Source of the DNA: Prorocentrum cordatum
Taxonomy: Eukaryota; Sar; Dinophyceae; Prorocentrales; Prorocentraceae
NCBI GenBank assembly: GCA_963575745.1
Contig: CAUYUJ010020768.1
Span: 31,001-95,000 of the forward strand
DNA length: 64,000 nucleotides
Reading direction: 5' to 3'
Notes under the pieces: generated by a model
Database searches by the model: none
What the model was told of the DNA's origin: nothing
The model's input: only the letters and a program-made list of their open reading frames with translations
In this document: piece after piece, positions 1 through 64,000 of the stretch
How positions within the stretch are numbered: the stretch's first letter is position 1
Layout: each line of letters begins with the position of its first letter
Position numbers and translations under genes: made by a program

Positions 1-3000
1 AACACTTGGGGGAACCAACTTTGTTTCGACTTAAAAAAAATCAATGTTGAATTTTCGGAGAATTGCCTCCAGAAGCTCTCTCTTCCGACTTTCAGCTCTC
101 TCAAACGTGGGAAGAGCGCTACGAGGTTCCCGGCGGTGACTAGGTTGACGGCTTACCGCCGGCGCCAGTTCGGGCGTGGGGTGCAGCTAGTTGGCCGACC
201 CGGCCCCGACGGACAATGTGCGAACTTTGGGTCAGTCGGACAAGCTTTCTGAGAGATTTGAACATTCATTTCGAGAACTGGTATTTTTCGCACCTGTAGT
301 GGGTTATTTTGCGTTCGCCAGTGAATTCTTATGCCCGTAGGTGCAATATTACTATCAGAACACTTGGCGGAACCGTCTTTCGATAAAAACATAAAACGTG
401 ATTTTTCGAGTTTTGGGGATCTTCCCCAGAATCTTCATGCATATGTACCGAAAAGCGCCGTGCGAGAAAAGAGCTCTACGAGGACCCGGCGGTAACGTGC
501 TTGACGGTTTACCGCCGGTTCCAGTCGATGAGCTAGAGGAATTCCGGTGGAGCTAGTTGGCCGACCCGGCCAGAAAGGACAAAGTGATAACTTTTGGGTG
601 GTTTTGCAGATATTTGAAAGATATTTGACAATTCAATTTGAGAAAGCAGATTTTTCGCACCTGTAAAAGGTTATAAGAGCGTCAGTGTGTTAATATGAGC
701 TCTCACTTTTACTACTACCGAAACATTTGGGGGAACCAACTTTGTTTCGACATCAAAAAGCAATGTTGAATTGTTCGAGAATTGCTTCCAGAACCTCTCT
801 CTTTCGACTCTCAGCTCTCACACATGGAAAGAGCTCTACGAGGTTCCCGGCGGTGACTAGGTTGACGGTTCACCGCCGGCGCCAGTTCCGGCGCGGGGTA
901 AGGACAAAGTGATAACTTTTGGGTGGTCTTGCGAAAAATTGAAGGATATTTGACAATTCATTTGGAGAAAGCAGATTTTTCGCACCTGTAGTGGGTTATG
1001 GCGAGTCTGCCAGTAAAATTTTCAGGTCTGCAGCTGCAGTATTACTATCAAAACACTTGGGGGGAACCGTCTTTGGATAAAAACAGAAAAATGTGTTTTT
1101 TCGAGTTTTTTGTTTCTCGCTCCAGAAGCTTTCTCCATGTGTTCCGACGATCGCCGTGCACAAAAAGAGCTCTACGAGGTTCCGGGCGGTAACCAGGTTG
1201 ACGGTTTACCGCCGGTTCCAGTAATTCCGGCGCGCTGGAGAGCTAGTTGGCAAGAAAAATCTCGACGGAACTTTTGCTGACTTTTGCTCGGTTGAAAATT
1301 CTGTTCTCAAAATTTGAACATTCGTTTGAGCCCTAGTAATTTTTCTATGCAATTCGATCTTATTCCCGCTCGCCATCTTGATCTCAGCTCGATCGGGTGA
1401 ATATTACTATCGAAAAGCACTGTGGCGGGATCAGCCGTTTTCAGTTATCTTGATACGCGCTGACGGTTTTCTGAACATATCTCGAGCTTTAGGACAGCTA
1501 CAGAGCTGGTAAGCACAGCTAATCGATGAAGAATGATTAGGCGCGTTCGCCTGTTGAATCCAGAGGTCTGAACCAGGTCTGTTAGCCGAGCTAGGTGCGC
1601 AAACCTATTCGTATTATTCCCGGAGAGCTCGCTGAGAGCTAAAGGGTTTCAGATTAGAAGCCGGACGGTGGTGGTGGCCGCCAGGAGCTCTTCCACGGCG
1701 GTCCACGTTCCTCGCAGCAACTCCGGTGAACCGGCAACGTGTCCGGGAGAGCTTCTGGCGAGCTTCCAAGCATGCCCGCATGCGTGCAGGCACGCATGGA
1801 AGCGTTACTGGCAGCACTTCAACAGCGCTGCAGGGGCCCCCCCAGAGCTCTCAAGGAAAGATTTGCTGTCCCCGAGGGTGTCTTCGCTCTCCGGGTTTTG
1901 GACGCTAACAATTCGAGTCATCTTGACAGAAACTCTCGGTTTTCTGTACTTAACTCGAGCTCTAGGACAGCTACAGAGCTGATAGTTACATAAACCGATT
2001 TAGAATCATCAGTTGCGTTTGTCTGTCGAATCCAGAGCTCTGAACTCGATCTGCTGCCCGATCTAGAATCGCAAAACTATTCGTATTTTCGTCGAGTCGT
2101 CTTGAGAGTGCTCTCGGTTTTCTTCACTCAACTCGCGCTGAGGAAGGCTACAGTACTGGTGGTCAGATGTATCGATTTCAAGACATTAGGCGCGTCCGCC
2201 TATCGAATGGAGAGCTCGGAACTCGGTCTGCTGCCCGAATTAGGTCTGCAAAACTACTGTATTGCTCGAGTCATCCTGAGAGGTCCTGTCGAATTTCTGC
2301 ACTCAACTCGGGCTGTAGAGGGCTGCAGGGCTGGTAATGACAGGAGTCGATTCAGATATCAGACGCGTCCGCCTGTCGCATTCAGAGGTCAACAATTTTT
2401 CACTATGAGTCGGAATGTTGGTAGGTGCCATCGGTTTTCTCAACTTAAGTCGAGCTAGGAAGCTCTACGAGTCTTCCGGCGCTAACCAAGGTTGACGGTT
2501 TACCGCCGGCGCCCAGTCCGAGGGCTCGCGGAAAACTTCCCAGTGTGTGTTGCTTTCGCTCTCCGGTCTCTCCGGGTTTTGGACGCTACCAAGTGACTCG
2601 TAGAGCTTCCCTAAGCTAGTTGCTGGAAGCGGCGCGCTGGAGAGCTAGTTGGCAAGAAAAATCTCGACGGAACTTTTGGTGATTTTTGGTCGGTTGAAAA
2701 TTTTGTTCTCGAAATTTGACCATTCGTGGGAGCTCTAGTATTTTTTCCCGTGATATTCGATATTATTCCCGCTTGCCATCTTGATCTCAGCTCGATCGGG
2801 TGAATGTTACTATCGAAAAGCACTGTGGCGGGATCGGCCGTTTTGAGTCATCTTGATACGCGCAGACGGTTTTCTGAACATAACTCGAGCTTTAGGACAG
2901 CTACAGAGCTGGTAAGCACAGCTAATCGATATTATGATTAGGCGCGTTCGCCTGTTGAATCCAGAGGTCTGAACTCGGTCTGTTAGCCGAGCTAGGTGCG

Positions 3001-6000
3001 CAAACCTATTCGTATTATTCGAGTCATCTTGACAGGAACTCTTGGTTTTCTGTACTTAACTCGAGCTGTAGGACAGCTACAGAGCTGACATCAACAGAAA
3101 CCGATTCAGAATCATGAGTTGCGTTTCTCTGTCGAATCCAGAGCTCTGAACTCGGTTTGCTGCCCGATCTAGAATCGCGAAACTATTCGTATTCGTCGAG
3201 TCATCTTGAGAAGTGCTCTCGGTTTTCTTCACTCAACTCGCGCTGAGGAGGGCTACAGTGCTGGTGGTCACAGGAATCGATTTGAAGACATCATGTGCGT
3301 CCGCCTGTCGAATCCAGAGCTCGGAACTCGGTCTGCTGCCCGAATTAGGTCTGCGAAACTACTGTATTGTTCGAGTCATCCTGAGAGATGCTGTCGGTTT
3401 TCTGCACATAACTCGGGCTGTAGGGGGGCTGCCGGGCTGGTAATGACAGGAGTCGATTCGCAGACATCAGACGCGTCCGCCTGTCGCATTGAGAGGTCCA
3501 AAAAACAATTCACTATGAGTCGGAATGTTGGTAGGTGCTGTCGGTTTTCTCAACTTAAGTCGAGCTAGGAAGCTCTACGAGTCTCCCGGCGGTAACCAAG
3601 GTTGACGGTTTACCGCCGGCGCCCAGCATTTCCGTTGTGTGTTCTCTTTGCTCTCCGGGTTTTGGATGCTACCATGGACACTGCCAAGATGAGCCCCCAG
3701 AGCCCCAGAAGAGCTTGCCGAGAGCTTCTGTGGACTTGCCAGGAAGATTTTTCGTGTGTGCCCTTGCTCTCCGGGTTTTGGATGCTACGAAGTACTTGCA
3801 GAGTCTCCCTAAACAAGTGCCTCGTAGAACTCTGGCAGAAGAGCTAGTGGAATTCGACGACAGGGTGGAGCTAGTTGGTGAAATGTCGAAAAGGGACGCG
3901 ATGATGCCTTCCGCGGCCTGGCTCAGCCGAAGGGTCCCTTCTCTCTCCGGGTTTTGGACGCACCAAGTACCTCGTAGAGCTCTGGAGCAATGAGCTAAGA
4001 GGAATTTGGGAGCAGGGTGGAGCTAGTATCACGTAGAGCTTCCCTTAGCAAGTTGTTGCTGGAAGCTTAAGAGTAATTCAGGGGCGCTGGAGATCTAGTT
4101 GACAAGAAAAATCTCGACGCACCTTTTGCTGACTTTTGGTCGGTTGAAAATTTTGTTCTCAAAATTTAACCATTCGTTAGAGCTCTAGTATTTCTTCCCG
4201 TGATATTCGATCTTATCTCCGCTCGCAATCTGGATCTCAGCTCGATCGGATAGCTTTTACTGCCAAAAAGCGTCCAGGCGGGATCGACCGATTCGAGTCA
4301 TCGGTCCAACTCGGTCCAACTCACATTTCGAGTCATCGAGTCATCGGTCCAGGCGTTGTCGGTATATTCGATTTAACTCGAGATACAGGACAGATACAGG
4401 GCTGGTAAGCACACCTTATCGATTCAGAACGATCAGGCGCATTCAGAGGTCTGAAGTCGGTCTGCTAGCCGAGCTAGTTTTGCAAACCTGTTCGTATTCG
4501 AGTCATCTTGACAGGCGCTCCCCGTTTTCTGTACTTAACTCTTGAGGACAGCTACAGAGCTGATACCTATGAAAACCGATTCAGAATCATCAGTCGCGTT
4601 TGTCTATCAGAGCTCTGAACTTGGTCTGCTGCCCGGTCTGGAATCACGAGACTATTCGTATTGTTCGAGTCATCTTGGGAGATGCTCTCGGTTTTCTGCA
4701 CTTCTCGGGCTGTAGGGAGGCTACAGTGCTGGTGGTCACAGGAATCGATTTGAAGCTAACAGACGCGTCCGCCTGTCGAATCCAGAGCTCGGAACTCGGT
4801 CTGCTGCCCGAACTAGATCCGCGAAACTATTCGTATTGTTCGCGTCATCCTGAGAGATGTTGTTGGTTTTCTGCACTTAACTCGGGCTGTAGGGGGGCTG
4901 CAGGGCTTGTAATCACAGGGATCGATTCGGAGACATCAGACGCGTCCGCCTGTCGCATTCAGAGGTCTGAACTCGGTCTAATACTCGCGCTGGGTTTGCC
5001 AAACTATTCGTTGTGTTTGAGTCATCTTGAGAGGTGCTGTCGATTCACGCACGTTACTCGGGCTGTAGGAGAGCTACAGAGCCCGTGCAGCAGACAATCC
5101 AGAAGCATCAGGGGCGTTCGGCTGTTGCATCGAGAGGTCTGAAATCGCTTGGGCTGAACAACTACTCGTTCTCTGCAATTTTTTTCACCGTTATATGTTT
5201 TCCGGAAGCTCTACGAGTCCTCCGGCGGTAAGAAAGGTTGACGGTTTACCGCCGGCGCCCAGTTGGCTGGCCCGACGAAAAGAGCGGATGTGGTAACCGA
5301 GGGTCGTTTTTTTTTCAGTTTATGCAAAATTTTGAACTTAGTTTCCAGAAGTGAGATTTTCATTCCCTGTAGTAAGCTATCACGCACCTGCTGGTGAATT
5401 TCTTATCGCTCTAGAGACAGTATTACTATTAAAGCACTTGGAGGAACCGACTTTGTATCGACACCAAAAAATGCGTTTGTTCTGAGTCGTCTGATAAGCT
5501 TTTTCTCTGAGCAGGCAGAGACGGAGGGAGGGAGTGGGTTATGCTGCGTCTGCCAGTTCAATTCAGGTCCGCAGGTGCAGCATTACAATCGAAACCCTTG
5601 AAGGAACCGATTCTGGATGAAAACCAACAAATCGTGATTTTTCGAATTTTTCGGCTCTCGGTTTCGCAGCTTCCTTCATATGTTCCGAGAAGGGCTGTGA
5701 AAGAAAAGAGCTCTACGAGGTGTCCGGCGGTTACCTGGTTGACGGTTTACCGCCGGTTTCCATTTGACAATTGATTTTGAGAAAGCAGATTTCTCCCACC
5801 TGTAAACGACTGTTAGGGCCTCTGCGTCTTAATATGAGCTCTGTAGGCGCACATTCACTATCAAAACACTTGCCAGAACCAACTTCATGTCGACATGAAA
5901 AAAAGATGTTCAATTTTTCGAGAAATGCCTCCAGAAGCTCTCTCTTCCGACTCTGAGCTCTCCTACGCGTGAAAAGAGCTCTACGAGTTTCCGGTGGTGA

Positions 6001-7541
6001 CCAGGTTGACGGTTCACCGCCGGCGTCAGTTCGCCGACCCGACGTTAAGAGACAATGTGGTGACTTGGGGTCGGTTTTCGAAAGATTTGAAAGATATTTG
6101 ACAATTCATTTCGAGAAACCAGATTTTTCCCAGCTGTAGTGGGTTATGCCGCGTCTGCCAGTAAAATTTTCAGGTCAGTTATTGCTTGAAGCTTAAGAGT
6201 AATTCCGGGACGCTGGAGAGCTAGTTGGCAAGAAAAATCTCGACGGACCTTTTGCTGACTTTTGGTCGCTTGAAAATTTTGTTCTCGAAATTCAACAATT
6301 CGTTTGTGCTCTAGTATTTTTTTCCCTGGTATTCGATCTTATTCCCGCTCGCCGTCTTGATCTCAGCTCGATCGGGTACCCTTTACTGCCAAAAAGCAGG
6401 CAGGCGGGATCGGCCGTTTCGGGTCATCTTGACACGCGATGACGGTTTTCTGAGCATAAATCGAGCTTTAGAACAGCTGCAGAGTTGGTGATCAGGCGCG
6501 TTCGGCTGTTGAATCTAGAGGTCTGAACTCGGTCTGCTAGCCGAGCTAGGTCCGCAAAAGTATTCGTATTATTCGTGTCATCTTGACAAACACTCTCGGT
6601 TTTCTGTACTTAACTCGAGCTATAGGACAGCTACAGAGCTGATGCTTACAGAAACCGACTCAGAATCATTAGTCGCATTTGTCTGTTGAATCGAAAGCTC
6701 TGAACCCGGTCTGCTGCCCGATCTAGAATCGCGAAACTATTCGATGGTTCGAGTCGTCTTGAGAAGGGCTCTGGGTTTTCTGCACTCAGCTCGGGCTGGG
6801 GGGAGCCAGTGCTGGTGGTCACAGGATTCGATTCGGAGACATCAGGCGCGTCCGCCTGTCGAATCCAGAGCTCGGAACTCGGTCTGCTCCCCGAACTAGG
6901 TCCGCAAAACTATTGTATTGTTCGAGTGATCCTGAGAGGTGCTGTCCGCTTTCTGCACTTAACTCGGCCTGTAGGGGGGCTGCAGGGCTGGTAATCACAG
7001 GAGTCGATTCGCAGACATCAGACGCGCCCGCCTGTCGCATTCAGAGGTCTGAACTCGGTTTGATACTCGAGCTGGGTTGCTAAACTATTTGTTTTGTTAG
7101 AGTCATCTTGAGAGGAGCTGTCGATTTACGCACGTAACTTGGGCTCTAGGAGAGCTACAGAGCTCGTAAAGAAGACAATGCAGAAGCATCGGGGGCGTTC
7201 GGCTGTGGCATCGAGAGGTCAGAAATCGCTTGGGCTGAAAAACTATTCGTTCTTTGCAATTTTCTTTCCGCATTATATATTGTCAGGAAGCTCTACGAGT
7301 CCCCGGCGGCCAGAAAGGTTGACGGTTCACCGCCGGCGCCCAGTGGGTTATGCCGCGTCTGCCAGTAAAATTTCCAGGTCTGTAGGTGCAGTATTACTAT
7401 CAAAACACTTGGGGGAACCGATGTTGAATAAAAACAGAACAACGTTTTTTTATAGAGCTTTTTCGTTTCTTGTTCCAGAAGCTTTCTCCATGTGTTCCGA
7501 CGTTCGCCGCGCAAGAAAAAAGCTCTACGAGGTTCCCGGCG
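1..7541 (+). repeat. Composite repeat field of hairpin units and ~177 bp monomers
   Basis: No gene is supported here; all short ORFs are in repeated sequence. Two layers alternate. One is a ~330-390 bp unit that ends in GAGCTCTACGAGG followed by a CCGGCGGTRA...TYACCGCCGG hairpin (near 130, 487, 847, 1184, 2478, 3585, 5221, 5729, 5991, 7309). The other is a ~177 bp monomer recognisable by GAGTCATCTTGACAG, TTAACTCGAGCT and AGGTCTGAACTCGGTCTGCT (about 1900-2450, 2840-3560, 4280-5160, 6410-7250). A ~290 bp element with a GC-rich partial palindrome lies at about 1618-1910. All these repeats read in the plus orientation. Confidence 0.85.
847..879 (+). repeat. Hairpin repeat, representative copy
   Basis: A 33-bp imperfect palindrome: left arm CCGGCGGTGA, loop with AGGTTGACGGT, right arm TCACCGCCGG, with arms perfectly complementary. 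About three dozen copies lie in the window, the next ones left at 130-162 and near 487. It sits at the 3' end of the dispersed short units just after GAGCTCTACGAGG, and retroelements insert into its loop. Other copies have GGTAA paired with TTACC, so that stem position changes on both sides. Confidence 0.85.
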
Positions 7542-7554
7542 GTAACGAAGGTTG

Positions 7555-8040
7555 GGCAGAGCTTACCTCCTGCTCAGCCTGGCCTCACCGCTGGGGTCCC
7601 CCTCGTCTCGAGCTGCATTGTGCAGAAAGGAGTCTTTGGTTCCTCATACTGTACACGGTGCTTCAGTGTCTGTTTTGCCTGAGTACCGTACACGTTCATT
7701 GATTGTCGGAGTGCGCATTGACTGTTCAGATTGTCGGAGTACCGTGCGCTTTCATTGAGTGTCGAAGGCCTGTGCACATTCTTTGTGGTAGCCTACGAGT
7801 ACCGTACACACTCATTCTTTGCTTGACTCAGATTCCCGCACGCGTGCTGCAGAGTGTCTTTTGCCTGAGTACCGTACACACTCTTTGGAGGTCGAGTTTG
7901 ACATCTGTTCAACACTCTTGTGAGGACATCTGTTCGACACGACGACAGATTCTAAGCGTTCGCGTGAGGACATCAATTTCTTGGAACAGTGGGGGTTTCC
8001 AGAGGAGCTCAAGTATTCGAACACCGTCACCTTCGCAGCG
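7555..8040 (+). promoter_or_regulatory. 5' leader of element 1 with likely trans-splice acceptor
   Basis: The first ~110 bp (GCTTACCTCC...TACACGGTG) recur at 33412 and, more diverged, at 55135 and 35385, so they are a conserved element 5' end. A pyrimidine-rich run TCCCCCTCGTCTCG precedes an AG at 7611-7612. In the copy at 57557 everything upstream of that AG is replaced by spliced-leader sequence, which marks this AG as a trans-splice acceptor (inference). Then follow degenerate ~22 bp repeats of the CATTGATTGTCGGAGTACC type (about 7697-7880). No core promoter is recognised. Confidence 0.6.
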
Positions 8041-9117
8041 ATGTCTCAGCAACACCCAGCAGGTGCGCCCTGTTGTAAGAAGAGTAAGGCTGTGGGTGAG
8101 GATGAGGATATGATTCAGGCAAGCAGTGAGGAGGAGGAGCAGTTCGGCGAATTTGATGACGGCAATCCTATGAAGCAACAGTTTGCTATGATGAAGGCTA
8201 TGCTAGCTAAACAGAACACTCAGAAGAAAAGAATTTCACGGATTGAGCAGGATGTGAAACGGATCGACCAGCGTGGTGAGAAGAATGAGGCTGACATTGC
8301 TGCTATGCAGCAGCAGATCCGCTCGCTTCAGCAGAAGGGTCCACCCAGTGATGCAGGATCAGGGTCCACGGATGCTTGGAGTAACTATGCGGGCCCTGCG
8401 GGCTCCTCTGCTACGGCCACTGCTCCCAGGTATGGTAATCGTACGCCAATTCGCGAATGGAATCGAGTGCGGGAGGATTTTACACCGACCTTCATCCAAC
8501 TCACAGGTTGGGCGCGAGGTGGAGTCGGCAATCTCAAGACTCGTTCATCGGATATGCTCTCCTGGGATCATGCCCTGCCTGTCATTCGTAAATTTGTCCG
8601 TGGCACAGGAAAGATGACTGAGGAGCATTTCGACATGAGTAGGATCGAGCGGGAGCACAAAAATAAACCATATGGTCTTTATCGTATACGATTCTATGTT
8701 ATAAGTGGCAAGTTGACGAACGATGAAATTTGGGAGATACGCAACTCTTGGGCCGTCGAGCTTGAGAATGACACGCACGACTTGAAGCAAGTCACTCCCA
8801 TCCTGGCCAACAAGCGTCTCGGCGTATCCTGTGAACCAGCACCCTGGAAGCAGCCACATGTTTCTGCCGTGGGTCGTTGTCAAGCTATCTTTGCTACTCT
8901 CAGGAGTGGATCCCAGTGGCTGAAGGGTGAGATGGGTCCTCCTGTCAGCTATGTGTGGGGCTACCCTTCGGCCACGACGCCGAAGACGGATGGAGTATGC
9001 ATTGCCGTGTTTGATCCTAACTTGGGGTGGAAGGTTGACGCCGAGCTGCTGCGTAAGGTCGATGACAAGTTGGATTGCGAGGTCTTTCTGGCCAAGCTCA
9101 ACTTTCGTACCTGGTGA
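8041..9117 (+). CDS. Element 1 ORF1 protein (LINE ORF1, nucleic-acid chaperone-like)
   Basis: Probable RNA-binding partner of the ORF2 enzyme. The start is set at ATG 8041 (MSQQHPAG); an in-frame ATG at 7981 would add 20 residues and cannot be excluded. Length is 358 aa. An acidic N-terminus (about residues 20-40) is followed by a Lys/Gln-rich coiled-coil-like stretch (about 45-100, MKQQFAMMKAMLAKQN onward), a Ser/Gly/Ala linker, and a C-terminal domain from about 140. That domain has FIQLTGW and the motif EPAPWKQPHVSAVGRC, whose core APWK..H..A.G is repeated in the ORF1s of elements 3 and B despite low overall identity. No zinc knuckle is seen. The TGA at 9115-9117 is in frame with ORF2. The family role is inferred from position and the coiled coil; the C-terminal domain is not one I recognise. 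Confidence 0.75.
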   Translation: MSQQHPAGAPCCKKSKAVGEDEDMIQASSEEEEQFGEFDDGNPMKQQFAMMKAMLAKQNTQKKRISRIEQDVKRIDQRGEKNEADIAAMQQQIRSLQQKGPPSDAGSGSTDAWSNYAGPAGSSATATAPRYGNRTPIREWNRVREDFTPTFIQLTGWARGGVGNLKTRSSDMLSWDHALPVIRKFVRGTGKMTEEHFDMSRIEREHKNKPYGLYRIRFYVISGKLTNDEIWEIRNSWAVELENDTHDLKQVTPILANKRLGVSCEPAPWKQPHVSAVGRCQAIFATLRSGSQWLKGEMGPPVSYVWGYPSATTPKTDGVCIAVFDPNLGWKVDAELLRKVDDKLDCEVFLAKLNFRTW

Positions 9118-12100
9118 AGGTGCCATGGCGCCATCGTGGGCACGTATAACGTGAGGCGCTGTGGCAGCATGAACAGCCACGACATGCTTGCTCAGATCAA
9201 GACCTCGAATTCGGAAGTTCTCGCTTTGCAGGAGTGCCAGTTCCTTGGAATAGGTAGGTGCTCTGAGCATGGTTTCACCTTAACTCTTTCTAATGATGGG
9301 AAGGCCGGGGTTCTCTACAAGAGGGTGTGGAGAGCCTCCATACGTGAATGCATCAGGGGTAATCGTTATGTCATTCTCGTGTTTCAATCGTTGATTGTTG
9401 CCAGCTTGTACTTACCACATGCGCCGAAAAAAGGGGATCACAATATCTTATTCACACAAACATTGCAGTCGTTTCGAAAGGATTTGGATACGCTCCGAGT
9501 TAGGTTTCCCAAGGAAGGGTGGGACTTGTTCATCGGGATGGATGCTAACGTTGAGCTTCTGCCTCACACGGTATTTGGAGATGTTGCTTTGACTGGTTCT
9601 GCAGTGCAGGGTGAGAGATTTGAAGAAGGGGACAATGCAGGAGGAGGTGGACGTGGAGGTTTCCAGCAGGGTAGGAGGAGGATGCAACAATACATGTGTG
9701 ACGAGCTCTGTGAATGTATGTGGCATTATGATTTGGTTTTCTCGAATTCTTTTGGGACCCGTCGTACGACCTGGAAGGCCAGGGAGGAGACGGAGGAGGA
9801 GGACAAGGTTCTTGATTACCTGTGTATTCCGAGCTCCTGGGAAAGGCCTCAGTGGGAGGTGTCGTGGTTAAGGCCAACACTCAGGGGCTCCGTGGACCCC
9901 AGAAAGACCCGCCTGTCGGACCATGCCCTGCTCACCTTGCTTGTCCCCGAATCGGCCGCTCCGACTCGACGTTGGAGAACGAAGCCACGACAAACGTTCA
10001 CTCATTGGTGCTGCGACGAAGCCTCGGAATTGCAAGTTTCGGCTAACCTTGATCGTCGTTTGCATGCTGCAGCTCGTTACCCATCTGGTCTCTGCCCGGA
10101 TGAATTGGCTCCTGTTATCTTGAATGCATGTACACAGGACAAGGAGTCATACACCAATGTCCCAAAGAAAATGCAGATCCCCAAAAAGACAGATCGTCAT
10201 AAGGAACTTGATGATGAATATCGCCGACTGCGTCGTGAAGGAGGGGAGGAGGAGGAGCTCATCAGGGTTAAGAAAGAGAGAAGGAAGGAGATGCGTGCAC
10301 ACACTCGTCGTCGACTCGAATACGATCATCGTGACGGGAAGCTCGCTCGGACGGTGGTGGACAAATTGAGTTATGACGATGTGCTCACGGAGGATAGGGA
10401 GTTGTGGGAGAAGGCGCTCTATGCTCACGGGTTCGCCAAGTACCACTGTGCTGCGCAAGGGATACGTAACGTGGAGTGTATCGAGGAGAGGAGGAGGAGG
10501 AGGTTGCAGGACACGAACACAGTGGACGTCTCCCCCATTTCCATGTCCGTATTGTTACAGGCACGATCACGCTTAAAGTGTGGTAAGGCGGTGGGTAAGG
10601 ACGGAGTTTCTCCTTCTATGTTGAAACGTATCACGTGGGTAGGTTTGCGTCATATTCTTCGGTTATTCCAAGACCTGTATCTTCAACGGTATCCTACTCC
10701 TCGGATTTGGTCTGAGTTGCTTGTGGTGTTGATGCCGAAAGCTAAAGATATCACTAAGTTGTCTGATACTCGTGCTCTCGTCTTACTTAGCAGCCTAAGC
10801 AAATGGTATACTTCATGTTTGGTTGAGATTGCTGAAGGTTATCTGAAAAGGGTCCCACAATATCTACATAACTACGGATTTTGCAAGGGAAGGCGCACGC
10901 ACGAGATCACTGCCATGCTTAAGCATGCCACCACACACGCTCTGGAGTGGGGGAAAGATGAGACCCTGCACCTCGCGTCATTAGATGTGCAGACTGCCTT
11001 TGATAACGTCACGGTTGAGAAGGCCAGTCGGGCCTTGGATGCCATCCCTGGGTTCCCCAATGACCTTGCGTTGGCGCTACTCGCTCCCAGTATCCTGGAC
11101 ACAGCGGACTTTACCTTTCAGGACTCCACGGCGACGGGTATTCCCTGGGATGCATGTGTACGTACTGGTAGTGTGGAGGCCCCCTTCCTGTGGAAGTGTG
11201 TGACACTACTGATGTGGGATAGGATTGTACTGAATTGGGAGGAGGAGAAGTTGGGGTACGATTTGGGGGTGGAGGCTGGTGGGAGGTATCTTACTCATGC
11301 GCTCTGGGCCGATAACATTTTGCTTTTCTCGAAATCAAAGACTGAGCTCACACGTATGGTGGGGGACTTCTCGGCTCAGCTGTATACGCACGGTTTCAGA
11401 TGGAAAGATTCCTCACTACACTATCTTGCCTTTGGGGAGGACTCTGAAGGCGCCTCGACGGGGAACCTCGTTGTCCAGGTGAACGATCTCGGTACCCTGT
11501 GTCTTCCGCGATGCTCTGAAATGGAGTGCCTGGGTTGCCTGGTCACGACCAAGACTGACAAACACCATGATGTGGCTTGGAAATTGGCTCGGGGTTGGAA
11601 GCGATTTAACCAGTTCCGCAAGTTTTATACGAATCGTGCTGTACCCTTCCAGAAGAAAATCAAGCATTATGAATCTAGGTTGCGTAGTTTTGTACTTTTC
11701 GGTGTTGAAGGCATGCCAGCGGACCACCACACTTTGAAACAGTTGCACACGTGGGAAGGTAAAATATTGTGTTCTATGGTACGCCGCCCGAAACCTGCCG
11801 ACATGGATTGGAGTATATACTTATGCAACTTGTACAAACGTGGGCGGCGTATGCTCCTGGAATTGGGACGGCCGTCTCTTGTGCAGCTATTCTTGTTTCG
11901 TCAGTGGCAGTGGGCTCAGGACTGTACGTTTACTGTGAAACGCCTGAACCCAACACCCGCACAGATTCCTCCAGGTACTTTTGATTCTTCAGGCAAGCCT
12001 GGCCCCAACGTCTTTGCTGCGTGTGAGCCACCGCCGGCCAAGAGACAACGTCAGGATGAACCCATGTATGTGCTACCAAGTATTGCGTGCTCGACATCAA

Positions 12101-13296
12101 TGGGATGTCATCCTGACGTGTGTGAGACGATGCATGCTGTTGATTCCTTTGAGCTCCCTGGTTCTCAGACACAATTACCCGCGCATCGGCGCAATCTGAT
12201 TTCCCAGATGCATAAGCGTGCAAAGACATTCCATCCATCTCAGGATTCTCTGTCGCAAAAGCGTTCCTCTGTTGAGTTGCCGTCGCAGGAAATCGCTGCA
12301 AACAAGCGGCGACGGGTGGCTCCACCTCAGCATCGTAGTACAGGGGACTCGCATATGCAGGCTAGAGAATGTATTTTTGCATGGTCGGGGGAGTGGACTG
12401 ACCGACGGCAGGCCTTCATTGCATCGCTGCCTTGGAAAGAACGCCCATTAATGACGCGTCGGCATGAGGGGGGGAGACCACTGGCGTTGAGAAACTTCCA
12501 TTACATTTTCGAGTTGGTATCAGGGAAGGATTGGTATCACACGTTATCCTTTTCACGTCAGGGATGGAAAGAATTTCTGAAGCGGGCACTGGATGTTACT
12601 AACATGGAGGAGGCGTGGGGGTACTGTTACTTTAAACATGCACAACCTGCGGGATATGCTAGGGAGGAGGAGGAGAGGGAGAAGACGGAGGAGCAGCAAA
12701 GGAAGGAGGACGAGAAGATGGAGAAACGACTTGCGTACATTAATGAACATGCATCGGAGTGGAATGCGGAGCCTCGGGACTCGATACCGATGGAATTGAT
12801 TGGGGACTCCGCCACAGGGGTGAATTGGATTAACGGTCTCTGGGCAACATCCAATATTATCTACAAGCACATTCTTGGCGACATTCAAAATAGGCTGGAG
12901 CATATCTCTGTGTTGTATGGTATGAGGCCTCCGAGTTGGGGCCACAATATGTTCAGGTGGATCTATCGAGAAGGAAACGAAAGAGCTGACAGGCTGACAT
13001 GGTTGGCCAGAACCAAAAATAGTTACGTTACGTTCCATACCTCACTTATTGAACATGCGAGTAAAACAAAACTAGACGGCCTCCGTGGATTCTTCGACGG
13101 AGGTCGCTCTGTGGAGGGATGTGCTGCAGGATGGTGTATAGATTTGTGTGTACACGGGACGTGGCAGTTGGTGGCGGAGGAAGCTGTCTCGCTTGATGCC
13201 TCTGCTTCTGTCATGTTTTGTGAGATGATTGCAGCACAACGGCTCTGTATGGCCGTGGAGCACATTTTGGGTAGCATCTTTCATCCAAGCAGCTGA
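9118..13296 (+). CDS. Element 1 ORF2: APE endonuclease, reverse transcriptase, permuted RNase H
   Basis: Enzyme of target-primed reverse transcription: it nicks the target, copies element RNA and may degrade the RNA strand. The frame is open for 1392 codons directly after the ORF1 TGA; the first ATG (9169) lies after the catalytic Asn motif, so read-through is likely. Order (numbered from GTG 9136): endonuclease about 1-280 (GTYNVRR, LQECQ, MDAN, SDHAL); RT about 470-780 with LMPK, motif A LASLDVQTAFD (D617, D623), a motif B-like VRTGSVEAPF, and motif C HALWADN (D726, then Asn where Asp is usual); a low-complexity linker about 940-1060; SGEWTDRR region about 1078; RNase H about 1210-1386. There GDS (D1224) and REGNERAD (D1285) come before FDGG (D1321) and CEMIAA (E1363), the reverse half-order of normal RNase H. 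No Cys/His finger is seen. Confidence 0.88.
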   Translation, partial: RCHGAIVGTYNVRRCGSMNSHDMLAQIKTSNSEVLALQECQFLGIGRCSEHGFTLTLSNDGKAGVLYKRVWRASIRECIRGNRYVILVFQSLIVASLYLPHAPKKGDHNILFTQTLQSFRKDLDTLRVRFPKEGWDLFIGMDANVELLPHTVFGDVALTGSAVQGERFEEGDNAGGGGRGGFQQGRRRMQQYMCDELCECMWHYDLVFSNSFGTRRTTWKAREETEEEDKVLDYLCIPSSWERPQWEVSWLRPTLRGSVDPRKTRLSDHALLTLLVPESAAPTRRWRTKPRQTFTHWCCDEASELQVSANLDRRLHAAARYPSGLCPDELAPVILNACTQDKESYTNVPKKMQIPKKTDRHKELDDEYRRLRREGGEEEELIRVKKERRKEMRAHTRRRLEYDHRDGKLARTVVDKLSYDDVLTEDRELWEKALYAHGFAKYHCAAQGIRNVECIEERRRRRLQDTNTVDVSPISMSVLLQARSRLKCGKAVGKDGVSPSMLKRITWVGLRHILRLFQDLYLQRYPTPRIWSELLVVLMPKAKDITKLSDTRALVLLSSLSKWYTSCLVEIAEGYLKRVPQYLHNYGFCKGRRTHEITAMLKHATTHALEWGKDETLHLASLDVQTAFDNVTVEKASRALDAIPGFPNDLALALLAPSILDTADFTFQDSTATGIPWDACVRTGSVEAPFLWKCVTLLMWDRIVLNWEEEKLGYDLGVEAGGRYLTHALWADNILLFSKSKTELTRMVGDFSAQLYTHGFRWKDSSLHYLAFGEDSEGASTGNLVVQVNDLGTLCLPRCSEMECLGCLVTTKTDKHHDVAWKLARGWKRFNQFRKFYTNRAVPFQKKIKHYESRLRSFVLFGVEGMPADHHTLKQLHTWEGKILCSMVRRPKPADMDWSIYLCNLYKRGRRMLLELGRPSLVQLFLFRQWQWAQDCTFTVKRLNPTPAQIPPGTFDSSGKPGPNVFAACEPPPAKRQRQDEPMYVLPSIACSTSMGCHPDVCETMHAVDSFELPGSQTQLPAHRRNLISQMHKRAKTFHPSQDSLSQKRSSVELPSQEIAANKRRRVAPPQHRSTGDSHMQARECIFAWSGEWTDRRQAFIASLPWKERPLMTRRHEGGRPLALRNFHYIFELVSGKDWYHTLSFSRQGWKEFLKRALDVTNMEEAWGYCYFKHAQPAGYAREEEEREKTEEQQRKEDEKMEKRLAYINEHASEWNAEPRDSIPMELIGDSATGVNWINGLWATSNIIYKHILGDIQNRLEHISVLYGMRPPSWGHNMFRWIYREGNERADRLTWLARTKNSYVTFHTSLIEHASKTKLDGLRGFFDGGRSVEGCAAGWCIDLCVHGTWQLVAEEAVSLDASASVMFCEMIAAQRLCMAVEHILGSIFHPSS

Positions 13297-13510
13297 CTCA
13301 TTTCATCTTGCTTGGAGCTCTCCAACACCTTTACATTTTCACATGTTGTATTGCATCCTTTTCCTTGTTCCTGCATCCTATTCCGTTGCCTATGCCTCAG
13401 TGGCTCGGCAGTGTGATGATAAGAGTTGCCCTCTCCAGCTACCCTGTGCTCCGTTTGGGAGTCTTAGGGCTCAGCTGTCACAGCTGTCCGCGCCCTGACT
13501 CAAACTCAAA
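13297..13510 (+). other. 3' UTR of element 1
   Basis: 214 bp between the ORF2 stop and the hairpin right half. The end CTGACTCAAACTCAAAAACC resembles the other elements only in the final A-rich CAAAAACC, so the 3' UTR is subfamily-specific. GCTCAGCTGTCACAGCTG near 13470-13488 could form a small stem. There is no poly(A) signal I would trust. Confidence 0.6.
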
Positions 13511-14051
13511 AACCAGGTCGACGGTTTACCGCCGGTTCCAGTGATAACTTTTGGGTGGTTTTGCGAAAAGTTGAAGGATATTTGACAATTCATTTTGAGA
13601 AAGCAGATTTTTCGCACCTGTAGTGGGTTATGGCGCGTCCGCCAGTAAAATTTTCAGGCCCATAGGTGCAGTATTACTATTGAAACACTTGGAGGAACCG
13701 ACGTTCGATAAAAACAGCAACGCGTGTTTTTTCGAGTTTTTCGGTTCTCGCTCCAGAAGCTTTCTTCATGTGTTCCGAGGATCGCCGTGCAAGAAAAGAG
13801 CTCTACGAGGTTCCCGGCGGTGACCAGGTTGACGGTTTACCGCCGGTTCCCATTGGCCGACCCGACGAGAAGAGACAATGTGACAACTTGGGGTCGGTTT
13901 TCCTAAGATTTGAAAGATATTTGACATTTCATTTTGAGGAACCAGATTTTTCGCACCTGTAGAGGATTATTCCGCGTCTGACAGTCAAATTTCCAGGTCC
14001 GTTGGTGCAGTATTACTATCAAAACACTTGGAGCAACCGTCTTTGAATAAA
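13511..14051 (+). repeat. Hairpin-unit repeats between element 1 and the first array element
   Basis: Begins with the right half of the hairpin split by element 1, followed by a complete ~330 bp unit ending in a hairpin near 13818-13850. A second, partial unit runs to CTTTGAATAAA at 14051, where the array-bearing element is inserted. No gene. Confidence 0.8.
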
Positions 14052-15851
14052 CAAATACCCTGGCGACGTACCCAACCCCTGCGCAAAAGCGGGGCGCAAA
14101 TAGTTTAGGATACTTCATAAGGGGGCGATGACGGAGCGAGGGTTACATATGTCTGCAGACGGAATTCGGGAGACTCGCAGGACACTGGCTACAGGAAAAG
14201 GGCTTGATAAAGCTGATGATTTACAATTCCTGAGCACTCCCAGCCACTTCGAAAACGGGGATCACAGCAGGCCTCGAAAGTGGCGACAGGTTCACAGATC
14301 GCAGCCCCGCAGGGATGGCGAGGTCTCATTTGAATCTGCCCGTGGCCCTCACTGTGCTGGGCCCCCCAGCAGGCCTCGAAAATGGCGGCAGTTTCGCAGA
14401 TCGCAGCCCCCCAGGGATGGCGAGGTCTAATTTGAATCCGCGCGTGGCCCTCACTGTGCTGGGCCCCCCAGCAGGCCTCGAAAATGGCGACAGTTTCGCA
14501 GATCGCAGCCCCCCAGGGATGGCGAGGTCTAATTTGAATCTGCGCGTGGCCCTCACTGTGCTGGGCCCCCCAGCAGGCTCGAAAATGGCGACAGTTTCGC
14601 AGATCGCAGCCCCCCAGGGATGGCGAGGTCTAATTTGAATCCGCGCGTGGCCCTCACTGTGCTGGGCCCCCCAGCAGGCCTCGAAAATGGCGACAGTTTC
14701 GCAGATCGCAGCCCCCCAGGGATGGCGAGGTCTAATTTGAATCCGCGCGTGGCCCTCACTGTGCTGGGCCCCCCAGCAGGCCTCGAAAATGGCGACAGTT
14801 TCACAGATCGCAGCCCCCCAGGGATGGCGAGGTCTAATTTGAATCCGCGCGTGGCCCTCACTGTGCTGGGCCCCCCAGCAGGCCTCGAAAATGGCGACAG
14901 TTTCGCAGATCGCAGCCCCCCAGGGATGGCGAGGTCTAATTTGAATCCGCGCGTGGCCCTCGCTGTGCTGGGCCCCCCAGCAGGCCTCGAAAATGGCGAC
15001 AGTTTCGCAGATCGCAGCCCCCCAGGGATGGCGAGGTCTAATTTGAATCCGCGCGTGGCCCTCACTGTGCTGGGCCCCCCAGCAGGCCTCGAAAATGGCG
15101 ACAGTTTCGCAGATCGCAGCCCCCCAGGGATGGCGAGGTCTAATTTGAATCTGCCGCGATTACCCTCTATGCTGGACCCCCCAGCAGGCCTCGAAAGTGG
15201 CGACAGTTTCACAGATCGCAGCCCCCCAGGGAGGGCGAGGTCTAATTTGGATCTGCCGCGATTACCCTCTATGCTGGACCCCCCAGCAGGCCTCGAAAGT
15301 GGCGACAGTTTCACAGATCGCAGCCCCCCCCCCCAGGGATGGCGAGGTCTAATTTGAATCTGCCGCGATTACCCTCTATGCTGAGCCCCCCAGCAGGCCT
15401 CGAAAGTGGCGACAGTTTCACAGATCGCAGCCCCCCAGGAACGGCGAGGTCTAATTTGGGTCCGCGCGTCGCCCTCATTGTGCTGGGCCCCCCAGCAGGC
15501 CTCGAAAGTGGCGACAGTTTCACAGATCGCAGCCCCCCCCCCCAGGGATGGCGAGGTCTAATTTGAATCTGCCGCGATTACCCTCTATGCTGAGCCCCCC
15601 AGCAGGCCTCGAAAGTGGCGACAGTTTCACAGATCGCAGCCCCCCAGGAATGGCGAGGTCTAATTTGGGTCCGCGCGTCGCCCTCACTGTGCTGGGCCCC
15701 CCAGCAGGCCTCGAAAGTGGCGACAGTTTCACAGATCGCAGCCCCCCGCAGGCAAGACAGAAAGAGGCAGGAAAGAGGCGGGAGGCGGGAGGAGGAAGGA
15801 CGCGACCACACTGCTCTATTCAAAACGAATACCCAACCAAGGAGGGTTGGG
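14052..15851 (+). mobile_element. Array-bearing mobile element, plus orientation
   Basis: Inserted into a repeat unit: the host reads CTTTGAATAAA before it and GAATAAAAACG after it, giving a target duplication GAATAAA (14045-14051 and 15851-15857). The 5' end ATACCCTGGCGACGTACCC is followed by a stem CCCCTGCGCAAAAGCGGGG. The 3' end holds TTCAAAACGAATACCCAACC and the terminal hairpin CCCAACC-AAGGA-GGTTGGG. Both ends match those of the element at 17285-19361 read on the other strand. The interior is mostly a 102-bp tandem array. No protein-coding gene is credible. The class is unknown. Confidence 0.65.
14271..15745 (+). repeat. 102-bp tandem array, ~14-15 units
   Basis: The unit starts at GCCTCGAAAATGGCGACAG, runs through AGCCCCCCAGGGATGGCGAG and ends GTGCTGGGCCCCCCAGCAG. 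Unit starts at 14271, 14373 and 14475 give a 102-bp period. 102 is divisible by three and the unit lacks stops in several frames, so long open frames appear on both strands; these are artefacts of the repeat. From about 15150 the units switch to a variant (CTGCCGCGATTACCCTC) and then alternate, which suggests block duplication of higher-order units. Confidence 0.92.
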
Positions 15852-17284
15852 AATAAAAACGTGTTTTTTCGATTTTTTCCGGTTTTGCTCCAGACTCTTC
15901 CTCCATGTGTACCGAGGAGCGCCGTGCGAGAAAAGAGCTCTACGAGGGGCCCGGCGGTAACCTGGTTGACGGTTTACCGCCGCTTCCCAGTTCTGGCGCG
16001 GGGTGGAGCTAGTTGGCCGACCCGACCAAAAGAGACAATGTGACACATGTGGGTCGGTTTTCCTAAGATTTGAAAGATCTTGTACAATTGATTTTGAGAA
16101 ACCAGATTTCTCGCACCTCTAGTGGATCATGCCGCGTCTGCCGGTCAAATTCTCAGGTCCGTAGGTGCAGTATTCCTATCAGAACATTTGGAGCAACCGT
16201 CTTTGGATAAAAACACTGGGAACCGGCGGTAAACCGTCAACCAGGCCGGCGGCATCTCGTAGAGCTCTTTTGTTGCACAGCTCGTCGGAACACATGAAGA
16301 AAGCTTCTGAAGCGAGAGCAGAAAAATTAGAAAAATCACGATTTTTCGTTTTCATACAAAGTCGGTTCCAGCAAGTCTTTTGATAGTGATATTGCACCTA
16401 CAGACCTGAGAATTAAACCGGCAAGCGCGGCATAACCCACTATACGTGGGAAAAATACCCGTTCTCGAAATGAATTGTCAAATATCTTTCAAATAATCGC
16501 AAAATCGACCCAAAGTTGTCACATTGTCGGGTCGGCCAACTAGCTCCACCCCGCGCCGGAATTCTTCTAGCTCGTCGATGCCGAAGAGCTCTACGAGGTA
16601 TAAAAACGTGATTTCTCGAGTTTTTTGGGTTTTGCTCCAGACTCTTCCTCCATGTGTACCGAGGAGCGCCGTGCGAGAAAAGAGCTCTACGAGGGCCCCG
16701 GCGGTAACCTGGTTGACGGTTTACCGCCGGTTTCCATTCGAAGCGCTTCCGGGGGCCCCCAGGAGCTAACCAGGAGAGATTTCCTGTCCCGGAAGGTGTC
16801 TTCGCTCTCCGGGTTTTGGATTCTACCAAGTGGACGCTACGAATTTACCTCCTAGAGCTCTCGGGTGGAGCTAGTAACTCGTGGAGCTTCCCTTAGCTTC
16901 TCTGATCTCTCTATCGGAGCATGGTTCCTCCTGACTCCACCTGCTTCATCCGCATCCGGATTTGTGCCGCGCGTTTTCTCTTAACTGCTCTGAGAGCGAG
17001 CAGCGGCGCGGGCCCCGAAGTGTCGACGCGTGTTTTACAACCATGTGCGCTCGCTTTACCAGTTGCTTTAATACGTCGCAGAGCTCTTCGGCATCGATGG
17101 GCTAGAGGAATTCCGGCGCGGGGTGGAGCTAGTAACTCTTAGAGCTTCCTTTAGCTAGTTGCTGGAAGCTTAAGAGTATTCCGGGGCGCTGGAGAGCTAG
17201 TTGGCAAGAAAAATCTTTTACTGACTTTGGTCGGTTGAAAATTTGATCTCGGAATTCAACAATTCGTTTGAGCTCTGTTTTTTT
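15852..17284 (+). repeat. Hairpin-unit repeats, including one reverse-oriented unit
   Basis: Plus-oriented units with hairpins near 15950 and 16700, a reverse-oriented complete unit at 16215-16599 (listed separately), then fragments with GGAGCTAGTAACTCG and the GCTTAAGAGTATTCCGGGGCG type sequence. It stops inside a GAGCTCTGTTTTTTTCCC stretch where the 77-bp array element is inserted. No gene. Confidence 0.75.
16215..16599 (-). mobile_element. Complete short hairpin unit with 8-bp target duplication, reverse orientation
   Basis: This 385-bp insertion defines the ends of the dispersed short unit. It splits a host repeat, which reads CTTTGGATAAAAAC before and ATAAAAACGTGATTT after, giving an ATAAAAAC duplication at 16207-16214 and 16600-16607. 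In the sense direction the unit starts ACCTCGTAGAGCTCTTC and ends with AAGAGCTCTACGAG, a hairpin-like CCGCCGGCC...TTTACCGCCGG and TTCCCAGT. GAGCTC-centred sequence near both ends forms a sub-terminal inverted repeat. It encodes no protein. It resembles a MITE or introner-type element (inference). Confidence 0.75.
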
Positions 17285-19361
17285 CCCAACCATCCTGTGG
17301 TGTTGGGTCCTCGTTTTGAAGAGACGGTGCCCCGCGTTCCTCTCCTCCTCCTCCTCCCCCTCCTCCCCCTCCTTGCCTCTGCTTTCGGCGCACCTCTCAC
17401 GCGTTTCGTAGCCCCATAGGGAGCTCCACCGAAGGCCCCAGTGGGGGTGTTCGCATGCGGTTCCCCCACCCAGGGCAGCGTTTCGTGGCCCCATAGGGAG
17501 CTCCACCGAAGGCCCCAGTGGGGGTGTTCGCATGCGGTTCCCCCACCCAGGGCAGCGTTTCGTAGCCCCATAGGGAGCTCCACCGAAGGCCCCAGTGGGG
17601 GTGTTCGCATGCGGTTCCCCCACCCAGGGCAGCGTTTCGTGGCATAGGGAGCTCCACCGAAGGCCCCAGTGGGGGTGTTCGCATGCGGTTCCCCCACCCA
17701 GGGCAGCGTTTCGTGGCCCCATAGGGAGCTCCACCGAAGGCCCCAGTGGGGGTGTTCGCATGCGGTTCCCCCACCCAGGGCAGCGTTTCGTAGCCCCATA
17801 GGGAGCTCCACCGAAGGCCCCAGTGGGGGTGTTCGCATGCGGTTCCCCCACCCAGGGCAGCGTTTCGTAGCCCCATAGGGAGCTCCACCGAAGGCCCCAG
17901 TGGGGGTGTTCGCATGCGGTTCCCCCACCCAGGGCAGCGTTTCGTGGCCCCATAGGGAGCTCCACCGAAGGCCCCAGTGGGGGTGTTCGCATGCGGTTCC
18001 CCCACCCAGGGCAGCGTTTCGTGGCCCCATAGGGAGCTCCACCGAAGGCCCCAGTGGGGGTGTTCGCATGCGGTTCCCCCACCCAGGGCAGCGTTTCGTA
18101 GCCCCATAGGGAGCTCCACCGAAGGCCCCAGTGGGGGTGTTCGCATGCGGTTCCCCCACCCAGGGCAGCGTTTCGTAGCCCCATAGGGAGCTCCACCGAA
18201 GGCCCCAGTGGGGGTGTTCGCATGCGGTTCCCCCACCCAGGGCAGCGTTTCGTGGCCCCATAGGGAGCTCCACCGAAGGCCCCAGTGGGGGTGTTCGCAT
18301 GCGGTTCCCCCACCCAGGGCAGCGTTTCGTGGCCCCATAGGGAGCTCCACCGAAGGCCCCAGTGGGGGTGTTCGCATGCGGTTCCCCCACCCAGGGCAGC
18401 GTTTCGTAGCCCCATAGGGAGCTCCACCGAAGGCCCCAGTGGGGGTGTTCGCATGCGGTTCCCCCACCCAGGGCAGCGTTTCGTGGCCCCATAGGGAGCT
18501 CCACCGAAGGCCCCAGTGGGGGTGTTCGCATGCGGTTCCCCCACCCAGGGCAGCGTTTCGTAGCCCCATAGGGAGCTCCACCGAAGGCCCCAGTGGGGTG
18601 TTCGCATGCGGTTCCCCCACCCAGGGCAGCTCCACCGAAGGCCCCAGTGGGGGTCGTGCGCCCCATAGGGGAGCTCCACCGAAGGCCCCAGTGGGGGTGT
18701 TCGCATGCGGTTCCCCCACCCAGGGCAGCGTTTCGTGCCCCATAGGGAGCTCCACCGAAGGCCCCAGTGGGGGTGTTCGCATGCGGTTCCCCCACCCAGG
18801 GCAGCGTTTCGTGGCCCCATAGGGAGCTCCACCGAAGGCCCCAGTGGGGGTGTTCGCATGCGGTTCCCCCACCCAGGGCAGCGTTTCGTGGCCCCATAGG
18901 GAGCTCCACCGAAGGCCCCAGTGGGGGTGTTCGCATGCGGTTCCCCCACCCAGGGCAGCGTTTCGTGGCCCCATAGGGAGCTCCACCGGAGGCCCCAGTG
19001 GCTGCTCTCGCATGCGGTTCCCCCACCCAGGGCAGCGCTTCGTGGCCCCATGGGGAGCTCCACCGAAAGCCCCCGTGGCGCAGTTCGCATGCGCTTCCCC
19101 CACCCAGGGCAGCGTTTCGTGGCACCATAGGGAGCTCCACCGAAGGCCCCAGTGGCGCAGTTCGCATGCGGTTCCCCCACCCAGGGCAGCGTTTCGTAGC
19201 CCCATAGGGAGCTCCACCGAAGGCCCGCCCCGGTGGCGCAGTCCGCATGCGGTTCCCCCATCCAAGGCAGCGCTTCGTGGCCCCATATGGAGCCCCACCG
19301 AAAACGGCACCCACAACGCGTTACCAACAATTGCTTATGGTTGGGTCTTTCGCCAGGATAA
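17285..19361 (-). mobile_element. Array-bearing mobile element, minus orientation
   Basis: On the minus strand it begins TTATCCTGGCGAAAGACCC (right edge, about 19361) and ends TTCAAAACGAGGACCCAAC then CCCAAC...GTTGGG (17285-17307). These ends match the element at 14052-15851. The host monomer CACGGGAAAAATACTAGAGC is split with A-rich sequence on both sides, so a short A-rich target duplication is likely but not exact. A CT-rich tract (17338-17385) lies between the end and the array. No credible gene. Confidence 0.65.
17393..19310 (+). repeat. 77-bp tandem array, ~25 units
   Basis: The unit runs CCCCATAGGGAGCTCCACCG, AAGGCCCCAGTGGGGGTG, TTCGCATGCGGTTCCCCC, ACCCAGGGCAGCGTTTCGTGG. Adjacent starts are 77 bp apart (for example 17900 and 17977). 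The core is highly homogeneous with a G/A alternation at the unit end (CGTGG or CGTAG). Units near 18590-18740 are rearranged, and the last ~350 bp are diverged, as expected at an array edge. It is stop-free in all minus frames, giving spurious frames over 600 codons. There are no spacers, so it is not a CRISPR. Confidence 0.93.
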
Positions 19362-21290
19362 TTTTCCCGTGATATTCGATCCCATCCCCGCTCGCCGTCT
19401 TGATCTCAGGTCGATCGGCTAGATATTAATGTGAAAAAGCACTGCGGCGGGATCGGCTGTTTCGGGTCATCTTGACACGCGGTGACGGGTTTCTTAAGAT
19501 AACTCGAGCTATAGAAGAGCTTCAGAGCTGGTACTTACAGAAACCGATTCAGAATTACCAGGTGCGTTTGTCTGCAGAATCCAGAGGTCTGAACTCGGTC
19601 TGCTGCCCGAGCTAGGTCCGCGAAACTATTTGTATTGTTCGAGTCATCTTGAGAGGTGCCGTCGGCTTAATTCGGGCTCTTGGGGGGCTACAGGGATGGT
19701 AATCACAGGAACGGGTTTGGAGACATCAGGCGCGGGAGCCTGTCACATGCAGAGGACTGAACTCGCTCTTCTACTCGAGCTAGGTCCGGAAAACTATTTG
19801 TATCACTCGAGTCATTTCAAGGGAGACTGTCGGATTTCTGTACTTTACTCGAGCTCTAGGGTAGATACAGAGCTGATACGCACAGAACCCGATGCAGACT
19901 GATCAGGCGCGTTCATCTGCTGCATCCAGAGGTCTCAACTCGGTCTGCTACTCGAGCTAGGTCTGCGAAACTGTTCGTATTATTCGGGTCTTCTTGAGAG
20001 GTGCTGTCGGTTTTTGCACGTAACTCGGGATGTCGGAGAGCCACAGAGCTAGTACGCACAGAAAACGATCCAGAAGCATCAGGAACGTTTGCCTGTTGCA
20101 TCGAGAGGTCTGAACTTGGTCTGCTATCCGAGCTAGATTCAGAAAATTATTCGTATTCGACCGATTTTTTTCCAAATGATGGTGAATTTCTTCACGGAAG
20201 TCGAGCAGCCGAAAGCTTAGAAGAAAATCGTGAGGCGTGAAGCATCTAGACGCCTGGTTTGAGTCTGTTGTGAACGCAGACGCCAAAAACGGATTCGCAC
20301 TCTGCTACTTCCTTCCAGCACAGCAATGAGATGTCACTAGACGCCTGAAATCAATCTGCTATCAGCTCGGGCTTAAAAACTATTCGTTGTCTGCTTTTTT
20401 GCGGACACAATATATGGTCAGGAAGCTCTACGAGTCCCCCGGCGGCAAGAAAGGTTGACGATTTACCGCCGGCGCCCAGTTGGCCGACCCGACCAGAAGA
20501 GACAATGTGACAACTTTGGGTCGGTTTTGCAAATATTTCAAAGATATTTGACAATTCATTTGGAGAGCGGGTATTTTTCCCACGTGTAGTGGGTTATGCC
20601 GCGTCTGCCAGTTAATTTCTCAGGTCTGTAGCTGCACTAGTACTATCAAAACACTTGAGGGAACCGTCGGCCGTTTCGAGTCATCTTGACACGCGTGGAC
20701 GGCTTTCTGTATTCAACTGGAGATTTAGGACAGCTACAGAGGTGATACTTACAGAAACCAATTCAGAATCATCAGGCGCGTTCGTCTGTTGCGTCCAGAG
20801 GCCTGACCTCGGTCTGCTACTCGAGCTAGGGCCGTCAAAGTATTACTGTTATTCGAGACGTCTTGACCAGTGATGTCGGTTTTCTGTACTGAACTCAAGA
20901 TTCAAAGGAGCTACAGAACTGATACGCACATAAACCGATTGAATATCGCCAGACGCGTGCGTCTCTTGCATCGGGAGGCCTGAACTCGTTCTGCTACTTG
21001 AGCTAGGTTCCCAACACCATTCGTATTTCTTAAGTTCTCTTTGGGAGCGCTGTCGGTATTCTGCGCTTAACTCAAGCTGTAGCACAGCTACAGAGCTGGT
21101 GCGCACAGAAACCGTTACATAATCATCAAGGGCGTTTGGCTGAAGCGCCCAGAGCTCTGGACAGAGTCTGCTCCTCGAGCTAAGTGCGCGCAACTATTTC
21201 TATGCGACTGATTTTATTGAGTTGTTTGGCTCTCGCTTCAGCCTGCTTCGCGTGTTCGTGGAGCTGGGCAAGAAAAGAGCACTACGAGGT
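19362..21290 (+). repeat. ~177 bp monomers and hairpin units upstream of element 2
   Basis: Monomers with GAGTCATCTTGACACGCG, AACTCGAGCT and AGGTCTGAACTCGGTCTGC run from 19460 to about 20220 and from 20670 to about 21210. They are separated by an ATGATGGTGAATTTCTTCAC type segment and a hairpin unit (hairpin about 20438-20470). The last ~60 bp are a unit 3' end that breaks off at GAGCACTACGAGGTCC, joined to truncated element 2. No gene. Confidence 0.8.
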
Positions 21291-24200
21291 CCTTCCAACG
21301 CAGCTGTGGCGGGAGCTACAACCAACGGAGGGCGTGCGGGAGGGGCTCCAGTAGGTCAGGTCAGTCCTGGAGGTCAAGGATCTGGAGGCGCTCCTGTTGT
21401 TCCTAGAGGCCCAGCTCCACAAGGTGCTCTAGGGGGACCCCCAGGTATGCCCACGGAGGCACAACAGGCGGCGGCCCAAGCGGCTGTTGTCCCTGAAGGT
21501 GCTGGGGAGCGTCAGGGTATGCAGGGTGTTAGCGACGACGCCCAACGAAATGTCAAACATCGTGTCAACGGTCCTCACGAGGCACTCTTGGGAGAACTCG
21601 AGGAGAAGCGAAAGAAACTCAGTGTGGTCTCGGACGAGGCCCCATCCTGGTTCAAGGCCTTCGCGGAGCTCAACGTGCTTGAGAGCAAAGTTAGGCAACA
21701 AGAAAACGTCGAAATCAGGGCCGATATTCAGAGCATCTCGAATCGTCAGGAGGCCTCCGACATCAGGATGAACAACTTGGAACGACAGATGCAGGATCTC
21801 AAGAAGAACCCCAGTGTGATATCAGGTGCAGCCTCGACTACGGCACCTTCTCACGGAGGGGGCCCACCAGGCCTCTCAGGACCCTCCAGTTTCAGTCCCA
21901 GCTATGTGGAGCTCACAGATACGCCAGATCCTAGCCGCCAGGTGGCCGCACTTCGTGCACCTGTGAGGCCGGAACGTCTATGGACGCTCGAACGGCTGTT
22001 ACGGCGTGCTCTGTGGCCCAGAGAACTTCGATGCCAGAATGAAGTCAGGAGTCTTCGGAGATTGATCAAACCACTGCGAAAACAATATGATGCCGACATG
22101 CTCGAATACAAACACAAAGTTGAACAGCGTAAATTACGTACACAAGCACAGGCACTTAAAGTCAAAAAGATGACGGGGGAGTGGGAACTTACTTACGATG
22201 TCGAGGCCAAACAGGTGGAAATTGGGAGGTACTTGAAAGACAGGGTGGAGGACTACGGGGCGAGGAGGGAGGTGCAGTCTATTCTGGAAGGTCTGGCATC
22301 GAAGCTCAACCAGTCCCAGTGCGTGAGCATCACCATGCATGACATCTTGCGAGCGAGGGCTCGCCTCAAGAGTGGGGCGGCTGGACCTGACCAAGTGACG
22401 CGGGAGATGCTGCAGCTCATCCCCTTTGCCAGCCTCAAGACAATCAGACATCATTTCAGCCTGATCGCCAATCGTCGTCAACAGGTCCCCTCGGATTGGA
22501 AGAGGTTTCTGGTAACTCTCATCCCGAAGGCGCCGTCCATCCAGGAGCTTTCAGAGACTAGGGCGATCTGCCTCCTGAGCCTGGTCCAGAAGTGGTGCAA
22601 CCATGTCCTAGTCATTAAAGGGGAACAACATCTGGTGAATATCAAACACTCTCTTAACATGTATGGGTTTGTGCAGTTCAGGAAGGTCTCTGAGGTCACA
22701 TCGTTTACCAAACATCTTTGCCAACATGCTGCACAATGGGGAAAAGGGGAGAAGCTCTATCTGGCCAGCCTCGATGTACTCCAGGCGTTTGACCACGTTA
22801 CTATCAAGCTTGCGTTACAAAGTATGGAGAAGCTTGGTTTTGACCCCGCTTTGATTTATGCCCTTCTTTGCCCTATGACCGAAAACACGTGTAAAGCCAC
22901 CTTCGAAGGGACCCAGAATTTGGATTGGATTGGTTGGGATCGGAGTATCAGGACGGGCGGGGTGGACGGACCATTCATATTCAAAGTGGTGAGTGTGGCC
23001 TTGTGGAATGATATCGTCGGGACCTGGCCAGGGCGTGATCTGGGTTACGTAGTCGAGTCCCCCGTCCCCATGCCCACTAGATCGACGATTTCACATGCCC
23101 TCTGGGCAGACAATTTGTTGCTGTACGCCAGAGATGAACGGCAGCTCAGGACCATGGTGACTGAGCTCACTCTCCCACTGCTCCAGGCCGGCCTCAATTG
23201 GAAACCATCCTCTCTCAAGCTCATCCCCTTTGGCGTCAATGGCTCGAATGATGTAGTTCTTGATATTCAGTTGCCCACACAGACCCACACGTATAAACTT
23301 GAGTGCGTTAACACTTTGGACATCCTGGGTTACAGGTTGGACAGATCTTGGACACAGCATAGCGATCTGCAGTTCAACTTGGATCGTGCCCGTGGTGCCT
23401 TCTTTGCCGACATCGAATATTATAGAAGTCATCGCATCCCGATTGGGAGACGATTCCAACGATACCGACTCCGTATCCAGAGTAAGCTACTTTTCGCAAT
23501 CGAAGGGATGACGATTGACAACATCACGGCACAAAAAATATTCTCCTGGGAAGGAAAGCTATTAGCCATCATCGGAGGAAGGAGGAAAGGAGTGACTGAA
23601 GATTGGACGGTCTACCAAAAGAGGAGGTTCAAGTTTGCACGCGACCAGTTCGCCAACCATGGATTTCTGTCGGCGGTGGAACTCTTCATTCACAAGAACT
23701 GGCTCTGGGCGAAAGATATCGCTTTCTTTGCCAGAGGCTTTGCGTGTCAAAATATCCCGACAGCTGCGCTGCACACGGACAGGGTACATGCTGATCCGAC
23801 AGCTTCGCTGCACACGTACAGTCAGGCTCATACACATGTCCATTCGTCTTTGCCTGTACCTCAGTTGTTTGGCCAACGTTCTTTGGAGTCCACGCCCAGC
23901 TTTATTCAGACAGCTACGCTGCACACTCACAGTGATGATACAACACATGCCCATTCTTTGTTGCCTGCGCCGCAGGTTGATGACTTTTCTTTCGACACGT
24001 TGCCCAGCTATATTCAGACAGCTACGCTGCACACGAACAGTGGAGAGCACACACACCCTCGTTCGATGTCTTCCGTGCCGCAGGCTGAGAGAGGAAGTTC
24101 TTTCGATCAGTTGCCTTGTTATGTTCCGACAGCTACGCTGCACACACACAGTACACACTTTATTCATTCTCATTGTCCGCCCCGTGCTTTGCCTCAGAGT

Positions 24201-24869
24201 GTTTCGCCTGAGCCCCAGAGACCTGCGGCTATGTTTGGTAGCCGTGGGGGACTGACTGAGCACAAAAAAGATTGTCAACGTTCTTCTGGTCGTGTGTCGT
24301 CTGCGTCCAGTATAAGAGTTCCTTTGGAGCCGAACAAAAAGGATGCTCATTGTTCTTCTGGTCGTGTGTCGTCTGCGTCCAGAATAAGAGTTCCTTTGAG
24401 TGATCCGCTGCAGGTGGCGCATCTGTTTGAGTGCGCCAGGCTCCTGGAAGAAAGGAGCAGGCAGCGCGAATCCCAAGGCACTGTCAGTCCTGCGGCCACA
24501 GCCCCCCCAGTTGACGGCGAGAGCGAACCCACGCCCGCGGCCAAGAATCGTCGCAGGCAGACTGTGGAGACCCGTCTGGCCGCCAGGGGAGAGAAGCGGT
24601 GCCCTGGCCCGAGTCTCACTGCGAGCCAGGAGGAGCTCGCCAAGCGTGTCAGACAGCCCCAGCGCCCATGCGACAAAAGAGATCGGGATGAAATATGTTC
24701 GCCGAGGGGCAGTCAAAAGAGACGGTGTATTGCTCATGTGAATGATGACCCCATCGCTTCCGCCGATAGTCTGTCTGCTGCCCCACAGGGAAGTAAGCGA
24801 CCACGGGACCCCCCTCTTCTAATCATGATAGTGAGCCGCGAGAGGCACGACCCTCTGGCGCAAACGTGA
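21291..24869 (+). pseudogene. Element 2 ORF1-RT fusion ORF lacking the endonuclease
   Basis: One open frame of about 1190 codons; reading is also open upstream to 21222 through flanking repeat. Residues about 1-205 are the ORF1 Gly/Pro/Ala-rich N-terminus and coiled coil (ENVEIRADIQSISNRQEAS). At SYVELT near 21920 the homology jumps from the ORF1 C-terminal domain to the pre-RT linker, a deletion of roughly 2 kb compared with element 3. The RT is complete: LIPKAP, motif A LASLDVLQAFDHV (second Asp at 22791), motif B-like IRTGGVDGPFIF, motif C SHALWADN (Asp 23109). A linker with repeated PTASLHTYS / TATLHTHS elements follows (about 23760-24170). It stops at TGA 24867, with the RNase H part in the -1 frame. 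Without an endonuclease it cannot be autonomous; the open frame may reflect recent origin. Confidence 0.8.
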
Positions 24870-25819
24870 ATGCCTTCAAACTCAACGCCTACTCTCAGGC
24901 GCGGTTGGGCATGATGCATGCGTCAGGTGACTGGTCCGCTCATCGTCGCGCGTTCGCTGCACGCTCGAGGGATTCTCAGGCTGCTCTTCTTGGATGGCGT
25001 GGTGGTACTAAATACGTCGGTTGGAGAAAATGGGAAGATGTCTTCATTGCGGATCAAAATGGCAATACTAAGTGGTGGGAGACTATGATGTTTGGGAAAG
25101 AAGATTGGTCGATTTTCGTTGAGAAGTTGCTCAAAAGATTGCACCTGCCCGCCATTCTTGACTATCTGGCCAAACCTAGAGTTTCGGTTGCCCGTACGGA
25201 GGAGGAGGAGACGAAAGTTAACAATGATAGGATTGCGCGTCGCATTGCTCATAACTTTGAAAATGAGACTATCTTTGACTATGAGTCGGATAAGATTCCA
25301 TTTGAAATACTGGGTGACAGCTTGTGTGTTGTCCAATGGATAAGAGGGCACTGGAGGTGCACGAACATGGGCTATAATAACACCTTGGAGGCGGCACAAA
25401 ACACTCTTGATGCTATAACGGACACCTGCTTGAGAACTGCGTGTGCGGGGGCTGACCCAATCAAACATCTTTATAGGGAGGGTAACAGTTATGCTGACGA
25501 ACTCACGTGGGCTTGCAGAGCTTGCCCACACACATCGAAGAGAAACGAGTATCTTGCCCCTTTATATACTTCGAAAGTTTTAGGATTGAGGGGTTCCTTC
25601 GACGGAGGCACCTCGGATATTGGGGCTGGGGGAGGCTGGTGGCTGCAGGCTTTTGTAGAACATAAAAATGCTATACAGTGTCACGTGATTGCCGAGGAGG
25701 CGTTTGGCCTCGATAGGGAGTCAACCGTGACGGTCTGTGAGTTAACGGCCGCCTCGAAGCTAATTCACGCAATCTCGCAGATTGCGTCTGTTATAGATAG
25801 CGTCTCACACGCTCGGTAG
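24866..25819 (+). pseudogene. Element 2 C-terminal part with permuted RNase H domain
   Basis: 317 codons in the -1 frame relative to the RT part; GTG 24866 overlaps the RT stop TGA. There is no ATG at the start, and the frame is open further upstream, so a frameshift in a C-run near 24806-24815 is the simple explanation. N-terminal ASGDWSAHRRAF matches SGEWTDRR of element 1. The RNase H half-domains are swapped: GDS (Asp 25316), W-x4-W, REGNSYADELT (Asp 25496), then SFDGGTSDIGAGGGWWLQ (Asp 25601), AEEAFGL and CELTAAS (Glu 25739). All four catalytic acids are kept. The Asp-Asp and Asp-Glu distances (60 and 46 residues) are near those of normal RNase H. Confidence 0.82.
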
Positions 25820-25894
25820 AGCCACTTGCGCCTGGTGGCCGCGGGGAGCACCGCTGCTTGCATGTGCTGGAGGACCCCACCGCAAAGCCCGCAA

Positions 25895-26484
25895 AAATAC
25901 TGGGTGAGAGCTTGTGTGTTGTCCAATGGATAAGAGGGCACTGGAGGTGCACGAACATGGGCTATAACAACACCTTGGAGGCGGCACAAAACACTCTTGA
26001 TGCTATAACGGACACCTGCTTGAGAACTGCGTGTGCGGGGGCTGACCCGATCAAACATCTTTATAGGGAGGGTAACAGTTATGCTGATGAACTCACGTGG
26101 GCTTGCAGAGCTTGCCCACACACATCGAAGAGAAACGAGTATCTTGCCCCTTTATATACTTCGAAAGTTTTAGGATTGAGGGGTTCCTTCGACGGAGGCA
26201 CCTCGGATATTGGGGCTGGGGGAGGCTGGTGGCTGCAGGCTTTTGTAGAACATCAAAATGCTATACAGTGTCACGTGATTGCCGAGGAGGCGTTTGGCCT
26301 CGATAGGGAGTCAACCGTGACGGTCTGTGAGTTAACGGCCGCCTCGAAGCTAATTCACGCAATCTCGCAGATTGCGTCTGTTATAGATAGCGTCTCACAC
26401 GCTCGGTAGAGCCACTTGCGCCTGGTGGCCGCGGGGAGCACCGCTGCTTGCATGTGCTGGAGGGCCCCACCGCAAAGCCCGCAA
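25895..26484 (+). repeat. 590-bp tandem copy of the element 2 3' end
   Basis: Near-identical to 25305-25894 (a few substitutions, e.g. GACAGC to GAGAGC, which changes the GDS Asp to Glu, and CATAAAAAT to CATCAAAAT). It starts at AAATACTGGGTGAG exactly where the first copy ends in CCCGCAAA, and ends in the same 3' UTR terminus. It carries a second RNase H domain from ILGESLCVVQWIRG to the stop at 26407-26409. Either an unequal duplication or a 590-nt 5'-truncated retrocopy landing at the 3' end of the first explains it. Confidence 0.85.
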
Positions 26485-26486
26485 AA

Positions 26487-27035
26487 ACCTGGTTGACGGT
26501 TTACCGCCGGTTCCCAGTTGGACGCTGCCAAGTGGATTTGAAAGATATTTGACAATTCATTTTGAGAAAGCAGATTTTCACGTCGAGCATTGGCATATAA
26601 AATTCATTACCAGAGCAGCCCAGTTCTCTAGAGCCAGTTGTACTATCGAACAATTAAGAGAAGCATCAGAGTGACACCGAAAAATGTAAAGTTAACGTTT
26701 TTCGAGAAATGCTCGGAGAAGCTGTCTGCTTCGAGTCTGAGCACTTTATTGCGTGCAAGGAGCTCTACGAGGTTCCCGGCGGTGACGAGGTTGACGGTTC
26801 ACCGCCGGCGCCAGTTGCACGCTACCAAGTGATGACCTGGGGTCGGTTTTCCTTAGATTCGAAAGATATTTGACTATTTTTTTTTGAGAAACCAGATTTT
26901 CCGCACCTGTAGTGGGTTATTCCGCGTTTGCCAGTCAAATTCTCAGGTCCGTAGGTGCAGTATTACTTCCAAAACACTTGGAGGAACCGACGTTGGATAA
27001 AAACAGAAAAACGTGATTTTCGAGTTTTTTCTTTC
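26487..27035 (+). repeat. Hairpin-unit repeats between elements 2 and 3
   Basis: Right half of the hairpin carrying element 2, then a unit with TGACAATTCATTTTGAGAAAG, a second hairpin at about 26777-26809 (GGTGA paired with TCACC), and part of another unit up to TTTTTTCTTTC, where element 3 begins. No gene. Confidence 0.75.
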
Positions 27036-27143
27036 AATCCCACAGGAGCTCAGGGGGTGTCGGCGCGGCGAGGAAGCGGCGCGGCAGCCATCGCTGCCAT
27101 CGACGAGTGCGGCATCTTGCAGGTCAGCTAGGCCGCCTGCTTT

Positions 27144-28754
27144 GTGTGCTGTATTTGTTTTTTTCTTGTCTTGTGCGCAAAGACGGACGGGTACGACTTT
27201 TCAGTTCTTGCGAGACGATTCCAGCTGGAGGATATTTCCCCGACTGTACCATATTTGCAGTACTCACAGGATTACGGACAGAGACCAGATTCTGCTGTTG
27301 AGAGGGCATCTCGGAAAAGACAGATTCAGGATACCGAGCAGATTGTACGTGACCTTCCATTGGACGGGAGATTGAATACTGCCGACTCCACTCCAGATAG
27401 TGATAGCCACTGTTCAGTCCCACCTTCATTAGTGAATATGAATACAGGGCTCATGAATATGACGCAGACTCCTTCCAACGCAGCTGTGGCGGGAGCGACA
27501 ACCAACGGAGGGCGTGCGGGAGGGGTTCCAGTGGGTCAGGCCATTCCTGGAGGTGAAGGATCTGGAGGCGCTCCTGTTGTTCCTAGAGGCCCAGCTCCAC
27601 GAGGTGTTCTAGGGGGGCCCCCAGGTATGCCCACGGAGGCACAACAAGCGGCGGCCCAAGCGGCTGTTGTCCCTGAAGGTGCTGGGGGGCGTCAGGGTAT
27701 GCAGGGTGTTAGCGACGACGCCCAACGAAATGTCAGACATCGTGTCAACGGTCCTCGCGAGGCATTCTTGGGAGAACTCGAGGAGAAGCGAAAGAAACTC
27801 AGCGTTGTCTCGGACGAGGCCCCATCCTGGTTTAAGGCCTTCGCGGAGCTCAACGTGCTTGAGAGCAAAGTTAGGCAACGAGAAAACGTCGAAATCAGGG
27901 CCGATATTCAGAACATCTCGAATCGTCAGGAGGCTTCCGACATCAGGATGAACAACTTGGAACGACAGTTGCAGGATCTCAAGAAGAACCCCAGTGTGAT
28001 ATCAGGTGCAGCCCCGACTACGGCACCTTCCTACGGAGGGGGCGCACCAGGACTCTCAGGACCCTCCACTGTCAGTCCCAGCTATGTGGAGCTCACAGGC
28101 TGGACAGACTGGAATGGGACAGCGGTTACACGTTCGGCCAGTAGGATGAGAGACACGGACGCTGCACAATTCATCACAAATTTGAAGACGGCCATTGCAG
28201 CAGAGGGTGAAGCTAGGATCGACTACGAGGGCACATTACGTATGAATGGAAGTAGAATGAGGCTGAGTACGATCAAGATCAAATTCATTGTAGGAACCGA
28301 TTCCTCGACGTTATACAACGTGAAGCGTGCTTTTGGTGATGCTTTAACTCCGAGTCCCCAAAGGAATGCGGCTCAGGTTTCGAGGTCCCCTCCAGATTAT
28401 GACAGCATGTTCCAGGGCATGTTACAACGACCCAGTCGGGTCCGTGTGCGCATAGAGGCCCCACCTTGGAAACGTGATCATATCGGTGCTGGGGGCCGCT
28501 TCTATGGGGCATACCGCGAGTGTACCAACAGTGAGGCTATGGAGATCAGGGGGGAGACAGGATCGGGACCCAACGGACGGAGCACAATGTGGACCAAGCC
28601 GCAGGACCCTCAGCATCGACCCGTGGAACTGGCATCCTTTCGTATCAATGCGGGGTGGACAGTGGACCGCGAGATCTGGGAGGGTGTACTCATGCGAAGC
28701 GGTGTGACGACTACATACGACACATTTGTGACGAACCTTGCCGGCAGGGTGTGA
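27144..28754 (+). CDS. Element 3 ORF1 protein
   Basis: The open frame starts at ATG 27144, but ATG 27438 (MNTGLMNMTQ) is equally possible; the hydrophobic start of the longer form looks like translated leader. From 27438: Ala/Gly/Pro-rich region (about residues 10-90), coiled coil (about 120-180: LEEKRKKLS through ERQLQDLKK), linker, then the C-terminal domain with PSYVELTGWTDWN and the signature VRIEAPPWKRDHIGAGGR (about 340-357), matching the APWK motif of elements 1 and B. The TGA at 28752-28754 is followed in the same frame, without stop or AUG for 22 codons, by ORF2. Presumed RNA-binding partner of the RT. Confidence 0.72.
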   Translation: MCCICFFLVLCAKTDGYDFSVLARRFQLEDISPTVPYLQYSQDYGQRPDSAVERASRKRQIQDTEQIVRDLPLDGRLNTADSTPDSDSHCSVPPSLVNMNTGLMNMTQTPSNAAVAGATTNGGRAGGVPVGQAIPGGEGSGGAPVVPRGPAPRGVLGGPPGMPTEAQQAAAQAAVVPEGAGGRQGMQGVSDDAQRNVRHRVNGPREAFLGELEEKRKKLSVVSDEAPSWFKAFAELNVLESKVRQRENVEIRADIQNISNRQEASDIRMNNLERQLQDLKKNPSVISGAAPTTAPSYGGGAPGLSGPSTVSPSYVELTGWTDWNGTAVTRSASRMRDTDAAQFITNLKTAIAAEGEARIDYEGTLRMNGSRMRLSTIKIKFIVGTDSSTLYNVKRAFGDALTPSPQRNAAQVSRSPPDYDSMFQGMLQRPSRVRVRIEAPPWKRDHIGAGGRFYGAYRECTNSEAMEIRGETGSGPNGRSTMWTKPQDPQHRPVELASFRINAGWTVDREIWEGVLMRSGVTTTYDTFVTNLAGRV

Positions 28755-31743
28755 CGGTGCAGAGGTGCCAGTCGGGCTGGTGGCCCCACAGCCCAGCATA
28801 GGCTAGGCACCCAGAACCTTATGAAACAAGGGGCTACAGCAGATCGGGGATTTGCTTGCATGAGGGCACTTCTTTCTCACGGCTGTGAAGTGTTCTGTTT
28901 ACAGGATTGTGAACACTTACCGTCCAATTCAATCCAGCTGCTTGGCTGGCATCTAGTTTACTCAAGTGACAGGAAGGCTTCCATAGCTTTGAGGGGGAAG
29001 TCTTGTCACAACGTAGTTCGCTCTTGGTGTAATCATGCTCGTCTTGCTATTGTGTGCTTGCGTCATCCGTGTATCTTTCTTGTCTCTGCGTACTTTCCGA
29101 CCAGATCGGAGAAACGTTCACTGGAGGTGGCTTTTGAGATGCTGAAAGCAATCGAAACAACTTATCGGAGGTGGAAGGAGGAGTGCAGATACACATGTGA
29201 GCCTGTGATTGCAGGGGATTTTAATGTGGAGGTTGCGCCCGACATCACCTGTTCAGGTGGCACGGTGACTGGAGGTGCTGTGCAGATTCTTGGCGGGAGG
29301 GGATATGGGAATGATACGGAGGATAGACGGTGGGAGGAGGACATGTGGAGATCTCAGCTGCAGGAGTGGCTGTGTCGGATGCGCTTGCTGGCAATCAATT
29401 CTCTCGGCTCGCCGTACTCTCGGCAGCCGACTTTCGTGCGTCGTGCGAACAATGCTCGACGCAAGTCTGGGGCGAAGACTATTGCGCCAAAAGTGCTTGA
29501 CTAGCTCATGGTCCCACAATCCGGGGAGGGCGACTTGGGTGAATGCCGAACGGATTGGATCCCAGAGACCCCGACTACCAACTTCTCGGATCATGCCTGT
29601 GTCTACGCCGAGTTCCATATGCAGAACCCTCAGGTCACGAAATATCAAGGCCCCCCTAGCCACCACACGAGCCACAAAGAGTTCCAATCGTAGCGGGAGG
29701 AGGCCCAGTTTCAGGTCCTGGCGGACGCCCAGATCCCGACGGTGCCCCCACAACGTCTTGCTGAAACGATTGCTGGACATGCGTTGCCGCTCCTCACGGT
29801 GAGGCCCCCCAGGTACTCTCGAGGGCTCCCGGCAAGTAGGACTCCCCAGCGTGCCGACCTGGAGGTACAACTCAGAGAGGCACGTGCTAGGAAGGACAGA
29901 GCGTTGGCTCGGGACCTTCGACGCCGTATCAGACCGCTTGCGCGGGAATATCGCCGACGGAAGGTGGAGTGGGAGGCGTTGCCATCTAGGAAGGGGAGGA
30001 GGACACGTGTGCCGGAGTTGAGGGTGACGGACACTGGGGGAGGGGATATGGAGCCTACGACTATGATGACGGAGGACAGGGACCTGTGGGCGGAGGAGGT
30101 GGAGCGATATGCTGTGCAGAGTATGACTTGTGATGACTCCAGAGCCCGCAATCGGGGGCTTGTGTCCACACTGCGTCGCCATGCATCTCAATCTACAGCC
30201 TCTTGTGACAACGCACTTACGATTACATACTCTATTATTCTGCAGGCGCGGGGCAGGCTCCGAACAGGACGGGCCTGTGGGCCCGACGGCATCTCGGTTG
30301 AGCTTCTCAAGTCTGTTTCGTGGCGGTCAGTTCGTGCTATTGATAAGGTGTTCTCTGATATATTCAATGGGCTTCGCCCGACGCCAAGGGAAGGGCAGGA
30401 GGTATACCTAACACTTATGCCGAAAACGAGCAAACTAGAAACACTGCGACAAACAAGGAACCTGCTCGTCGGAAATACCTTGGCCAAGTGGTATCTTACG
30501 CGTGACGATCTTACTGGAACGATGTGTGGAACCCTTCATGAGTGATATGGCGGTTTACGGTTTTACTAGCGGACGACGTTGCTGGGAGATTTCATCGGCC
30601 ATGAAGTGTATTGCACAACATGCTTCCACATGGGGGCGAGATCAAACGGCGTGGCTCCTCAGCTGTGACATTGAGCGGGCGTTCGATGCTGTGACGCTGC
30701 CGACAGTCTCGAGAGCGATGGCGGCCCTTGGGATCAGTGCACGGCTACAGTATGCGTTATTGGAGCCTCTCTCATCCACTTCATGCACGGTGCTGTTTGA
30801 AGGAGTGACAATCCCCAATGTGCAGTGGGATAGATCGCTCCGTACTGGTGGTACCGAATCACCTATCGCGTTCACTATTGTCACTTTTGCTATGTGGCGT
30901 GATGTGATTGCCCGCCTGGACCAGCGCGGTGTCGGAGTTGAGATGCCATGCCATGATGATCATTGTCGGTATGCACGCTGGAATCATGCTCTCTGGGCTG
31001 GCAATATTTTTCTCGCCGCCAAGTCAGCATCGGAGGCGCAGGAGGCGGCCACTGCCTTCACTACTGCTCTCAGGGAGTGGGGGATGGAGTGGGAGGAGGA
31101 GAGTCTAGAGATGATGGTGAGTGGTACTCAGTACACTGATACGGTCACGGTTCAGATTGGCTCGCGGACTGTACCTTTCAAGCATGTTGAGAGTTTGAAT
31201 GTGCCGGGGTATCAGATTCCCAGAAGTTTCACTTCTATCCACGCGGATGTGCAGGAGCGCCTCCAGCAGGCCCGAAGGGCATTCTTTGCGCAGGTGCAGT
31301 ATTTTACGTGCAAGGCGTTGCCTCTGGTGAAGAAGTTTCGTCGATACCAATCGACTGTGCAGAGCCGTCTTTTATATGCAGCAGAGGCCATCACGATTGA
31401 CAGTGAGTGTGTGAGGGTTATCCACGCGTTCGAGGGTATGTGTCTTCTGAGAATGTCAGGGGGGAGGAAGCCAGGAGATGTGGGGTGGGAGGTATGGCGG
31501 CCAGCTGCACTGACACGAGTCAGGTCAATCTTCTGCGATGGGGGTTTCCCGTTGGCTGTGCAGGTGCTTTGCTGGAACAGCTGGGGCATGCTGCGCTCCA
31601 CGAGACAGTGCCTACTATCTTTGGAGGAGGACAGGACGGCAAGGACGGAGGTAGAGGTGGAGGGATCAACGACTCAATGTGTTAAACGTGTTCGCTTTGC
31701 GGATGGACGGGGGGGGGGGGGGGTGCACCTGCAGCGACTGTGA
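28755..31743 (+). pseudogene. Element 3 ORF2, endonuclease and reverse transcriptase part
   Basis: Endonuclease: LGTQNL just before the first ATG (28821), CLQDCEHL (Asp where Glu is usual), SAYFP, AGDFNVEV, then KVLD with TAG (29502) where element 1 has KVLDYL, and FSDHACVY. A second in-frame TAG is at 29691. The RT continues in the same frame to about 30500, then needs +1 (the downstream frame opens near 30502): LMPKTS, SCDIERAFDAV (motif A), LRTGGTESPIAF (motif B-like), NHALWAGN (motif C, Asp 726 equivalent replaced by Gly at 31000). A poly-G run precedes TGA 31741. With motif C lost this copy is dead as an enzyme. Confidence 0.82.
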
Positions 31744-33030
31744 TGGAGGTGGGGGGGGGGGATTACGGATATGGAGAGGCGGCTGGAGGATCTTTGCTCA
31801 CAGGTTGCCCGTTCCATTGCCCGCTCACAGCCGATGCCCTCTGGAGAGGGAGCTGCCCACACTCTCAGAGACGAGCCACTTGCCGTCCCAGAGGGGAGGA
31901 GGGCCTTTCGAGACTCCCAACGTGCGTCTATGATGTACAATGTTGGCTGGGTCGCGGCTTGCGACGCAATGCCAGAGGTTTCACGACGACGCGGCAACAG
32001 GGCTTTATCTAGTTCGGGCAAACGGCTTCGTGGAGGCCCTGTGTCTGTGAGCGGTCGGTCTTGGCAATTCCCTTACATTCAGTTCTTTGGGGAAAAGTGG
32101 TGGGAGTCTGTGCGGGGCGATTGGGTTCAGTTCTTGGAGGTCTGGAAGCAACTCCTTACACAATGCAACAAAGCTAAGGTCTATGATTACTTTGTGGTGT
32201 CTTGGAAGGGCTCTCCTAATGGACCTCGAGGCTCCCCTGAGGCTCATGAGAAGGCCGATGCTGAGACGGCCCACATCGCGACCAACCCCCTGCGCCCCAA
32301 GTATGACCCCAAAGAGTCCGCCAAGCTTGCACTACGTTATGCTATGATCCAGGAACGTGCGACGGTGTGGAATATATCCTCAGAAGGTTTTGCTGTTGAG
32401 TTCAAGGGTTATTCATTACTTATCTGCTCCTGGCTGCAGGGGAAATGGAGATGTGAGAATCGTGGCTACTGCAAGAGGACAGCTGCCATGATTGATTGTA
32501 CCTTTGAGCTCGCTGCGTGTTTCAATCTGAGGCCTGCTGCCTTGGGGCGTGATACATGGAGACATGAATTCAGGGAGGGCAATGCACGCGCGGATGAATT
32601 GACGCATGAGGCCAGATGTGGCCGCACATTCTACATAACTCGATGTTATCTATTTCCATTTGAAACTTATCTCTTACCGTTCGCTATCAGGGGAGGCTTT
32701 GATGGCGGGGTTGACCAGCAAGGATCAGGATGTGGTTTCTGGCTTCAGATCGGCTTAATCAATACTCAGTGTAATCCCAGGGAGATAGGCATCGCTTCCG
32801 CGAGAACCGTGGGCCCCTTCCCTGCTGGGCATGAGTTTGCTGTTTCTAGTGCCGTTCTCCTCGTTTGGAGGGATGCGGCCGAGGCCGCGTGGCTCCTTGA
32901 TGGTGCTACGGTCGCAGAATGTGAATTGTCGGCAGCCGAAGCGCTGCTCAGCGCTGCCCGTGTGCTCCTGCGGGACCTGTTCTCGCCCAGCTGCACTCAG
33001 CTGGGAATTCGAGTCCAAACAAACAAACAA
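31744..33030 (+). pseudogene. Element 3 permuted RNase H part
   Basis: Same frame as the RT after the in-frame TGA at 31741. EKWWESVRGDWVQFLEVW matches the pre-RNase H region of the other copies. Half-domain order is again swapped: FKGYSLLICSW (Asp of GDS replaced by Tyr at 32410), REGNARADELT (Asp 32593), then GGFDGGVDQQGSGCGFWLQ (Asp 32701) and ATVAECELSAAEAL (Glu 32933). An insertion of about 20 residues lies between the last two motifs. The open frame runs out of the element into flanking repeat. Non-functional by loss of one catalytic acid. Confidence 0.78.
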
Positions 33031-33411
33031 ACCTGGTTGACGGTTTACCGCCGGTTCCAAGTTCCCAGGGGTATTTTCGCTCTTTCCGGTGTGTGTTCTC
33101 TTTGCTCTCCGGGGTTCGGACGCTACCAATGGTTCGGTTTTGCTTCGATTTGAAAGATATTTGACATTTCATTTTGAGAAAGCAGATTTTCGGCCCCTGT
33201 AGTGGGTTATGCCGCGTCTGCCAGTCAAATTCTGAGGTCTGTAGGTGCAGTATTACTATCAAAACACTTGGCGTAACTATCGTCGGATAAAAACATAAAA
33301 ACGTGATTTTTCGAGTTTTTTTGAATCTTGCTCCAGACGCTCCCTTCATGTGTACCGAGGAGCGCTGTGCGAGAAAAGAGCTCTACGAGGGTCCCGGCGG
33401 TAACCTGGTTG
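33031..33411 (+). repeat. Hairpin unit between elements 3 and A
   Basis: Right half of the element 3 target hairpin, one ~330 bp unit (ATTTGAAAGATATTTGAC, CCTGTAGTGGGTTATGCC, GCAGTATTACTATC, GAGAAAAGAGCTCTACGAGG), and the left half CCCGGCGGTAACCTGGTTG of the next hairpin, in which element A sits. Confidence 0.85.
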
Positions 33412-33784
33412 CAGCAGAGTTTACCTCCTGCTCAGCCAGGCCTCACCGCTGGGGCCCCCCTCGTCTCGAGCTGCATTGTGCAGTAAGGAGTCTTTGGTTC
33501 CTCATGCTGTACACGGTGTTTCAGAGTCTGTTTTGCCTGAGTACCGTACACGTTCATTGATTGTCGGAGTGCACATTGACTGTTCAGATTGTCGGAGTAC
33601 CGTACGCTTTCATTGAGTGTCGAAGGCCTGTACACATTCTTTGTCGTCGGATTACACGTTGACGGTCCAGATCGTCGGAGTACCGTTTACATTCGTTGAG
33701 CTCTACAAGTATCGTACTCAACTGTCCATCTTGTTATTGCCTGTGATTGGCCTTCTTCTTGTTGAGCGACTCCACGTTTTAAAT

Positions 33785-34948
33785 ATGGAGTTTGTTTCAT
33801 CTGAATTGTCAGGCACGGATTTTATTGCTTCAGAATGGACAGATACGGCGTTGTTTACTTCCGAGTTTCTCGCTGCTCGTTTGTCTACGCTCGAAGTGTG
33901 TGTTAGTGATCTATATTGCCGTGTTCGCCCTTCGTACGGAGGTGAGTCCCGCCTGCATGAGCGAGGCCAGCTGTATAGGCATGATGACAAAGTTTCTCAA
34001 TCGAAATTGCGCCGCCTGCGGGCGAAACGTACCAGGTATCGTTTGTGGTCCACGGCTCGGGGGCCAGATTCGTCGTGCCTTGTTCGCGCGGATATTTGCG
34101 CGCCCAGATATTATCGGAATTTCTGATCGGACGATTCTGAGGAAGAGGAATGGGTTGAGCACACTTGTGGAACACAGGCTGATATGGATGCTGTTGAATT
34201 GGCTGGCAACTCTTTGTGTTCGCAGTGTTCCGATTGTGGGACTCAGACAGATCCCTGTGTTCTCATTGCGTGTGGGGCTGAGACTGATCGTTGTGTTCTC
34301 TTTGTTGGTGGGGAGGAGAAGGAGGAGTGTCATCGAGTGCGCGTTGATCGGGGTGATGCTTCTCTCATAATGAAGAGATATTGTTTCAAACGAGTGGAGG
34401 CTATCGAGAGTTCAAAGTTGCGCACTTCAGAACGGCATGCGACCAACGGGAGTGCGGTGGAGAGTACCGCTGTTTGGAGTTTAGTTGATGCAGTCGGGAG
34501 TTCCAGTGCAGTCGGGAGTTCAACAGTTCCGAGTGCAGTAGGAAGTTCCACAGTTCGGAGTTCCGCTGATGCAGTTGTTGATGCAGTTGGGAGTTCAACA
34601 GCTGGGAGTTCTGCAGTTGGGAATACCGCGGTTAGGAATTCAGCTGATGCAGTAGGGAGTTCCATGAATGGGAGTTCTGCAGATCGACCGAGTGAGACAC
34701 GCTCTGAGTGTCAAGCTGCCAGGGACTGGGCCCTTGTCGGTGTCGATGTAAGTGCTCTTTGGCGTGAGCTACACCGGCTCCCGAGACAGGAGCTTCAACG
34801 TAGGATTGAGGCTCTTAATGCGTACAGGCTGCAAGTGGGAATTGGAAGTTCCGAGGAGGATGATTTGCAACAGGGGGGTCCTCAGAGTTCTACTTCCAGG
34901 AGTGCATTGGCGCGGAGCGGCAAGAAGCATCGGAAACGGCACAGATGA
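33785..34948 (+). pseudogene. Element A ORF: acidic, Cys- and Ser-rich protein of unknown function
   Basis: Frame from ATG 33785 (MEFVSSELSG) to TGA 34946-34948, broken by one TGA at 34124-34126; the related copy at 51057 has TGC there, so the stop is a point mutation. Order: N-terminal Ser/Glu-rich part, Arg-rich RRLRAKRTRYR, acidic DSEEEEWVE, a Cys cluster with repeated CGTQTD-like motifs (CSQCSDCGTQTDPC), Ser/Val/Gly repeats from a 15-bp minisatellite (VGSSTVGSSAV type, about 34490-34680), C-terminal basic tail GKKHRKRHR. I do not recognise the family. The position matches ORF1 of the autonomous elements, so it may be a packaging protein (inference). Confidence 0.55.
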
Positions 34949-35271
34949 CATATTCATTGATTGTCGGTGCACAGTACACTTTCATTGACTGTCGGAGGAT
35001 ACGTTCGTTGACTGTTGGAGTACGCATTCATTGATTGTCGGAGTACACATTCATTGACTGTTGGAGTATGCATTTATTGATTGTTGGAGGTCCATTGACT
35101 ATTGGAACATACACTCATTGATTGATAATTGATAATTCATTGCATGAGGTCTTACTTTGATAATTGTTAACTTCATTGCATGAGGTCTTACTTCAACTGC
35201 ATTGATGCTCTCTCTCTCTCTCTCGTTGCTCTTCGCTTCATTTGTAGCGGCGACGTGAGGCGTAGTAGATG
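34949..35271 (+). repeat. CATTGATTGTCGGAGTA minisatellite, element A
   Basis: After the ORF stop, degenerate ~22-bp repeats (TTCATTGATTGTCGG, TTCATTGACTGTTGG) continue to about 35130, followed by two copies of CATTGCATGAGGTCTTAC and a (TC)n tract (35212-35224). The same repeat forms the 5' leader of element B. Confidence 0.75.
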
Positions 35272-35504
35272 CTTCAAGAGACACGTTTTTCAGGGTACAT
35301 CCAGCCCACAGGGGATGGCTGCACCAACCCGACCGCCCTTGTAGGGCCCCGTGGTCGGACCGCAAACCGCAAAAAACCTGGTTGCCTCCCTCCTCGGGGG
35401 TCTGGCGGCTGGGGGCTCCCGTTTGGGGCTCTCGTCTCGAGCGGCATTGTGCCGTGCTGCTGTGTTTGGTTCTCATTACCCTGCACGGCCTGTGTATTGT
35501 ACGT

Positions 35505-35940
35505 GCTCATTGATTGTCGGCGAGCAGATTCATTGATTGTCAGAGTACACACTTCATTGATTGTCAGAGTACACGCTTCATTGATTGACGTTGTGCACGT
35601 TCATTGATTGTCGGAGTACATATCATTGATTGTCGGAGTTTGCATTTCATTGACTGTCGGAGTACACATTCATTGACTGTCGGAGTACATCTTCATTGAG
35701 AGGCTGCACATTGTATTCTTTCATTGTTTGTTGAAGTACGCACTTCATTGACTGTTGCAGTACACGCTTCATTGATTGTCGGAGTACGCATTCATTGATT
35801 GGAGTACATACTCATTGATTGTCGGAGTACACTTCGTTGGCGGTTGGAGTACACATCCACTAATTGTCGGAGTACACTTTCATTGACTGTTTGGAGTTCG
35901 TATTTATTGATTGTCAGAGTACACGTTTCATTGCCTGTTT
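35505..35940 (+). repeat. ~22-bp leader minisatellite of element B
   Basis: About twenty degenerate copies of TTCATTGATTGTCGGAGTAC with GATT/GACT and GTCGG/GTTGG alternation. Shorter versions occur in the leaders at 7697-7880, 33555-33700 and, in altered form (CATTGAGAAGTTATTGTC), 57700-57850. It contains no ORF of interest. Confidence 0.8.
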
Positions 35941-36053
35941 CAGTGTGCACGCCCATCGCGGCGTGGGGTTCACAACCCAGCCCTTCGTGGGAAAGTGGGA
36001 GGCTGCCTCCGAGCGTTGAACCGAGTGATTTCGGTTACCCACCATCAGTTGCC

Positions 36054-37095
36054 ATGGCGGGGTCGAGTGATGTGGCGATGGCAGAGACTGAGACTGAACG
36101 GAAACGGATGAGGGAGGAGGAGCAGTCGGGATCAGCAAATCTGTTGAGTGAGCTTCAGAGAATGATGGCACAACAAACGCAGAGTGTGACGGCGGCCGTT
36201 CTCACAGCAGTGGACGGGAAAATCGAGACGGTCAAAAAGGGCAATTACAGCAGTTGACAGTAAGGTGGATGCCGTCCAAAAATCTTTCAATCAGGATATG
36301 CAGGCTTCCTCACGTAGGCAAGCTGATCTGGAGACTAAGTTTCTGAATCATATTGTTGGCAGCGACGGGGCGGCATCAGAGACGTCCGCTAGAGCGCCAG
36401 CGGCTTCAAACCAGGGGTCAGGCACAGCTCCAGGGCGTTTCAACTTTCAGTGGGAGCCAAGTTTTGTTGAGTGCAAGGGGTGGGTTACTGATTGGAACAA
36501 CCGTGGGTTGAGATCCCGTCAGATGATGGCCCAGGATGTCCTGGCGACCCTGCTCAACTCAATTAAACAACGCATCATTCAGTCTGGAGAGTGGTGCAAC
36601 TGTATCGACGAGGAGGCGACGACGAACGCAAACTCGGGTAGGGAGTACTTCGGATATGGGCGTTTGGGAGTCTATTTCAAGAAAGGTACTCCAGGACAGA
36701 AGTTGTGGGCACTTAGACGGTCACTGTTATCTAATCTAGCCCTTGCGAGTGATGGTATCAATAGACTCCCGTGGCCCGAGGCGGCCAATATTCGGGTGTC
36801 TGTGGAGGTCGCCCCATGGAAGACCGCACATGTCCAAGCTTCAGGCAAGTGTCATGCTGCATGGTCTCAGGTGTGCAGGAACGGAACCATCATACGCTCA
36901 GAGCTTGGCAGTGGTCTGGGACAACCATATGTGTGGGCGCGTGCATCCAGTGAGGCGCAGAATGCAGGTCAGATTGTCATGATATTTCAGCCTGGACCAC
37001 ATGCGCAGGAGGGATGGACGATTCGGGACGACATTCAATCAGATGAGCCGAATTTTGACATTGCAGGCCTCAAGGCGCGACTATCAGCGCCATGA
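36054..37095 (+). pseudogene. Element B ORF1, one frameshift
   Basis: Starts at ATG 36054 (MAGSSDVAMAE). A frameshift lies near the A5 run at 36234-36238, after which reading continues from KVDAVQKSF. Coiled coil on both sides of the shift (LLSELQRMMAQQTQ to RRQADLETKFLNH). C-terminal domain with PSFVECKGWVTDWN and VSVEVAPWKTAHVQASGKC, the APWK motif shared with elements 1 and 3. The TGA at 37093-37095 is in frame with ORF2: CGA CGA GAG follows, then GSWNLRRR of the endonuclease before any AUG. Confidence 0.75.
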
Positions 37096-40000
37096 CGACG
37101 AGAGGTCCGTCTAGGCTCGTGGAACCTACGACGGAGAGGACAATTTATTATCCACACAATACTTAGTGCGATGAAAGGGGCGGATGTGACACTCCTGGGG
37201 GTACAAGAGTGTCAAAATCTGTGGGATCATCGTTCTGAGCTGTCAGGTTCGGGTGAAGGTGCTATTCACGCGATTTTTGACAGCTTCGGCAAGGTTGCCA
37301 TCCTGTATAAGGATAATTGGCGGAAGCACCGCCTTGCTACGTTCAAGGGGAAAGGTTACGTTGCCACAGGATTTACGACGGTCACGGTTGTTTCATGCTG
37401 TTTGCCCAATGCTGAGGATGTGACGTTGAAGAGTGATGACATTACGAATGAGAAGTTCCAGAACATCATATATAATATGAATGAGGCCCTGGAGAAGTAT
37501 TTCCACAGGTACCCTAGGAGGCCCCAGAAGGTGGTGTTGCTCACGGATGCCAACGTGGAGCTGTCGCCAGATACGAGCTGTAACGGTCTACAACTTACGG
37601 GGGAGGGATTGCTGGAATCAACTCTGGTCTACTCGGGCGGGGCATCGCGTGTGCGTTGGAGGGGGAGGGAGGCAATGAAGGAGGCGCTTCTTCAGTTCTG
37701 TGGGAGGTGGAGGATTGTGATGGCCAACGCATTTGGACCCAGGAGGCTTACTTGGATCCCGTTGGGTCTTGGGGCTCCCAGTGTCTTGGACTATATTGGG
37801 TTACCCGGTGCACTGTCGGAGGTGGGGTTAAATTCATCCAACCACTGGGGACGACGGCACTGACTGCGGTATCGGATCATGCTCTGTTACATGCCACGTT
37901 ACCATGTGCTCCGACGGGTGTACGCAGACAGAAGCCGAAGGCGACGAGGGCTTCCAATTTGGTCCACTGGGCTCCCGAGGATCCTCAGGCTTACGCTCGG
38001 GAGGCGGAGATTGCTTTCACCACATGCGGGACAATTCCTGTCAGGTCTGCTGCCACGACGCCCGAGGAGGGCTGGGAGCTGGTCAGCCGTTCCCATCCTC
38101 GTGTGGCGCGTCAGCTTAGGACCGTGGTGGAGGAGGAGGGTAACAGCACGGACAGTACGGAGACTATGATGGAGGACATGGAGGAGTGGGAGGAGGTGGA
38201 GGATGTGACGACACAGTGCGTTCAGGCGGTGGGATCACCCTCTTGTGAAGGCGAATTCATCAATACGGCGATTGTGTCGGCGGCCAGTCTCACACCTCAT
38301 GCACAGGGACGACAGGTCCAACGTCCCAAGAAGCCAGAGGAGTTGTGGAGGATGGAGGAGGACATGAAACAGCTCAGGAGGGAGAGGAGGTGGGAGGACT
38401 GCAAACAGTTACGACGGCGGTACCGACCTGCGAAGAGAAGGTAGCAGGCTGAACTGGTCAGATTTCAATTTACCAGGGAAGGACGGAGTAAACGTACACA
38501 CAATCAGGTACTGGAGGTGGTTCAGGAGGACGGTCGTATTCATAGATCTGGGGACTTGGAGGAGTGGGAGGCGGAGATCGGACGGTTTGCTTGTGCCACT
38601 ATTCAATGCGAGGGGGCTCACAGGGCTAGTGCACAGACGTTGGAGACGGCGAGGTGTGCAGCAGCGGCCTCGCATCGGACGCTTGACATTCGCGTGTCCC
38701 TTGTGTTGCGAGCTCTCGCACGACTCAAGAGGGGGGGGGCAGCGTCATGCGATGACGTGTCGCCCGAAATGCTCAAGTTGCTTCCTTGGGCGTGTGTGCG
38801 CCGTGTACGTGACTTCTTTCAGCGCCTGGCCTGTCGGGAGAATCTCACGCCGCAGTGCTGGAGAAATTTCCTTGTCACTCTGATCCCGAAGAGCCCCCAC
38901 ATGACCCAACTCAAAGACACTAGGAACATATGCCTCATACCTCTCATGTCCAAATGATACAGCCTGTGTCTCACTATACTTGCGGAGGAAGAGTTGACAA
39001 AGCTCCGACCTCATACGTGCTTGTTCGGCTTTGCGGCAGGTAGGAAACCACATGCAATTACGGCGGTACTTACGAGGCTCTCACAGCACGCGTGTCTCTG
39101 GGGCAAAGGGGAATCATTATATCTTGGGAGTGCAGACGTACTACAGTGCTTCGACCATGTGACGTTGACATTGGCGTATAACAGTCTGGTACCATTGGGG
39201 TTCCCCTCGGAGCTTATATTTGCCCTCTTGGAGCCCATGCATGAGAACGTGTGTCAGATGTCCTTTGAAGGTGTGCGGTGGACGGATTGGGTGTCTTGGG
39301 ATAGGAGTATCCGCACGGGAGGAGTGGAGAGCCCCTTCTTGTTCAAGGCTGTCTCGGTGTATCTTTGGGAAAAAGGTGGCGCGGCAGTGGGAGGAGAACG
39401 ACTATGGTTATGAATTGGAGACCCCCTTGAGTGGAGGTAGGAGGAGGATTTCGCATGCTCTGTGGGCGGACAACTTGTATGTGTGTGCACGGTCCCTGGA
39501 CGAACTTCGGGAGATGATGTCTATGCTCACGGTGCCGTTGGCTCAGGCGGGCCTGCGGTGGAAACCCTCATCGCTGGGATACCTCTTGTGTGGAGGCTGG
39601 CCTCGCTGTTCTGATGCCGAGCTTCGTGTGTGGGTCCCTGAGTATGGTGAGGAGTTGGTCCTGCCGCGTCTTCGACAGATGTCGGCTCTGGGAGTGGAAC
39701 TCTTTGATGACTGGAGTGAGCATCGGGATCTAATTTGTCATTTACAGCGTGCCAGGCGTGCGTGGATGTGTGATGTACAGTTCTATCGCTGTAGACAGTT
39801 ACCTATGCGTGATCGTTTTATGCGTTACATTGCACGGGTGCAGTCCATTGTGTTGTATGCATGTGAAGGTATGACGGCGGATGAGGGGACTATTCAGAAG
39901 TTATATGCGCGGGAGGGTCAACTGCTGGCGATCATTGGTGGTCTGCGTGAGAAGGCGAGTGAGGATTGGACCGTGTGTACTCAGAGGCGGCTGCGCTATG

Positions 40001-40347
40001 GTCGCCAACACTTTGCTAGGTACGGCTTCCAATCATTGGTCCAAAGATTTCTCAGAAAGCAGTTTGACTGGGCAAAGGATGTGGCATCGTTCGCTTGTAT
40101 GCATACGTGTGCACCTATGTTGGCGCGTGCGCCGGGGGAGGAGGCGCATGCCAATCGGCGTCAGCGTACGAGAATCTTCCGTGAGACGGTGCGGGGCCAA
40201 CGACAGAGGCTCTCGACCACCCAGCCTGGTGCGGCTCCGACGCCTGCACCACCTGTGTCGGATGACGTGCCAAGGCCCTCTGTTCTTTCACGTGTTGCGA
40301 TGCTGCATGGTTTGGGGGAGTGGACGGAGAGGGGGGGGGGGCTATGA
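37096..40347 (+). pseudogene. Element B ORF2, endonuclease and reverse transcriptase part
   Basis: Endonuclease: LGSWNLRRR (Asn 37123), GVQECQNL, CCLPNA, LTDANVEL, VLDYIGLPG, then a frameshift near 37850 before AVSDHALLHA. In-frame stops: TAG 38442 and TGA 38955 (KWY with Trp TGG to TGA). A further frameshift lies at an A5 run near 39370. RT: LIPKSP, FGFAAGRKPHAIT, motif A GSADVLQCFDHV (Asp 39136), motif B-like IRTGGVESPFLF, motif C SHALWADN (Asp 39469, Asn next), then the thumb-like LGVELFDDWSEHRDL region. It ends at TGA 40345, overlapping the ATG of the RNase H frame. Inactive as it stands. Confidence 0.82.
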
Positions 40348-41291
40348 TTACTGCAAGTGGGAGGAGGACGGAGATAACCAGACTAACAGGGAGGAGGTTA
40401 CCTACAGGCTACAGGCCGTGGGACTTCCTATTTGTGCAGGCTGCTGGTGTGAACTGGTTGCACCATCTCGACTGGAGTGAACATGGTTTTCGCGAGTTTG
40501 CTACGGCCCGACTGTGTGCGGCGGGATTTTCACATATGACGGAGGGCATTATCTTTAAGGAGGAGGGGGGTCAGATGCACAGAGAGGAGGAGGAGGAGGA
40601 GGACAATCAGTATACACAGGCGGCGCTTGATCGTATTGCCAGGCGCCTCGCAGCAAACTTTGAAAATGAGGTCCGCTTCGAGCGACGAGGCGGAGTTGCG
40701 ATGGAGCTGTTGGGCGACTCCATGCTGATAACCAACTGGATGAGGGGGAGGTGGAACTGCAACAACCATATATACCGATCGCAGGTGGGGGAGGTTATTG
40801 ATCTGTTAGACGACGCCTGTCGAAATTTCAAGCTGCAGGGCCCAGCCACAGGATATGACTTGTGGCGTCATGACTATCGTGAAGGCAACGACCGTGCCGA
40901 CCGACTGACTTGGGAAATCAGACATCTACCATTACAATCGAGGTACAGAAGCATTCAACAACATATAAGCAATCCTGAAACATTGATCGCAATCCGTGGT
41001 GCGTACGACGGTGGCGTTAGCAGTGCAGGTGCTGGGGGAGGATGGTGGCTAGACGGTAAGTTCATCAGTGAGCAATCTGGGGAAGGGGTTAGTGATTGCC
41101 TGCACACGTTTACCCGTCCGTTGGCGGAGGAGGCTTTTGGCCTGCTTCCCGATGCGACGGTTACACAGTCTGAGCTTGAGGCCGCTTCGAGACTTGCCCG
41201 CTCTGCGTGCAAGATACTTCAAGAGTATCGCGTTTTTCAGGGTACATCCAGCCCGCAGGGGATGGCTGCGCCAACCCGACCGCCCTTGTAG
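40344..41291 (+). pseudogene. Element B permuted RNase H ORF
   Basis: ATG 40344 overlaps the RT stop as ATGA; the frame is -1 relative to the RT and stays open to 41291, reading into the 3' UTR. GEWTER, conserved in other copies, lies on the RT side of the junction, so either -1 frameshifting on the G-run (40331-40341) or reinitiation would be needed. A Glu-rich linker (HREEEEEEDNQ) precedes the domain: LLGDSMLITNWMRGRW (Asp 40716), REGNDRADRLT (Asp 40899), AYDGGVSSAGAGGGWWLDG (Asp 41007), AEEAFGL, TQSELEAASRL (Glu 41172). All four acids are kept, in permuted order. Confidence 0.8.
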
Positions 41292-44200
41292 GGCCCTGTG
41301 TTCCCATTGGCAGACGCGACCCTAAGAGAGAATGTGGTAACTTGGGGTTGGTTTTTCTCTATTTCTGCAAAATACCTCGTAAGAGCTAAGCGGAATTCGG
41401 GCGCAGGGTGGAGCTAGTTTGCCGACCCGACCATAAGAGACAATGTGGCGACCTGGGGTCGGTTTTTCTATCTTAATGCAAAATTTGCGAACGGATATTT
41501 TTCCCACCTGTAGTGCGTTATGCCGCATCTGCCAGTGAAATCCTCGGGTCCGTAGCTGCACTATTACTATCAAAACACTTGCTGGAACCGTCGGCCGTTT
41601 CGAGTCATCTTGACACGCGTTGACGTTTTGTTGTTGTACTTAACTCGAGATCTAGGACAGCTACAGAGCTGATACTTACAGAAACAGATTCAGAATCATA
41701 GGAGCGTTCGTCTGTTTCATCGAGAGGTCTGAACTCGGTCTGCTACTGGAGCTAGAGCCCCGCAGCTATTCCTATTGTACGAGTGATCTTGACAGGTGCT
41801 GTCTCTTTCCTTTAACGGAAGATTTAGAATAGCTACAGAGCTGGTACGCATATAACACGATCTAGTATCCCCGGCGAGTTCTTTCCTCGCATTAAGAGGT
41901 CTGAACTTGGTCTGGCACTCGAGCTAGGTCCACGAAAAAAATACAAAATAACATATTTTTCGAGCTTTTTTCTTCACGCTTGAGAAAGCCTTTTTCGTGT
42001 GCTCCGAGCAGCGCCGCGCGAGAACAGAGCTCTACGAGGCTCCCGGCGGCTACCTGGTTGACGGTGTACCGCCGGATCCCAGTTTCAAAATTTGTTTTCA
42101 GAACCGGTTTTCTTCCCACTTGTAGTGGGTTAGGCCGCGTCTGCCATGTAAACTCTCAGGCCCGCAGGTGCAGTATTACTATCGAAGCACTTGCGGGAAC
42201 CGACTGTTCCGAATCATCTTGACACGCGTTCACGGTTTTTGTACTTAACTCGAGATTTCGGAGATCTACAATACTTACAGAAACCGATGCAGAATCATCA
42301 AGCGTGTTCGTCTGTTCCATCGAGAGGTCTGAAATCGGTCCGTTACTCGAGCTAGATCCGCAAAACTATTCGCTGGTGCTGTCGGTTTCCCTTAAGAGCT
42401 ACATAGCTGGTACGCATATAAACCGATCCAGGATCACCCGGCGCGTTTTTTCTCCGCCTTTTCGAGAGGTCTGAACTCGGTCTGGCACACCCAGGTCAAC
42501 AAAATGAAGGTAAAAAATGGAAAAAAGAATTGTTCGAGCTTTTTTCTTCACGCTTGATAGAGCTTTTTACGTGTGCTCCGAGCAGCGTTGCGCGATAACA
42601 GAGCTCTACGAGGCTCCCGGCGGCTACCTGGTTGACGGTTTACCGCCGGATCCCAGTCTAGGGAAGATTTTCCGTCCCCGAGGGTCTCTTTGCTCTTCGG
42701 GTTTTTAACGCTACCAAGTGCAAGATCTGAAAATTCGTTTTGAGAGCTGGTATTTTTCCCACCTGTAGTGGGTTATGCCGTCTCTGCCAGTTAAATTCTC
42801 AGGTCCGTAGCTGCAATATTACTATCGAAAGACTTGAGGGAACCGTCGGAACACGCGTTGACGGTTTTCTGTACTTAACTCGAGATTTAGGACAGCTACA
42901 GAGCTGATACTTACAGAAATCAATTCATAATTATCAGGCGCGTTCGTCTGTTTCATCGAGAGGTCTGAACTCGGTCTGTTACTCGAGCTAGATCCGCGAA
43001 ACTATTCGTATCATGCGAGTGATCTTGACAGGTGCTGTCGGTTTCCCTTAACTGAAGATTTAGAAGAGCTGCAGAGCTGGTGCGCATATAAACCGATCCA
43101 GTATCACCCGGCGCGTTCTTTTCTCGCATCGAGAGGTCTGAACTCGTCTGGCACTCGAGCTAGGTCCACGAAGCGAAGATGCAAAATAGAAAAACGTATT
43201 TTTCGAGCTTTTTTCTTCACGCTTGATAGAGCTTTTTACGTGTGCTCCGAGCAGCGTTGCGCAAGAACAGAGCTCTACGAGGCTCCCGGCGGTTACCTGG
43301 TTGACGTTTTGCCGCCGGATCCCATTTCTGCGAGTGCCTCTTCGCTCTTCGAGGAGCGGTCTGCAAGAAAAGATCTCTACGAGGTGCCCGGCGGTAACCT
43401 GGTTGACGGTTTACCGTCGGTTCCCTTCTTCGCCCTCCGGAGAGCTCTCTGAGAGCTAGAGGGTTTTAGATTAGAAGCCAGCGGGGTGGTGCCCGCCACC
43501 AGCCCATCTTCGCCGCTCCAGAATCCCCGCAGCAACTCGTCCGGGGTCGCAGCGGGTCCGGGAGCGCTTCCGGCAGGCGTGCGCGCGTGCAGGCACGCGT
43601 GAAAGCGTTCCTGGCAGCGCTTTCGAAGCGCTGCAACGGAGCCCCCCAGAGCTTTCCAGGGAAGATTTCCCCATTGCGGAGGTCTCTTCGCTCTCCGGGT
43701 TTTGGGCGCTACCAGGTGGACGCTACCAAGTAGGCGCTACCAAGTACGTCGTGGAGCTCTTCGGCATCGATGAGCTAGAAGAATTCCGGCGCGGGGTGAA
43801 GCTAGTTAGTCGACCCGACCAGAAAGGACAATGTGACAACTTTGGGTCGGTTTTACTTTGACAATTTATTTTGAGAAAGCCGATTTGTACGCCGAGCATT
43901 GGCATATAAAATTTGTTCACTCAGCAGCTCATCTCTCTAGAGCCAGTTTTAGTACTAGCTCTCTTCCGGGAACCGACTTCATTTTGACTCCAGAAAATAT
44001 CAACTTGACGTTTTTCTAGAAAGCTCCCAGAAGCTCTCCGCTTCGATCCTGAGCTTTCTCACGGGTGCAAGGAGCTCTAGGAGGTCGAGATAGGACACTA
44101 TTCGTATTATAACTCGTAGAGCCCCCCTTAGCTAGTTGCTGGAAGCTTAAGAGTAATTCCGGGGCGCTGGAGAGCTAGTTGGCAAGAAAAATCTCGACGG

Positions 44201-44369
44201 ACTTTTTGCTGACTTTTGGTCGGTTGAAAATTTCGTTCTCAAAATTCAACCATTCGTTAGAGCTCCAGTATTTTTGCTGTCATATTCGATCTTATTTCCG
44301 CTCATCGTCTTAATCTCAGCTCGATCGGGTAGATATTACTGCCAAAAAGTGTCCCGGCGGGATTGGCCG

Positions 44370-45245
44370 TTTGGAGTCATCTTGACATGCGTTTTCGGTT
44401 TTTCGTATTCAACTCGAGCTGTAGGAGAGATATAAAGCTGATATTTACAGAAACCGATTCAGAATCATCAGGCGCGTTCGTCTTTTGTATCCAGAGGTCT
44501 GAACTTGGTCTGCTGCCCGAGCTAGGTCCGCGAAACTATTCGTATTGTTCGAGTCATCTTGAGAGGTGCTGTCGGTTTTCCGTAGTTAACTGGGGCTGTA
44601 GGGGGCTATATAGGGCTGGTAATTGCAGAAACCGATTCGGAGACATCAGACGCGTCCGCCTGTTGCATGCAGAGGTCTGAAATAGGTCTGCTACTCGAGC
44701 TAGGTCCGCAACACTATTCGTATCGCTCGGGTCATCTCGACAAGGACTGTCGGTTTTCTATGCTTAACTCGAGCCCTAGGGGAGCTATAGAGCTGATGCG
44801 CACAGAAACCGATGCAGAATAATCAGGCGCGTTCGTCTGTTGCATCCAGAGGTCTGAACTCGATCTACTACTCGAGCTAGGTCCGCAAAACTGTTCGCAC
44901 CGTTCGAGTCATCTTGAGAGGTGCTGCCGGATTTCGTACGTAACTCGGGCTGTAGGGGAGCTACAGAGCTCATATGCACAGAAACTGATTCGGAATCATG
45001 AGGCCTGTTCGTCTGTTGCACCCAGAGGTCTGAATTGGGTCTGCTACTCGGGCTAGGTCCGCAAACGTATTCGTATTCTTCGAGTCATCTTGACAGATGT
45101 TGTCCGTTTTTTGTATTGAATTCGGGTTGTAGGAGAGATACAGAGCTGGTACGCAAAGAAAATGTTGCAGAAGCATTGGGAGTCTTCGTCTGTTGCATCG
45201 AGAGGTCTGAACTCGGTCTCCGTGCTAGTTTCACATAACTATTCG
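44370..45245 (+). repeat. ~177 bp tandem monomers, five units
   Basis: GAGTCATCTTGA-like starts fall near 44374, 44551, 44729, 44906 and 45080, a period of 174-178 bp. Each unit has TTAACTCGAGCTGTAGG, AGCTACAGAGCTG, CAGAAACCGATTCAG, ATCAGGCGCGTTCGTCTG, AGGTCTGAACTCGGTCTGC and GAGCTAGGTCCGCAAAAC. This is the best-preserved run of a monomer seen throughout the window in plus orientation up to 50.1 kb. Confidence 0.88.
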
Positions 45246-45256
45246 TATTCGACCGA

Positions 45257-45258
45257 CA

Positions 45259-45316
<58 letters not shown>

Positions 45317-45352
45317 AAATTTTTTTTCAAAAAAAAAAAAAAATGATGGTGC
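45257..45352. repeat. Homopolymer run poly(T)/poly(A)
   Basis: About 53 T, then A9, T8, C and a poly(A) run. It interrupts a monomer-type segment. Its length and the alternating T/A blocks make the local assembly unreliable. Confidence 0.9.
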
Positions 45353-46079
45353 ATTTCTTCACTGAACTCGAGCTGCAGAGCAGCTCGAGAGCTCTTCGGC
45401 CGCAAAATCAGAAGGAAAGCATGAGGCGCGAAGCATCTAGACGCTTGGTCCAAACACGGATTCGTACTCTGCTATTTTCTCCCTAATGGTATTTTCTACG
45501 CGCTGCAGATGAGCTATAAAACTGTTCAGCAGAGCAATGGGATATCGCTAGACGCCTGAGATCAGTCTGCTATCAGCGCTCGGGCTGGAAAACTGTTCGT
45601 TCTCTGCTAAATCTTTTGGACATGATATATGGTCAGGAAGCTCTACGAGTCCCCCGGCGGTAAGAAAGGTTGACGGTTTACCGCCGGTGCCCAGTTCGAG
45701 TCATCTTGACAGGTGCTGTTGGATTTCTGGACTTAACTCGAGCTGTAGCACAACTACAGAGCTGATACTTACAGAAACCCATTCAAAATCATTAGGCGCG
45801 TTTATCTGTTGCATCTAGAGGTCTGAAGTCGGTCTGCTACTCGAGCTAGTCCGCGAACCTATTCGTATTATTCGAGTCATCTTGACAGATGCTGTCGGTT
45901 TTCTGTACATAACTCGAGAGCTACAGAGCTGGTGTGTACATCAATCGATTCAGCATCATCATGCGCGTGCGTCTGTTGCATCCCGAGCTCTGAACTTAGT
46001 CTTGTTTAGGTTCGCAAAAAAAATAATCGGATTCGATCGATTTTCTTTCGAAATGATGGGGAATTTCTTCACTTGGTAG

Positions 46080-46680
46080 CGTCCAAAACCCGGAGAGTAA
46101 AGAGACCACAAACCGGAAAGCTTTCCTGGCGAGCCCTCGGACGCTCTCGTGAAGCGCTTCTTGGGCTCTGGGGGGCCCCCCTGCAGCGCTTCTGAAGCGC
46201 TGCCAGGAACGCTTCCACGCGTGCCTGCACGCGTGCAGGCACGCGTGGACGCTTGCCGGAAGCGCTCCCGGACGGGCTGCGACCTCGGGCGAGCCGCTGC
46301 GAGGATCGTGGACCGGCGGAGATGGGCTGCTGGGGGCACCACCACCGTCCGGCTTCTAAGCTAAAGCCCTCTAGCTCTCAGAGAGCTCTCCGGGAACAAA
46401 CCGGAAAGCTTTCCTGGCGAGCCCTCGGACTCTCTCGTGAAGCGCTTCTGGGGCTCTGGGGGGCCCCCCTGCAGCGCTCCTGAAGCGCTGCCAGGAACGC
46501 TTCCACGCGTGCCTGCACGCGTGCAGGCACGCGTGGACGCTTGCCGGAAGCGCTCCCGGACGGGCTGCGACCTCGGGCGAGCCGCTGCGAGGATCGTGGA
46601 CCGGCGGAGCTGCTGGGGGCACCACCGCCGTCCGGCTTCTACTCTAAAACCCTCTAGCTCTCAGAGAGCTCTCCGGGAAC
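46080..46680 (-). repeat. Two tandem copies of a ~290 bp element with perfect 36-bp palindromes
   Basis: Copies at about 46113-46394 and 46400-46676 are nearly identical. Each holds a perfect 36-bp palindrome (46214-46249 and 46502-46537) built of TCCACGCGTGCCTGCACG and its complement. In sense direction the end reads TTCCCGGAGAGCTCTCTGAG, GAGCTAGAGGGTTTTAGA. Plus-strand relatives with imperfect palindromes lie at about 1618-1910, 43435-43730 and 53301-53550. Confidence 0.85.
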
Positions 46681-47120
46681 TTAACTCGAGCTGCAGATGA
46701 GTTCGAGAGCTCTTCCGCAGATGGATCAGGAGAAAATCCTGAGGCGCGCTAGTCGCAGTATCTAGACGCTTGGCTTGGGTCTGGTATCGCAAACACCACG
46801 CAACTAGTTACTCTCTTTTACTTTTCTTGTGATGGAATTCGTTCTTGAACTCGAGGTGCTGATGAGCTGGAGAGCTCTGAGGCATTGGAATGGGAAGATA
46901 ATCGCCATGCGCGCTATGTAGCTGTTGAGCACAGCAATAAGAAGGGAGTTGTAAGGGGCAACAGTGAAATGTACCTAGGAGCCTGAGGTCAGTCTGCCAT
47001 CAGCGCTGAGGCTGAAAAACTGTCCGTTCTCTGCCAATTCTTTGGACATCATATATGGCAAGGAAGCTCTACGAGTCTCCCGGCGGTAAGAAAGGTTGAG
47101 GTTCACCGCCGGCGTCCAGT

Positions 47121-47375
47121 TGGTCCTACCACATCTTCGCCAGATCTCTGCTCTGGGGGTGGAACTCTTCGATGACTGGAGTGATCATCGGGACCTACCT
47201 TGTCATATGCAACGTGCCAGACTTGCGTGGATGTGTGATGTACAGTCCTATCGCTGCAGACAGTTACCTATGCTTGATCGTTTTATGCGCTACCTTGCAC
47301 GAGTGCAGTCCATTGTGTTGGTGTTGTATGCATGTGGAGGGATGACGGCGGATGAGGGTACTATTCAGAAGTTAT
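47121..47375 (+). pseudogene. RT fragment, element B type (first duplicate)
   Basis: TGGTCCTACCACATCTTCGC to CAGAAGTTAT matches element B 39656-39904 (QISALGVELFDDWSDHRDL, CDVQSYRCRQLP, ADEGTIQKL), the region after the RT palm. Left neighbour is a short-unit end CGGCGTCCAGT, right neighbour a unit start ACCTCGTAGAGCC. It carries a 6-bp GTTGGT-type insertion (IVLVLYACGG) shared with the copy at 48837. Confidence 0.85.
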
Positions 47376-48836
47376 ACCTCGTAGAGCCTTTCGGTATCGA
47401 TGAGCGAGAGGAATTCCGGCGCGGGGTGGAGCTAGTTGGTCGACCCGACCAGAAAAGAAGATGTGGTGACTTTGGGTCGGTTTTGAAAAGATTTGAAAGA
47501 TATTTGACAATGCCGTTATCGATGAGCTAGAGGAATTCCGGCGCGGGGTGGAGCTAGTTGGTCGACCCGACCAGGAAAGAAAATGTGCTGACTTAACTCG
47601 TAGAGCTTTCCTTAGCTAGTTGCTGGAAGCCTAAGAGTAATTCTGGGGCGCTGGAGAGCTTCTTTGGCAAGAAAAACATCGACGGAACTTTTGGGTGACT
47701 TTTGGTAGGTTGAAAATTTTGTTCTCGAAATTCAACCTTCGATTGAGCTCTAGTATTTTATCCCGCCATATTCTATCTTATTTCCGCTCGCGGTCTTCTC
47801 AGCTCGATCGGGTACCTTTTACTCCCAAAAAGCGTAGCGGCGGGATCGGCTGTTTCGAATCATCTGGAAAGGGGTTGTCGGTTTGTTGTACTTAACTCTT
47901 ACAGAAACCCTCTCAATATCATCAGGCGCGTTCGTCTGTTGCATCTAGAGGTATGAGCTCGGTCTGCTACTCGAGCTAGGTCCGCAAACCTATTCGTATT
48001 ATTCGAGTCATCTTGACAGGTGCTGTCGGTTTTCTGGACTTAACTCGAGCTGTAGCACAACAGAGCTGATACTTACAGAAACCCATTCAAAATCATTACG
48101 CGCGTTTATCTGTTGCATCTAGAGGTCTGAACTCGGTCTGCTACTCGAGCTAGTCCGCGAACCTATTCGTATTATTCGAGTCATCTTGACAGATGCTGTC
48201 GGTTTTCTTTACATAACTCGCAATGTAGGAGCTACAGAGCTGGTGTGCACATCAATCGATTCAGCATCATCAGGCGCGTGCGTCTGTTGCATCTAGAGCT
48301 CTGAACTCAGTCTTGTACTCGAGTTAGGTTCGGAAAACTATTTGTATTCGATCGATGTTCTTTCGAAAGGATGATGAATTTCTTCACTTAACTCGAGCTG
48401 CAGATGAGTTCGAGAGCTCTTCCGCAGATGGATCAGAAGAAAATCATGTGGCGCGCTAGTCGAAGTATCTAGACGCTTGGCTTGGGTCTGTTATCGCAAA
48501 CACCACACAACTAGTCACTAGTCATTCTCTTCAAATTTTCTTGTGATGGAATTCGTTTCCTGAACTCGAGGTGCAGATGAGCTTGAGAGCTCTGAGGCAT
48601 TGGAATGGGAAGATAATCGTCACGCGCGCTATTCAGCTGTTCAGCACAGCAGTGGGAAGGGAATTGTAAGGGGCAACAGTGAAATGTACCTAGAAGCCTG
48701 AGATCAGTCTGCTATCAGCGCTGAGGCTGAAAAACTGTCCGTTCTCTGCCAATTCTTTGGACATAATATATGGCAAGGAAGCTCTACGAGTCTCCCGGCG
48801 GTAAGAAAGGTTGACGGTTCACCGCCGGCGTCCAGT
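47376..48836 (+). repeat. Repeats between the two duplicated RT fragments
   Basis: Unit start ACCTCGTAGAGCC, GATGAGCTAGAGGAATTCC twice, TTAAGAGTAATTCTGGGGCG segment, monomers at 47850-48420, then the GATGAGTTCGAGAGCTC and GGAATGGGAAGATAATCG segment and a hairpin at about 48796-48828. From about 48400 it repeats 46680 onward with an offset of about 1716 bp. No gene. Confidence 0.75.
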
Positions 48837-49091
48837 TGGTCCTACCACATCTTCGCCAGATCTCTGCTCTGGGGGTGGAACTCTTCGATGACTGGAGTGA
48901 TCATCGGGACCTACTTTGTCATATGCAACGTGCCAGACTTGCGTGGATGTGTGATGTACAGTCCTATCGCTGCAGACAGTTACCTATGCGTGATCGTTTT
49001 ATGCGCTGCATTGCACGAGTGCAGTCCATTGTGTTGGTGTTGTATGCATGTGGAGGGATGACGGCGGATGAGGGTACTATTCAGAAGTTAT
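48837..49091 (+). pseudogene. RT fragment of element 5, piece 1
   Basis: Same stretch as 47121-47375, corresponding to element B 39656-39904. It ends CAGAAGTTAT and is followed by GCCTCGTAGAGCC, a unit start with A to G change. The next base needed to continue the coding sequence (ACGCGTGGGAGG) is found 3.8 kb downstream at 52924, again right after a unit end CGCCAGT. Reading across the join gives GTIQKL-YAWEGQLL in frame. Confidence 0.85.
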
Positions 49092-51056
49092 GCCTCGTAG
49101 AGCCTTTCGGTATCGATGAGCTAGAGGAATTTCGGCGCGGGGTGGAGCTAGTTGGTCGACCCGACCAGAAAAGAATATGTGGTGACTTTGGGTCGGTTTT
49201 GCAGAGATTTGAAAGATATTTGACAATGCCTCGTAGAGCTCTTCGTTATCGATGAGCTAGAGGAATTCCGGCGCGGGGTGGAGCTAGTTGGTCGACCCGA
49301 CCAGGAAAGAAAATGTGCTGACTTAACTCGTAGAGCTTCCCTTAACTAGTTGCTTGAAGCTAGCTGGCAAGAAAAATCTCGACGGACCTTTTGATGACTT
49401 TTGCTCGGTTGAAGATTTTGTTCTCGACACTCAACCATTCGTTTGAGCTCTAGTATTTTTTCTGACCATATTCGATCTTATTCCCGCTCGCCGTCTTAAC
49501 CTCAGGTCGATCGGATAGATGCGAAAAAGCATTGCGGCGGGATCGGCCGTTTCGAGTCATCTTGACAGGCGGTGTCGGTTTTTTGTACTTAACTCGAGCT
49601 GTAGGACAGCTACAGAGCTGATACTTACAGAAACCCTCTCAGACTCATCAGGCGCGTTCGTCTGTCGCATCTAGAGGTCTGAACGCGGTCTGCTACTCGA
49701 GCTAGGTCCGCGAAATTATTCGTATGATTCGGGTCATCTTGACAGGTGCTGTCGGTTTTCTGTACTGAATTAACTCGAGCTGCAGGACAGCCACAGAGCT
49801 GATACTTACAGAAGCCCATTCAAAATCATCAGGCGCGTGATCTGTTGCATCTAGAGGTATGAGCTCGGTCTGCTACTCGAGCTAGGTCCGCAAACCTATT
49901 CGTATTATTCGAGTCATCTTGACAGATGCTGTCGGTTTTCTGTACTCAACTCGAAATGTAGGAGAGCTACAGAGGTGGTGGGCACATCAATCGATTCAGC
50001 ACCATCAGGCGCGTGCGTCTGTTGCATCTAGAGCTCTGAACTCAGTCTTGTACTCGAGTCAGGGTCGGACAACTATTTGTATTCGATCGTTTTTTTTTTG
50101 TTTTTTTTGTTTGTTTGTTTGCTTTTTGTGTGTGTGTGTGCGTGTGTGTGTTTTTTCTTCTTCTTCCTTCCTCTTCCCCCCCGAAATGATGGTGAATTTG
50201 TTCACTCAAATCGATGCAGATGAGTTCGAGAGCTCTTCTGCACATGAATCAGAAGAAAATCGTGAGGCGCGCTTATCGAAGTATCTAGACGCTGGGTTTG
50301 TTATGGGCGCAAACGCCAAACTACTAGTCATACTCTTATATTTTCCTTGATGGAATTTGTTCCCTGGGCTGAAATCGAGGTGCAGATGATCTGGAGAGCT
50401 CTGAGGCATTAGAATGGGACGATAATCGTCATGCGCGCTATTTGGAAGCATCTAGACACCTGCGCTCAGTCTGCTATTAGCGCTAGGGCTGAACACCGAT
50501 TCGTACTCTGCTACATCTTGGAAATGATACTGTGCTGCAGATGAACTACAGAGCTGCAGGTGAGCTACAGAGCTGTTGAGCACAGCAATGGGAAGGGAAT
50601 CGTAATGGGCAAGAGTGGAATGTATCTAGAAGCCTGAGATCAGTCTGCTATCAGCGCTGAGGCTGAAACACTATTCGTTCTCTGCCAATTCTTTGGACAT
50701 AATGTATGGCAAGGAGGCTCTACGAGTCTCCCGGCGGTAAGAAAGGTTGACGGTTTACCGCCGGCGCCCAGTTGGGTAGGTTTTGCTACATTTGAAAGAT
50801 ATTTGACATTTCATGTTGAGAAAGCAGATTTTTCGCACCTGTAGTGGGTTATGACGCGCGCGCCTGTAAAATTTTCAGATTTCTACCTGTAGTATTACTA
50901 TCGAAACACTTCGAGGAACCAACGTCGATAAAAACATAAAAACGTTTTTTTTTTTTTTCGATTTTTTCCGCTCACCCTGAAGAAGATTTCTTCATGTGAT
51001 CCGAGGAGCGCCATGCGAGGAAAGAGCTCTACGAGGTCCCCGGCGGTAGCCAGGTT
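49092..51056 (+). repeat. Repeat insertion separating pieces 1 and 2 of element 5, left part
   Basis: Short-unit sequence, monomers (49550-50080), a T-rich and (TG)n stretch at 50088-50180, the GATGAGTTCGAGAGCTC type segment (50210-50740), a hairpin at about 50734-50766, and another unit to GGTAGCCAGGTT at 51056, where an A-type retroelement is inserted. No gene. Confidence 0.75.
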
Positions 51057-52246
51057 ATTATCGGAATTTCTGCTCGGACGATTCTGAGGAAGAGGAATGG
51101 GTTGAGGACACTTGTGGAACACAGACTGATATGGATGCTGTTGAATTGGCTGGCAACTCTTTGTGTTCGCAGTGTTCCGATTGTGGGACTCAGACAGATC
51201 CCTGTGTTCACATTGTGTGTGGGACTCAGACTGATCTTTGTGCTCTCTTTGTTGGTGAGGAGGAGAAGGAGGAGTGTCATCGAGTGCGCGCTGATCAGGG
51301 TGATGCTTCTGCAGTTGGGAGTTCCAGTGCAGTCGGGAGTTCCACAGTTCGGAGTGCAGTAGGAAGTTCCACAGTTCGGAGTTCCGCTGATGCAGTTGTT
51401 GATGCAGTTGGGAGTTCAACAGCTGGGAGTTCTGCAGTTGGGAGTACCGCGGCTTGGAGTTCAGCTGATGCAGTAGGGAGTTCTATGACTGGGAGTTCTG
51501 CTGTTGCAGTTTGGAGTTCAACGGAGGCTGACCACAGGATTCGGTCAGATTCTGTGGTTGGGAGTTCTGCAGTTGCGGAGATGGAGCTGGTGGGGGTGGC
51601 GGAGGAGGATTATGTTCATGAAGTTTCCACGGCAGTTGCTAAGATGGATTTGCAGGAGAAGGAGGTGATGGAAGAGGATGAGGATGACTTGCAGCACAAT
51701 CAAGCACCTGACGCAATGGTTGATGTTGAAACAGCAGTGGAGCTCGTGCCAACAAACCTGCGGATCAGAAAATATTGCTTTGAACGGCCGATTGTTACGG
51801 ACAGGCAGGCTATTGCCTCCGCCTGGCAACAGTGGCAATGTGGTTTGGATCCCGAGGCGCTCTGTAGCAGTGCTCCAGACAGTAAACCTCTTATATACAC
51901 GGACCCCCACACATTCCAAGAGTTGAATATGCTTCAACGTCTTCTGGGCAGTGGCTACTCCCATGCGGATATCTCGTACTTTGAGGGCTGTCTGGTTGCA
52001 GCGGGCTGGGGTGAGGAGCTCGGTGTAAACTCCGTTTCCTGTATAGAGTCACTTCCGCGGGGATGTGGTGGACGGTGGAGGAGTTGCTGCAAACATCGGG
52101 TCACGGTGTGGCATGCTTTGCAGTGCAGCGAGGTCTGGGATGGTGCTTTCCACGATGAAGAGCTCATGAATGATTTTCTTGAGTCGGTCGTTTCTCGTCT
52201 AAGACGTGATGGGCCGAGGATCTGGGAAGACGTTCGGCAAAGTTAG
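51057..52246 (+). CDS. A-type ORF protein, open copy of unknown function
   Basis: Open for ~395 codons from the truncation point (frame base 51059) to TAG 52244-52246; first ATG 51131. No start of its own is certain. It has the acidic DDSEEEEWVE, CSQCSDCGTQTDPC, a second CGTQTDLC and VGSS repeats like 33785-34948. The C-terminal half here is different from element A: VGVAEEDYVHEV, acidic KEVMEEDEDD, then a more ordered-looking part with IRKYCFERPIVTDRQAIA, TFQELNMLQRLLGSGYSHAD and CVAAGWGEEL-like sequence to the end. The family is not recognised. The Cys-rich repeats could bind metal (inference). Confidence 0.55.
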
Positions 52247-52631
52247 ATGCGCTGACTGGTCTCATCAGAGGATTGGGGCAGCTCCTAGCGGGGCAGGTGC
52301 ATAGGCCACTTGCTTTGATTGTACTTGCTGATTTTCACTTTGTTTCATTTTCTTACCTGCATTCTGACATTTAATCTCTTGTACATTCTCAGTGGTGTTG
52401 AGACGGTAATCGCTGTATAAACCAGTGGTTACTGTATGGTCTCTCACTGCTTCTATTCCTCTTTACATTTTTAGTTGTTTTTTTCGCGTATACTTGCAGT
52501 CTTGTGCATATCTGTACAGCTTCGCTGTTGATGCACCTCTGCTTTATTCTTTGCAGCTTCGCTGCTTAGGTTCTTTGTGTTTAGGCCTGCTCCCATGGGA
52601 GCTCGAACCGGCCTTCGCAAAAGACGCAAAC
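51057..52631 (+). mobile_element. A-type retroelement, 5'-truncated, with 8-bp target duplication
   Basis: Begins inside the A-type ORF (ATTATCGGAATTTCTGC, matching 34108) and ends at GACGCAAAC. It is flanked by GCCAGGTT on both sides (51049-51056 and 52632-52639), which are the two copies of the hairpin loop: CGGCGGTAGCCAGGTT to the left and GCCAGGTTAACGGTTTACC to the right. This is the cleanest case of insertion into the hairpin. The 3' UTR (52247-52631) differs from element A. Confidence 0.85.
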
Positions 52632-52923
52632 GCCAGGTTAACGGTTTACCGCCGGTTCCCATTCATTTTGAGAAACCAGATTTTTCGCACCTGTAGACGA
52701 CTGAGAGTCTCTGCATCTTGATATGAGCTCTTTAGGCACACTTTTACTATCAAAACACTTGGCGGAACCAACTTGATGTCGACATGAAAAAACATGATTT
52801 TTGACTTTTTCGAGAAATGCTTCGAGAAGCTCTCTCTTTCGATTCTGAGCACTCTTGCGCGTGGTAGGAGCTCTGCGAGGTTCCCAGCGGTGGCCAGGTT
52901 GACAGTTCACCGCCGGCGCCAGT
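52632..52923 (+). repeat. Repeat insertion separating pieces 1 and 2 of element 5, right part
   Basis: Right half of the target hairpin, a short unit (CATTTTGAGAAACCAGATTTTTCGC, TTGGCGGAACCAACTTGATG), and a final hairpin CCCAGCGGTGGCCAGGTTGA...TTCACCGCCGG ending CGCCAGT at 52923, directly before the coding fragment. Confidence 0.8.
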
Positions 52924-53300
52924 ACGCGTGGGAGGGGCAACTGCTTGCGATTATAGGGGGCCTTCGCAAGAAGGCGAGTGAGGATTGGGCAGTGCATACT
53001 CAGAGGCGGCTGCGATATGGTCGCCACCACTTTGCCAGGTACGGCTTCCAATCGCTCGTCCAGAGAGATCTCAGAAAGCAGTCTGATTGGGCAACGGATG
53101 TGGCATCGTTTGCTTGTCCGCACACGTGTGCATCAACGATTGCTTGCCCGTCTGTGGAGGAGGCGCCAGCCAATCGGCGTCAGCGGACGAGGATCTTCCG
53201 TGAGACGGTGAGGGGCCAGCGACAAAGACTTTCGCCCACCCAGCCCGCTGAGGCACCGACGCCAGCGTCGAGGCCCTTAGTACTTTCACGTGTTGCGATG
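52924..53300 (+). pseudogene. RT-linker fragment of element 5, piece 2
   Basis: ACGCGTGGGAGGGGCAACTG to GTTGCGATG corresponds without gap to element B 39905-40302: YAWEGQLLAIIGGLRKKASEDW, RRLRYGRHHFARYGFQSLVQR, then the Pro/Ala linker PTQPAEAPTPASRPL. Open in frame. It breaks off at VLSRVAM, where TTCCCGGGGAGCTCCC of a palindromic repeat begins. Confidence 0.85.
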
Positions 53301-53959
53301 TTCCCGGGGAGCTCCCTGAGAGCTATAGGGTTTTAGATGAGAAGCCGGGCGGTGGTGGTGCCCGCCAGCAGCCCACCTCCGCCGCTCCACGATCCTCGCA
53401 GCGACTCGCCAGTCCCGGCAGCCCGTCCGGGGGCGCTTCCAGCGCGCGTCCACGCGCGCCTGCGCGCGTGCAGGCACGCGTCGAAGCGTGCGTGGCAGCG
53501 CTTCAGAAGCGCTTCAGAGGAGCGCCCTCTTCGCTCTCCGGGATTTGGATGCTACCAAGTACCTCGTAGAGCTCTTCGTGATCGATGAGGTAGAGGAATT
53601 CCGGCGCGGGGTGGAGCTAGTTGGTCGAGCCGATCAGCAGAGACAAAATGGTAACTCTTGGTCGGTTTTGCTAACATTTGAAAGATATGTGACAATTTAT
53701 GTTGAGAAAGCAGATTTTTACGCCGAGCATTAACATATACATTTTGTTCCGAGAGCAGCTCAGCTCTCTATAGCCAGTTTTCGTATCAGTTGACTTCCAG
53801 GAACAGACTTCATGTTACGCCAAAAAAATGTCAAGTTTACGTTTTTCTAGAAATACTCCGAGAAGCTCCCTGCTCCGATCCTGAGCACTGTTACGCGTGC
53901 AAGGAGCTCTACGAGGTTCCCGCCGGTGACCAGGTTGTCGGTTCACCGCCGGCGCCAGT
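53301..53959 (+). mobile_element. 659-bp composite repeat insertion inside element 5 coding sequence
   Basis: Bounded on both sides by coding sequence contiguous in element B (40302/40303). Left end TTCCCGGGGAGCTCCCTGAG is the terminus of the ~290 bp palindromic element. Next come CTACCAAGT, a short unit start ACCTCGTAGAGCTCTTC, the unit body, and the right end hairpin GGTGACCAGGTTGTCGG...CACCGCCGGCGCCAG. No target duplication and no lost base apart from a one-base T ambiguity. It looks intron-like, but the ends do not fit GT/GC-AG exactly. Confidence 0.8.
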
Positions 53960-55002
53960 TGCACGGGTTGGGGGAGTGGACGGAGAGGAGGGGGCCATGA
54001 TTACTGCAAGTGGGAGGAGGACGGAGATAACCAGACTAACGGGGAGAAGGCTACGAACAGGCTGCAGGCCTTGGGACTTCTTATTCGTGCAGGCTGCTGG
54101 TGTGAACTGGTGGCGTCGTCTCAACTGGAGCACGCATGTCTTTCGCGAGTTTGCCACTGATCGATTCTGTGCGGCGGCATTTTCACATATGCTGGAGGGC
54201 TCTATCTTTAAGGAGGAGGGGAATCAGATATACAGAGAGGAGGAGGAGGAGGAGGAGGAGGAGGAGGAGGAGGAGGAGGAGGAGGAGAAACAGCCAACAC
54301 AGCTGGCGCTGGATCGTATTGCCAAGCGCCTTGCTACGAACTTTCAAAGTGAGTTCCGCTTCGAACGACGAGGCGGAGTTGCGATGGGGCTTCTAGGCGA
54401 CTCCATGCTAATAACCAACTGGATGAGGGGAATGTGGAGCTGCAACAACAACATATACCGATCGCAGGCGGGGGAGGTTATTGACTTGCTAGACGGTGCT
54501 TGCCGTAACTTTAATATGCAAGTCCCTGCCATAGGGTATGATCTGTGGCGTGATCACTTTCGTGAAGGCAATGAGCGTGCCGACCGACTTGGGAAATCAG
54601 ACATCTACCATTGCAATCGAGGTATAGAAGCATTCAAGAACAGATAAACAATATTGAAACATTGATCAGAATCCGTGGTGCGTAAGACGGTGGCGTTTGT
54701 AGTGCAGGTGCTAGGGGAGGATGGTGGCTGGATGGATAGTTCACTAGTGAGCAATCTGATGAAAGGGCTGGTGAGAGTCTGCACACGTTTACCCGTCCTT
54801 TGGCGGAGGAGGCTTTTGGCTTGCTTCCCGATGCGACGGCTACGCAGTGCGAGCTTGAGGCCGCTTCTAGACTTGCCCGCTCTGCTTGCAAGATGCTCCA
54901 AGAGTATCACGTTTTTCAGGGTACACCCAACCCACAGGGAGTGGCTGCACCAACCCGACCGCCCTTGTAGGGCCCTGTGGCCGGGCCGCAAACCGCAAAA
55001 AA
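53960..55002 (+). pseudogene. Permuted RNase H and 3' UTR of element 5, piece 3
   Basis: Continues from element B 40303: LHGLGEWTER, then ATG in the -1 frame (53997, again overlapping TGA as ATGA), MITASGRRTEITRLTGRRL. The poly-Glu linker is expanded to about 18 Glu by a (GAG)n run (54232-54288). GDSMLITNWMRG (Asp 54399), REGNERADRL, then a 4-bp deletion near 54592, TAA within the AYDGG motif (54684), TAG in WWLDG, and the rest of the domain with CELEAASRL. The 3' UTR ends GGCCGCAAACCGCAAAA at about 55002 against a hairpin right half. Dead copy. Confidence 0.82.
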
Positions 55003-55134
55003 ACGTGTTTGACGGTTTACCGCCTGTCCGAGTACCTCGTGGAGCTCTTCGAGCCAAGGGCGCTTCCTCCTCGTGATCTGAGCACTGATTCGCGTGTTCC
55101 GAGCTCTACGAGTGTCCCAGCGGTAACCTGGTTG
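55003..55134 (+). repeat. Short unit remnants between element 5 and the next retroelement
   Basis: Hairpin right half GACGGTTTACCGCC, unit start-like GTACCTCGTGGAGCTCTTCG, then GAGCTCTACGAGTGTCCCAGCGG and the loop AACCTGGTTG (55125-55134), which serves as target duplication for the next element. Confidence 0.75.
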
Positions 55135-56461
55135 AGCGGAGCTTACCTCCCCCTTAGCCTGGCCTCGCCGCTGGGACCCCTTTGTCTCGAGCAGCACTGT
55201 GCTGGGGGCAGTTTGGTTTCCCATGCGGTACTCTGTTGCACACTTTGATTCCGCTGATTGTACACACTGGTGTTGTGGGCCCCCGTTGGTTTTGATGACG
55301 TGGCCTCATGATGTGTTGTACTCTGTTCAAGTCATGCAATTCTTTGATTATATAGGTAAACCTTCGACAAGTTCCGATTGACTTCTCTCACTTGGACCGC
55401 CTTGCGCTGGTCATTGTTGTATGCGCTAACTATAATGCGGCTTGTCCACGGGAGGGTTTGCATGTTATGGCTCCTGTTCGTTCTCCTTCTGCGGCCGCGG
55501 AAATTGCTTCACGTAGTGTGACCCCGTGTGATATTTCGCCTGATGTTGCATTGCGCAATGGCGTTGAGGAGACCGTTTTGCATGATATTGTTTCGTGTGA
55601 TGTGCTGTCGTATGACATTTCGCCTGACATTTCTTTGCGCAAGGACCTTGGGGGGACCGTGTCGCATGATGCTGTTTCGCTTGATGGTGCTGGTGGTTCA
55701 TCGGTTCCAGCAGATATTCTCTCATAATTGAAGAAGAGGATGATGCATCAGACTGAGGCGGTCTCAGCAGCGGTCAATTCCATGGCAAGTACCATGATAG
55801 CGGCTGCTGAAGGCGTGCTGAAGGCTGTCACGACGGAGGGTCGGAATTGGTAGAATGCTCTCACGACGGAGGTTCGGAATTGGCAGAATGCTCAGGATGC
55901 CAAGATTGGGGACCTCCAGACAGAGATAGCATCCATGAAACATTCAGCCTCGAAAGAAAATATAGCATCCAGGAAGCACTCATCGCGATCCGTGGGTCGT
56001 TTGGCGGAGGAGTTTCCTCTGTCGGTGGTGATGGAGGGTGAAGAGTGCGATCCAAGTTTCGACGTTGATGACATCTGAATCATTGACTTGTGGAGGTGAA
56101 GTGTCGTGTGCTGTGTGGTCGATCCCAGAGGAGGCGTTCTGCCTGGGTCCGCGGTTGTCTGTGTCTGCGTGTCAGTTGAATCATTGTCTGTGAAGTTCTT
56201 GTTGCTTGTTACTTGAAACATTGTTTTGTTTCAGTTTGAAGCATTGTGACTTGTTACTTTGTGTTTCAAAAAGGGTCATTTGTAGCTTTGATCGACAGTC
56301 CATTTGCTTAAAATCTGGTCGCTTGTATTTGATCGCATTTTTTGTTGTATATACTTCTTTCTTGCCTCAAAGAAGGCCGCTTGTATTTTATTTTCCTGGA
56401 TCGTCGAAGCCTGTTCGCTGCCCCGCGTGTGGCCTGATCAGCGAGACCGCAAACCGCAAAC
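55135..56461 (+). mobile_element. Internally deleted non-autonomous retroelement
   Basis: Element 1-like leader (GCTTACCTCCCCCTTAGCC, acceptor AG at 55190-55191), an ORF1-like remnant (55392-56078), a short RNase H remnant (IAIRGSFGGGVSSVGGDGG near 55979-56038) and the terminus AGACCGCAAACCGCAAA. Target duplication AACCTGGTTG (55125) against AACTTGGTTG (56462), in a hairpin loop. The endonuclease and RT are gone, so it would depend on another element. Confidence 0.8.
55392..56078 (+). pseudogene. ORF1 remnant with coiled coil
   Basis: One frame interrupted by TAA 55725 and TAG 55851 (GRNW then stop where the following duplicate has GRNWQN). The N-terminal part has internally repeated SPDVALRNGVEETVLHD / SPDISLRKDLGGTVSHD. 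The C-terminal part AAAEGVLKAVTTE, RNWQNAQDAKIGDLQTEIAS is coiled-coil-like, as in LINE ORF1 proteins. The APWK domain is missing. Confidence 0.55.
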
Positions 56462-56711
56462 AACTTGGTTGACGGTTCGCCGCTGGCTCCATTAGACCGT
56501 TGACCGACCTGGCTAGTTTGACCATTCGTTTGAGAATCCAGACTATCATTCCCGGCGGTCGATCATGGCGCGTTTCGTGGTGCTATTCTCAGGGCTGTAG
56601 CTGCAGCACAGCTCTCGAAATTTAGGAGCAACCATCGGCCATCGGGGTGCATTTTCCAGATGAAAATGGTTCCGTATACTTAACTCAGGCAGGAAGCAAG
56701 CTACACAACTT

Positions 56712-56773
<62 letters not shown>

Positions 56774-56831
56774 TATATATATATATATATATATATTTAT
56801 TTTTATTTTTTGTTTATTAAATATATATATA

Positions 56832-56905
<74 letters not shown>

Positions 56906-57556
56906 AATTATGGCGCGTCGACCTGTCAAATTCGCAGGTCCTTAGCTGTAGGTAGTATTACTATCAAACCACTTGGCGGAACCAGCTTCGTACGAAACCG
57001 AAGAAATATAGGTTTCCAGTTTTTGAGCTGATATGCAAGGAAGCTTTCTCTTCGTATTCTGAGCACTACTTCGCGCGTCGAGAGCTCTACGAGGGTCTCG
57101 GCGGCCACCTGGTTGACTGCTTGCGCCGGCTCCCACTAAGACGAGCGCCCCTAATCATTTCCTGATGACTCGCAGAGCTTCCAGGAAAGCAAAGCGGCGA
57201 AGCTTAAGAGTAAAACCTCGTAGAGCTCTTCGGCATCGATGAGCTCGAGGAATTCCGGCGCGGGGTGGGGCTAGTTTGCCCACCCGGCCCGGGCGGATAA
57301 TGTGGGAACTTTGACTCGGTTGGGCGAACATTGTGAGAGATTTGACCATTCGTTTTGAGAGCGATTTTTTTTCTCACCTGTAGTTTGTTACGCGGCCAAA
57401 CTCTCAGGCCCGTAGCAGTAATATTATTGTCGAGGGAGGAACCGACTTGGTATAACACCCCAAAAATACATATTCCAAGTTTTAAGCTGAGTTTGGAGGA
57501 AGCTTTCTCCTGGTAAGCTGAGCACTTATTCGCGTGTTGAGAGCTCTACGAGGGTC
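56462..57556 (+). repeat. Short units and simple repeats
   Basis: Hairpin right half, diverged unit sequence, poly(T) of about 58 (56714-56771), (TA)n, an A/T-rich stretch and (TAG)n at 56833-56905. Then unit sequence with a hairpin at about 57099-57131, a unit starting ACCTCGTAGAGCTCTTC at 57215, and its right part GAGCTCTACGAGGGTCTCG, which joins spliced-leader sequence at 57557. No gene. Confidence 0.8.
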
Positions 57557-57577
57557 TCGTAGCCATTCTGGCTCAAG
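57557..57577 (+). other. Relic of the dinoflagellate spliced leader
   Basis: CGTAGCCATTCTGGCTCAAG (57558-57577) matches the last 20 nt of the conserved 22-nt dinoflagellate leader with one change (T to C at 57568). It is followed at 57578 by CTGCATTGTGCAGAAGGGTG, the sequence that in elements 1 and A follows the AG of CTCGTCTCGAG. The leader thus replaces the first ~57 bp of the element exactly at an AG, as a trans-spliced, reverse-transcribed RNA would. The first CG could also come from flanking CTCG. Confidence 0.85.
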
Positions 57578-58297
57578 CTGCATTGTGCAGAAGGGTGTCT
57601 TTGGTTCCGCATAGTGTGCGCGGTGTTTGAGTCTGGACACGCCGATATCGTATTTTTCTTGTCGGAGAGAAGTTATAGATCACTGAGAAGATATTGAGAA
57701 GTCATTGTTCATTGAAGGCCCTTGTTCGTTGAGAAGTTATTGTCCATTGAGAGGTGATTGTTCATCGAGAAGTGATTCTGCATTGATAGGTTATCGTTCA
57801 GGGAGTCGTATTGACCATCACATTGAGAGGTTATTTTCCATTGAGCAACACGACGTGTTGGTTCGGATTCGGTGAACCTGCCAGGGGGTAGGAAACGTTC
57901 TTGACAGAGCTAGAGAGATTAATGGAGAGAGTATCTTCAGCTCACGTGTCGGAGGTGTGGTTGTGTGCGATATTCATGCCGTGTTGTACCCTTCTCAATT
58001 CGTGCAATTTTTTGACTATTCAGACGTTCGATTCAAAATGCAATGAGACGTGGTGCTGGTGTTGTGGGCCCCCGTTGGAATCGACGGAGCGGCCTCATGC
58101 TGTGTTGTAGCTTGACGTTGCGTGACTGCGTGACGGGGCCACTGTTAGTGGGGCCGCAGGTGTTCGATTTCGACATGCCTAAGCCACACTGGCTCGGCAC
58201 GTGTCATTCTAGATGCCGCAAAGAAGGTCCTTGCCCGCGTCCTTGTCGTGTACTCTGGTACAGAGGGCCTGATTAGCGAGACCGCAAACCGCAAAAA
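57557..58297 (+). mobile_element. Short non-autonomous retroelement derived from a trans-spliced RNA
   Basis: Spliced-leader relic, the leader segment CTGCATTGTGCAG...GGTGTTTGAG, degenerate CATTGAGAAGTTATTGTC repeats (57680-57850), ~400 bp without recognisable ORF, and the terminus GCGAGACCGCAAACCGCAAAA shared with 55135-56461. The 3' side abuts CCTCGTTGACGGTTTATCG, a hairpin right half. The left hairpin half is absent. Confidence 0.75.
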
Positions 58298-59360
58298 CCT
58301 CGTTGACGGTTTATCGCCGGCTCCCAGTACCTCGTAGAGCTCTTCGGCATCGATGAGCTAGAGGAATTCCGGCGCGGGGTGGAGCTAGTTGGCCCACCCG
58401 GCCCGGGCGGATAATGTGGGATCTTTGGGTCGTATGGACGAACATTGTGAGAGATTTTACCATTCGTTTTGAGAGCGTGTATTTTTCCCACGTGTAGTGG
58501 GTCATGCCGCGCCTGCCAGGGAAGTTCCCAGGTCCGTAGCTGTTGTAAAAAGACGTGGAGGAACCGACTTTGTGTAAAACCCACAAACTACATGTTGCGA
58601 GTTTTTACGCTGAGTTTGGAGGAAACCTTCTCTTCATAATCTGAGCACTTATTCGTGTGTTAAGAGCTCTATGAGGGTCCCGGTTGAAACCTGTTTGACG
58701 GCTTACCGCCGGCCCCCAGTACCTCGTAGCGCTTTGGCAATGATGAGCGATGAGCCAGAGGAATTCCGGCGCGGGGGGGAGCTAGTACCTCGTAAAGCTC
58801 TTCGGTATCGATGAGCTAGAGGAGTTCTGGCCTGGGGTGAAGCTAGTGACTCGTAGAGCTTCCCTAAGAGCGAAGCGGCGAAGCTTAAGAGTAGTTCCGG
58901 CGCGCTGGCGGGCTAGTTGGCTTGGAAAATCCCGACGAAAGTTTTGCATAATTTCGGTAGATAAAAACCAGCAATTGAACAATTCAGTAGAGCTTTATTA
59001 TTTTCCTCCCCATGTTCGATCTTATTCCCGCTCGCCATGTTGACTCAGGTCGATCGGGTCGATATTGTCAGCAAAAAGCACTCAGGCGGAATTGGCTGTT
59101 CAGTATCATCTTGGCATGTGTGGCCGGTTTCTTAACTTAACTCGAGCTCTAGGTCAGCTACAGAGCTGTTCGGCACAGCAATCGAAAGGAACTCATCAGG
59201 GGCGCTAGTTTGAAGAATCTAGATGCCTCAGGTCGGTCTGCTACCAGAGCTGGAACCAAAAAACTATTCGTACACTGCTAAATTGTAGGAGATGATGTCA
59301 GTTTTCTCTACTTTTTTCGCCCTGTAGGCTGGCTACGAAGCTGAAAATCACATCGTGCAC
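58298..59360 (+). repeat. Tandem short units and last plus-oriented monomers
   Basis: A unit end CTCCCAGT runs directly into a unit start ACCTCGTAGAGCTCTTC at 58328, and again at 58718, so units here are head to tail with exactly the ends seen at 16215-16599. Next come a TTAAGAGTAGTTCCGGCGCG segment and monomers with TTAACTCGAGCTCTAGG to 59350. No gene. Confidence 0.8.
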
Positions 59361-59366
59361 CTTCGC

Positions 59367-59588
59367 CTACAGTGCCGAAGCGGCGTTCACAGAGGCGAGA
59401 TGCTCCGCGAGCGCGTGATCCGAGAACTCCACGTGCGCCACCGCCGTCGCGTTTTTCGGCTTCTTAATGATCAAGATGTTCGTAAGGTACGTGTAAACTT
59501 CGGCCACTCCGAGATGGAAGGCGCCGAGCAAGCAACTCAATGAAAGAATGAACTCCGTATATATGTGTGAGAGAAGACGTGGCTCTGC
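59367..59588 (-). CDS. Possible terminal exon of a host gene
   Basis: Minus-strand frame open for 73 codons before a TAG (59367-59369); reading ...YTEFILSLSCLLGAFHLG, then VAEVYTYLTNILIIKKPKN, then ATAVAHVEFSDHALAEHLAS and VNAASAL. It has a hydrophobic, membrane-like segment, a basic KKPKN edge and a mixed polar tail; third codon positions are mostly G or C. It lies in the only non-repeated stretch near the orientation switch of the repeats. There is no start codon in the open part, so it would be a 3' exon; a pyrimidine-rich run before AG (TTCTTTCATTGAG) is a candidate acceptor. I do not recognise the protein, and chance is possible. Confidence 0.3.
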   Translation of the reverse strand, partial: AEPRLLSHIYTEFILSLSCLLGAFHLGVAEVYTYLTNILIIKKPKNATAVAHVEFSDHALAEHLASVNAASAL

Positions 59589-60027
59589 TCACACTCGCGC
59601 GATATTGCAAACACCTGCAGACATAATACTTGTGGCCACGACCTTCGCATGTGACATCAGAAAGCAACTGCATATGTACATCAGTACATGTAACGACAGG
59701 CAAGGAAGACTTTGAATAGTAACTTCGAGTCAAAACTTGAAATTCGAATGTGGCCAAAAATAAAAGTCCGAAAACAAAAATTCAATTTGCCCACCGAAGT
59801 CTAACTTCGAAATGAACTTAAATCGAAGTGCACAGTTAAAGTTCGAGCTGAAACTCAAACCTCGAACCCCCAATAGGAAGAGATCGAGTTTGAGTTTCGG
59901 CCTTAACTCGTACTTCGAACTTCGCCGAAATTCAAAGTTCGATCTCGGTGCTGAACTCGAAGTTCGAACTCGGCCTGGGGCCCCTCTTGCTTATCTTGCC
60001 TATTCGAAGCTGGCGCACAACTGCAAA
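59589..60027. repeat. Unique sequence, then GAACTTCGA-rich degenerate repeat
   Basis: 59589-59735 shows nothing I can assign. From about 59735 to 59975 the sequence is dense in AACTTCGA, TTCGAAC and ACTCGAA variants on both strands, without a fixed period. No gene is supported. Confidence 0.6.
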
Positions 60028-61300
60028 GCATATTACCGCCAGGCACCTCGTGGAGCTCTTTGCAAATTCACGATTGCTGTAGATGCAAGGAGAAAGGCCC
60101 TGGCGCATACATTTGATTTTCGATTACACGAAGAGGGTCTTCTCGTTCTGATAGCAACTGGAAGCCGGCGGTAAACCGTCGACCTTGGTTACCGCTGGGG
60201 ACCTCGTAGAGCTTCCTTGCCATATATGCGAATGGCATGCGCGCGCATTTCCATCAGAGAAGAACGTCCTGGGACACTATTAGTGATTATTTCTCCTCTG
60301 TCCCTCTCTGCTGCCTCTGAGTGCGAGTATTTTGTAGTCGCAGCTCTGGAAGCAGACCGAACTCAAGCATGCTGTAGAGTTGCGTTCCTGATCACTTCCT
60401 GTCAAGTAGTCTACATGTGAGCTCCGTGGCTTGCCTACTGCCCGAGTTAAGTAGAGAAAGCCAGCATTCTCTCTCAAAAAGTTGCAGGTGCGCATAGTTT
60501 TCGGTGGCAGCTCTGGTAGCAGACAGATTTAAGGCGTCTTGCGCTTCTGATCATCTCCTGCCGAATGTTGTACATTTAGCTCCGTAGCTTGCCTACATCT
60601 CGGGTTGAATAGAGAAAACAAGCATCGCCTCTGAAAAGCTGCAGAATTGGAATGCGTTTTCGGTCGCCGCTCGGGTAGCAGACTGCGTCTCGGTACTTCA
60701 GACCAGAACTTCTGGTCATTTCCTGTCCAATGGTGTGCATCTGAGCCCCATGGCTCGCCCACATCTCGAGCTATCTCCCACAAGCCATCAGCGAATTGTA
60801 GATTGCAAGTCGTTTTTCGGTGGCAGCTCGGGTAGCAGATTGATCTTAGGCGCCCCGATACTTCAGACGCTCCTGGTTATTTCCTGTCCAATGGTGTGCA
60901 TTTCAGCTACTTAGCTCGCTTACAGCTCGAGCTATCTTCCAAAAGCCATGAGAAGGACCCCAAAATAGCAAGACCAACAGATCCCGCCACAATGTTATTT
61001 GTAGTGACATCCGCCCGACTGACCTGAGAGAGCTTGAGTAAGATCATAGGGCTGGGCAAAAATAGTAGATCTCAAACAACTTGTTGAATTTCGAGAACAT
61101 AATTTCTAACCGAGGCCTCTTCAGCAAACCTCAGTCGAGATTTTTCGAGCCAGCTAGCCCGCTGGCGCTGTGGAATTACTGGAAGCCGGCGCGTCAACCT
61201 TGGTTACCGCCGGAGACTCGTAGAGTTTCCTTGCCATATATAATGGCATGCGAGCGTGGCAATCTCGCATTCAGCGCGCGCGCGAGGATGTGTGGTTTTA
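60028..61300 (-). repeat. Hairpin units and diverged monomers in minus orientation
   Basis: Reverse hairpin copies near 60160-60210 (GCCGGCGGTAAACCGTCGAC...GTTACCGCTGG) and 61183-61215, each followed by CTCGTAGAG and TTCCTTGCCATATA, the mirror image of the plus-strand GGCAAGGAAGCTCTACGAG end. Between them are diverged monomers with GCAGCTCTGGTAGCAGAC about every 165-170 bp (about 60340, 60510, 60670, 60830). No gene. Confidence 0.75.
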
Positions 61301-62080
61301 TGGCAATGACATGACAGCTCCTTAGCTTGTCCACAGCTCAAGTTCAGTTGATACAGCCACCCACGCGAGAAAGTACACGATTCAAGTGGAGCAATGCTTG
61401 AAGACCATCAGTCAATCTTAAGAAGCTTCCACCACGTGTAGAGCATGATCATATCATATCGAATGATGTGTTTTACAGCTATTTTTTTGTTTTTGCCGAG
61501 TACAACTGGTATTTCGTTCGCAGCTCTGTTAGCAGACCCGTCGCAGGCGTCTCGGTACTCCAGACTAGCGCTCGCGACCTGTTCCGCTCGAGCGGGGGCT
61601 TCCCAAGTCCGCAGCTTGCCTACAGCCCGAGTTAAGTAGGGGAACCCAACATCGCCGCTCAAACATTTGAAGCGTGCAACTAGTTTTTCGGTTGCAGCTC
61701 TGGTCGCAGACCGAGTTGAAGCGTCTAGATACTTCAAAGCAGCGCTTCTGATCAGTGGCGCGCGCGTGTTTCTAGGACACAGAGGGGGAACGCGAACCGA
61801 CATTTCGAGCCTCCGCCAAACAGAGGACACCAAGAAGCCCCCAGGAGTCCCCAAGAGGCCCTCCAGAGGCGCCAAGGAAACCCCAAGAGGCTTCCAAGAG
61901 GCCCACAGGAGACTCCCAAGGGGCCCCACAAGGCAACCACGAAGTACCCAAGAGCCCCCCTAGAGCTCTCCAAGAGGCCTCCGAAAACTTCCACCGCCCA
62001 TATCCGAACAGGCATCTGGCAGGGCACTGGCCCATCACCCAGGCCTGGTGGCCTCAGGTCCACAACCCCAGCTACCAAGA
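61301..62080. repeat. Reverse monomers and a CCCCAAGAGGC-type degenerate repeat
   Basis: Two reverse-type monomer pieces (GCAGCTCTGTTAGCAGACC at 61521 and GCAGCTCTGGTCGCAGACC at 61696) and, from 61775 to about 61985, short irregular repeats of CCCCAAGAGGCYTCCAAGAGG. The minus strand reads Gly/Leu/Trp-rich through it, which is a composition effect. No gene. Confidence 0.6.
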
Positions 62081-62096
62081 CGCTCGGTCTTGGGGA

Positions 62097-62260
62097 GGGA
62101 TTCTGAGGCCGAGGACGACGACGAAGACGACGACGATGATGGCGATGACGATGACGATGGTGATGATGACGACGACGAAAATGACGATGACGATGATGAT
62201 GGTGATGTGGGTGACGATAATGACGATGATGACAATTGCGATGATGACGACGGTGATGTA
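62097..62260. repeat. GAC/GAT trinucleotide tract
   Basis: Nearly pure GAY repeats (GACGACGATGATGGCGATG...), open as poly-Asp on the plus strand and poly-Ser or His-rich on the minus strand. Simple-sequence DNA. Confidence 0.9.
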
Positions 62261-62689
62261 TGTATTTATGTATGTATATAAGTGGATGTATGGATGTATG
62301 TATGCATGGATGCATGTATTTACGTATGTATGCATGCATGCATGTATGTATGTATGAATGTATATGTGCACGTCTGTAGGCATGCATGCATGTATGTACG
62401 TACGCGTACGTATGGCTGTATGTCTGTCTGTCTGTATGTATGCATGTATGTTTGCATGCATTCATGCATGCATGTATATATGTCCGTATGTATGTACGTA
62501 TGTATGTATGCATACACGTATGCATGTATGCATGTATGTCTGCATATATATGTATATATATATATATACACACGTGTTAGGTATGTACATCTACATGTAG
62601 GTATGCAGGCCTGTAAGTATGCATGCATGCACTTGTGTATGTATATATGCATGTGTATATGTATGTCTGCCTGTCCGTCTGTAGTTCTC

Positions 62690-62742
<53 letters not shown>

Positions 62743-62743
62743 G

Positions 62744-62788
<45 letters not shown>

Positions 62789-62870
62789 GCATGCATGCAT
62801 GCATGCATGCATGCATGCATGCATGCATGCATGCATGCATGTATGCATGTATGTGTGTTCGTATGTCTAG
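62260..62870. repeat. Tetranucleotide microsatellite cluster
   Basis: ATGT/ATGC/GTAT-type repeats to about 62680, then an almost perfect (CTGT)n run (62687-62788) and (GCAT)n (62788-62840). The transitions between motifs are gradual before 62680. Frames of several hundred codons on both strands are artefacts. Confidence 0.92.
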
Positions 62871-64000
62871 ATATGGATCGAGTTGTTCTATTTTCTTTTG
62901 AGGGGGGGAATGGAACCTCGCAGACCTTCCATGCCTGTGCAGTTCTCCGGGCGCTCGTGGAAGCGTATCGCTTCAATGCGGCCCAGTGTCTTTTCGAGGC
63001 TGGCCCAAGACGCTCCACGGAGAGGAGGAGAAGGAGGAGAGAGAGAAGGAACCCCTGGGGGGGGGAGGGACACGGAAAGGGGACACGGCGAGGAAGCGCG
63101 AGGTGTCGACCTGTGATGCTGCACCGCGTGGTCAGCCTTCCGGTCTTTACTCGACGGCACCGTAACGGGTACTTACTAAAGGGTACTTTGAATTTTGCCG
63201 AAAGTTGCCACTTTAGGGCCTTTTTCTTGCATTGCAGCTTTGCCCACATCGGGAAGGGTTGGGTTCGCTGGGTCACTGGCCAAAGTACCCGTTCGTGGAG
63301 TCCCCGTTTGAGGGGCGCTGATTTACACTGACAGGGGGGTCTCACCCGAGCGCCTCGTGTTTTTGAATGGATGCCGCCCTGCACCCGGGCAGCTGCTGCG
63401 TGTGCTCAAGTCCCTGGCGTCTCTCGACGGCGTGTCCAGCGACAGCATGATTCTGAAAAGCCCCCCCCCCCCCATCCTTTGGTGGTCCCCAAACGTGGTG
63501 GTGAGAACACCCGGTGGTGAGTTTTGGGCGATTTGGGTAATGGTTTTCGAGCGCTGGCTGGCCCAGGAAACGCAAAACCTGGTGGCGACCGCGTGTCCTC
63601 AAACCCGGTGGTGACCCAGAATTATTTTTTGGGGGAATCGGGGTCACCACCGGGTGTCTCACCACCTGGTTTGGAGACCACCAAATCCTTGTCAGCGCCT
63701 CACGGTTTTGCAACGAATGTGCACGGCGCTGGGGTGCGAGCCCGAGTTCGAAGAGGAGTCGCCCTCCGCCACTGCAACTCGCGCAGGCTTTGCTCTGGGG
63801 ATTCGTCTGCACGCCGCTGATGCGGGAGCCCCGCTTGTAGGACGACTGTCTGCGGCGCCCAGGCGAGACTTGTAGGACGACTGTCCATCCTGGAAGCTGC
63901 TGCGAACTTGTAGGACGACTGTCTGCGGCGCCCAGGCGAGAGCTCCATTCTGAGAGCGAACACCCTCCGTCCTTCAAGTTGCTACAGACACTTTGACGTG
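62871..64000. repeat. End region with small fold-backs and a 33-bp repeat
   Basis: AG-rich stretch (63015-63080); an 11-bp inverted repeat AACGGGTACTT / AAGTACCCGTT at 63164-63174 and 63283-63293; a 15-bp perfect inverted repeat ACCCGGTGGTGACCC / GGGTCACCACCGGGT at 63603-63617 and 63641-63655 among scattered CCGGTGGTGA motifs. ACTTGTAGGACGACTGTC occurs three times between 63834 and 63927, twice followed by TGCGGCGCCCAGGCGAGA. No gene recognised. Confidence 0.65.

Follow-up and report, generated by a model that had tools for sequence, protein, structure and literature searches.

What kind of protein domain closes the second open reading frame (ORF2) of the retroelements at this locus? The DNA analysed here, a stretch of 64,000 nt from Prorocentrum cordatum (hereafter, the window), holds several copies of one non-LTR retrotransposon, and a preliminary description made from the letters of the sequence had proposed that these copies end in an RNase H domain whose two halves stand in exchanged order. 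RNase HI is a textbook fold. We consider it very probable that the C-terminal domain of ORF2 is one archaeal-type RNase H type 1 domain, circularly permuted, in a Prorocentrum LINE. We class it as a permuted relative, not as an ordinary archaeal-type RNase HI, because its halves lie in reverse order in the copies examined, and we predict that it is probably active in some of them.

In element 1, an ORF of 378 aa (7981..9117; this and all other features lie on the + strand) was taken from the ORF list as a putative ORF1 on account of its position; the Pfam scan gave no match for it above the curated cut-off. Eighteen bases separate its end from ORF2 (9136..13296; 1386 aa), in which the ORF list, the translation and a Pfam RVT_1 match (E 2.2e-9) point to APE-like endonuclease motifs, a reverse transcriptase (RT) and the permuted RNase H. 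The endonuclease assignment concerns TYNV, LQE, GMDAN and LSDH in P0001, which we take by eye to be APE-like endonuclease motifs; Pfam gives no match to such an endonuclease in this ORF2 up to E 1. RVT_1 also exceeds its cut-off in the reverse transcriptase ORFs of element 2 (21222..24869; E 3.5e-8) and element 3 (30502..31743; E 1.1e-10), and the later part of the element B reverse transcriptase (39220..40347) was recognized in translation and, by tblastn, through its similarity to elements 1, 2 and 3. Elements 2, 3 and B are akin to element 1 in both the RT and the C-terminal domain, and element 5 in the C-terminal domain. The usual RT motif C is Y/FxDD; here Asn replaces the second Asp in all five proteins compared (P0001, P0005, P0006, P0007 and the database protein P0020), element 3 having WAGN and the other four, P0020 and elements 1, 2 and B, having WADN.

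The domain at the end of element 1 ORF2 (residues about 1200-1386; 12733..13293), delimited by motifs, alignment, model and hhalign, is assigned to two halves. Half A (12775..13062), with GDS and REGNERAD, corresponds to strand 4 to helix E, the usual C-terminal half of RNase HI; half B (13063..13293), with FDGG and CEMIAA, would correspond to strands 1-3 plus helix A, the usual N-terminal half. Read in frame, the residues proposed for element 1 are all in place, in the order D1224 of GDS (12805), D1285 of REGNERAD (12988), D1321 of FDGG (13096) and E1363 of CEMIAA (13222). The same is true of the four residues proposed for element 2 (25316, 25496, 25601 and 25739), whose C-terminal ORF (24866..25819) retains all four acidic residues and was also modelled. 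Element B (C-terminal ORF, 40320..41291) keeps all four as well, at the positions first given (40716, 40899, 41007 and 41172), with the motif reading YDGG where FDGG had been described. For element 3 (C-terminal ORF, 31771..33030, which as listed extends past about 33030 into flanking repeat), reading in frame upholds the swapped order and the Asp residues at 32593 and 32701, but position 32410 encodes Tyr (GYS) in place of the first Asp, and the Glu lies at 32923, the originally proposed 32933 being out of frame. Element 5 had been credited with its first half only, which is incorrect: similarity and reading of the residues place half A in one frame (53976..54590; D 54399, D 54582) and half B in a different one that contains stop codons (54575..54967; D 54686, E 54851). 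Elements 1, 2, 3 and B each carry the four motifs in swapped order at the end of the ORF, and so does, by residues read in frame, a second, truncated copy of the element 2 domain beside element 2 (copy 2b; 25888..26385), in which GES stands for GDS and Glu thereby replaces the first Asp.

Relatives were sought by a profile search over 5.8 billion proteins, restricted to entries of suitable length with shared short words. With the domain, this search returned 11 relatives, four of them from P. cordatum and three of them fragments labelled Pyramimonas. Two P. cordatum proteins match the element 1 domain at 99 and 100%, and P0011 and P0015 are named 'RNase H type-1 domain-containing' by one source. 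When the RT region served as query, a single relative emerged, P0020 (1078 aa; RT 44% identical), which comes from another source and ends in GDS, REGNQRAD, FDGG and AEL, the same swapped order. A search among long proteins with the C-terminal region found none, though P0020 has an admitted length; because it missed P0020, that search is not sensitive and is mute on absence. Viral contigs searched with alignment A2 yielded no relatives. The Pyramimonas-labelled fragments P0017, P0018 and P0019 come from EukProt, where the label denotes a green alga; they are 36-89% identical over short stretches and may reflect dinoflagellate contamination, or transfer.

That the order is kept in diverged copies, as the preliminary description held, is borne out by elements 1, 2, 3 and B (the last three 27-35% identical to element 1) and by P0020. 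The residues D, D, D and E are retained in 10 of the 13 sequences that cover all four positions, the exceptions being copy 2b (D to E), element 3 (D to Y) and P0009 (E to V). This count takes in window copies 1, 2, 2b, 3, B and 5 (read in two frames) together with the database sequences P0009-P0014 and P0020, with the GDS of P0014 and P0020 read by eye; it excludes P0015, which covers just three of the positions, P0016, which has a deletion, and the fragments P0017-P0019, and P0011 is not an independent case since it is nearly identical to element 1. In alignment A2, the D, G and G of the half B motif are invariant across 12 rows and the Arg of REGN is likewise invariant, while the Glu is lost in one of the 13 sequences. 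Spacing between the two Asp residues of half A is 60-61 residues in six window copies, and the linker from the RAD Asp to the FDGG Asp measures 35-36 residues; from Asp to Glu, half B spans 42 residues in element 1, 46 in elements 2 and 2b, 55 in B and 5, and 74 in element 3. A comparison of elements B and 5 gave dN/dS values of 0.24 for the upstream region together with half A (195 codons) and 0.39 for half B (131 codons), although element 5 is broken. The corresponding figure for element 2 against copy 2b, 0.33, derives from only 10 changes.

Each half was then set against the N- and C-terminal halves of RNase HI by hhalign, using five reference rows. The archaeal-type reference kept 61 of 81 sequences (Sulfolobus tokodaii plus loci with at least 75% of columns) and the bacterial reference comprised 63 distinct sequences out of 80 loci. 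As a control, archaeal-type RNase HI was compared with bacterial RNase HI, the score being 155.8 in natural order and 84-123 when rotated. Half A scored 61.9-62.9 against the archaeal C-terminal half compared with 8.3-8.6 against the N-terminal half. Over the five rows, the former match has a probability of 97.4-97.6 and an E value of 5e-12 to 1.2e-11 across 62 columns (97.6 and 5e-12 for nearly the same cut as the element 1 half A given above). In a test of half A alone, none of 40 shuffles reached the observed score. At the level of sequence, half A is thus firmly assigned to the C-terminal half of archaeal-type RNase HI.

Half B scored 18.5-19.6 against the archaeal N-terminal half and 11.5-14.4 against the C-terminal half (18.5 versus 11.5 for the half B of element 1, which the model also delimits). 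The match is weak and local, covering about 21 columns at strand 1 with a probability of 10-13%. None of 200 column shuffles reached the observed score in either of two tests; in one of these, the best shuffle came near it (18.2 versus 19.0). Against bacterial RNase HI, half B did not rise above shuffles, 10/40 and 16/40 of which reached its score. Homology of half B with the N-terminal half of RNase HI is supported but not settled. The proposal that the half bearing D70 and D134 precedes the half bearing D10 and E48 accordingly holds firmly as to half A (97%; 62 versus 8) and less firmly as to half B, whose preference for the N-terminal half is weak (19 versus 12-14). Archaeal-type RNase HI, not the E. 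coli enzyme, is the nearest relative.

Searches of domain and structure collections gave fainter signals. With the proteins in natural order, NCBIfam RNase HI models match half A in three of six proteins (E 0.017-0.041) and PRK07708 matches P0014 (E 1.4e-4), all below curated cut-offs; Pfam gives no RNase H above cut-off in these proteins. PDB sequence searches with the A2 profile, one reordered sequence and P0012 returned no RNase H domain match up to E 10. One PDB entry, 'Ribosomal protein L9/RNase H1' (E 0.42), was set aside: its match sits in a charged stretch upstream of the domain.

Restoring the usual order of the halves, a comparison suggested by the preliminary description, gave a gain with one profile and none with another. 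Against bacterial RNase HI, the first profile (12 rows) scored 17.2 over 52 columns in its natural order; once cut between the halves, it scored about 31 over 120-123 columns and had all four acidic residues of element 1 in register. Cuts made elsewhere yielded 19.6-25.6, cuts inside half B about 30.5 over fewer columns, and the maximum of 100 shuffles was 18.45. With the second profile (10 rows, four references), scores against the archaeal type were 65.0, 64.2, 64.6 and 64.1 in both orders, and reordering against the bacterial type lowered element 1 from 25.3 to 21.7 and left the other three at about 25. Because the gain vanished with the second profile, the scores alone do not prove permutation.

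The alignments of single reordered sequences vary in the same manner. Reordered element 2 aligns with the archaeal type across both halves, with the four acidic residues in register, and the alignments of reordered B and P0020 cover half A only. Reordering improved Pfam RVT_3 by 0.7-1.3 bits in three of five sequences, under the cut-off and in the C-terminal half only; the other two had no match in natural or reordered form. Of two further reordered sequences, P0020 matched RVT_3 at E 0.14 and P0014 had no match. All six reordered sequences compared with NCBIfam match an RNase HI model (E 0.0019-0.042), both halves being spanned only by element 2 (profile 26-129 of 143), in sets whose natural and reordered members differ in sequence length and so form no clean pair. 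P0014 matched PRK07708 slightly better when not reordered.

AlphaFold models of two domains present the order of strands and helices expected if RNase HI were opened between helix A and strand 4. In the first (element 1; pTM 0.84), half B forms three strands and a long helix; the second (element 2) has a pTM of 0.57 and a pLDDT of 64.2 overall. Strand 5 is poorly modelled. In the element 1 model the two halves are predicted to form a single packed domain, and the ORF of element 1 gives no sign of a second canonical RNase H further upstream, there being no DG motif within the 220 residues before GDS; neither of the two outcomes that the preliminary description had named as contradicting it was thus seen. 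Elements 2, 3 and B likewise show no DG motif ahead of GDS over the extent of their C-terminal ORFs, and the element 2 model upstream of the domain, a low-confidence region, contains no strand of at least three residues. Among the best 50 matches each of Foldseek and VIA, PelC, CinA, the TolB N-terminal domain and HPF lead the PDB chains, above any RNase H. Such a ranking may be what sequential aligners give for an arrangement of strand-helix-strand-strand-strand-helix, and it lends no positive support to RNase H. In the viral fold library, among the matches listed, two Pithovirus ribonuclease H models rank 1 and 5 (E 0.006 and 0.032) with low TM-scores; a foamy virus fold match depends on its range only, with few aligned residues and a low Z.

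Could half A alone derive from RNase H, as a truncated C-terminal half, with the FDGG part an unrelated strand-rich extension whose DGG and E are a chance likeness? We regard this as unlikely. Half B scores higher with the N-terminal than with the C-terminal half of RNase HI and stayed ahead of every shuffle in both tests, its D, G and G are invariant in the A2 rows and its Glu is nearly so, and its strand-strand-strand-helix unit is predicted to pack with half A in one domain, in the better of the two models by pTM; what speaks for a chance likeness is that the profile match of half B is weak and local and that, with the second profile, the joined halves add almost nothing against archaeal-type RNase HI. 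Even less credible, and in our judgement very improbable, is the idea that the halves belong to two canonical RNase H domains in tandem, with a frameshift, introns or an assembly error concealing the outer halves. In its favour, half B of element 2 is indeed succeeded by another half A, but one that comes past a stop codon and in a different frame. The same order recurs in elements 1, 2, 3 and B and in P0020, no DG motif lies upstream within the ORFs examined, and in elements 1 and 3 the A-rich 3' end is reached about 216 bases past the stop and about 40 past helix A, respectively. These ends are too near to leave room for a missing half of about 95 residues, which disfavours the tandem arrangement.

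A different possibility concerns function: the permuted fold may lack nuclease activity and be kept as a structural or nucleic-acid-binding part. We hold this to be rather doubtful, though it overlaps with the preferred reading and the two are not exclusive. The diverged P0014 and P0020 are among the ten sequences that keep all four acidic residues, which argues for catalysis, whereas the replacement of the first Asp in element 3 and copy 2b and of the Glu in P0009 would suit an inactive fold. Element 3 and copy 2b may themselves be dead, since copy 2b is truncated and the RT of element 3 has WAGN where the others have WADN.

Under the preferred reading of one permuted domain, the chain would begin at strand 4, with the Asp of GDS, and run through the helices to helix E, with the Arg and Asp of REGNxxAD; the linker would follow, then strands 1-3 with the Asp of FDGG, helix A with the Glu, and the end of the ORF. 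The old termini would be fused and the new ones would lie between helix A and strand 4. The four acidic residues would meet in a two-metal D-E-D-D site, with which the domain could strip the element's template RNA off the first cDNA strand in target-primed reverse transcription. As to origin, our guess is that a C-terminal RNase H at the ORF end was duplicated in tandem and the outer halves were then lost; copies of this region can come to sit in tandem, as the copy beside element 2 indicates.

More broadly, we lean slightly towards the view that a dinoflagellate LINE lineage carries an active, natural circularly permuted archaeal-type RNase H, already fixed when elements whose RTs share at most 44% identity today began to diverge; it would possibly be the first natural permutation of the RNase HI fold and would alter how the nuclease is tethered to the RT. 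If true, RNase HI can be opened between helix A and strand 4 without loss of its fold, and the elements are a natural system in which to study folding order and RT-RNase H coupling. Permutation would also explain the lack of a Pfam RNase H above cut-off, though one source does name P0011 and P0015 after an RNase H type-1 domain; because Pfam misses the permuted RNase H, such elements may be under-counted in dinoflagellate annotations.

Among known enzymes, archaeal-type RNase HI (S. tokodaii, PDB 2EHG; NCBIfam NF041175 and NF041306; Pfam RVT_3) resembles half A in the GDS strand, the helices and REGN/REEN..AD, and half B in the FDG strand. The S. tokodaii enzyme has Arg at the position of the REGN Arg, as do the elements, whereas E. 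coli has His there. In 2EHG, however, the halves are in unswapped order, and the spacings are 49 (Asp-Asp of half A) and 45 (Asp-Glu of half B) as against 60-61 and 42-74 in the window copies.

Retroelements have acquired RNase HI repeatedly, and plant and oomycete L1 elements gained an archaeal-type RNase H, according to the part of PMC5348765 available to us. Those are likewise non-LTR elements with an archaeal-type RNase H; the host here is a dinoflagellate. The string 'permut' occurs neither in that paper nor in a review of the RNase H-like superfamily (PMC3985635). Oomycete Utopia elements gained an RNase H upstream of the RT, with conserved residues D-E-D-H/R-D, as given in the accessible portion of PMC4640811. 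In Utopia the whole domain is placed elsewhere relative to the RT, whereas in the present elements the inner order is D-R-D-D-E. Another dinoflagellate LINE of unusual domain composition is SymbioLINE-Dnmt of Symbiodinium (PMC5890265), which carries a cytosine methyltransferase as its accessory domain; the available sections mention no permuted RNase H. In the portions available of the open-licence PMC papers, we met no permuted RNase H in any retroelement.

The 3' ends of the elements show features of their own. A-runs occur at the 3' ends of elements 1, 2b, 3 and 5, and these A-rich ends adjoin CCWGGTYGACGGTTTACCGCC at 13512, 26487, 33031 and 55003 (with two changes at element 5); at the 3' end of element B, neither an A-run nor a junction with the target repeat was seen. 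Element-free sites are present at 1193, 5734, 15961, 16708, 42053, 42627, 43398 and others. With up to one mismatch, GACGGTTTACCGCC occurs 30 times in the window (expected 0.02) and belongs to a repeat reading GGCGGTAACCTGGTTGACGG; at about 7546, GGCGGTAAC closes the 5' flank of element 1. The elements seem to target a repeat specifically.

A second copy of the element 2 3' end (25819-26487; 10 changes in 166 codons compared) directly follows element 2. It seems to begin in the A-rich tail of element 2, and is perhaps a 5'-truncated insertion at the same site. Downstream of element 5, past AGCGGTAACCTGGTTGAGCGG, a likeness to the 5' end of element 1 (GAGCTTACCTCC...) appears at about 55127, possibly the start of another element. 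Elsewhere, the self-comparison matches listed include numerous repeats, both dispersed and in tandem, that are about 66-96% alike and lie mainly at 1-7500 and 41400-50800.
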